This document shows positions 1 through 35,153 of a DNA stretch of 35,153 bases, in pieces. Every line of letters begins with the position of its first letter. The stretch's first letter is position 1. Where the stretch lies: the NCBI RefSeq assembly GCF_030382115.1, contig NZ_JAUDRJ010000003.1:5544565-5579717 (forward strand). Direction: 5' to 3'. The notes under the pieces are model-generated. The model was not told the origin of the DNA. It did not search any database and saw only the letters and a program-made list of their open reading frames with translations. Position numbers and translations under genes: made by a program. The DNA comes from Nostoc sp. GT001 (GTDB lineage Bacteria > Cyanobacteriota > Cyanobacteriia > Cyanobacteriales > Nostocaceae).

Positions 1-1007
1 CCATAATGTGTACCTGCAACTTTCCCTCGAAACACAATGTAATTGTAGATGTTGTAGAACAACATAATGGGAATCAGAAATCCAATGAAGATAATCATAA
101 ACACTAACGCGCTAGGTGCTGCGGCTGCCTGATAAATTGTGATACCTGGAGGAATAATATAGGGAAAAACAACTAATCCTAACCCAACAAAGCTAAGTAG
201 AAAAAGCAGTACTGTCCAAACGAGGGGAGTAGTTTCTGCTTTGCGGTTCAGGCTTTGAATCAATAACCAAATCAGCAGCACACCTAACACTGGAATGATT
301 GAAAATAGATACACTTCTGGCTGATGAAATAACTTTGCCCTGGCATTTTCATACACAACAGGGGTGGCGATCGTGATCAAGATTGCACCTAAAAGCGTTG
401 TCCAGGCAGCGAGTTTGGCTGTGCGGTAATGGGACGCTTGTAGTTCTCCCTCAGTTTTTAAGATGAGATAGGTGGAGCCAATCAATACATAACCCTGGAT
501 TAATGTCAAGGCAACCAGGAGCGATCGCCAATCGAACCAATCCCACATACCGCCGATAAAGTGACCCGCTGCATCCACCTTGATGCCTTCCAAAATCGTG
601 CCCAAGGCGAATCCTTGAAATAGCGCCGCCATGAAACTACCGACTCCAAACGCTACATTCCAAAACACTTTGTTTGTAGAATGCTCTCGAAATTCAAAGG
701 CCACAGCCCGAAAAATCAAGCCAAAGATCATCCCAAAAATAGGAATGTAGAGCGCATTTAAAATAGTGCCATAAGCCAGAGGAAATGCCCCAAACAACGC
801 ACCCCCCATCAACACCAACCAGGTTTCATTGGCATCCCAAACATTACCCAAACTCGTCATTAAGATGTCGCGTCGGTCGTCATTGGAACTTGTTAGTGAT
901 AGGATGCCTACGCCTAGATCAAACCCGTCTAACATGACGTAGAGAAATAAAAACAGAGCTAAAATGACAAACCAAACCTGCGCTAAAAAGTGTTCCAGAT
1001 TCTCCAT
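1..1007 (-). CDS. cydB: Cytochrome bd-type quinol oxidase subunit II, 3' end cut by window edge
   Basis: Reading from an ATG at 1007 to the left edge gives 335 open codons with no stop, starting MENLEHFLAQVWFVILALFL and continuing LDGFDLGVGILSL, the hallmark N-terminus of CydB. SLGNVWDANETWLVLMGGAL follows and is also family-typical. The protein is strongly hydrophobic, with about eight membrane segments expected. The family usually has about 335-380 residues, and the last visible residues (FRGKVAGTHY) look like a CydB tail, so little is missing. With CydA it forms the heme bd oxidase that oxidises quinol and reduces oxygen in the membrane. It lies 93 bases downstream of cydA on the same strand, so the two are probably co-transcribed. 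There is no stop inside the window, so the end is unknown. Confidence 0.95.
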   Translation of the reverse strand, partial: MENLEHFLAQVWFVILALFLFLYVMLDGFDLGVGILSLTSSNDDRRDILMTSLGNVWDANETWLVLMGGALFGAFPLAYGTILNALYIPIFGMIFGLIFRAVAFEFREHSTNKVFWNVAFGVGSFMAALFQGFALGTILEGIKVDAAGHFIGGMWDWFDWRSLLVALTLIQGYVLIGSTYLILKTEGELQASHYRTAKLAAWTTLLGAILITIATPVVYENARAKLFHQPEVYLFSIIPVLGVLLIWLLIQSLNRKAETTPLVWTVLLFLLSFVGLGLVVFPYIIPPGITIYQAAAAPSALVFMIIFIGFLIPIMLFYNIYNYIVFRGKVAGTHY

Positions 1008-1044
1008 ACAGTTACCTATTGATTTACCATACTCAGCACTCTTC

Positions 1045-1097
1045 ATTACGAATTACGAATTGCGAATTACGAATTACGAATTACGAATTGCGAATTG
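1045..1097. repeat. Heptamer tandem repeat (STRR type) in the cydA-cydB gap
   Basis: About seven and a half copies of a 7-bp unit, ATTACGA with two ATTGCGA variants, run without interruption. They fill most of the short space between the cydA stop and the cydB start. Short tandemly repeated heptamers between genes are known from heterocystous cyanobacteria. The array would be transcribed within the cydAB message. Confidence 0.9.
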
Positions 1098-1100
1098 ATT

Positions 1101-2543
1101 TCATTGCTCTGCTTCTACAGGACGTTGATCTGGAACAAATTCAGCCGGAGTAGTTTCTGCGACAGGTTCGGTGTCAACGCCTGGAACCGGAAGTTCCAGA
1201 TTCGGGCCTTGACGAATGATGCGACTACCAAAGAATAAAGCACAAATAAACAGGGTTGTATAAATTCCAGTAAAAATGATCAAGGATGTTAACACCTCAC
1301 TAGCAGGTAGGTGAGAAACTCCGTCTGCGGTGCGAATTTGCCCATAAAGCACCCAAGGTTGCCGCCCAACACAACGCACAATCCAGCCTGATTCGACGGC
1401 GATGTAGCCCAATGGAGCCGCCAAAATCCAGATTCGCAGTAGCCATTTCTGCGAGGCGATCGCTTCTGGTGAGAGTTTTCCCCGCAACCACTGAATCACA
1501 CTGAGTCCCATCAATCCAGCCAAGAAGAAGCCAATGCCGCTCATAATACGGAAAGAATAATAAATCAAACCCACCATCCGGGGGCGATCTTCAGGCTTCC
1601 AATGTTTCAGTCCAAGAACGGGTTTAGAGAGGTTCTTTTTAAATTCCAAAATATAGCCTAAGCCGTTGGGAATTGAGATTTCCCAATCATTTTGCTCAGT
1701 CTGATTATTGGGTAATGCCACCACACTCCAAGGCGCGGGCTGTCCGGCTGGAGAGGTTTCCCACTTGGCCTCCATCGCCGCGAGTTTGGTAGGTTGATAA
1801 TCAGCTACTTGTTCGGCGCTGAGGTGTCCGACATAGATTTGTAATGGGGTGACTGCGATCGCAGTTGCTAAGACAATTTTAAGCGATCGCGCAAAGAAAG
1901 CCTGATGACGTTTGTTGAGAATATACCAAGCGCTAATTCCCCCAATCACAAACAGCGAAGTTTCCAGCGTCGCCAAAAACATGTGCGAGACACTGTTGAG
2001 CATGAAGGGATTTAAAATTGCCTGAAAGTAATCATCCACAACAAACTTCCCATTCACCATTTCTCCGCCAGCAGGAGTCTGTAACCAAGAGTTGGCCGCT
2101 AAAATCCAGAAGGTAGATAGGTTTGCGCCAAAGGCAACCATAATCGTGGCGAAATAGTGAATCACTGGGTTGACTCGTTCCCAGCCAAACAGCATAATCC
2201 CCAGAAATCCAGCTTCTAGCATGAATGCCATCGAAGCCTCAAAGCCTAAAATGCTGCCAAAAAAGTCGCCTACCGCTTCGGAAAACGGTGCCCAGTTCGT
2301 GCCAAATTGAAACTCCATCGGCAAACCGGATGCTACACCAATACCGAAGTTCAACACATATAGCTTTGCCCAGAAACGAGCATGGTGATAGTAATCGGGA
2401 TTGCGTGTTTTGAGCCACATTCCTTCGACTATGACTAGATAAATCCCCATCCCAGTGGTGAGAACAGGCCATAGCATGTGAAAGATCGCCGTCAGTGCAA
2501 ACTGCATCCGCGATAAGGCAACGGTATCCGAGAGAAAATCCAT
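1101..2543 (-). CDS. cydA: Cytochrome bd-type quinol oxidase subunit I
   Basis: The 480-residue membrane protein is the heme-bearing subunit of the bd-type (CydA/CioA) quinol oxidase, which reduces oxygen to water without pumping protons. Candidate heme ligands are visible: His22 in the first helix (AIFHMLWP), His187 in SVSHMFLATLE and Met334 in FRIMSG. Glu102 and Glu110 (GFEASMAFMLEAG) match the conserved acidic pair near the haems, and GRQPW at 393-397 is the family signature. It is shorter than the E. coli protein (522), which fits the short Q-loop type found in cyanobacteria and CIO enzymes. The ATG at 2543 has AGAGG about 8 bases upstream. cydB follows on the same strand. In heterocystous cyanobacteria such oxidases can serve respiratory protection, but nothing here shows cell type. 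Confidence 0.96.
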   Translation of the reverse strand: MDFLSDTVALSRMQFALTAIFHMLWPVLTTGMGIYLVIVEGMWLKTRNPDYYHHARFWAKLYVLNFGIGVASGLPMEFQFGTNWAPFSEAVGDFFGSILGFEASMAFMLEAGFLGIMLFGWERVNPVIHYFATIMVAFGANLSTFWILAANSWLQTPAGGEMVNGKFVVDDYFQAILNPFMLNSVSHMFLATLETSLFVIGGISAWYILNKRHQAFFARSLKIVLATAIAVTPLQIYVGHLSAEQVADYQPTKLAAMEAKWETSPAGQPAPWSVVALPNNQTEQNDWEISIPNGLGYILEFKKNLSKPVLGLKHWKPEDRPRMVGLIYYSFRIMSGIGFFLAGLMGLSVIQWLRGKLSPEAIASQKWLLRIWILAAPLGYIAVESGWIVRCVGRQPWVLYGQIRTADGVSHLPASEVLTSLIIFTGIYTTLFICALFFGSRIIRQGPNLELPVPGVDTEPVAETTPAEFVPDQRPVEAEQ

Positions 2544-2773
2544 GAACTAACCTCTGAATTCGTTTAAATCTTTACTTGCACAGCATCTTTGGGTTATAGC
2601 CGAATGCATTAAAGATACCACTGGGAACACAAGAGGAGTACGAAAATTTTCTCCGTTGTAACTCAGTCTGCCTACACAAGCATTTTGTGAGACTTTAATT
2701 AGCGATCGCTGCACTAAATTTCACAAGTGCGTAGCCGTAAGGTTTGTCCTCAGACATTGCACTCTGAAAGTTA

Positions 2774-3526
2774 TTAACTTGTAGAAGTGCTAAAAGATAG
2801 TGCAGATGCTTCCAGTAGATGCGGATGGTGGCGTTCCCAAAAACTCAAAATCTGTTCGCCAACCTGTTGAGGATAGAAGTAGTGAAAAAAATGATACCCT
2901 TGTGGGCATTCCCAGAGCTTATCTTCTGGCTTGAACCAATTCAACCAGTCATGTAATGCAGTTGGGTTGACTACCGGATCGCTCTTGCTACCACATACCA
3001 TCATTGGCATAGAAACTCCACCCTTGGGTAAATAAACCAACTTAAATAAAGAGTGTGATGATGGAGATTGTTCTAAATCTTTATCTAAGGCAGCTACTAA
3101 CTTTTTAGTGGTATGAGCTGGTTGATTTCCAAATAGACTGCGAACGCTGCTTGCCAAAACTAACTCACGGCTAATGCTAAAAAGTTGTCGTTGAAAGTAA
3201 TAGTGAGCTTGCCAATTGTTTGCAGGTTGAGCTGCTACAGCCAGCAGAGTTAGCGATCGCACTTTTTGCGGAAATCGCCGCGCAAAGGTTAAGGCGATCG
3301 CACCACCCATAGCATGTCCTGCTAAATGCACAGGGCGATCGCGCCATTCTAAAAACTCATATAGCAACTCCACAGCTTGATCTATGGAACTTGCTTCATC
3401 TTTGGTTTGCTGGTATTCCCACTGGGCGACATTTATATACCTAGATAAATATTCAAGTAATGGTTTATCAAAACGCTGCAAAACAGGACTGGCACTTAAC
3501 CATAAAATATCAAATGAATCAGACAT
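2774..3526 (-). CDS. isiC: Alpha/beta hydrolase-fold protein downstream of flavodoxin (IsiC-like), nucleophile replaced by Ala
   Basis: The 250-residue protein has the alpha/beta hydrolase layout. The nucleophile elbow reads AGHAMGGA, so the position that is Ser in GHSMGG is Ala72 (codon GCT). The other triad candidates are kept: Asp183 in CGSKSDPVV, and His212 or His215 in GYHFFHYF. There is no signal peptide. It sits 67 bases downstream of isiB on the same strand, the arrangement of the isiB-isiC part of the cyanobacterial iron-stress operon, and the symbol rests on that order plus the fold. A perfect palindrome lies between the two genes. Without the serine, ordinary ester hydrolysis is unlikely, so it may be a binding or scaffold protein or use another mechanism. 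The substrate is unknown. Confidence 0.8.
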   Translation of the reverse strand: MSDSFDILWLSASPVLQRFDKPLLEYLSRYINVAQWEYQQTKDEASSIDQAVELLYEFLEWRDRPVHLAGHAMGGAIALTFARRFPQKVRSLTLLAVAAQPANNWQAHYYFQRQLFSISRELVLASSVRSLFGNQPAHTTKKLVAALDKDLEQSPSSHSLFKLVYLPKGGVSMPMMVCGSKSDPVVNPTALHDWLNWFKPEDKLWECPQGYHFFHYFYPQQVGEQILSFWERHHPHLLEASALSFSTSTS

Positions 3527-3563
3527 AAATACCTATAACTTCTAAATTATCAACTTCAACAAA

Positions 3564-3585
3564 GGCGCACAGCTAGCTGTGCGCC
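3564..3585. terminator. Perfect 22-bp palindrome between isiB and isiC-like gene
   Basis: Arms GGCGCACAG and CTGTGCGCC surround a CTAG centre, giving a stable 9-bp GC-rich stem just after the isiB stop. On the minus strand it is followed by TTTGTTG, only a weak U-run. It could partly terminate transcription or stabilise the flavodoxin message. It may equally be one of the dispersed palindromic repeats seen elsewhere in this window. Confidence 0.6.
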
Positions 3586-3593
3586 CCAAATCT

Positions 3594-4106
3594 CTACAAA
3601 CCAAACTCTGTCTTCAACTGAGCAACCCAAGTTTTAATTCGCTCATCTGTTAAATCAGATTGACTACCTTCATCAAGTGCCAATCCGACAAACTTGCCAT
3701 TTCTCAAAGCTCTAGATTGATCGAATTCATACCCCTCAGTTGGCCAGTAACCAACGGTTTTACCACCCCGTTGGGAAATTTTTTCTTCCAGAATTCCAAT
3801 TGCATCCTGGAAGTTATCGCTATAGCCATATTGGTCTCCATCACCAAAATAGGCAACCAGCTTACCACTAAAATCTATTTGATCTAGATCGGAGAAAAAG
3901 CCTTCCCAATCGCTCTGAAGTTGACCAATATCCCAAGTAGGAGAGCCAATAATTAGCAAGTCATACTCATCAAAAGTGCTGCTATCCGCTTCGTAAATGG
4001 GATGCAATGTCACAATATCATCACCAAACTCATCCCGAATTTTTTCAGCATCAGATTCAGTGTTGCCAGTTTGAGTACCGTAAAACAAACCAATTTTTTT
4101 TGACAT
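3594..4106 (-). CDS. isiB: Long-chain flavodoxin
   Basis: The 170-residue protein closely follows the Anabaena long-chain flavodoxin from memory. The FMN phosphate loop is TQTGNT at residues 11-16. The two aromatic residues that sandwich the flavin are Trp58 (SPTWDIG) and Tyr95 (DQYGYSDNFQ). The long-chain insertion is present, and the C-terminus (WVAQLKTEFGL) is complete. It is a soluble one-electron carrier that replaces ferredoxin after photosystem I under iron shortage. The hydrolase gene follows. The usual isiA partner is not upstream: the next 1.2 kb has no gene. No convincing Fur box could be read upstream, though FurA control is the norm for this gene in cyanobacteria. Confidence 0.97.
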   Translation of the reverse strand: MSKKIGLFYGTQTGNTESDAEKIRDEFGDDIVTLHPIYEADSSTFDEYDLLIIGSPTWDIGQLQSDWEGFFSDLDQIDFSGKLVAYFGDGDQYGYSDNFQDAIGILEEKISQRGGKTVGYWPTEGYEFDQSRALRNGKFVGLALDEGSQSDLTDERIKTWVAQLKTEFGL

Positions 4107-5307
4107 ATTGACACCTGATAAATAAATAGTTGTGTGTTCTGCTGAAAAGTCGCCCTGAGAGGTTGGTTAATCCAGCGTTCTCTGCCCATCAAGACATCGA
4201 CTCAAGTGTTTGAACAGCCACGCAAGTCAAAAGCGTTATCTTTTTAGACAGTTTGCAAATAGCTGAAATACATGGCTTGCTTAATGAGTATTAATCTCAA
4301 TAACTCTGAAGATATAGTACCAGAGTTATTGACAGTCTTTTTCATTTATAGCAGTAAAGTTATGTTAAGTATTTCAGCAAAAAAACCGAAAACTAGACGA
4401 GGCAGCAAGAATTCTCGTACCTTAATTGGTCAGAAACCTCGCACTTACGAGTCGTAATGCGTAAAGCCCCCGGAATAAACCAAGACTTGATCTTGGAAGG
4501 TCCCGTTAATTTTTGCGTTAACGTTCTTTGTAGATTAATCGCTTACAGCAGTTTTGTTTTAGTTTTGTTTTATATGAAGTACAAAGCTACGGGTTTTGAG
4601 GCAGGAGCAAGGAAGTAGAAACTTGATGGGCAAGTCCTGCTGTACCTCATTTACTTGAAAACAGCTGTAATACCATTTCACGAAATGCTTGATACCAATG
4701 ATTTATCTCTAACTCTTTCCCCCTCTGACCCCGTTTGGGTAGGCTACCTCGGCTCCGGTTCCATCGAGCGACTTGTACTGAGCGTAGTCGAAGTAAGTAG
4801 AGATGATCGGCACAAGTCACGGCAAGCCTACTCCCCTGCTGCTTATTTGTATCAACCTTAAAGTGAAAAAGAATATAGAGACGAGCAGCACTAAGTCCCT
4901 ATTAGGGTTCTGTATAACGCATATTTAATTTCTGGAAATGTCTTTTTAGCTTGATGAAGTCCGCTTATGCGGACTTCGCTTGTATAGCCTAGTCATTCCC
5001 AGAAATTACGCAACTGGCACAAAGTTAAATATGTGATTAAATCAGGTTGCAGTCAACGACTGAAAAGATATTTTACGTAATACGCATTATGGTTATCTCG
5101 TATTATGCAGAAGTTCTAAGTGTAATATACTTCCGCAGAAAAAATTTGGGTATTATTACTGAATCTTTATCAGTATTTTCACTGTATTATCTTCAGTTAA
5201 AGAGCCAAACCAATAGATTATTAAGAAAGTCTAAAGGTATGGATTAATACGTAGAATGTAGTTTAAAACATCCATTAACTCAATCAAAATTTAAGAGATA
5301 CAAAGAT
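4107..5307. other. 1.2-kb intergenic region without a convincing gene
   Basis: Only short open frames (60-68 codons) occur, with no ribosome site, no recognisable family and poor composition. The stretch includes the isiB promoter region on the minus strand and the decarboxylase promoter region on the plus strand. Visible structures are a small inverted repeat CCAAGA/TCTTGG at about 4479-4495, a copy of a sequence containing CTGAGCGTAGTCGAAG at about 4777 that I recall as a common dispersed cyanobacterial repeat, and the nested palindrome at 4927-5007. Confidence 0.6.
4927..5007. repeat. Nested inverted-repeat element, about 81 bp
   Basis: The outer arms AATTTCTGGAAATG (4927-4940) and CATTCCCAGAAATT (4994-5007) pair at 13 of 14 positions. 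The centre is a perfect palindrome at 4956-4977, with arms GAAGTCCGC and GCGGACTTC around TTAT. The segments between outer and inner arms also partly pair. The whole could fold into one long hairpin. It resembles a small non-coding palindromic repeat or MITE-like unit. Target-site duplications were not convincingly seen. Confidence 0.65.
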
Positions 5308-6459
5308 ATGTCAAATAAAGTCGCTAAGGAATTGGCTGATTTTCTGCTGCAAATAGAACAGCGATCGCAGCTTCATGCAGGCTATCCATATAATTTAAGT
5401 TGTGATTACAGTGCGATCGCTAAATTTTTCAATCTTCTGTTAAATAATGCTGGAGATCCATATATTGAACCAGATTTTGGTCTCCATTCTCGTAAGTTTG
5501 AGCAAGAAGTATTATCTTTTTTTGCCCAACTCTATAAAATTCCAGAAAATGAGTTTTGGGGTTATGTTACTGCTGGCGGAACTGAAGGTAATTTATATGG
5601 AATATTCTTAGCAAGAGAAATCTATCCCGATGGCATTCTTTACTCATCACAAGACTCTCATTACTCTATACCAAAAGCAGCAAAACTATTCCGCATTCAA
5701 CATAATGTTGTTAACTCACAAATTAATGGAGAGATGAATTATGAACATTTTGAACAACTCATTAGCGAAAATCGCAATTATCCTGCGATCGTCAATTTGA
5801 ATATTGGGACTACTGTCAAAGGCGCAATTGATAACTTAGACAAAGTTCTCGAAATCTTAGAACGCAATCAGATTAAAGATTACTACATTCATTGTGATGC
5901 CGCCCTTTCAGGATTAATATTACCCTTTCTAGATGGCGCTCCACAAGTTAACTTTCAAAAACCCATAGATAGTATAGCTATTTCTGCTAAATTCATTGGT
6001 TCTCCCTTGCCTTGCGGTGTAGTTTTAACTAAGAAAAAATGGGTAGAAAAAGTTGAAACAGCAATTGAATATATTGGTTCATCAGATACAACAATCCTCG
6101 GTTCTAGAAACGGTCATACCCCTCTGATTCTCTGGTATGCAATAAAAACCAGAGGTTATGATGGATTAGCCAAAGAAGCAAATACCTGTATAGATAATGC
6201 GCAATATCTTTTCCAACAACTTAAAATCAGAGAATATCCATGTATGCTCAATAAATTTTCTAATACCGTAGTGTTTCAAAAACCTTCTCAAAGGTTAATT
6301 AAAAAGTGGCAGTTAGCAATTTATGAAAATTGGGTACACATTGTAGTCATGCAAAATATCGATCGGCACAAAATAGATACTTTTGTTAACGAGCTTTTGT
6401 TAGAAGAAGGGTTGCTCGATAAGGTAGACAATTTCCAACTACAATCATCCCGACACTAA
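5308..6459 (+). CDS. hdc: PLP-dependent histidine decarboxylase-like protein
   Basis: The 383-residue, fold-type I PLP enzyme resembles the bacterial PLP histidine decarboxylases (about 378 residues), which convert histidine to histamine and CO2. Family signatures in order are: LHSRKFEQEV; the phosphate-binding TAGGTEGNLYG; DSHYSIPKAA with the His expected to stack on PLP; HCDAALSG with the Asp that contacts the pyridine nitrogen; and the Schiff-base Lys228 in AISAKFIGSPLPCG. In relatives I recall the last motif as SGHKFIG or SGHKMIG. Here one residue is missing and the His before Lys is lost. Serine or other amino-acid decarboxylase activity is the alternative. The gene faces the permease fusion tail to tail, 74 bases apart, which suggests but does not prove a link to an imported amino acid. 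No SD of full strength is visible. Confidence 0.82.
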   Translation: MSNKVAKELADFLLQIEQRSQLHAGYPYNLSCDYSAIAKFFNLLLNNAGDPYIEPDFGLHSRKFEQEVLSFFAQLYKIPENEFWGYVTAGGTEGNLYGIFLAREIYPDGILYSSQDSHYSIPKAAKLFRIQHNVVNSQINGEMNYEHFEQLISENRNYPAIVNLNIGTTVKGAIDNLDKVLEILERNQIKDYYIHCDAALSGLILPFLDGAPQVNFQKPIDSIAISAKFIGSPLPCGVVLTKKKWVEKVETAIEYIGSSDTTILGSRNGHTPLILWYAIKTRGYDGLAKEANTCIDNAQYLFQQLKIREYPCMLNKFSNTVVFQKPSQRLIKKWQLAIYENWVHIVVMQNIDRHKIDTFVNELLLEEGLLDKVDNFQLQSSRH

Positions 6460-6533
6460 GAAGAGATTGTCAAGTGAAATTTATTGCCCAGTTTGACAAA
6501 GTGTTTCTCTAAACAGAATTTGCTCCCAAAATT

Positions 6534-9500
6534 TTATCTTTTTAAAAAGTTTTTTCCGCACAAATTAGCAGCAAGTAGTATTTCTACTTCTGCCTGTTCC
6601 ATAGGTGGTAAGAAAAAATACCCTTGCCCATAATCACATTGTAAAGCCTTCAATTGTGCTAATTGGTCTACAGTTTCTATGCCTTCTGCTGTTACAGACA
6701 TATTTAAATTATGGGCTAATGTCACAATCGCTCGAATAATTTCTAAGTTTTCTCCTCGACTACCTATACTGGTGACAAAAGAGCGGTCAATTTTAATGGT
6801 TTTGATTGGTAGGCGATGTAGATAACTCAAGGATGAATAGCCAGTTCCAAAATCATCCATGTGCATTTCAACATTCAGCGCTGTTAACTGGGAAAGCACA
6901 GTGGTAGCTAATTCAAAATTATCCATCAACAAGCTTTCAGTAATCTCCAATTTCAAACAGCATGGCTCCAGCCCAGTTTGCTGCAAAATATGTTTAACCT
7001 GTTTAAACACATCAGGTTGCGTAATTTGTTTACCAGAAAAATTTACGCTAATCGTCAGAGGTTGTGAGGTAGGAAATTGTTGATGCCATTTGTGCATTTG
7101 GTAACAGGCTTCATAAAGCACCCATTGACCAATACTAATAATCATTCCAGTTTCCTCAGCCAAAGGAATAAAATCTTGAGGGGAAATAAGTCCTCGTTCT
7201 GGATGATACCAACGTATCAGTGCCTCAAATCCAATAATTTTGCCTGTTGTTAGTGAAACAATTGGTTGATAATCAAGGCGAAATTCTTCTTGCTTGAGCA
7301 GCGCATTTCGCAGAGCAGTTTCTAACTCTAAGAGCAAAGCTGCACCCTCGTGCATCTTTGGATCAAAAACCTCATAACGTGCCTTACCAAGTGATTTTGC
7401 ACAATACATTGCCACATCAGCATCGCGTAAAATCTGCGCTGCTTGCTCATAATCTGCTCTACTTAAAGCAATGCCAATACTAACATTAGTAAACACCCGA
7501 TGCTCATTTAATTGAAATGGCAAAGCTAACACCTTTTTAATTCGCTCGGCAACCTGTATTGCGGTGTTGACATCCTCAATTTCCTCAATTAAGATTGTGA
7601 ACTCATCTCCGCCAAAACGGGCAACTATGTCTCCACCTCGCAGAACTGACTTTAGCCGATGAGAAATTGCAATCAAAAGTTGGTTTCCTAGTAGATGTCC
7701 AAGGCTGTCATTAACTACTTTAAAGCGGTCTAGGTCTAAGAAGAGTACAGCAAATAAATAATTATTTTGCTGTTGAGCTTGTTCTATTGCCTGTTGCACC
7801 CGCTCCATAAATAATCGTTGATTAGGTAATCCAGTTAGCCCATCATGAAGGCTATTGTGCAGTAATTGTTCTTGTGCTTCTTGACGTTTAATAATGTCTT
7901 GTTGAAGTTGTTGATTAACTCTAATAAGTTCAATGGTGCGTTCTAGCACCAACTGCTCAAGCTGATAACGATACTGGACTAATTCTTCCTCTGCTAGCTT
8001 CCGCTTAGTGATGTCACGAACAATAACAATATACTCTCGTAGCAGAGAATTAAATGGCTGAGAAATCGTCGATTCAACAATTCGCAAACCTTGGTTAATT
8101 TTCAAGCTTTGCTCGCTTCTAGTAGACCATTGCTCCGGTTTGCCGCGATAGCATATTAGAAGTTGATTCAAGTTTTGCCCAAGTAACTCCTGAATACTTG
8201 TTTGAAATAATTCTTCAGCAGCTGCATTTGTCTGAGAAATTTTTCCGTCTTCATCTAATACTAAAACAGTATCTGGAACCGTATCTAGAGTAGTGATAAA
8301 TAGGTTTCTTGCTTGTTTGCGCGCTTCATCAATAGCAATGATTTGTGGTAAAGTTGTCCAGCAAGCGATCGCAACTCCCGTAAAAGAAAGCGTCACTAAT
8401 AAAATTGCAAGGAAAGAATTTTGAGGATTATTAGAAAGTCTATCTAAAAAATCACGAATAACCCAACTGATTGTGGCAGTAATACAAATCAATGATACTA
8501 AAACAATCACTTGTAATACTACAAAATCTGGATTATTTCTAATAGACTTAGTATCGTAACGCTGTGTCCACCAATTTGGATGTAATGGCGCAAATCTTAA
8601 GCGACGTAGCACTAAATCTCCGCTCATCAAAATAATGGGTAATAATAATCCCGCTAAGAAATCTCTCCAGTTCCAAGCTAAACCTCCCACTATTAAAACT
8701 ACCGCCTCTACCAAGAAAAAACTAAGTGACCACCAAGGCCATAACACGTATGCTTTGCCACGACACATCCATAATCCCAGATGTAGACCCATAATAGACA
8801 TGAGATAACAGGTGCCTGCTACTGTGACAAGTTGAGGTACATTTCCCAAATTTAGACAAAGCAAACTGAGGAGAAAGGTAACTAAAATAGCAGGACCAAG
8901 GACACCTTGACGGGAAACTAATGTAAATATCGGAGCAAGCTGTCTGTCTAAGGCAAGCTGGTATAATATCCGAGGAGAGTTAGAAACTGCTGTAGCAGAA
9001 CTTAGAAGGCAAGATATAGTAATCAGAAGTGTTACTAGAAAGGGGGCAAATTCACCCCAAAAAGGCTTAGAAGCTGCTACTAGATTTAAGAACGCATCGT
9101 CACCTATTCTAGGATTGGGAGCCGAACACATTAATACCCAAGAACCACCTAGAAACACCGGAGGAATTAACCAAGCAGCTACGGTTAAAAACTTTAAAGT
9201 TTTATATGGATGGCGACTATCAGCAATAAAAGAAGAAGTGGTTTCACAAGCATAAATTGAATAGCTAGCTAGAAAAAACCACTTTGTCCATTCTTCAAAG
9301 CTTAGGCTATGTGTGCTAGTTGGGGAAAATTGAAAACTAGGAGATGAAAAGGCTAACCATAATACACCTTGAACACAAAACAATAACAGTAATAAAATCG
9401 CTGGGAATACAAAAAATAAATGTAGAAGCGCCAAAGCACGGGTGCCACTGAAGGCTAAAATAAATGGAATCGCTGTAAATAAGACTTTTAAGAAAGTTTC

Positions 9501-9917
9501 TGGACAAGAAATACCTAATGTTTCAAAATTGACTTTAATTAGGTTGGTTAGAATAATTGCATACAGTGCTGGTGCTGCTGCCCAGCTAAAAAAGTATCCT
9601 AATGCTACGTAACGGCCTAAGCCAGGGAAGTTCTTTAATAGCCTTGTGGTATAGTTTGGTGTTCCTCCGGCAACATCTGACCAATGTTTACCTAGACTTT
9701 GTACCTGCAAGTTAAGCAAGAAAGAAATAATCGTGCCAAAAAACCAAACTAAGATAGCTTTCGGCCCTAACGCTGCATGAATGATGGGGGCAGTACCAAT
9801 CCATCCAACATGACCAGTTAACCCGAAGCCCCAGGTTTCGAGATAACTTAGAGTCCGTGGTAGGCGCATTAGCAAGTGCTGATTGTTGTCCGCCCGTGCA
9901 GAATCGTTACTAACCAT
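6534..9917 (-). CDS. Fusion protein: APC-type amino-acid permease - PAS - GGDEF - EAL
   Basis: This is one uninterrupted 1127-residue frame. Residues about 25-530 are a polytopic permease of the amino acid-polyamine-organocation type: a first helix with a broken GLTGHVGWIG segment; ASYSIYACETTSSFIADSRHPYKT resembling APC helix 6 with its conserved Glu and downstream basic loop; and SNSPRILYQLALDRQLAP resembling the helix 8 region. A PAS domain (about 540-655) and a coiled-coil linker follow. Next is a GGDEF domain with intact GGDEF at 769-773 and an RGGD inhibitory site five residues before it. Last is an EAL domain with Glu898-Ala-Leu, ITES, DDFGTGYSSL, KIDRSF and EGIE all present. Both cyclase and phosphodiesterase motifs look active. 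It probably couples binding or transport of an amino acid or amine to c-di-GMP level at the membrane. The substrate is unknown. Weak SD (AAGAA) before the ATG. Confidence 0.9.
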   Translation of the reverse strand: MVSNDSARADNNQHLLMRLPRTLSYLETWGFGLTGHVGWIGTAPIIHAALGPKAILVWFFGTIISFLLNLQVQSLGKHWSDVAGGTPNYTTRLLKNFPGLGRYVALGYFFSWAAAPALYAIILTNLIKVNFETLGISCPETFLKVLFTAIPFILAFSGTRALALLHLFFVFPAILLLLLFCVQGVLWLAFSSPSFQFSPTSTHSLSFEEWTKWFFLASYSIYACETTSSFIADSRHPYKTLKFLTVAAWLIPPVFLGGSWVLMCSAPNPRIGDDAFLNLVAASKPFWGEFAPFLVTLLITISCLLSSATAVSNSPRILYQLALDRQLAPIFTLVSRQGVLGPAILVTFLLSLLCLNLGNVPQLVTVAGTCYLMSIMGLHLGLWMCRGKAYVLWPWWSLSFFLVEAVVLIVGGLAWNWRDFLAGLLLPIILMSGDLVLRRLRFAPLHPNWWTQRYDTKSIRNNPDFVVLQVIVLVSLICITATISWVIRDFLDRLSNNPQNSFLAILLVTLSFTGVAIACWTTLPQIIAIDEARKQARNLFITTLDTVPDTVLVLDEDGKISQTNAAAEELFQTSIQELLGQNLNQLLICYRGKPEQWSTRSEQSLKINQGLRIVESTISQPFNSLLREYIVIVRDITKRKLAEEELVQYRYQLEQLVLERTIELIRVNQQLQQDIIKRQEAQEQLLHNSLHDGLTGLPNQRLFMERVQQAIEQAQQQNNYLFAVLFLDLDRFKVVNDSLGHLLGNQLLIAISHRLKSVLRGGDIVARFGGDEFTILIEEIEDVNTAIQVAERIKKVLALPFQLNEHRVFTNVSIGIALSRADYEQAAQILRDADVAMYCAKSLGKARYEVFDPKMHEGAALLLELETALRNALLKQEEFRLDYQPIVSLTTGKIIGFEALIRWYHPERGLISPQDFIPLAEETGMIISIGQWVLYEACYQMHKWHQQFPTSQPLTISVNFSGKQITQPDVFKQVKHILQQTGLEPCCLKLEITESLLMDNFELATTVLSQLTALNVEMHMDDFGTGYSSLSYLHRLPIKTIKIDRSFVTSIGSRGENLEIIRAIVTLAHNLNMSVTAEGIETVDQLAQLKALQCDYGQGYFFLPPMEQAEVEILLAANLCGKNFLKR

Positions 9918-10033
9918 TGTTTCTTAGTGAGATTTACTGACCTTTTCACTCAATAGCTGAATCTCACCGATTATAGCTTCCGTATAACTGCTGAACTTTA
10001 GAAAAGGATAACTCATTTGTCACTGAATTGGTA

Positions 10034-10066
10034 ATTTTAGATTTTAGATTTTAGATTTTAGATTTA
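10034..10066. repeat. Heptamer tandem repeat ATTTTAG
   Basis: Four perfect copies of ATTTTAG plus a partial fifth. The repeat supplies the stop codon of the small open frame that overlaps it on the minus strand. It is an STRR-like array in a gene-poor stretch. Confidence 0.85.
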
Positions 10067-10226
10067 CTCCATACCTAAAGTATTTTTCTTCAAGAAAGAA
10101 TTTTAACTTTGAAATTTGAGATTTGTTCCACGTAGCTTGTTTATCGAGGAGTAAATAGAAATTCTCTTTCTTCAGACCTTTGTAAAAATCGAAAGGTTCA
10201 GATTTCCAACCTAATTTAATAGACAT
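10044..10226 (-). CDS. Small hypothetical ORF, possibly a gene remnant
   Basis: A 60-codon frame that I do not recognise. It is rich in Lys and aromatic residues and has no clear domain or membrane segment. Its last residues and its stop lie in the ATTTTAG repeat array, as if the repeat had replaced an original 3' end. No ribosome site is visible before its ATG. It may be a remnant or simply not a gene. Confidence 0.2.
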   Translation of the reverse strand: MSIKLGWKSEPFDFYKGLKKENFYLLLDKQATWNKSQISKLKFFLEEKYFRYGVNLKSKI

Positions 10227-10262
10227 CTAGAAATTAATTATTTATTGCCTGAAACCCTTGTG

Positions 10263-10285
10263 AAGACGTAGCACTGCTACGTCTT
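10263..10285. terminator. Palindrome downstream of parA
   Basis: The arms AAGACGTAGCA and TGCTACGTCTT are perfect 11-mers around a single C. The element lies 63 bases after the real (frame-restored) parA stop, so it may terminate parA. The AGACG...CGTCT outer arms recur at 17392-17411, so it may be a member of a dispersed palindromic repeat family rather than a dedicated terminator. Confidence 0.6.
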
Positions 10286-10347
10286 TACATTCATATCTCT
10301 AATTTCATAAATCAGAAATCATGTTGTTCATCAATGATTAACTAGAG

Positions 10348-11233
10348 CTATAGCTTTTGCAACAACTCCTGAGTTAATTGCAAGAAAGCTTTTGAACCTG
10401 CTGATTGAGGAGCATTTAAAACAGCTGGCATAAAACTATCAACAGCTTTAGCAACATTGACATCAACTAGGTATTTGTACCTTACAAATTTTATCGACAC
10501 CAAAATCTTCGACAACGCGGTGCATTACTTGTTTATAGTATCTACCAGTGAGCAGGTTAGCACTGGACATACTAAATACAATTCCCAACATTTTTATATC
10601 TATCTTGGTTTCATGTCCGTGACTATCTTTTAATTGGGCAATTCGTCTTTCTAGCAGTTGAATACCCACTACAGATAATGGTTCGGGTTTAGCAGGAAGT
10701 ATGTAGAAATCGCTGGCGGCTAAAGCACTACGAGTCAATAGATTATAGCCAGGGGCGCAATCGAGAAGGATAAAATCATATTCTTGACGTACTGGTTTTA
10801 AGATGTTATTGATTAAGACCCTTTCAAAGCGATTCCAAATCGTTTCAAAGTCCTGTTCGCCTAAAGCAGTTGCTTGCTGATGCAGCATTTCTGAAACAAC
10901 AAATTCATCATATAAATCGATGTCTCCGGGTAATAAATCTAGTCCAGGAAGATTACAAACCTGGGATTGAACAATATCCTGAATTGTGAATTTTGCTTGG
11001 GGATCTGGATTGATAACTTCGTCTATCAGATACCTAAATGTCTTACTTTGTTTACGAAGCTTGGCAAAATCTAAAGGCGACATCAAACTGAGTGTGGCGC
11101 TAATTTGGCTGTCTAAATCAAGAACCAGCACCCGCTTGCCATGATTTTTAGCTAAACAGGTAGCTAAGTTGACCGTGAGGGTGGTTTTACCAACACCACC
11201 TTTCATATTGGCAGTAGCAATTACATATCCCAT
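10348..11233 (-). pseudogene. ParA/MinD-type partition ATPase, frameshifted near the 3' end
   Basis: The N-terminus carries the deviant Walker A KGGVGKTT in TANMKGGVGKTTLTVNLA, followed by VLVLDLDSQ (Walker A') and FILLDCAPG (Walker B). These are features of ParA-type ATPases that position plasmids, chromosomes or protein cargo. The frame from the ATG at 11233 (GAGGA about 9 bases upstream) ends early at 10463 after CKVQIPS. Shifting frame at about 10477 restores KYLVDVNVAKAVDSF and goes on through QLTQELLQKL to a stop at 10348-10350, a normal ParA tail. The span is one base more than a multiple of three, so there is one extra base or two missing bases. No parB-like gene is beside it. It is either a sequencing error or a real late truncation of about 38 residues. 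Confidence 0.85.
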
Positions 11234-11748
11234 TGATTGAGTCCTCTATTGACGCATTCCCACTGTCTGTCAAGAAATAATTGAGGGGTGCGGATTGTTT
11301 TCTAGTTAACGCTAAAGCACAAACTACGAACCGATCAAATCAAACTTGACAGACTACTAGGTAGCGTACACCCCTGCTAATATCTTAAATCTTCCATTAA
11401 ATTTAATATTTTTGGAAATTCAAAATATTGATTTCAGCGATGTTGACTCGATGAGGCAGCAATATGTAGTTGGGTTTTTAGCTGGAATTGTTCTAGGAGA
11501 ATCCTTTGCTCCATAATGATAATGTTTGGCTTAATGTCGTAAGAGCGATCGCTCTCATTAAAGCAATTATAGAGGTATTGACAAATACAGTAGCCTTAAA
11601 TCAATTGTGAGAAAATAATAGTGTTGTGAATATCACTAAGTATTGGGTGCAAAATGTGGATGCATTTGCTAATTGAATTGAACGAAGCCGATCGATAATT
11701 TCGTGAAATCAAAGGCGCATTTACACACAAACTTATAAGGTAATTAAA
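11234..11748. other. 515-bp intergenic region with a spaced inverted repeat
   Basis: GTCTGTCAAG (11265-11274) and its exact reverse complement CTTGACAGAC (11345-11354) flank about 70 bases just upstream of parA. Interleaved with them are AGGGGTG (about 11284) and CACCCCT (about 11370). They could be operator or centromere-like sites for the ATPase system. A TTGACA hexamer at about 11578 upstream of the 2TM gene lacks a clear -10 partner. A HIP1 site lies at about 11546. No gene is seen. Confidence 0.5.
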
Positions 11749-12159
11749 ATGACTTACGATTCAGAAGATGTAGAACAAATACTGCAAAAAGCACTCACTC
11801 GTAAAGACAAAGGTGAATTTTCACGAGAACAGCTTTTAGAAATGGCATCTGAGTTAGGTATTTCTTCTAATATTTTGGAAGCAACTGAACAAAAGTGGTT
11901 GGCTCAACAAGAAGAGGAACGTTTACGACACAGATTTAATACTTTCCGACGCAGAGCCTTTTGGACACACTTTGTTTCTTTCCTAGCAGTGAATTTATTC
12001 CTCATTCTCTTAAATTTAATCACTAGTCCTAGTTATTTTTGGGCTATTTTCCCAGTATTAGGATGGGGGTTAGGATTATTTTTTCATTGGTGGAGTGTTT
12101 ATCAGAGTAAATCAGAGGATTACGAAATCGCTTTTCAGAAATGGCGTACACAAATTTAA
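11749..12159 (+). CDS. 2TM domain-containing membrane protein
   Basis: The 136-residue protein has an N-terminal charged helical part (about 1-65) rich in Glu, Gln and Lys, then the 2TM-domain pattern: RRRAFWTHFVSFLAVNLF leading into a membrane helix (71-91), a short loop and a second helix (96-116) with GWGLGLFFHWW. A short charged tail follows. This domain is frequent in cyanobacteria and some other bacteria, and its function is not established. A short N-terminal region like this (ILQKALTRKDKGEFSREQL) resembles SHOCT-like regulatory segments. The gene stands alone between two intergenic gaps. Confidence 0.75.
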   Translation: MTYDSEDVEQILQKALTRKDKGEFSREQLLEMASELGISSNILEATEQKWLAQQEEERLRHRFNTFRRRAFWTHFVSFLAVNLFLILLNLITSPSYFWAIFPVLGWGLGLFFHWWSVYQSKSEDYEIAFQKWRTQI

Positions 12160-12499
12160 CTTCTCCTTGAACGATCAATCTTAGATATTCAGCGATCGCT
12201 GTTGTCTAAATTTGTGCCTCCTTCTAGATAAAATCTTCTCATGAACTACTCACATTCACTGCCAGGGGTGAGTGTGAGATTTGTAATTTATAGGGAATTG
12301 CCTCTGACATCGCAAAATAGGTAAATTTGGGCAACCTTAAACTTAAGGAGTTGTGTAATCACGCCCTTTGATCCTTATCCTTGTGCTTGCCAATTTGCCA
12401 AAATAAAGCTGTAGGCTAGAATAACTACGCTTTAAAAAGCTTGATTGCCTAAACTCAGGAGCAAGGGTCGGCTGGTTAATAAGATAAAAGGAAGGGAAT
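12160..12499. other. Intergenic region with one hairpin
   Basis: The region between the 2TM gene and the phasin-like gene holds a HIP1 site near 12193 and a hairpin: CTCACATTCAC (12249-12259) pairs with GTGAGTGTGAG (12268-12278) with one mismatch and an 8-base loop. The AT-rich stretch after it is not a clean U-run, so termination of the 2TM transcript is only possible. The promoter of the phasin-like gene must lie in the right half. No gene is seen. Confidence 0.45.
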
Positions 12500-12823
12500 A
12501 TGGACAATAACAACTGGTTGCAACAGCTAATGATGGTGGGTCTTGGTACAACGTCTATAGTCGCAGAAAAACTGCGGCAAGTCAGCGATGATTTAGTCAA
12601 AGACGGTAAGCTCAATCCTGAGCAAGCCAAGGCGGTAATAGATGATATTGCCCAGCAGTTAAAGTCGGAACAGGGAAACTTCGATGTGCAAATGCAACGG
12701 CAAATGCGAAATATGATGCAGGATTTGGGGGTGGCTCGCCAGTCAGAAGTGGACGAGCTGAGGGGTAGAATAGACCGTTTAGAGCGGCAATTGCGCGATT
12801 TAGAAAATAAGCTTTGGCGTTAG
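12500..12823 (+). CDS. Phasin-like coiled-coil protein
   Basis: The 107-residue, highly charged helical protein has no signal peptide. A hydrophobic N-terminal patch (WLQQLMMVGLGTTSIVAEKL) is followed by an amphipathic region (LVKDGKLNPEQAKAVIDDI) and a C-terminal heptad coiled coil (VDELRGRIDRLERQLRDLE). The order matches the small phasin-family proteins of cyanobacteria, related to proteins coating polyhydroxyalkanoate granules. Whether this one binds such granules is not shown, and no PHA synthesis gene is in the window. The GGAAGG ribosome site lies about 7 bases before the ATG. Confidence 0.7.
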   Translation: MDNNNWLQQLMMVGLGTTSIVAEKLRQVSDDLVKDGKLNPEQAKAVIDDIAQQLKSEQGNFDVQMQRQMRNMMQDLGVARQSEVDELRGRIDRLERQLRDLENKLWR

Positions 12824-12901
12824 AATGTCCTTTGTGATTTAAACTAAATGTGTCCTGTTGGTAATCTTTTTGCCAGGATACCTAAGTAAGGAGAACTGAT
12901 T

Positions 12902-13423
12902 TTGAAACCAATTTTCCTCAGCGTGGCGTTCATGCTGGTGTGTGTTGTGCTTTTGGTTGTGGGGCAAGTAGGAAGTAAACAGAATACTGCCATTGCTGCC
13001 GAGTTAACCCAAACGCCGCCAGTATCCACAACTGTAACTGAAAACAATATCTTAATTGCGAGTAATACTATGTCTGATGCTAATGCCGTAACCACTCCCT
13101 CTGGATTAAAGTATGTGGAGTTAAAAGAGGGGACTGGGGCAACTCCTAAACCTGGACAAACGGTTGAAGTTCACTATGTCGGCACTTTAGAAAATGGTAC
13201 TCAGTTTGATAGTTCACGCGATCGCGGTCAACCCTTCAGCTTTAAAATCGGTGCTGGACAGGTAATCAAAGGTTGGGATGAAGGACTTAGCACCATGAAA
13301 GTAGGCGGTCTTCGTAAGTTAATCATCCCATCTGATTTAGGCTATGGCGCTCGTGGTGCTGGTGGCGTGATTCCACCCAATGCAACTCTAATCTTTGAAG
13401 TGGAATTGCTGGGAGTTAAATAG
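12902..13423 (+). CDS. Exported FKBP-type peptidyl-prolyl cis-trans isomerase
   Basis: The 173-residue protein begins with a hydrophobic export segment (about 4-22) followed by a polar linker to about residue 60. The second half is a full FKBP domain: [18 protein letters not shown], the active-site region [30 protein letters not shown] and [16 protein letters not shown]. It catalyses rotation of Xaa-Pro bonds, probably in the periplasm or thylakoid lumen. The start is TTG at 12902, supported by AAGGAG 8 bases upstream. The ATG at 12848 is in frame but is closed by a TAA just before the TTG, so no longer start exists. The gene is convergent with dnaB. Confidence 0.93.
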
Positions 13424-13425
13424 GG

Positions 13426-13470
13426 ATTGGGGCATTGGGCATTGGTTTCTCCCAGTTCCCAGTCCCCAAT
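13426..13470. repeat. STRR-like heptamers with inverted ends between FKBP and dnaB
   Basis: ATTGGGG (13426-13432) and CCCCAAT (13464-13470) bracket GCATTGG and CCCAGT-type heptamers. The element lies between two convergent genes and could fold into a hairpin serving both as a terminator. The units match the CCCCART-like STRR type known from heterocystous cyanobacteria. Confidence 0.6.
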
Positions 13471-13477
13471 TCAATGG

Positions 13478-16400
13478 CTAAATTTTTAAATTTTGAAACT
13501 TTGTAAACTGTGGATTGAACAAAAGTTTCGCTGTACCCGTAGGCCCGTTGCGGTGTTTAGCTATAATAACTTCTGCAATACCGCGATCGGGAGTATCGGG
13601 AGAGTAGTACTCGTCGCGGTATAACATTATTACTAAATCCGCGTCCTGTTCGATCGAATTGTGAACTATGATGTTATTCGCAACAAAGTTATGCAAACCA
13701 GGAACCGTAAGATCAAAGACTTCTTCCTCGCCGCTATATTCAATTGAAATTATTTCGTCCCAATAAACATCACTTTTGGCAAGAGTAACGAGTTTAGATG
13801 ATTGAACAACTTTGCCGACTTTTAAAGCTCTTTCCCGACTTAAATTTACTTTGTAAAGAGTAGAGCCACAATACGAAATTCCAATAGAGGCTTGCAATAT
13901 CCGTGTGGTGAAGCCAATAGCCTGCATTGCAGGTACAACCTCTATTTTCCAAACATCCTTCGGAATTATATCTCTATTAGGGTTGTGAATACTGTTTTCA
14001 AGGTGTTGGAAAATATCTTGGAGTGAACGTAGCTTATATTCTCCAACTGCTCCAACATGAATAATAAACAACTGGAGATCGGGCTTACCAGTGATTATTA
14101 CATGATGTTGATTTCTGCCTTTCCCAACTTGAGGAACTGTCCTTAGTGTTGCGTTAATGCCAAGTCTTAATAAAAGTGTCTGTATATCAAAAGCTAGTCT
14201 CTGGCTACTCGTTGCATAATATGCAATAGGTCTTAAGTTTTTTCCTGCAACCAATTTTATACAGCCATCTGTACTCCAAAGGTGTCTTAAAAAGCAACTT
14301 ATTAACTCTTGAGGTTGTGAGAACAATTCTTGAGGTACAAATTTTTCATAAGACCTTAAACCAAAAACACCGAGAGAGTCTAGCCATTTGGCTATTGGAT
14401 TTCTTACATGATGAGTTAGATTCTGTGCTGCGGATAAGTAAACTTGATACCACCCACGTTCAGGTGAAATTCTAGGAACAATTGAATCTCCAAAAACTTC
14501 TGTTGCCAAGAAAGCAACATTCTGAGCTAAATCTATCTCTCTGGTAGTGTACTGTATGGCATGACGTGGTAATGTACAACCGTCGCCAATTAAATGTCCT
14601 AATAATGCAACTTCCGCATAAGTCATGGTTTGTTTACCAGAACTAGGAAGATGTCTTGGTAAACATAGATGTTGTTTAGGAGTTAATTCATCAAGTCTTT
14701 TCCAGCCATTAATTGTTAAAAATTTGTGATTACCTGTGGCACGGATTTTTCGACCCAATCGAGTTGTTAAAGTAAACAGAGGCTTTACACCAGTAGAAAA
14801 AGCATTGCTAACAATTGCTTTTTCTAGCTGCATTGTAGCTTCGTTCAACGCCCAAACTGCAAAACCAGATTTACCTGCTAATTCCTTAATTGGTACTTGC
14901 AGTCCGTCTGGAGCTAATGTTACCAAAGTATCACCTGCCAAACAACCGGATTCTCTCAAATCAGATAACATTGGACGCTTGTTTGTGCGTGCTTCCACTC
15001 CTCGACTCAACTGAGATAAGGCAATAACTGGAACAGATAATTCCCGCGCTAAACCTTTGAGTTGACGCGTAATTTTTGATAATTCTTGTACGCGATTATC
15101 ACCTGCTCCTTCCATCAATTGCAAGTAATCTATTACAATTAATCCTAATTCAGTGCCAATTTCAGCTTGCAGTCTTCTTGATTGACTACGCATTTGTGTA
15201 ACTGTAATATTCGGCGTGTCATCAATATAAATTGGCATCTCGGAGAGGATACCAATAGCGCGGCTTAAAGGTTCCCACTGCGTTTGACTCAGGCGACCAG
15301 TTCGCAAATAACTACTTTCAATTTGCGCTTCACTAGCTAATAGACGTTGCGTCAGTTGCTCTTTGGACATTTCCAAGCTAAAAAAAGCAACTGGTAATTT
15401 ATAAGAAGCAGCGATATTATGAGCTAGATTCAGACAGAACGCGGTATTGTGAACACAGATATCATTGGCGACAAAATTGTGTGTTTCTGGGATTGTTAAG
15501 TCATAAACTTGTTTGCATCCCATCGATTCAATCGAAACTATTTCATCCCAGTACACATCACTCGCTGCTAACTGTTGAAGTGGCGAATTTTCTAAAGTAC
15601 TTGCTAATATCCAAAGCCTTTCTCGTGTTAAAGCACGTTTCCCAACATGGATATTTGAATACCCTTGAATTCCGGCACGTTGAGCTAAAAAAGTCCAAGG
15701 TTCATTACCTTTAGCTGTTGTTATCTGTTCCCAAATTTCTATTGGAATGAGGTCACGATTTGTTTGATATCTCTTTTTAGCTATTGCATCTGCGACTTTA
15801 GTTAATGCCTCTTCTTTGCCAAAAATACCAATTTCTGAGATAAAATTTTTGATGCTCTGGGCATCAGTAATATCTAATTGCCAAGCTTGTCTGCGAGTGT
15901 CTTTATATTTCACAGAGCGTTTTTTCAGACTGGCAATAATTCCAAATCGCAATAACAAATGTTGTATTTGTCTAGCTAATTTTTCGCTGACAGTACAGTA
16001 GCCTAACTGCGATTGACCGCTTGTAAGTACTGTAGCCCATCCATCGGTTGCAAATAAACGATTGAGGAATAAGGAAACTTGCGATCGCTCCAATTTAAAA
16101 ATAGCTTGCGGAATGATTTTGGCATCAGCTTTTTTGCCCCATAGTCCTATGTTTTCCAACCATGTTGTTAAAGGATTCTTTTGCCCTTGAGACATAGCTG
16201 CATAGAGTATTGGGGTGCGTTCACTCCTAATTTCTATCCTAACTTTCAACTTGGGTGAAAAGCTGATAACAGCGTCTGTGAAATCATTTTGGATGCGAGA
16301 GTTAATATTAGTAAATTCTGGTGTTGAATCTGTTAAGCATCCATCACCTATGAAATATGCCAATAATTTAACTTCACACTCGCGGATAGTTTCTGTACCA

Positions 16401-17362
16401 AATACATTAAGTTTACGAGCTACAGCAATTTTATCCCCTACTCTTAATTCTGAAAGTTGTCGCCATCCATTGATGGTTAAATAAGGATGGGTGATAGTAC
16501 TTTCAATATATCGTCCTAAGCGAGTAGTAACACTAAAAACTGGTTTAATGCCGTCATTAACAAAGGCTGAAGCTTGAGTTAAATGAAACTTCCAATCATT
16601 TCCTAAAGTTATTAACTCAGCTTGCCGACGATGATATATTTCTTTAATAGTTGAGATACTCCCGTCACTCAAAAGTATTTCCACATTTTCATGCAAACAT
16701 TTCCCCATTGATGGGCGGCCCGCGATAATAATCAAATCAGAACGCTGAAAGCCGCTAGTCATGGCATCTAAATCGTAAAATCCGCAGGGAATTCCAGGTA
16801 AGGCGATGCCTTGATTTCGATCTTCAATATCCTGAAAATTATTAATTAGAGTATCAGAAATGTGAACTAAACCCGATTGGGGACGCTCTTGAGTAACGCC
16901 GAATACTTTCTGTTCTGCTTGATCTAAAACCTGTGGTAACTCGGTTTCTGTCTCGTAACCAAGATGTACAATTTCATTGCCAGCTTTAATTAACTGTCGC
17001 CGCAGGTATTTTTCCATCACCAACCCGGCTAACCCGTCGATGTTCACCGCTGACACTGTGCGGTCTACCAGAGTTGCTAATTTATTTCTGCCACCAATTC
17101 GAGCCAGTAACTCGTGGTCAGTCAACCAACTTGTGACTGAGAGCAAATCTGTGGGTTTACCTTGGGCATGGAGCCTCACAGCTGCTTGATAAATATCTTT
17201 GTGAGCGCTAATGTAAAAAGCTTCAGGAAGAAGGCGATCGCTAACTCGACTAATCGCTTCTGGATCTAGCAAAATACCACCCAAAATCGCTTCTTCCGCC
17301 TCAATATTTTGTGGTGGGAGGCGATTGCTACCATCGCCTTGAAAACTCAATTCTTCAGCCAT
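13478..17362 (-). CDS. dnaB: Replicative DNA helicase DnaB with two inteins
   Basis: The 1294-residue precursor becomes 447 residues once two inteins are removed, the normal size of bacterial DnaB, the hexameric helicase of the replication fork. Extein landmarks are the N-terminal domain (NIEAEEAILGGILLDPEAI), the Walker A GRPSMGK with the following Thr640 separated by intein 1, SLEMSKEQL, the Walker B region GLIVIDYLQLM, SQLSRGVEAR, and LSDLRESG joined to SIEQDADLV after intein 2. Both insertions sit in the most conserved ATPase motifs, so splicing of both is needed for function. rplI lies upstream on the same strand, a common cyanobacterial order. The start at 17362 gives MAEELSFQGDG, typical for the family. 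Confidence 0.97.
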   Translation of the reverse strand: MAEELSFQGDGSNRLPPQNIEAEEAILGGILLDPEAISRVSDRLLPEAFYISAHKDIYQAAVRLHAQGKPTDLLSVTSWLTDHELLARIGGRNKLATLVDRTVSAVNIDGLAGLVMEKYLRRQLIKAGNEIVHLGYETETELPQVLDQAEQKVFGVTQERPQSGLVHISDTLINNFQDIEDRNQGIALPGIPCGFYDLDAMTSGFQRSDLIIIAGRPSMGKCLHENVEILLSDGSISTIKEIYHRRQAELITLGNDWKFHLTQASAFVNDGIKPVFSVTTRLGRYIESTITHPYLTINGWRQLSELRVGDKIAVARKLNVFGTETIRECEVKLLAYFIGDGCLTDSTPEFTNINSRIQNDFTDAVISFSPKLKVRIEIRSERTPILYAAMSQGQKNPLTTWLENIGLWGKKADAKIIPQAIFKLERSQVSLFLNRLFATDGWATVLTSGQSQLGYCTVSEKLARQIQHLLLRFGIIASLKKRSVKYKDTRRQAWQLDITDAQSIKNFISEIGIFGKEEALTKVADAIAKKRYQTNRDLIPIEIWEQITTAKGNEPWTFLAQRAGIQGYSNIHVGKRALTRERLWILASTLENSPLQQLAASDVYWDEIVSIESMGCKQVYDLTIPETHNFVANDICVHNTAFCLNLAHNIAASYKLPVAFFSLEMSKEQLTQRLLASEAQIESSYLRTGRLSQTQWEPLSRAIGILSEMPIYIDDTPNITVTQMRSQSRRLQAEIGTELGLIVIDYLQLMEGAGDNRVQELSKITRQLKGLARELSVPVIALSQLSRGVEARTNKRPMLSDLRESGCLAGDTLVTLAPDGLQVPIKELAGKSGFAVWALNEATMQLEKAIVSNAFSTGVKPLFTLTTRLGRKIRATGNHKFLTINGWKRLDELTPKQHLCLPRHLPSSGKQTMTYAEVALLGHLIGDGCTLPRHAIQYTTREIDLAQNVAFLATEVFGDSIVPRISPERGWYQVYLSAAQNLTHHVRNPIAKWLDSLGVFGLRSYEKFVPQELFSQPQELISCFLRHLWSTDGCIKLVAGKNLRPIAYYATSSQRLAFDIQTLLLRLGINATLRTVPQVGKGRNQHHVIITGKPDLQLFIIHVGAVGEYKLRSLQDIFQHLENSIHNPNRDIIPKDVWKIEVVPAMQAIGFTTRILQASIGISYCGSTLYKVNLSRERALKVGKVVQSSKLVTLAKSDVYWDEIISIEYSGEEEVFDLTVPGLHNFVANNIIVHNSIEQDADLVIMLYRDEYYSPDTPDRGIAEVIIAKHRNGPTGTAKLLFNPQFTKFQNLKI
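13658..14944 (-). other. Intein 2 of DnaB (residues 807-1235) with LAGLIDADG endonuclease
   Basis: The 429-residue intein lies between LRESG and SIEQDAD, the site used by the Synechocystis DnaB intein. It starts with Cys807 (CLAGDTLVTL), has block B TGNHKFLTINGW, and ends VANNIIVHN with penultimate His and final Asn1235. The next extein residue is Ser1236, as needed for splicing. Two dodecapeptide motifs, LLGHLIGDGC (about 920-929) and FLRHLWSTDGC (about 1024-1034), each keep an acidic residue, so the homing endonuclease may be active. Confidence 0.95.
15446..16699 (-). other. Intein 1 of DnaB (residues 222-639) with LAGLIDADG endonuclease
   Basis: The 418-residue intein splits the Walker A motif between GRPSMGK and TAF. 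Cys222 begins it (CLHENVEILL), block B is STITHPYLTINGW, and it ends ANDICVHN with Asn639. The following extein residue is Thr640. The endonuclease motifs LLAYFIGDGC (about 333-342) and FLNRLFATDGW (about 432-442) are present with their aspartates. Its C-terminal block (SDVYWDEIVSIE, HNFVAND) is closely similar to intein 2, so the two are probably related. Confidence 0.95.
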
Positions 17363-17391
17363 AAACGATTTTAGTTTTGAGATTTTGCTAG

Positions 17392-17411
17392 AGACGCGAT
17401 TAATCGCGTCT
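17392..17411. repeat. Perfect 20-bp palindrome in the rplI-dnaB gap
   Basis: The half-sites are AGACGCGATT and AATCGCGTCT with no loop bases. The outer AGACG/CGTCT arms match the palindrome at 10263-10285, and both are followed by a TACA-containing tail, suggesting one dispersed repeat family. It could also modulate read-through from rplI into dnaB. Confidence 0.7.
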
Positions 17412-17477
17412 GTACAGGAGTTTGGAGTTTGTATTTACCCTTACTTTCCCTGCTTCCTATGCTCCCACTGCTGTCTC

Positions 17478-17937
17478 CTAGCTAGCAACGACTTGAATAT
17501 CGACTTGCGCCGCTACTTCCGAATGCAGCTTAATTTCGGCTTGATAAGTACCAAGGTGGTTAATATCGGGGATGGTAATTCCACGCCGATCGATTTCCTG
17601 ACCTAGTGGCTGCCTTAATTGCATCTACAACATCTTGGGTGGTGATAGTACCGAAAATTGCTTCGTTTTCACCAACTGGCTTGGCAATTGTCAAGCTGCC
17701 AACTTTTTCTAAAGATTCTTTTTGCTCAAGAGCTTGTTGTCTAAGTTCTAATTGCCGTTGACGCTCTTGCTCGCGACGACGCTCTACTTGCTTGAGAATA
17801 CCAGGAGTGGCATTGGTTGCCAATTTCTGGGGAATCAGATAGTTACGAGCGTAGCCAGGAGCTACTTCCACTAAGTCGCCAGATTTTCCCAGCTTGCTGA
17901 TATCCTGATTTAAAACTAACTGCACGCGTTTCGCCAT
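17478..17937 (-). pseudogene. rplI: Ribosomal protein bL9, frameshifted by one extra base
   Basis: The frame from the ATG at 17937 begins [17 protein letters not shown] and follows with [13 protein letters not shown], the bL9 N-domain signature, and a long Glu/Gln-rich linker helix. After DAIKAAT the frame turns into RSGNRSAW and stops at 17560. Removing one base at about 17604 gives [18 protein letters not shown] through [15 protein letters not shown] to a stop at 17478-17480: exactly 152 residues, the expected C-domain and size. The open frame extends 18 codons upstream of this ATG, but MAKRV is the family start, with AGGA about 13 bases before it. bL9 binds the L1 stalk base of the 50S subunit. 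The indel may be a sequence error or a true loss of the C-domain. Confidence 0.93.
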
Positions 17938-18003
17938 CGTTTTTCGTTTTTCCTGTAAAATCTGATTAATTTGGGTGGTTTTGGGCAGCATTGCTCACTA
18001 AAA

Positions 18004-18083
18004 CAGTGCTGTTAGCAGTAGCGGGGCCTTGAGCCAGTGCTGTTGCAGTAGCAGGGCGTTGTAGCCAGTGCTGAGTAAAGAGT
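18004..18083. repeat. Approximate 31-bp tandem repeat, two and a half copies
   Basis: Units begin CAGTGCTGTT at 18004 and 18035, with a partial CAGTGCTG at 18066. The two full units differ by a few substitutions and two compensating indels. GCAGTAGC followed by a G-rich run is shared. Located just upstream of rplI. Confidence 0.75.
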
Positions 18084-18221
18084 CCTGAATAACTAGTGTT
18101 TTTTCAGAACTTAGAACTCCTGAAATGAGTATATTTTCCCAAGTAGCTTTGCCCATACCCTAAAGCTTACAGATCCTAGCGAAAGGAAGGGTGCGATCGC
18201 AACTATTCGCGCTAGAAAGTT

Positions 18222-18356
18222 GGAGGCAGGGGAGGCAGGGGAGGCAGAGGAAAAGGTTAAAGGTTAAAGGGAAAAGGGAAAAGGAATAAATTTAATCTTA
18301 CCCCTTTTCCCCTTACCCCTTTTCCTTTCCCCATTCCCAATGCCCAATGCCCAATA
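18222..18356. repeat. Composite low-complexity repeats: GGAGGCAGG array, AAAGG/CCTTT runs, CCCAATG heptamers
   Basis: Three copies of a 9-bp GGAGGCAGG-type unit are followed by a purine run built from AAAGGTT and AAAAGGG. After a short AT stretch comes the complementary pyrimidine run of CCCCTTTT units, then three CCCAATG-type heptamers ending just before the gloB stop. The purine and pyrimidine runs could pair as a long hairpin on either strand. Confidence 0.8.
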
Positions 18357-18357
18357 T

Positions 18358-19131
18358 CTAAAAGTTATTTTTCATTTCTCGTATTCGCGCAAAGGTTTGC
18401 ACTCCATCACTACCTTTAACGGTTGATTGTAATGATGGCTGATCCCAACGTAAAAAGGGATTAGTTCGCTTTTCCATTCCCAGCAGCGAGGGTATGGTAG
18501 CTTCTCCTCGACTACGGTAAGTTTTCACTTCGTTGAAACGTCTTTGTAAGTCGGCATTGTCGCCATCCACAGTTAGGGCAAATTGCAGATTTCCTAAAGT
18601 GTATTCGTGGGCACACCAAATCCGCGTATCATCTGGTAAAGAGCGTAATTTGCTTAAAGAATCTACCATTTGGGTTGGTGTTCCTTCAAATAAGCGACCG
18701 CAACCGCCAGAAAATAAGGTATCACCGCAAAATAAATCGCCTGTCTCACCAGATTTTTCGGGGGGAAAGTAGTAAGCGATGTGAGCGCGGGTATGTCCGG
18801 GAACAAAAATAACTTCACCTGTGCGATCTGCAAACTGGACGCGATCGCCTTGTTGCAAAAACACCTGCTGTCCGGGAATTCGCCCGCGATCTTCGACGCC
18901 ACCGTAGACTGTTAGTTGCGGGAAGTGTTCTATTAATTGCTGATTGCCACCTACATGGTCATTGTGGTGGTGTGTGTTGAAAATTGCCACCAACTCAACT
19001 TTTAACTGTGCAAGTTGCTTTAGTACTGGTTCAGCCTCTGCTGGATCGACAACAGCAGCAATTTCTTGCTGGCGATCCACCAGCAAAAATATGTAGTTAT
19101 CTGAGAGTGCCTCAAGCCTGATTACTTGCAT
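18358..19131 (-). CDS. gloB: Hydroxyacylglutathione hydrolase (glyoxalase II)
   Basis: The 257-residue metallo-beta-lactamase-fold enzyme hydrolyses S-lactoylglutathione in methylglyoxal detoxification. The metal motif THxHxDH is present as THHHNDH with His54, His56, Asp58 and His59. Further ligands lie in [13 protein letters not shown], in [19 protein letters not shown] with the bridging Asp, and in [10 protein letters not shown]. The N-terminal [19 protein letters not shown] and the tail with NPFLRWD are typical of GloB, and the length is normal. It is soluble and cytoplasmic. It lies upstream of rplI with a 420-bp repeat-filled gap, so co-transcription is doubtful. Confidence 0.96.
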
Positions 19132-19547
19132 TACTTAATATCTCCGTTTCCAGTAAATACTTTGGAATCTATCAGCAATCTTAAATATCTCAGTGAGAAA
19201 AGGTTGAGAAAGCCCATGAATACTATGATAGTATACAACCGTAATAATACTTAAAATACACTAAGTAACTATAAATTATAATCTGGGCATATCAGTAAAA
19301 TTTCTCTGGAAGGAAGTGTAAAAGCTAAGTTAGATTTATTCTGTTCTTTTTGTCCTAAATTATCTTTTTTACTCAAAAACACAAAATAAACTATCGATTT
19401 TTTTTTGTACATACTAATTATTAATACGGAATCTTATAGATTCACTTTGTATTCTTTATAAAAGATAGATGTTAATAACGATAAATATAGCAATCAATCA
19501 TGGTAAAAAAAGATGAGCTTTCCAATTTTTTCTTTGCAGGTTCATAA
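19132..19547. other. AT-rich divergent intergenic region
   Basis: The 416 bases between gloB (minus) and the glycosyltransferase run (plus) should carry promoters for both. A 15-bp palindrome ATACTATGATAGTAT lies at 19220-19234 and could be an operator. TATAAA occurs near 19457 on the plus strand without a convincing -35 box. No gene is seen. Confidence 0.5.
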
Positions 19548-20911
19548 ATGAAGCTAATCCATACAACTAGCTGGTATTTTCCAGATACATCAGCCGATGC
19601 TGAAGTATACTTAGATTCACTACTGCATGGCTTACAAGTACATGGACTAGAAAGTATTGTTGCTGCTCCTAAACAGGGTACAGAAGAAGATACCTACGAA
19701 TACAATGGCATCTCAGTTTATCGTTATCCTGTTTTTCCCAACCCCAGCAAGATACAGGTACACAAGCAGCTACCCCACGGCGGCTTTGAAACTTTTGCTA
19801 ATTGGCTAGAAAACAATCGAGCCGATGTCTACCATCAACACTCATGGCGATTTGACTGCGGTTTACATCATCTTGCTCTCGCCCGCCAGTTAGGGATGGC
19901 TACTGTAGTCACCGTCCACATACCTGAGCCTATATGTCTGCGTGGTACGATGATGCGCTGGGGTGAAGAACCTTGCAATGGGTTGATTGACTCTGTTAAT
20001 TGTAGTCAATGTTTGGGAGTAGCAAAGCAAGTATCGCCTTGGATGCTCAAGGCTTTAGGTCAAGTTCCCTTAGATGTTGGCATCGCAGCAGAAACAAAAT
20101 TACTTACCTCTAAAAATTTCAAGCTGCGTCTACTTGGTAAAACTCTTGGTATTCCTACCCTAGTGTCTCAACATAGACGGAATTTGATGCAACTAGCAAA
20201 ACTAGCCGATCGCATTGTTGTAACGAGTAATTGGCAATACAATGCTTTTGTTGCAAACAAGGTTCCTCCCGAAAAACTTACTGTCTCTCGCCAAGGTGTT
20301 GCTAACACTTTTAAACGTGAAGTAACACCAAACAAACTACAAAACTCTACATTAAAAATTGGCTTTTTGGGCGCTGGCAAGAAACTAAAGGGGTACAAGT
20401 TTTAGTAGAAGCCGTACATAGTCTACCGAATGATGTACCTGTAGAGTTAATTCTTCATGCTACTCATCCGGGAAAATACGGTGCTGCCAATCGTGAAAAA
20501 GTTATGGCGATCGCGAGATGCGATCGCCGGATTCGGATTGCTGAACCACTTTCACGCGAAGCAGTACCAGAGGCATTAGCAGGTTTCGATATACTAGCAA
20601 TACCGTCGCAGTGGTTAGAAACTGGCCCCATAGTTGCTTTAGAAGCACAAGCTATGGGCATTCCCGTACTAGGTTCAAATTTAGGAGGAATTGCTGAGTT
20701 AGTCCGCCACGGCATCGATGGTTGGTTAGTTCCAGCCAAAGATGTCCAAGCATGGGCACAAGCGATCGCAACTTTAGCCAAAGACGCCGATTTACTAGCT
20801 AAATTACGTCAAGGTATCCAACCAGTACGTACAATGGATACTGTTGCCTCAGAGATGTTGGCACTTTACCATGAAATCTTAAAAATTCCTCAGAAAAATT
20901 TTGTATCTTGA
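19548..20911 (+). pseudogene. GT4-type glycosyltransferase, frameshifted in the middle
   Basis: The first frame (285 codons) starts MKLIHTTSWYFPDTSADAEV and shows a GT-B N-domain with the motif HSWRFDCGLHHLAL and a Cys-containing segment (PEPICLRGTMM...EEPCNG...NCSQCLG) seen in some sugar transferases. It stops at 20405 after GAGKKLKGYKF. Shifting frame at about 20372 gives WQETKGVQVLVEAVHSL, typical of the start of the GT4 C-domain. This continues through IPSQWLETGPIVALEAQAMG, the nucleotide-sugar EX7E-like region, to the stop at 20911. One base is missing; the restored protein would be about 454 residues. It is the first gene of the glycan run. A sequencing error and a real inactivation are both possible. 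Two overlapping HIP1 sites lie near 20505-20526. Confidence 0.9.
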
Positions 20912-21033
20912 TGGATTGACAACTAATTTATTTAGTTGCTCCAACTCCGACAAAACAAATTAAATTACTATTTGCAGATTTATCAACAGCTGACAAATCC
21001 TGGGAAAACTAAATAAAAATAAGTATAAAAATA

Positions 21034-22197
21034 GTGAGAAAATTTTCTAAAATATCCTTGTTGGTTTCAGATTTATCAAGTGCAGCGATTCTGCGTGCAT
21101 ACTTGATAGCAAAAGCTCTCAATCAGTTAGGATATGAAGTTGAAATTATGGGTTTTTTATTTGGAAAGAACTTCTATTTAAATTTACCATCCGAATTCAA
21201 CGTTTATAACTTACCAGGCAAAGATTTTCCAGAGTTTTTTGGAGAAATTCAAAAGTTTTTACCAAAAATCAATGGCGATATAATTTATGCTGTCAAACCC
21301 CAAATAGCAAGTTTTGGAGTTGGACTATTAAGGAAAATATTCACTAGAAAGCCATTAATTTTAGACATAGATGATTGGGAACTCAGCTGGCATGGCGGTG
21401 ATAACTGGCATTATCATCCTACACCCAAAGAATTAGCTAGGGACTTATTGAAACCACAGGGCGCACTCAAAAATCCTCATCATACTTTATATGTGAAATG
21501 GATGGAAGGTTTGGTAAGTCACGCTGATGCTGTGACAGTGCATACTAAATTTTTGCAGCAGCGTTTTGGTGGTACATTTGTTCCGAATGGCAAAGATGTT
21601 TCTTTATTCGATCCCGCTCAATATGATGCTGAATCCAGTAGGGATCGTTATGGTTTATCTGAATATCGGATTTTAATGTTTCCCGGTGCGCCAAGACCTT
21701 ATAAAGGTTTAGAAGATGTTCTCATCGCGCTCGATAAACTTAATCAACCAGACTTGAGACTAGTAATTGTAGGTGGTAGTCCTTATGATGATTATGATAA
21801 ACAACTTCAACAAAAGTGGGGACGTTGGATTATCAAATTACCTAAGTATCCAGCCGACGTTATGCCTGACTTGGTAGCAGCTGCTCACATTGTAGTTGTT
21901 CCCCAGCGAGATACTCCAGAAACTCGCGCTCAATTTCCCTTGAAGTTGACAGATGGGATGGCAATGGCTAAACCTGTATTATCAACGCGTGTTGGAGATA
22001 TTCCCCAACTTTTAGGTGATACTGGTTATTTAGTCGAGCCTGGTTGTCCTGAGCAAATTGCTGAACAAATTCAATTGATTTTTCAGAATTTAGAGTCAGC
22101 AAGCCAGAAAGGTATCAAGGCAAGAGAAAGATGTGTCGAACACTATAGCATAGAGGCTATGGCTTCTACGCTCAAGTCAGTAATTGCTCAGTTGTGA
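21034..22197 (+). CDS. GT4-family glycosyltransferase
   Basis: The 387-residue GT-B enzyme has an N-domain with SAAILRAYLIAKALNQLGY and LILDIDDWELSWHG, and a C-domain with FPGAPRPYKGLEDVLIAL, LVIVGG, VVVPQRDTPETRAQFPLKLTD (donor-binding region with the conserved Glu pattern) and KPVLSTRVGDIPQLLGDTGYLV. It transfers a sugar from a nucleotide donor, probably onto a growing surface glycan; donor and acceptor are unknown. The start is GTG at 21034, since no ATG gives the GT4 N-terminus; there is no clear ribosome site. 41 bases separate it from the exporter gene. Confidence 0.9.
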   Translation: MRKFSKISLLVSDLSSAAILRAYLIAKALNQLGYEVEIMGFLFGKNFYLNLPSEFNVYNLPGKDFPEFFGEIQKFLPKINGDIIYAVKPQIASFGVGLLRKIFTRKPLILDIDDWELSWHGGDNWHYHPTPKELARDLLKPQGALKNPHHTLYVKWMEGLVSHADAVTVHTKFLQQRFGGTFVPNGKDVSLFDPAQYDAESSRDRYGLSEYRILMFPGAPRPYKGLEDVLIALDKLNQPDLRLVIVGGSPYDDYDKQLQQKWGRWIIKLPKYPADVMPDLVAAAHIVVVPQRDTPETRAQFPLKLTDGMAMAKPVLSTRVGDIPQLLGDTGYLVEPGCPEQIAEQIQLIFQNLESASQKGIKARERCVEHYSIEAMASTLKSVIAQL

Positions 22198-22238
22198 ATA
22201 ATATTAATAATTAAGTTAAATTGGCATAAAAATACCCA

Positions 22239-24479
22239 ATGTCTACCAGAAAACTAATACTAAGATTCGCCAAACCCTATCCAGGTTTAATTGTCCTAAC
22301 AATGCTGTTGGGATTTTCTGGTGCTTTATTTAATGGTGTCGGTGTGACTTTGATTGTGCCAGTAATTTTGAGAATTGTTGGACAACCAGTAGATTTAACT
22401 GGTTTTCCTCCGATTCTGAAAGCTGTGATGTTCCCATTTGATAATCTTCCCGAAAATTATCGGAATTTGGGAATGGCTGGAACAATTATATTTATAATTT
22501 TATTAAAAAATTTATCTAGTTATTTTAGTATTTTAACATCGAGTGTTTTCACTCGGAAATTAAATGCGGATATTCGGGAAGCTAGCTTAGAGTTATTGCT
22601 AGATATTGATATAGACTATTATTCAAAAACGAAAGTAGGCGATATTATTAATCGCCTTGGTTCGGAAACTGCCCGCACGTCTAGCGCTATCGGGAGTATT
22701 ATCAATTTAATTATTTTAATAATTACAATTTTAGTTTTCGTTGGTTTATTATTAGCAATTTCTTGGCAGCTAACAATCGCAGCAACAATTCTGTTGGGTT
22801 TTATAACATTAATCAATCAATACACAATTAGTAGAGCGAAAAAATTTGGTCAACAACTATCAGAAATGTCTACATCTTATTCCATCAGTGTTTTAGAAAC
22901 ATTGAATGGAATTCGTCTGGTAAAGTCAACTGCCAATGAAGACAGAGAATATCAAAAGATTACCAAATTAATCCGCGATCGCGAAAAAGCAGATTTTCAA
23001 TCTCAGGTAAACTCCCAAGCGATCAGGCCGATAAGTGAGGTAATGGGAGTAGTAGCCTTACTTCTAATTGTATTCTTGAGTAAAGCTTTCTTTGCCAACC
23101 AGGTTTCTTTCCTTTCAACGGTACTACTGACATATTTATTAGTATTACTGCGACTGCTGCCTTTGGTATCTCAGTTAAATAGTCTTCGTAGTAGCTTTGC
23201 CAATAGTTCTACTAGCGTAGAAATAGTGAGTGAGTTTTTAAGTCGCGATCGCAAGCCGTTTATGAAAAACGGTAATATTCTATACAAAGAATTAAAAGAA
23301 GGAATACGTTTTAATTCACTTACCTTTGCCTACCCTAGTCATGAAAAGTTAGTACTCAAAGATGTAAATTTATTTTTACCCCGTGCTACAACTCTCGCTT
23401 TGGTAGGCGGTTCTGGTGCTGGTAAATCCACCTTGGCTGACCTCTTACCGAGATTTTACGATCCGACATCTGGCAGTATCTCTATCGATGGCACAGACCT
23501 GCGTGATTTTGATATCAAATCTCTCAGAACACACATGGGAATTGTCAGTCAAGATACATTTCTCTTTAATGACTCGGTGCGAAATAACATTGCTTATGGA
23601 AGACCTGAAGCTACAGAAGATGAAATTATCTCAGCAGCCAAACGAGCAAATGCTTATGAATTTATTGATAAATTACCTCAAGGATTAGACAGCCAAATTG
23701 GCGATCGCGGCGTCATGTTGTCTGGTGGACAAAGGCAAAGATTAGCGATCGCTCGCGCCCTGCTGCAAAATCCCGAAATTTTGATTTTAGATGAAGCCAC
23801 CAGCGCTTTAGATACCGTTTCCGAACGCTTAGTACAAGCTGCACTCGACGATCTGAGTCGCGATCGCACAACCCTGGTAATTGCTCACCGCCTTTCCACA
23901 GTCCAAAAAGCCGATCAAATTGCCGTTTTAGATCAAGGACAGGTGGTAGAAGTGGGAACCCATGAAGCACTTTTACAAAAAGGTGGTTACTATTCACGCC
24001 TCTACTCAATGCAATTTGCCGATCAGACTGAAGTTTCCACCAAAACTAATCCCAGCTTTAACCGCATTTCTCACGAACTGCGTACAAGGCTTAATTCAAT
24101 GATTGGTTTCCTGGGACTATTAGTTGACGATCTAGTAGACAATTCCCAAGAACGGCAGGAATTAATTGACCAATCATACAACTCAGCTTTAAGAGTTCTC
24201 AACGCCATCGATCTCTTCAGCGATGTAGTTAACCTGAAAATTAACTGGCAGTTATCGTCAGATATAGACCAAAATCAAGATGAACATAACCAGTATCAAA
24301 ACTTTAGTCATATCTCAGATGAGTTTCGCACGCGTCTCTATCCTCTGATTAGCTCTCTGCACTTGTTGGTCGATAAATTAGAATCCGAACCCCAAAAACA
24401 AAATCTATTAATTGCAGAATCTTATCAATCTGCTATTTACCTATTAGATATATTAAAAGTTTTTGAAAATAAAATTTAA
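22239..24479 (+). CDS. MsbA/HepA-like ABC exporter with tandem H-box-like C-terminal extension
   Basis: The 746-residue half-transporter has six membrane helices in residues about 15-320 and a full ATPase domain: Walker A GGSGAGKST (about 391), the Q-loop region GIVSQDTFLFNDSV, signature LSGGQRQRLAIARALL (about 493), Walker B LILDEATSALD (about 516) and the switch His in VIAHRLSTVQ. A normal exporter would end near residue 600. Here about 145 residues follow. Residues 608-660 read RISHELRTRLNSMIGFLGLLV with a helical second half, strongly like the dimerisation/phosphoacceptor helices of histidine kinases, with His612 kept. A second copy, HISDEFRTRLYPLISSLHLLV, has Asp694 at the His position. 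No kinase ATPase domain follows. The neighbours imply export of a lipid-linked glycan. The extension may allow dimerisation, phospho-regulation or docking of a kinase. Confidence 0.92.
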   Translation: MSTRKLILRFAKPYPGLIVLTMLLGFSGALFNGVGVTLIVPVILRIVGQPVDLTGFPPILKAVMFPFDNLPENYRNLGMAGTIIFIILLKNLSSYFSILTSSVFTRKLNADIREASLELLLDIDIDYYSKTKVGDIINRLGSETARTSSAIGSIINLIILIITILVFVGLLLAISWQLTIAATILLGFITLINQYTISRAKKFGQQLSEMSTSYSISVLETLNGIRLVKSTANEDREYQKITKLIRDREKADFQSQVNSQAIRPISEVMGVVALLLIVFLSKAFFANQVSFLSTVLLTYLLVLLRLLPLVSQLNSLRSSFANSSTSVEIVSEFLSRDRKPFMKNGNILYKELKEGIRFNSLTFAYPSHEKLVLKDVNLFLPRATTLALVGGSGAGKSTLADLLPRFYDPTSGSISIDGTDLRDFDIKSLRTHMGIVSQDTFLFNDSVRNNIAYGRPEATEDEIISAAKRANAYEFIDKLPQGLDSQIGDRGVMLSGGQRQRLAIARALLQNPEILILDEATSALDTVSERLVQAALDDLSRDRTTLVIAHRLSTVQKADQIAVLDQGQVVEVGTHEALLQKGGYYSRLYSMQFADQTEVSTKTNPSFNRISHELRTRLNSMIGFLGLLVDDLVDNSQERQELIDQSYNSALRVLNAIDLFSDVVNLKINWQLSSDIDQNQDEHNQYQNFSHISDEFRTRLYPLISSLHLLVDKLESEPQKQNLLIAESYQSAIYLLDILKVFENKI

Positions 24480-24488
24480 TTTTAGTTA

Positions 24489-25766
24489 ATGTCAGGAACC
24501 AAAATACTTATATCACAATCTTTAAAAACCTATCATCCCCAAAAAAAAATGATAAATTCTTCAAAGAAAAATCAATATATTTTTTACACCGGAGAGCTAT
24601 CATTAAAGCCGGACACAGCACACGAAATTCATGATGTTCTTTGTGCCAACGCAGCAGCTAACTTAGGCTACTCCTCAGTTTTAATTTATCAAGATAAAAA
24701 AAATTCTTCTGTTAATCTATTATCGTTAATTTATCCTTATCAACCCAAAAAACCTGGAAGAGAATTTATTGAATTTTACGATGTTCAAGAAAAGCTCAAA
24801 GTTGCAGCATTGCCAATGCCTTGGCCTATCGATCAAATAGGTGGTAAATTTACCAATTCTAGTACAGTAGTAACGAAATATTATTTACCAATTCATATTC
24901 TACCTCATACTAAAGTTGTCCATACACGAGATTGGAACTTTGTGAAAGCCGCAGTCAAAAATAAAGTTCCTACAATCTATGAACGTCACTACTTTCAAGA
25001 CCGAAAATTTGAACAAGATATCATCCACAGTCCCTATTTTAAAATAGCCATAACTCAGTCAGAACCCATCCGGCAAAGCCTAATAGAAAATGGAATGCCA
25101 CCGGAAAAAGTAGTTTGGCTACATAACGGATTCAATCAATCATTTTCAATCAGACAGCCCCAAGAAGCCGAAAGGTGGCGGCAAGAATTACTTATAAATG
25201 GACGGAAGCATTTAGTTGTCTATTCAGGCGCTTTGTATCCTTTCAAAGGAGTCGATCTCTTAATTGATTCTGCTAAAGAATTGCCAGAAATTCAGTTTGT
25301 AATCACAGGAGGAACAGAAGCACAAGTACAAGCATATCAACAAATAGCCAGAGATAAAAATGTCGAAAACGTTAAATTTTTAGGCTGGATACTTCCACGA
25401 GAACGATTAGTCAGCTTGTTTCAAGCAGCTGATATTTTGGTTCATCCTCACTGCGCTGGAAAATCAGCAGATTTCACGAATCCAGTTAAGTTTTTTCAGT
25501 ATATGGCTGCTGGCACTCCTATAGTTGTAACTGAGATTCCACCTTTAATGGAATTCAAAACATCACCTTTGATTGCCAGTTGGTGTACACCAGATAACCC
25601 GCATAAACTTGCCCAATCTATTCAACATACTTTAGAAACTTATCCCAGAAAAATAGAGGGTTATGCAGCTAGTATAGATTTTGCCCAGCAATTTTCTTGG
25701 GAGAATAGAATTACCAAAATATTAAGCTACATAGAAGAAGATCAACGTCCACCAATTTTAGGATAA
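24489..25766 (+). CDS. GT4-family glycosyltransferase
   Basis: The 425-residue GT-B enzyme has its N-domain around ELSLKPDTAHEIHDVLCANA, TYERHYFQDRKFE-like acceptor residues (PTIYERHYF) and VVWLHNGFN. The C-domain has LVVYSGALYPFKGVDLLIDSA, FVITGG, NVKFLGWILPRERLVSLFQAADILVHP broken by usual loops, and KFFQYMAAGTPIVVTEIPPL with a donor-site Glu region. The first ATG is 9 bases after the exporter stop. An ATG at 24549 (MINSSKKNQYIF) is an alternative that would remove 20 poorly conserved-looking residues; neither has a good ribosome site. The role in the glycan pathway is inferred from position. Confidence 0.88.
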   Translation: MSGTKILISQSLKTYHPQKKMINSSKKNQYIFYTGELSLKPDTAHEIHDVLCANAAANLGYSSVLIYQDKKNSSVNLLSLIYPYQPKKPGREFIEFYDVQEKLKVAALPMPWPIDQIGGKFTNSSTVVTKYYLPIHILPHTKVVHTRDWNFVKAAVKNKVPTIYERHYFQDRKFEQDIIHSPYFKIAITQSEPIRQSLIENGMPPEKVVWLHNGFNQSFSIRQPQEAERWRQELLINGRKHLVVYSGALYPFKGVDLLIDSAKELPEIQFVITGGTEAQVQAYQQIARDKNVENVKFLGWILPRERLVSLFQAADILVHPHCAGKSADFTNPVKFFQYMAAGTPIVVTEIPPLMEFKTSPLIASWCTPDNPHKLAQSIQHTLETYPRKIEGYAASIDFAQQFSWENRITKILSYIEEDQRPPILG

Positions 25767-25797
25767 CGGTACAAAAATAACCGAATAAATACGATTT

Positions 25798-26757
25798 ATG
25801 ACTATTAAAACTGTTGGCATGATTAGCAGCTATTCAGGTCTTGCTAAAAATAAAGATTGGTTATGGCAACAAACTCCGCACTACTTTGGTGTTTGGAAGA
25901 ATATGCAAATGTTGAAAATGGCACAAAAGCCAGATTTTATGTTGCTATATCAATTTGATTTTCCCCAAGCATCGCCGCAAAAGTCTTGGTTAGATAGTTT
26001 TCGCAAACAGCAGCAAAAACCAGTAGTAAATGTTGAATCTCTACTGCGTGGTGTCAACAAAGAGCGAATTATTTATTTGCTCAGAGAACCGCCTTTAGAT
26101 GAGGTTGTAAAAATAACTAATCATAATTATCAAGAAGCCCAGAAGTATTGCGGCTACGTTTCTGGGCCTGATGATTTTGCTCCCATTCCTGACTATATGC
26201 CTGCTATTTGGTATCACTCAAATTCATTTCAAGATTTAAATGAAATGCCACCGCCCCCAAAAGTTGCCCCTTGTAGTTGGATTACTTCGGGAATTAGCCG
26301 CACGGCCAACCATCGCCAGCGTTTAGATTTTTTACAATCTTTGCAATCTAGTGGCATGAAATTTGATTTGTATGGGCGTAACTTACCAGAATGGGCGAAC
26401 AGTTCAGGAGAACTAGGTAACAAATGGTATGGCATGGCACCATACTATTACAATTTGGCAATTGAAAACTATGCTGATAATAATTGGTATGTGAGTGAGA
26501 AACTTTGGGATAGTTTACTTGCTTGGTGTTTACCAATTTACTATGGTGGCCCGGCTGCTGATAAATTATTGCCACCGGGTAGTTTTTTGCGGTTGCCCAG
26601 TTTAGATGAAAAAGGCATTGCCTACATCCAAGAAGTGACAGCTACACCTGATGCTTGGTATGCTGCCAAAGATGCGATCGCAGAAGCACGTCAAATCATT
26701 TTACACAAATTAAACTTGCTGAACTGGTTATCAAACTTTGTCGATCAACACTCATAA
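25798..26757 (+). CDS. GT10-like (alpha-1,3-fucosyltransferase type) glycosyltransferase
   Basis: The 319-residue protein has, in its second half, the pattern of the GT10 fucosyltransferase C-terminal domain: YYYNLAIENYADNNWYVSEKLWDSLLAWCLPIYYGG, followed by LLPPGSFLRL. In GT10 enzymes this region, with the conserved Glu-Asn and Glu-Lys pairs, binds GDP-fucose. The N-terminal half (PHYFGVWKNMQMLKMAQKP, IYLLREPP) is compatible with the acceptor domain. A different donor sugar is possible. It sits 3 bases before the next gene, suggesting translational coupling. Confidence 0.82.
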   Translation: MTIKTVGMISSYSGLAKNKDWLWQQTPHYFGVWKNMQMLKMAQKPDFMLLYQFDFPQASPQKSWLDSFRKQQQKPVVNVESLLRGVNKERIIYLLREPPLDEVVKITNHNYQEAQKYCGYVSGPDDFAPIPDYMPAIWYHSNSFQDLNEMPPPPKVAPCSWITSGISRTANHRQRLDFLQSLQSSGMKFDLYGRNLPEWANSSGELGNKWYGMAPYYYNLAIENYADNNWYVSEKLWDSLLAWCLPIYYGGPAADKLLPPGSFLRLPSLDEKGIAYIQEVTATPDAWYAAKDAIAEARQIILHKLNLLNWLSNFVDQHS

Positions 26758-26760
26758 ATT

Positions 26761-27741
26761 ATGAATGGTATTTGTACCCTTGGCAATGATTATGTTTTCG
26801 ATCAACTGGTGGCTTTGCTCAACAGTATTGATATTATCTTAGGTCCAGAAACTCCTGTTTGTATCTATCCTTTTGACGACCGCACACAACGGATTGCTGA
26901 CGAAATAGCTAAACGCCCAAATGTATTTCTTTACGATGACCAAGAATCAATCGACCGCTGGGATCAATTTATGTTGGCAGCAGCACCAGAACGATTGAAT
27001 CGGAGTAAATCTCGTCTTTATGGCGCTCACCGTCGTTTTTGCGCTTTTGATGGGCCATTCGAGAAGTTTATCTATTTAGATGCAGACACTTTGGTAATGA
27101 AGTCACTTGCAGGAGTGTTTGAAAAGCTAGATAGTTATGATTTTGTGGTCTACGATTTTCAATTTACAGACGTTAGTAAAATATATAATGTTAATTCTCC
27201 CAAATTACTAAAAGTTTTTGAGCAAAAACGCATTGATTCCGAAATATTTTGCTCAGGCTTTTATGGCGCAAAAAAAGGGCTATTTGACTCAGAAAAAAGA
27301 GATTGGTTAATATCACATTTACAAAATGGCGAGTCAGAAATTTTGTATGGCGGTGCTGGCGAACAACCATTAATCAACTATATGGTAATGAGGTCTAATC
27401 TTTCTATTTATAACTTTGCTTGCCAACTGCCAGATAATCAAAAAACAGGATGTTCTGCTAGTTCTAAACACTTCGAGGAACGAGAACATATTCTTTACGA
27501 TCGCGGTAATCAACTAACTTATCTCCATTACATTGGGATTCCTCCTAATATCAATCAAGCAGTCTGTGCGGGAGAAAATATTCAGTTTCCCTATCGAGAT
27601 TTATTTCTCTATTATCGTTACTTACACGAACCAGAAAAGCGTCCAGTATTTACCAATCCTCCTAAAAATTATAATGACGCTCCAGCACCAAATTTGCTTA
27701 CCAGAGCTTTGCAAAAACTTAAGTTAATTAACCAAGGATAA
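26761..27741 (+). CDS. GT-A-type sugar transferase, paralog 1 of 3
   Basis: The 326-residue protein starts MNGICTLGNDYVFDQLVALL, a GT8-like opening in which the first strand is followed by a helix. The metal-binding DXD occurs in FIYLDADTLVMKSL. EIFCSGFYGAKKGLF and AGEQPLINYMV resemble acceptor-side motifs of this group, and LYDRGNQLTYLHYIG is shared with the two following genes. It is probably cytoplasmic, transferring a sugar from a nucleotide donor; the exact family number is uncertain. Only 3 bases separate it from the gene on each side. Confidence 0.82.
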   Translation: MNGICTLGNDYVFDQLVALLNSIDIILGPETPVCIYPFDDRTQRIADEIAKRPNVFLYDDQESIDRWDQFMLAAAPERLNRSKSRLYGAHRRFCAFDGPFEKFIYLDADTLVMKSLAGVFEKLDSYDFVVYDFQFTDVSKIYNVNSPKLLKVFEQKRIDSEIFCSGFYGAKKGLFDSEKRDWLISHLQNGESEILYGGAGEQPLINYMVMRSNLSIYNFACQLPDNQKTGCSASSKHFEEREHILYDRGNQLTYLHYIGIPPNINQAVCAGENIQFPYRDLFLYYRYLHEPEKRPVFTNPPKNYNDAPAPNLLTRALQKLKLINQG

Positions 27742-27744
27742 TTT

Positions 27745-28635
27745 ATGAGTAGGGGCATTTATATAGTTGCCAATGACCGCGTTATCGATAATGCTATTGC
27801 TCTACTCAATAGCATTCGTTACTATGACCCAGAAGTTACTATTTATCTCATACCTTTTAATGACAATTATCACAAGGTAGCAGAACAGCTTGCTACCTTA
27901 CACAACGTCCAAGTTTTCCCAGATTTAGAACTTATTGATACCTTTACCAAACGCATCGGAGAAATTTTTGACCGAGATTTCCTCGCCTTACCCAACAAAA
28001 TGCGAAAACTGGTGGCGTGGTTTGGGCCTTTAGATGAATTTATTTATATTGATACGGATATTGTCGTTTTTGAAAAAATTGCCGACAATTTGGACAAACT
28101 TGCAGAAGTCGATTTCTTCTGCTGTGATTACCATCATGCTAATGAAAAGCTGCGAAATATTTTTTCCCCATTTGTGAAAGAACAGCAAATTTTTTCCGAT
28201 GCCCAACTTCAAGATGTTTTCAACAGTGGTTTTTGGGCTTCGAGAAAAGGAGCTATTACCGAACAACAAATGGATGAAGCTTTACGCGAGTGTGCAGCAC
28301 ATCGTGAATATTTCGATTTTTCTGAAGGGGTTACAGACCAACCCATTTTAAATTATCTTGTTCTCAAACTAATTTCTAAACGTGGAAATCTCGTCAAAAT
28401 TCCTGGGGGAGGGCCTGGTAGTTGGGCAGGATCGCAAAATTTCCAACAGCAAGATTACGCCCTCTATGACCGAGGACAACGACTCAAATATCTCCACTGG
28501 GCTGGTACGCGGATGAAAACTGGTAGTCCCTATTGGCAAGTGTGGGAACACTATCGCTATCTTCATGAGGGTAAATTTGCCTTCATCCCCAAACTGACTC
28601 GCCGTTTATTTCCCTTTGTTTCTGCGCGTACTTAA
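27745..28635 (+). CDS. GT-A-type sugar transferase, paralog 2 of 3
   Basis: This 296-residue paralog of the genes on both sides has MSRGIYIVANDRVIDNAIALL, the DXD in FIYIDTDIVVFEKI, FNSGFWASRKGAI, DQPILNYLVLKL and LYDRGQRLKYLHWAG. It is the most divergent of the three: it lacks the insert after the first strands, and the C-terminus ends soon after WEHYRYLHEG. An AAGGA ribosome site lies just before the ATG, partly inside the stop region of the upstream gene. The order implies three sequential additions of similar sugars, or enzymes with different acceptors. Confidence 0.82.
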   Translation: MSRGIYIVANDRVIDNAIALLNSIRYYDPEVTIYLIPFNDNYHKVAEQLATLHNVQVFPDLELIDTFTKRIGEIFDRDFLALPNKMRKLVAWFGPLDEFIYIDTDIVVFEKIADNLDKLAEVDFFCCDYHHANEKLRNIFSPFVKEQQIFSDAQLQDVFNSGFWASRKGAITEQQMDEALRECAAHREYFDFSEGVTDQPILNYLVLKLISKRGNLVKIPGGGPGSWAGSQNFQQQDYALYDRGQRLKYLHWAGTRMKTGSPYWQVWEHYRYLHEGKFAFIPKLTRRLFPFVSART

Positions 28636-28651
28636 TGTTAGGAGTATTACA

Positions 28652-29680
28652 ATGATTGATGGTATTTACACCTTAGCGAATGATGTTGTCTATGACCAAC
28701 TAGTTGCTTTGCTCAACAGCATAGAAGCTAATGCTGGTAGAGAAATTCCTGTTTGTGTAATTCCATATAATGACCAGCTAGAGAAAGTAAAGGCAGAAAT
28801 TGCATCTAGAGATAATGTTACTTTGTTTGAAAATTCTGATTCTATAGCTTATTGGGAGGACTTTGGCTCTCGGATCTGGAAAGCTCACCCAAGGGCGTTA
28901 AAGCTATGGCGAGAATATGGTTTGCCAGATAATTATCGCATAGAAAGACATCGAAAGCTCTGCTGTCTAGATGGCCCATTTGACAAGTATATCTTCTTTG
29001 ATGGAGATACCTTGTTGATGAAATCACTCGATGATGTTTATCAAAAGTTGGATGAATATGATTGGATTACAAATGACTTTCAATATAGATCCGATTTGAA
29101 TTATATTTTCAACTGGAAAGAAGATAAGCTAGCAGAGATTTTTCCTATAGAAGATATTAGGAATCAAATTTTTTGTTCTGGTTGGTTTGCTTCTAAAAAA
29201 GGTGTTTTTAATGATGCTAATTTAGCAAATCTACTAGCAAACTTAGAAGCAGGTGAAGCTGATGCACTGGCATGGGCAGATTCCGATCAAACAGTTCTCA
29301 ACTATTTAGTTTTACGTAGTGGAATTTCTTACTACAATTACGCCTATCACGGTAAAGCGACTGGTTGCCATTGGACTTCTAAATTTGATGTTGTAGATAA
29401 TATTCTTTACGACCAAGGGCAGAAATTGACATACTTACACTATATGAGTGTATCTTCTTCAGCTTTTACGAGGCTTTGTGGGGGTGAAGATGTTGATATT
29501 GCTTACCGCGATGTTTTCTTATATTATCGCTATTTAAAATCACCTGAAAAACGTCCTCAAAGCTTTAAGCGCCCAAGCAAGCTAACACTTCTCCAAAAGT
29601 CCACTAGTAGCTTTATTCAGCAAAGAATAAACAATATTAAGCTAAAGTATCGCAACTTCAAGCATAGAATTGCTCAATAA
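28652..29680 (+). CDS. GT-A-type sugar transferase, paralog 3 of 3
   Basis: The open frame extends back to an ATG at 28616, but the start at 28652 is preferred. It gives MIDGIYTLANDVVYDQLVALL, which aligns with the N-termini of the two upstream paralogs; AGGAG lies 7 bases before it, and the earlier ATG would overlap the preceding gene. The protein has 342 residues, the DXD in YIFFDGDTLLMKSLDD, IFCSGWFASKKGVF, SDQTVLNYLVLRSG and LYDQGQKLTYLHYM. It is closer to paralog 1 than to paralog 2 by shared stretches (CxDGPFxKxI, FLYYRYL..PEKRP). It is the last gene of the run, followed directly by a hairpin terminator. Confidence 0.85.
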   Translation: MIDGIYTLANDVVYDQLVALLNSIEANAGREIPVCVIPYNDQLEKVKAEIASRDNVTLFENSDSIAYWEDFGSRIWKAHPRALKLWREYGLPDNYRIERHRKLCCLDGPFDKYIFFDGDTLLMKSLDDVYQKLDEYDWITNDFQYRSDLNYIFNWKEDKLAEIFPIEDIRNQIFCSGWFASKKGVFNDANLANLLANLEAGEADALAWADSDQTVLNYLVLRSGISYYNYAYHGKATGCHWTSKFDVVDNILYDQGQKLTYLHYMSVSSSAFTRLCGGEDVDIAYRDVFLYYRYLKSPEKRPQSFKRPSKLTLLQKSTSSFIQQRINNIKLKYRNFKHRIAQ

Positions 29681-29714
29681 AAATTAAAGAGAGTCTGAAA
29701 CTCTCTTTAATTTT
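29680..29714. terminator. Bidirectional hairpin terminator after the glycosyltransferase run
   Basis: The arms AAAATTAAAGAGAGT (29680-29694) and ACTCTCTTTAATTTT (29700-29714) are perfectly complementary 15-mers with loop CTGAA. The stem ends in A/T runs on both sides, so it can work as an intrinsic terminator for the plus-strand genes and for the minus-strand operon that ends at 29739. It overlaps the stop codon of the last glycosyltransferase by one base. Confidence 0.88.
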
Positions 29715-29738
29715 AAAATATTAATTTCCTACTCTTTT

Positions 29739-30113
29739 CTAAGAAAAAGAATCTAAATCTAAAGATTGCATACCTTCACGTTCTATAAAGGTCATCATAC
29801 TTCCCAGCTGCAACCAAACTAATAAGCAAGTAAACAGACTAATTGGTAGACCGACTCCTAAAGCCAAGGATGAGGGAAAGCCAAATATCTCTAAACCTGA
29901 AGACATAAATAGACAAGTACCGCCTGTTATGCCGATAAATGGTACAAGTAATTGTTTCAGTGAGGAACGTGGCTGAGTATTTTCTGCTCGTTCGTTTGGC
30001 CAGTTCTGCACAATTACTTTCAAAGTGCCAGATAATGCCAAACCAGATGTTAATGCTATCAAAAAGCCAACAAGTAAGAGAAAGTAAGGCGGTTGCTCAG
30101 GAAAATAATACAT
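29739..30113 (-). CDS. Small conserved-looking membrane protein next to ABC1 kinase
   Basis: The 124-residue protein is not recognised as a named family. It has three hydrophobic helices: about 9-30 (YFLLLVGFLIALTSGLALSG), about 54-75 (LLVPFIGITGGTCLFMSSG) and about 82-105. A short basic/polar loop lies between helices 1 and 2, and the C-terminus is acidic. It starts 29 bases after the ABC1-kinase stop on the same strand, so co-expression is likely. A role linked to quinone or lipid metabolism would be guesswork from that neighbour. Confidence 0.7.
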   Translation of the reverse strand: MYYFPEQPPYFLLLVGFLIALTSGLALSGTLKVIVQNWPNERAENTQPRSSLKQLLVPFIGITGGTCLFMSSGLEIFGFPSSLALGVGLPISLFTCLLVWLQLGSMMTFIEREGMQSLDLDSFS

Positions 30114-30142
30114 GAAAACTCCTAATTTATATTCAAGATTTT

Positions 30143-31927
30143 TTACTTTTTATTTGTTGACTGGTTCTCAGCAAAAGACCCAATTAATGTCGTTTTTGGC
30201 AGGATAGCGGCTGCCCCTTCTCTGGATAACTCTGTTAAAATCTCGATCGCTACATTTAATAAACGATCCGGTTTTAAGTCATCTTTAACCAGGTTCCACA
30301 GGCGTTGGACATCTTCGGTGTGCAAGCGGTCATCTTCGGTGAGAGCAAGTACCAACTGTCGCCTTAGAAACTTGCCTTCTTCCGACATTAAGTATTGAAA
30401 CCCCATCTGCGCTGTGGGCAATACATCAAAGTTGTTATCAGTACGAGCGATCGCAATCAAATTCTCTAACCGCTGCCACTGAAATTTACCATCTTTGAAC
30501 AATACATTCAATAATCGTCGTCTTAATTCTGGCGATTCTCCTGTCAGCAACCGCCGCGCTATATACGGATAACCCACTTCCACAATTTTGAAATCGGGGT
30601 TAAGGCTAAGGGCAATACCTTCTTGGGTAACTAGAGAACGAATAATCAAAGCAAACTTTGCCGGAACTCGGAAAGGATATTCGTACATCAGTTCCGAAAA
30701 TTCATCGGTAATAGTTTTGAAGTTAAAATCTTTGACATTTTTGCCAATAGCGTTTCCTAGCACCGCTTCTAATGCTGGCACTATCGGGCAAATATTCGTA
30801 TCTGGAGTCAGAAACCCTAATTTTACAAAGTCTTCGGCTAAGTCGGTATAGTCTTTATTCACCAAATGCACTAGTGCATCGACCAGGGTTTCTTTGGTGC
30901 TTTCTTCCAACTGATCCATCATACCGAAGTCAATATAAGCCATACGACCATCGGGTAAAGCAAATAAATTGCCAGGATGAGGGTCAGCATGGAAGAAGCC
31001 ATATTCTAAAAGCTGTTGCAATCCTGATGTAACGCCAATTTGGATAATCGCTTCTGGGTCTACACCTGCTTCGCGGATGCGTTGAGTATCCGTCAGCTTG
31101 AAGCCGTCAATCCATTCCAGGGTTAAAACGTGGGTATTGGTATAACGCCAGTAAATACTTGGAACTTTTACTTGTGGGTCATTGTGGAAGTTGCTAGCAA
31201 ATTTCTCGGCGTTGCGGCCTTCATTAATATAGTCAATTTCTTCAAATAACTTTGTGCCAAACTCGTCCACAATTAAAGTTAGGTCGTGACCGAGATTTAA
31301 AGGCAACCAAGGAGCTAGCCAGCCTGCTGCCCAACGCATCAGATATAGGTCGCGTGTAATCACCGGGTGTAAGTTAGGGCGTTGCACCTTCACGGCGACT
31401 TCTTCACCGCTAACCAGACGACCGCGGTAAACTTGACCCAAGCTAGCAGCAGCGACTGGATTAGGTGACAGTTCGCTAAAACTTTCGTGAATTGGACGAC
31501 CTAGTTCACTTTCGATAATCTGGTAAGCGATCGCATTATCGAAAGGTGGTAACTGGTCTTGTAACTTGATCAGTTCTTCTAAGAAATCTTTGCGTATCAG
31601 GTCAGGCCTAGTAGAGAGGGCTTGACCAACTTTAATAAAAGTCGGGCCGAGGCGGGTGAGCAGTTCTCGCAACTGGATAGCTCGTTTACCCTTGTTCTGC
31701 TCAACTTTATCTTGCCACTCGTCCCACTTCAGACCGAATATAAATCCTGCAAAGGAGGAGATAATTCTCAGCACTCGCCCCCAGGCTAGCCACGGACGGT
31801 AACTATAGTAGCGAGCGATCGCATCTGGATTATAGAGTTTTAGTTGAGCAGGTTGATACTGACCCACGCCTTTTTTTGCCTCTTCAACTGAAAAATTTAC
31901 AATGATTGTTTTTCTCCTAACCCACAA
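30143..31927 (-). CDS. ABC1/ADCK (AarF/UbiB-type) atypical kinase family protein
   Basis: The 594-residue protein shows the full ABC1 set: the KxGQ motif in TFIKVGQALSTRPDLI (Lys99), the alanine-rich loop AAASLGQVYRG replacing the usual Gly-rich loop, the ATP-binding Lys in EEVAVKVQRP, the EEIDYINEGRNAEKF region, and HADPHPGNLFALPDGRMAYIDFGMMD with catalytic Asp, Asn and the DFG. Family members act in isoprenoid quinone, plastoquinone or tocopherol metabolism; several paralogs are usual in cyanobacteria and this one cannot be assigned. The start is uncertain. The longest frame begins at a TTG (31927) with no ribosome site before it, while AGGAG at 31914-31918 precedes an in-frame ATT at 31903 leading into VNFSVEEAKKG. 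Confidence 0.93.
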   Translation of the reverse strand: MWVRRKTIIVNFSVEEAKKGVGQYQPAQLKLYNPDAIARYYSYRPWLAWGRVLRIISSFAGFIFGLKWDEWQDKVEQNKGKRAIQLRELLTRLGPTFIKVGQALSTRPDLIRKDFLEELIKLQDQLPPFDNAIAYQIIESELGRPIHESFSELSPNPVAAASLGQVYRGRLVSGEEVAVKVQRPNLHPVITRDLYLMRWAAGWLAPWLPLNLGHDLTLIVDEFGTKLFEEIDYINEGRNAEKFASNFHNDPQVKVPSIYWRYTNTHVLTLEWIDGFKLTDTQRIREAGVDPEAIIQIGVTSGLQQLLEYGFFHADPHPGNLFALPDGRMAYIDFGMMDQLEESTKETLVDALVHLVNKDYTDLAEDFVKLGFLTPDTNICPIVPALEAVLGNAIGKNVKDFNFKTITDEFSELMYEYPFRVPAKFALIIRSLVTQEGIALSLNPDFKIVEVGYPYIARRLLTGESPELRRRLLNVLFKDGKFQWQRLENLIAIARTDNNFDVLPTAQMGFQYLMSEEGKFLRRQLVLALTEDDRLHTEDVQRLWNLVKDDLKPDRLLNVAIEILTELSREGAAAILPKTTLIGSFAENQSTNKK

Positions 31928-32183
31928 GTTAGTTGCAAGTTCAGGATAGCGGTAGTCTTTTATCTAAAACAACTAGAACTCTATCCTTTGGGGATAGTGT
32001 TCGAGGCGATTTTAGCATCTGTTACTGCCTACATTTGTTTATCTTTTTCTTAATTATACTTTATAAAACTACAACTACTTATCCATCTTTTTGATGATTT
32101 TATCTTTTCTTAACTTTAATTTATATAAATATAAATATGTACCTATATATGCAAATTGAAACTCAGTAACCGCTTACAACATA

Positions 32184-32218
32184 AAGATCCCCGGCTTCTA
32201 ATAGAAGCCGGGGATCTT
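32184..32218. terminator. GC-rich hairpin downstream of pepN
   Basis: The perfect 15-bp arms AAGATCCCCGGCTTC (32184-32198) and GAAGCCGGGGATCTT (32204-32218) surround the loop TAATA. It is very stable and lies downstream of pepN on the minus strand. The following bases on that strand (TATGTTG) are only weakly U-rich, so it is either a terminator or a dispersed palindromic repeat. Confidence 0.7.
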
Positions 32219-32284
32219 CGTACTATGTTTATTTATACCTGTAATTTAAGTGGAAAATAAAATTACAGCATCAACTAAAACCGT

Positions 32285-32322
32285 GGTAATTGGTAATAGC
32301 TTTGCCACAATTACCAATTACC
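32285..32322. repeat. Inverted repeat built from GGTAATT units after pepN
   Basis: GGTAATTGGTAAT (32285-32297) and ATTACCAATTACC (32310-32322) are exact reverse complements with a 12-base loop. The arms consist of a heptamer repeated almost twice. It begins 22 bases after the pepN stop and could form an RNA hairpin that terminates or protects the message. Confidence 0.75.
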
Positions 32323-32344
32323 TACTTTTAATTGTCATGTATTG

Positions 32345-34987
32345 CTATTTAGATTTGGCCTCCAAGTTTTCTAAACGGCTTCTCAATTCCTGATTTTGTT
32401 GTTTGAGTTGGTCGAAATCTTCACGCAGTTGACGCAGGGTTTTTTCTGAACCAATGTTCTTTTGCACCTTGGAAATTTCTTCTTCAGCAGAGCGACGTAC
32501 ACGCCCATCAGCTGTTTGTTCAGCTAGCGATCGCAAAATCCCCACTGCTTTAGGTGTTTCCATTTGTCCTAATGCTGCTGCTACCGACACTTGCGTTAAA
32601 AAGAAGCTTTCTTTGGCTAGTTCCGTTAATTTGTCTAAAATCCGTTCCAAATTAGCCGGACTTTGACCGACAGAAATCTTTCCTAAAGCGCGAATTGTGG
32701 CTAAACGTAGGGGTTGTGGCACACCGAGTTTGGTGTATTCTAACAGCAGATTTAAAGCTGCTTCCGAAGTTTTGAATTCAGCTAAACCAGCGATCGCACC
32801 ACTCCGCACTACTTCATTCCAACCCGCCTTTTCTTCTAAAACAGATTTCAGCAGCTTTAATACTTTGTCTTCCTTGGGTTTTTCTTCCAAGTTGGCCGAT
32901 GCGATCGCTCCAATCACACGAGAAGCTGCTGCTTCCACGTAGTAGCTGGGATCGCCTTTTTGCAACAGCCCTTTCACAACTTTATAGCTTTCAGCAGTTT
33001 TGATTTGAGTAAGTGCTTCCACTACAGATCGTCGCACGTAAGCATTTTTATCTTTTAAGCCAGCAACTAAGCCATCAAAGGCTTGATCTAAATTAATTTT
33101 GGCTAGTTGTTTCGCCGCTTCCACACGCACACCCCACAATGGGTCATTTTTTAGCGATGCAGACAGTGCAACGATCGCTTCTAACCCACCTTTTTTCGCC
33201 AAAGCTGCTGCTGCATAACTACGCGAAATCGGGTCGGTATCGAATTCTAACTGTGCTTTTAACTCCGCGATTGGATATTCCAAAGCTACTGTTTTTAGGT
33301 AATTATTTCCAACATCAAAGCTAATAAATTGGGGCTTATTTTCTAGGGGAAAGTAGAAGCTTTGTTCGCGTTCATTCACCCGGACAGTAAAAATTTTGAG
33401 TTGTGAGTTAGGAGTTATGAGTTTAGAATTATTTTTAACTCCTAACTCCTCACTTTTCACTTTTTCTTGTTGCGTATAGCCAAAACCAATAGGTATTTTT
33501 AAATCAAACAAATCCTTACTGCCATTTTTACCTTCATCAGCTTGGGTTTGAGTGACTGTAATTTTTGCTAAATTAGCATCTCCATCCCAAGAGTAAGCTA
33601 CTTTAAAATCGGGATGACCACCACGATAAACGTATTGGTCAAACAGAAACAAAAGATTACGTCCGGTTGCCTTTTCAATCGCCCTGAGTAAGTCTACTGT
33701 TTCTACGGTTTTGTGGGCATTATCTTGGACAAATGTTTGAATTGCCTGCCAAAATAACTCATCTCCCAATTGAGTCCGAATCATGTGATAGACACAAGAT
33801 CCTTTTTCGTAGATGTGGCGATCGTAAAGTTCAATAGCTTCTCGGTAAACGTGCGTTACCATTGGACGACGATAACGGCTGCTATCTTCACTTAAGTAAC
33901 GACGAGCTTCCAATAAACGATAGTAAGCTGCTTCTTCTAGACTATATTCCTGTTCTGTCCACATCACCTCAGAGTAAGAAGCCATCCCTTCTTTAATCCA
34001 AGCATGAGACCAATGCTTAATCACTACCAAATCACCAAACCACTGGTGCGCGAGTTCGTGGACGACCAAACTTTCAGTGTTACGGTTATCTAAGGCGGCG
34101 CGTTCATCCAGCAAACATCTGTCTGTTAACAGTGTTGTGGAAGTGTTTTCCATGCCGCCAAAGATGAAGTCATCAACGCAAACTTGGGCATATTTCGGAA
34201 AAGGATATGGATAGCCATACTTTTGGCTCAAAAATTCGATCATCCTGGGAGTTTTGCCCATGCTGCGTTTAGCATCCTCCTCCCGTCCCTTTTCGACATA
34301 GTAGGTGACAGCTTTCCCGTTCCACTCATCTCGAATTTCAGCAAAATCACCTACTGCTAAAGTCATCAAGTAGGTAGGATGAACTTGTTGCTGTAACCAA
34401 TGATAGACTTTGTAATCACCATCTTCTGTGGTGTCAATTAATTCACCATTGGAAATTGCTACGAGAGGGTTGGGAACGCGGACACGAATTTCCGAAGTAG
34501 ATAGTTGTCCTGGATAGTCAAAGCAGGGGAACCAAAAGCGAGAGTCTTCGTCTTCGCCTTGAGTCCAAACTTGACTAGGCTTGTTTGGGTAGTGCTTATC
34601 TGGTTGAATAAAATAAATACCGCGTTGCGGTTTTGCTACGGAGTAGGCGATCGCAATCAGCAAGCGTTTACCAATCTGGGTTGGCTGAGAAAGTTCGATG
34701 GAAAGCTGTTCGCCGTCATAGTTAAAATTTTGTGGCACTTCGTCCACCTGCACAGACTCGATATTTAGGTTGACAGCATCCAAAGTCAAACGATCAATAC
34801 CATTACGGATTGGCAAGAGGCGAATGCTACAACTGCCCTGATAGCTTTGCTTGGGGATATCCAAGCTGAGATCGAGAAAAATATGCTCTACCTGTCCGGG
34901 GCGATCGGGGTTGTAGTGTGGTCTTGCTCCCGGTAACTCAAAAGGTTTGTGTCCGTTATTATCTGTATCAAAATAAGACTGCGACAT
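32345..34987 (-). CDS. pepN: M1-family metallo-aminopeptidase (PepN type) with C-terminal HEAT repeats
   Basis: The 880-residue zinc aminopeptidase removes N-terminal residues from peptides in the cytoplasm. The N-domain carries LDLSLDIPKQSY and TLDAVNLNIESV. The exopeptidase signature GGMENTSTTLL precedes HELAHQW (His310, Glu311, His314), with the third zinc ligand Glu333 in WIKEGMASYSE, exact HEXXH-18-E spacing. The transition-state Tyr is probably in HIYEKGSCVYHMI. From about residue 575 on there are HEAT-like repeats (SRSYAAAALAKKGGLEAI, WGVRVEAAKQLAKI and others), then a coiled coil to the end (QLKQQNQELRSRLENLE). This HEAT-bearing form is usual in cyanobacteria. Residues about 509-530 are encoded by an inserted repeat element. 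No signal peptide. Confidence 0.95.
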   Translation of the reverse strand: MSQSYFDTDNNGHKPFELPGARPHYNPDRPGQVEHIFLDLSLDIPKQSYQGSCSIRLLPIRNGIDRLTLDAVNLNIESVQVDEVPQNFNYDGEQLSIELSQPTQIGKRLLIAIAYSVAKPQRGIYFIQPDKHYPNKPSQVWTQGEDEDSRFWFPCFDYPGQLSTSEIRVRVPNPLVAISNGELIDTTEDGDYKVYHWLQQQVHPTYLMTLAVGDFAEIRDEWNGKAVTYYVEKGREEDAKRSMGKTPRMIEFLSQKYGYPYPFPKYAQVCVDDFIFGGMENTSTTLLTDRCLLDERAALDNRNTESLVVHELAHQWFGDLVVIKHWSHAWIKEGMASYSEVMWTEQEYSLEEAAYYRLLEARRYLSEDSSRYRRPMVTHVYREAIELYDRHIYEKGSCVYHMIRTQLGDELFWQAIQTFVQDNAHKTVETVDLLRAIEKATGRNLLFLFDQYVYRGGHPDFKVAYSWDGDANLAKITVTQTQADEGKNGSKDLFDLKIPIGFGYTQQEKVKSEELGVKNNSKLITPNSQLKIFTVRVNEREQSFYFPLENKPQFISFDVGNNYLKTVALEYPIAELKAQLEFDTDPISRSYAAAALAKKGGLEAIVALSASLKNDPLWGVRVEAAKQLAKINLDQAFDGLVAGLKDKNAYVRRSVVEALTQIKTAESYKVVKGLLQKGDPSYYVEAAASRVIGAIASANLEEKPKEDKVLKLLKSVLEEKAGWNEVVRSGAIAGLAEFKTSEAALNLLLEYTKLGVPQPLRLATIRALGKISVGQSPANLERILDKLTELAKESFFLTQVSVAAALGQMETPKAVGILRSLAEQTADGRVRRSAEEEISKVQKNIGSEKTLRQLREDFDQLKQQNQELRSRLENLEAKSK
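33403..33463. repeat. Palindromic STRR-like element inserted in frame in pepN
   Basis: TTAGGAGTTA (33408-33417) and TAACTCCTAA (33436-33445) are exact inverted copies flanked by further GAGTTA/ACTCCT and GTGA/TCAC units. Such AGTTAGG-type repeats are normally intergenic in these genomes. Here the sequence is read as about 21 codons (KSEELGVKNNSKLITPNSQ) between two conserved strands of PepN without breaking the frame. Confidence 0.75.
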
Positions 34988-35060
34988 TGATGCTTACTGA
35001 CCTTGTAATCCTGAAAAGTCTGGCTTGGTTGGATGTAGTTAAGTAAAATAGCGGTATCTG

Positions 35061-35153
35061 ATGTATTTCTCTCAACAGGGCATTATGAAGGTGACTTCTC
35101 ACCTTTGGGATTGGGAGATTGAAATTAATCTCACCCGAACTTCCAAAGATCGA
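35061..35153 (+). CDS. Possible 5' end of an unidentified gene running off the window
   Basis: A frame opens after a TAG at 35049 and stays open to the edge. In-frame ATG codons lie at 35061 and 35085. The peptide from the second begins MKVTSHLWDWEIEINLTRT. It is divergent from pepN and in the right place for a gene start, but only about 31 codons are visible, no family is recognised and no good ribosome site is seen. Confidence 0.3.
   Translation, partial: MYFSQQGIMKVTSHLWDWEIEINLTRTSKDR

Follow-up and report, generated by a model that had tools for sequence, protein, structure and literature searches.

In the Nostoc genome studied here, an amino-acid-permease-like membrane domain is joined in one frame to PAS, GGDEF and EAL domains whose active-site residues are kept. 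The same APC-fold membrane part recurs with three kinds of signalling output, and with two of these, and in two gene orders, it stands beside a decarboxylase gene. We lean towards the view that the membrane part is a receptor of APC descent, responding to a small amine or amino acid from the decarboxylase pathway, through which c-di-GMP would be set; such a ligand is proposed because the gene usually adjoins an amine-making type of decarboxylase. The features lie within the window, i.e. the whole stretch of 35,153 nucleotides that was analysed:

6534..9917, minus strand: APC-2TM-PAS-GGDEF-EAL fusion gene, 1127 aa
8553..9869, minus strand: APC-fold core, residues 17-455 (AlphaFold2 model; Foldseek and VIA-align; Pfam AA_permease / AA_permease_2)
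8316..8531, minus strand: two extra TM helices, residues 463-534, leading from the APC core to the PAS domain (hydropathy and model helices)
8343..8366, minus strand: motif A518-C-W-T-T-L-P-Q525 at the end of the last TM helix, a candidate coupling element
7998..8300, minus strand: PAS domain, residues about 540-640 (Pfam PAS 543-588; secondary structure of the full-length model)
7383..7850, minus strand: GGDEF domain, residues 690-845, with I-site RGGD 760-763 and GGDEF 769-773 (Pfam)
6603..7316, minus strand: EAL domain, residues 868-1105, catalytic set kept (Pfam)
5308..6459, plus strand: PLP-dependent group II decarboxylase (Pyridoxal_deC), tail-to-tail with the fusion gene at a distance of 74 bp
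5983..5991, plus strand: Ser-Ala-Lys228 at the PLP lysine, where the solved relatives have Ser-Gly-His-Lys, longer by one residue (alignments)

The first-pass annotation had described a continuous frame of 1127 codons with an APC-like domain, PAS, GGDEF (RGGD) and EAL, and this is confirmed, on the minus strand. The domain search and structure prediction that it suggested gave AA_permease-type matches and a modelled APC fold, and no non-transport sensor family was found in the N-terminal half, where the Pfam matches are to amino-acid permease models only. MHYT, MASE and CHASE domains were not found among the Pfam matches of the fusion (E <= 1). An assembly artefact or a chance fusion was rejected as the source of the frame. 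The full-length model has a pTM of 0.51, and the arrangement of its domains was left uninterpreted.

Models and sequence profiles together support a genuine APC fold of the AdiC/LAT-like kind for the N-terminal half. Both curated Pfam cut-offs are passed by the fusion (AA_permease 36.4, cut-off 24.6; AA_permease_2 44.8, cut-off 27), and at E <= 1 the two models match 20 and 5 of 26 family members, respectively. The core of the AlphaFold2 model superposes on y+LAT1 and AdiC (Foldseek, VIA-align), and in the fragment model helices break near residues 38 and 222, as in the LeuT/APC fold; the full-length model retains the break at 38, but its helix 207-233 is continuous. The plain sequence of residues 1-550 found nothing in the PDB at E <= 1. 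A profile made from whole proteins (A1) mostly retrieved kinase and GGDEF structures, and a domain-only alignment (A3) was therefore built; the family profile of the module matches LysP (E 4.4e-5), its sole meaningful sequence match in the PDB. The mapping onto AdiC by hhalign was weak (probability 46 local, 14 global) with TM1 shifted, so the equivalences in TM1 were set by eye.

The near-invariant membrane residues of the family are E225 (309 of 311 rows), Y219 (298 of 311), and R316 and Q320 (both 311 of 311). A complete APC core with such strongly kept residues is also what could be expected of a working transporter that signals as well, in which transport cycling, and not binding alone, drives the output. 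CbrA is the precedent proposed for a cycling-driven output, and in the part of PMC7918813 available its SLC5 domain transports histidine without the kinase part. We nevertheless find a working transporter unlikely. Strong matches to the module came from long, fused reading frames, leaving aside some copies that are short or broken, and Ala173 stands where LysP has the proton-coupling Lys162 (our own alignment reading, numbering offset 12). Furthermore, the TM1 position G38, which we assign by eye to what we take to be the GxG motif that binds the carboxylate in APC permeases, is glycine in just 147 of 311 rows, the others including L in 100 and S in 39.

The 311 module rows comprise 229 database proteins, among the matches listed, and 82 locus ORFs, two sets that overlap. 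Histidine kinases are the most frequent output in this sample with 169 rows (13 of them assigned through the H-box motif only), followed by EAL plus GGDEF in 121, SpoIIE in 7 and GGDEF only in 2, with 12 unclassified. The output has changed at least six times on the module trees. Judged from these sequences, cyanobacteria reuse the membrane part as an input module for kinases, c-di-GMP enzymes and SpoIIE phosphatases. The Nostoc genome itself has two copies, the fusion and an APC-PAS-kinase paralogue (all 11 candidates scored). In a survey of 292 genomes of the phylum, with the best five or fewer candidates scored per genome, at least 36 matches were strong (672 bits or more); they came from 27 genomes, and none lay in a frame shorter than 822 aa. 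The remaining matches were broken remnants (44-173 bits) or matches of 26-41 bits. Within the order the module is present in 104 of the 388 genomes sampled. Some short or broken module copies exist beside the long fused frames. The survey of the architecture across cyanobacteria that the first-pass annotation called for thus yielded relatives with kinase, GGDEF-EAL and phosphatase outputs; neither the kinase- and phosphatase-output family nor the decarboxylase neighbour had been mentioned there. Its proposal of a transceptor that converts amino-acid or amine flux into a c-di-GMP signal is partly supported: an APC-fold domain reused with three signalling outputs fits a receptor derived from a transporter, while flux as the driver belongs to the transporter reading above.

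We hypothesize that residues 1-535 form an input module that arose in cyanobacteria from a transporter of the APC superfamily and is made up of a 12-helix-type APC core and two extra helices (modelled by AlphaFold2 at 463-493 and 499-534, pLDDT mostly 57-75). A small ligand would bind in the core, or pass through it, and the movement would travel along the last TM helix (ACWT[ST]LPQ) and a further helix to the PAS domain and on to GGDEF and EAL, altering net c-di-GMP. What we infer is the receptor role, its ligand, the relay and the dominance of one enzyme over the other. Across the module rows the linker motif is highly conserved (W520 310/311, T521 311/311, P524 306/311, Q525 310/311). The APC part could instead be a non-sensing membrane anchor or dimerisation platform with the PAS domain as the sensor; a PAS domain is indeed present, and PAS senses in other c-di-GMP enzymes according to the excerpt of PMC8846402. 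That is improbable, as many membrane residues are nearly invariant across outputs, beyond what an anchor needs, and some module-kinases of about 820-860 aa have no PAS match (P0122-P0125, L019, L023, L024, L026, L141). One of these, P0123, is named PAS-containing by NCBI.

The catalytic set of EAL domains consists of E, N, E, DD, K, E and Q. In the 121 APC-GGDEF-EAL rows E898, N959, E991, D1021, D1022, K1042 and Q1098 are kept in all, and E1078 in 119. D771, E772 and F773 of the GGDEF motif are likewise kept in 121 of 121, and the I-site residues R760 and D763 in 118 and 119. By these residues the fusion is a predicted bifunctional GGDEF-EAL c-di-GMP enzyme. In NCBIfam the C-terminal half matches the Tlr1612 family best (488 bits, residues 668-1117, cut-off 1600).

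The neighbouring decarboxylase passes the cut-off of the histidine decarboxylase equivalog NF002748 (534.8 bits against 305), by which the activity is predicted only. Its nearest solved structures are named serine decarboxylase (393, 393 and 382 bits), and the next-nearest are histidine decarboxylases (311 and 309 bits). Its GYPY fits Tyr111 of AtSerDC (excerpt of PMC11407765); at this position the 393-bit entries read GYPF and the histidine decarboxylase entries GYPE. The 393-bit entries may correspond to the tea alanine decarboxylase that this paper describes. Five solved relatives have a His directly before the PLP lysine in the alignment, and the neighbour of the fusion is without it. SA-K or SG-K is found in 35 of the 36 decarboxylases near the module at the named loci, the exception being L111. 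The histidine decarboxylase score together with the altered lysine motif puts the product in doubt, and the enzyme may not be making the expected amine.

Of 36 Nostocales GGDEF-EAL loci, 33 have a decarboxylase in the vicinity, in 31 cases within 400 bp; none was found nearby at L070 (contig end), L071 and L074, nor at the Aliterella GGDEF-EAL locus L082. The other 44 named loci have it at three only, L077, L080 and L111 (partial, an SGHK-type relative). L077 and L080 are kinase-output loci with a short-motif decarboxylase head-to-head, and they fall within the clade that is sister to the Nostocales GGDEF-EAL clade (support 96/91). Because the decarboxylase is seen with two outputs, in two gene orders and in sister clades, the pairing appears to have outlived a swap of output, although the data show in essence just two arrangements, one for each of two clades: tail-to-tail in Nostocales and head-to-head at L077 and L080. 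The L080 copy (genome G466) is doubtful, as its kinase frame is split into two overlapping ORFs, which may reflect a broken gene or a sequencing error. At both L077 and L080 the kinase is followed by a receiver-DUF4388-receiver regulator. Among the 388 order genomes, decarboxylases of at least 72% identity stand beside the module in 16 of 16 cases and the remaining ones in 0 of 24, with the identity line set after the data were seen; the two surveys overlap (L077 is in G421, L080 in G466, as judged from the lengths of contigs and frames), and the unlinked decarboxylases of G465 and G354 are on short contigs of genomes that have the module, neighbours farther out being beyond view.

The sensor could also be unrelated to the decarboxylase, reading a compatible solute, a trimethylamine-like compound or the membrane or ion state, with the neighbourhood a case of hitchhiking. 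The rarity of the decarboxylase at the non-Nostocales-fusion loci (3 of 44) would fit this, as would the trimethylamine N-oxide permease model, which weakly matches 25 of 26 modules (E <= 1), far under its cut-off. At these 44 loci, surveyed within 4.5 kb by BLAST clusters without family-search annotation, the largest neighbour cluster (21 loci) resembles multi-domain sensor kinases by eye, and the other clusters cover at most 7 loci, mostly near relatives, the decarboxylase being among the clusters found at three loci. An unrelated sensor is quite unlikely all the same, given that the pairing spans two gene orders, two outputs and sister clades, and that the close decarboxylases are the ones beside the module, 16 of 16 against 0 of 24.

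For a receptor tied to the decarboxylase pathway, the most likely ligands are ethanolamine or serine, with histamine or histidine second. Two of seven unlinked decarboxylase loci examined adjoin an ethanolamine-permease-like gene (391.4 and 378.5 bits, cut-off 381.75); both share one family code (f3), and both of their decarboxylases retain the residue before the PLP lysine. The ethanolamine permease model TIGR00908 matches in 11 of 19 relatives at E 0.001, with none above the cut-off and a best score of 341.9 bits (G131), a level at which there is no positive control, as none of 14 controls exceeded it either. EutB was found in none of the 19 genomes (the E. coli positive control matched), and ethanolamine would thus not be a nutrient via the EutB route. 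Descent of the module from ethanolamine-permease-like proteins was unsupported: with the module profile the two proteins scored 5.0 and -0.2 bits, against 3.2 for AdiC. It is a tentative speculation that the module represents a prokaryotic APC-fold receptor class, made by cyanobacteria out of an amine/amino-acid transporter, that the Nostoc plug-in sensor reads ethanolamine or serine and writes c-di-GMP, and that the paired decarboxylase with its altered PLP-lysine motif has changed role (slowed, with an altered product, or a regulatory partner), so that the pair stands where relatives have a serine decarboxylase and an ethanolamine permease.

The first-pass annotation knew of no described APC-GGDEF-EAL system, and we found none among the matches listed in the open-licence literature, where an absence is weak evidence. 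The signals of the sensor domains of major Anabaena c-di-GMP enzymes are still to be identified, according to the part of PMC13075795 available. Links between transporter folds and signalling have precedents in SLC5 (CbrA) and in the S-component fold, and an APC-fold module with a strongly conserved linker and three outputs would add a distinct prokaryotic case of considerable size. With the same input and three readouts, it can be asked directly how a conformational change of an APC domain is coupled to an enzyme, and the decarboxylase pairing supplies a short list of candidate ligands. The pairing could tie amine metabolism in Nostoc to c-di-GMP, lichen partners included; L039 is a Peltigera cyanobiont.

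As in the fusion, an integral membrane input precedes a GGDEF-EAL output in MHYT, MASE and CHASE proteins, and the S-component (ECF) fold is different from, and smaller than, the APC fold. MHYT is mentioned in the excerpt of PMC8846402, and the 5TMR / S-component-fold receptors resemble the module in having a transporter-related fold with PAS, GGDEF, EAL or kinase outputs (excerpt of PMC11109136). Tlr1612, described in part of PMC5871770 as a major aggregation repressor with suspected PDE activity, belongs to a GGDEF-EAL family with a similar C-terminal half, but the fusion falls far under the family cut-off and has another N-terminal input. LysP-CadC and AdiC/AdiA are alike in that an APC permease works with an amino-acid decarboxylase: LysP takes part in the control of a decarboxylase operon (excerpt of PMC12764776), AdiC is among the best structural matches of the module, and in E. 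coli the adiC and adiA genes lie close to each other. In those systems the permease is a protein of its own, whereas in Nostoc it is fused to the c-di-GMP enzymes. CbrA and CrbS are similar fusions of a LeuT-type transporter domain, PAS and a signalling output, and the ligand of CbrA is histidine (excerpts of PMC13022988 and PMC7918813). CbrA combines SSS/SLC5 and STAC with a histidine kinase, whereas the Nostoc fusion combines an AA_permease-type APC domain with GGDEF-EAL; SSF was not found in it (Pfam, E <= 1), and its Pfam matches have no STAC entry (the presence of a STAC model in the library being unconfirmed). The kinase-output relatives of the module come closer to the layout of CbrA, though they are of the APC type.

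The N-terminal half of the fusion, about 535 residues made up of an APC-fold core and two extra transmembrane helices (here called the module), is a modular input, and its homologues are found in GGDEF-EAL proteins, histidine kinases and SpoIIE-type phosphatases. Domain comparison of 311 module rows, an overlapping set of 229 database proteins (among the matches listed, the best 120 per list) and 82 open reading frames from fetched loci, gave 156 histidine kinases, 121 proteins with EAL and GGDEF, 7 with SpoIIE, 2 with GGDEF only and 25 with none; an H-box motif in 13 of these 25 brings the kinases to 169 and leaves 12 unclassified. The window's own genome holds a second copy with a PAS-kinase, 50% identical to the fusion over residues 7-666. 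Among 292 genomes of the phylum, with at most five candidates scored per genome, the module profile gave 36 strong matches (at least 672 bits) in 27 genomes, every frame being at least 822 aa, and the other hits were broken remnants or scored 26-41 bits; a hit at E 1e-5 was present in 34 genomes in total. The 31 matches inspected comprised 26 of kinase type and 5 GGDEF-EAL proteins. The module is also present in 104 of 388 genomes of the order (E 1e-40), where a few copies are short-framed or have stops, some close to contig ends. Two or three module-bearing genes are clustered within one genome stretch at L079, L083 and G099:C1:1184753-1192663.

Phylogenies of the module, a quick one of 120 rows with SH-aLRT support only and a careful one of 44 rows hand-picked from these, both without inferred roots, each require at least six changes among kinase, GGDEF-EAL and SpoIIE outputs. 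Judging from these sequences the outputs have been swapped repeatedly; a kinase-first order is no more than the simplest reading. In the 44-row tree the Nostocales GGDEF-EAL clade (100/100) has as its sister (96/91) a clade of seven kinase rows, which includes the loci L077 (Aliterella atlantica) and L080. The kinase frame of L080 is broken into two overlapping ORFs, and its contig, with the record name Tatlockia sp. MGR_bin123, seems mis-binned or mislabelled, as its module and decarboxylase group with cyanobacteria.

Conservation within the module is strong (fusion numbering). P172, W210, S234, R316, Q320, R386, W485 and T521 are invariant in all 311 rows, H166, W520 and Q525 are kept in 310, F31, W39, R160, E225 and T309 in 309, E27 in 308, Y219 in 298 and Y222 in 289. 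The motif ACWT[ST]LPQ forms the end of the last transmembrane helix, immediately ahead of the PAS linker. In our own reading of the LysP alignment (available part of PMC12764776), Y219 falls at the position of the gate residue Phe215 and S220 at Ser216. G38, which we place as the second glycine of the TM1 GxG, is kept in 147/311 rows, and loss of a carboxylate-binding glycine would fit an amine ligand. The APC part could instead be a working transporter that also signals, or an inert anchor with the PAS domain as the sensor.

In the output half, the first-pass annotation had claimed that the GGDEF I-site and the EAL catalytic motifs are retained, and this is borne out in 118-121 of 121 APC-GGDEF-EAL rows at every site checked (database proteins and locus ORFs, sets overlapping, the window's own protein among them). 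GGDEF D771, E772 and F773 and EAL E898, N959, E991, D1021, D1022, K1042 and Q1098 are kept in 121/121 each, EAL E1078 in 119, and the R and D of the I-site in 118 and 119. The enzymes thus look intact at the level of sequence. A net phosphodiesterase would be a guess only, since among NCBIfam models the C-terminal half comes closest to the Tlr1612 family, with 488 bits against a cut-off of 1600.

The fusion has a recurrent gene partner, which in the window lies 74 bp away:

5308-6459, plus strand: PLP group II decarboxylase, tail-to-tail with the fusion (family models and solved-structure matches)
6534-9917, minus strand: the fusion, 1127 aa

The decarboxylase scores 534.8 bits against the histidine decarboxylase model NF002748 (cut-off 305). 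The best matches among solved structures carry the name serine decarboxylase (393, 393 and 382 bits) and the next ones histidine decarboxylase (311 and 309 bits), and the enzyme has GYPY at the position of Tyr111 of Arabidopsis serine decarboxylase (position from the available part of PMC11407765). The window's genome gave no second decarboxylase match at E 0.001. At the PLP lysine (window 5983-5991) it reads SA-K, one residue short of the usual SGHK, and SA-K or SG-K is found in the window decarboxylase and in 35 of the 36 copies near a module in the named loci, the exception being L111. By a script pattern, the best 120 of 3959 homologues divide into 76 of the short form, 34 of the usual type (P0324 among them through a match elsewhere in its sequence) and 10 unclassified.

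We kept 80 named loci of 218 found, and 37 of them are of GGDEF-EAL type (36 from Nostocales, and L082 from Aliterella). The decarboxylase is near the fusion at 33 of the 36 Nostocales loci, within 400 bp at 31 and always on the opposite strand; among the 37 the loci where it was not seen are L070 (at a contig end), L071, L074 and L082. Outside these 36, in the remaining 44 named loci (L082 counted with them), L077 and L080 have it nearby, in both cases head-to-head and on the module's other side, and the kinase-type L111 has a partial relative upstream, with SGHK. Seven of the 292 phylum genomes have the decarboxylase (E <=1e-40), and five of these are all five in which the GGDEF-EAL type was found, with both genes adjacent in each. 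Of the 388 order genomes, 39 gave matches at E <=1e-60, 40 in total: 16/16 at 72% identity or more lie beside a module on the same contig and 0/24 at 71% or less do so (in G465 and G354 a module is present, but on a different contig), with a dividing line set after the data were seen. The 16 linked copies are 14 of Nostocales type (GGDEF-EAL directly checked in 6, the rest taken from frame length and identity) and 2 of kinase type (in G421, to which L077 belongs, and in G466, to which L080 belongs). Because the 14 are one clade and the identity line is post hoc, the weight of the pairing rests on L077 and L080, with their other gene order and sister position. A rival reading is that the ligand is unrelated to the decarboxylase.

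Other neighbours are a ParA-like ATPase upstream of the fusion (window 10463-11233, same minus strand), there in 27/36 Nostocales fusion loci, and a short-chain dehydrogenase adjoining the decarboxylase in L077 (5844-6650), L164 (5739-6503) and L073 (11871-12641), in the latter two between decarboxylase and fusion.

Seven unlinked decarboxylase loci were fetched (L156-L162), and all seven enzymes have SGHK. The two closest, from G457 (71%) and G411 (69%), each adjoin a separate APC permease of 484/485 aa. These two permeases score 391.4 and 378.5 bits against TIGR00908, a model for ethanolamine permeases with a cut-off of 381.75; the other five showed no such permease within the fetched stretch. 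Because these nearest unlinked relatives adjoin ethanolamine-permease-like genes, the evidence suggests that this enzyme line probably converts serine to ethanolamine. EutB is absent from 19 relatives. No derivation of the module from the ethanolamine-permease-like protein was detectable. At L158 (G452, 844-6851) genes for a HAMP-PAS hybrid histidine kinase, with a Cache match under the cut-off, and for a GAF-nucleotide cyclase follow a usual-type relative (60%) on the same strand, which is another case of a decarboxylase beside signalling genes.

The fold, the kept active-site residues, the modular reuse, the conserved linker and the recurrent gene partner are shown here by computation. We propose that an APC-derived receptor, possibly still transporting, would sense a small compound from the decarboxylase's pathway, either an amine or an amino acid, that the signal would be relayed via the last transmembrane helix and PAS, and that the outcome may be an altered net c-di-GMP level.

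Three further features elsewhere in the window were picked out by eye. A 1294-aa frame for a DnaB-type replicative helicase (13478-17362, minus strand) seemingly has two intein-like insertions, following ...GKCLHENV and ...ESGCLAGDT. An ABC exporter-like protein of 746 aa (22239-24479, plus strand) has two C-terminal stretches like a histidine-kinase H-box, SHELRTRLN and SDEFRTRLY. A glycosyltransferase-like gene (19548-20911, plus strand), near three similar proteins in tandem (26761-29680), seems split into frames of 285 and 135 aa, perhaps by a frameshift.

The first-pass annotation knew of no described APC-GGDEF-EAL system, and the open-licence papers searched likewise gave no study of this architecture. 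The words "permease" and "transceptor" do not occur in a review of c-di-GMP inputs (PMC8846402), nor "permease" in a survey of Anabaena enzymes (PMC13075795). In public databases such proteins go under "amino acid permease" or "EAL domain-containing protein", so the architecture is already visible there. The fusion would work like CbrA (SLC5-STAC-PAS-kinase; PMC13022988 and PMC7918813, both in part), but unlike CbrA it has no SSF match and no kinase, and is thus not a CbrA-type member. LysP-CadC links an APC permease to a decarboxylase operon (PMC12764776, in part). The S-component fold, with PAS, GGDEF, EAL and kinase outputs, is described as the first prokaryotic transceptor case to be found (PMC11109136, in part), and the APC module would be a further case beside it.
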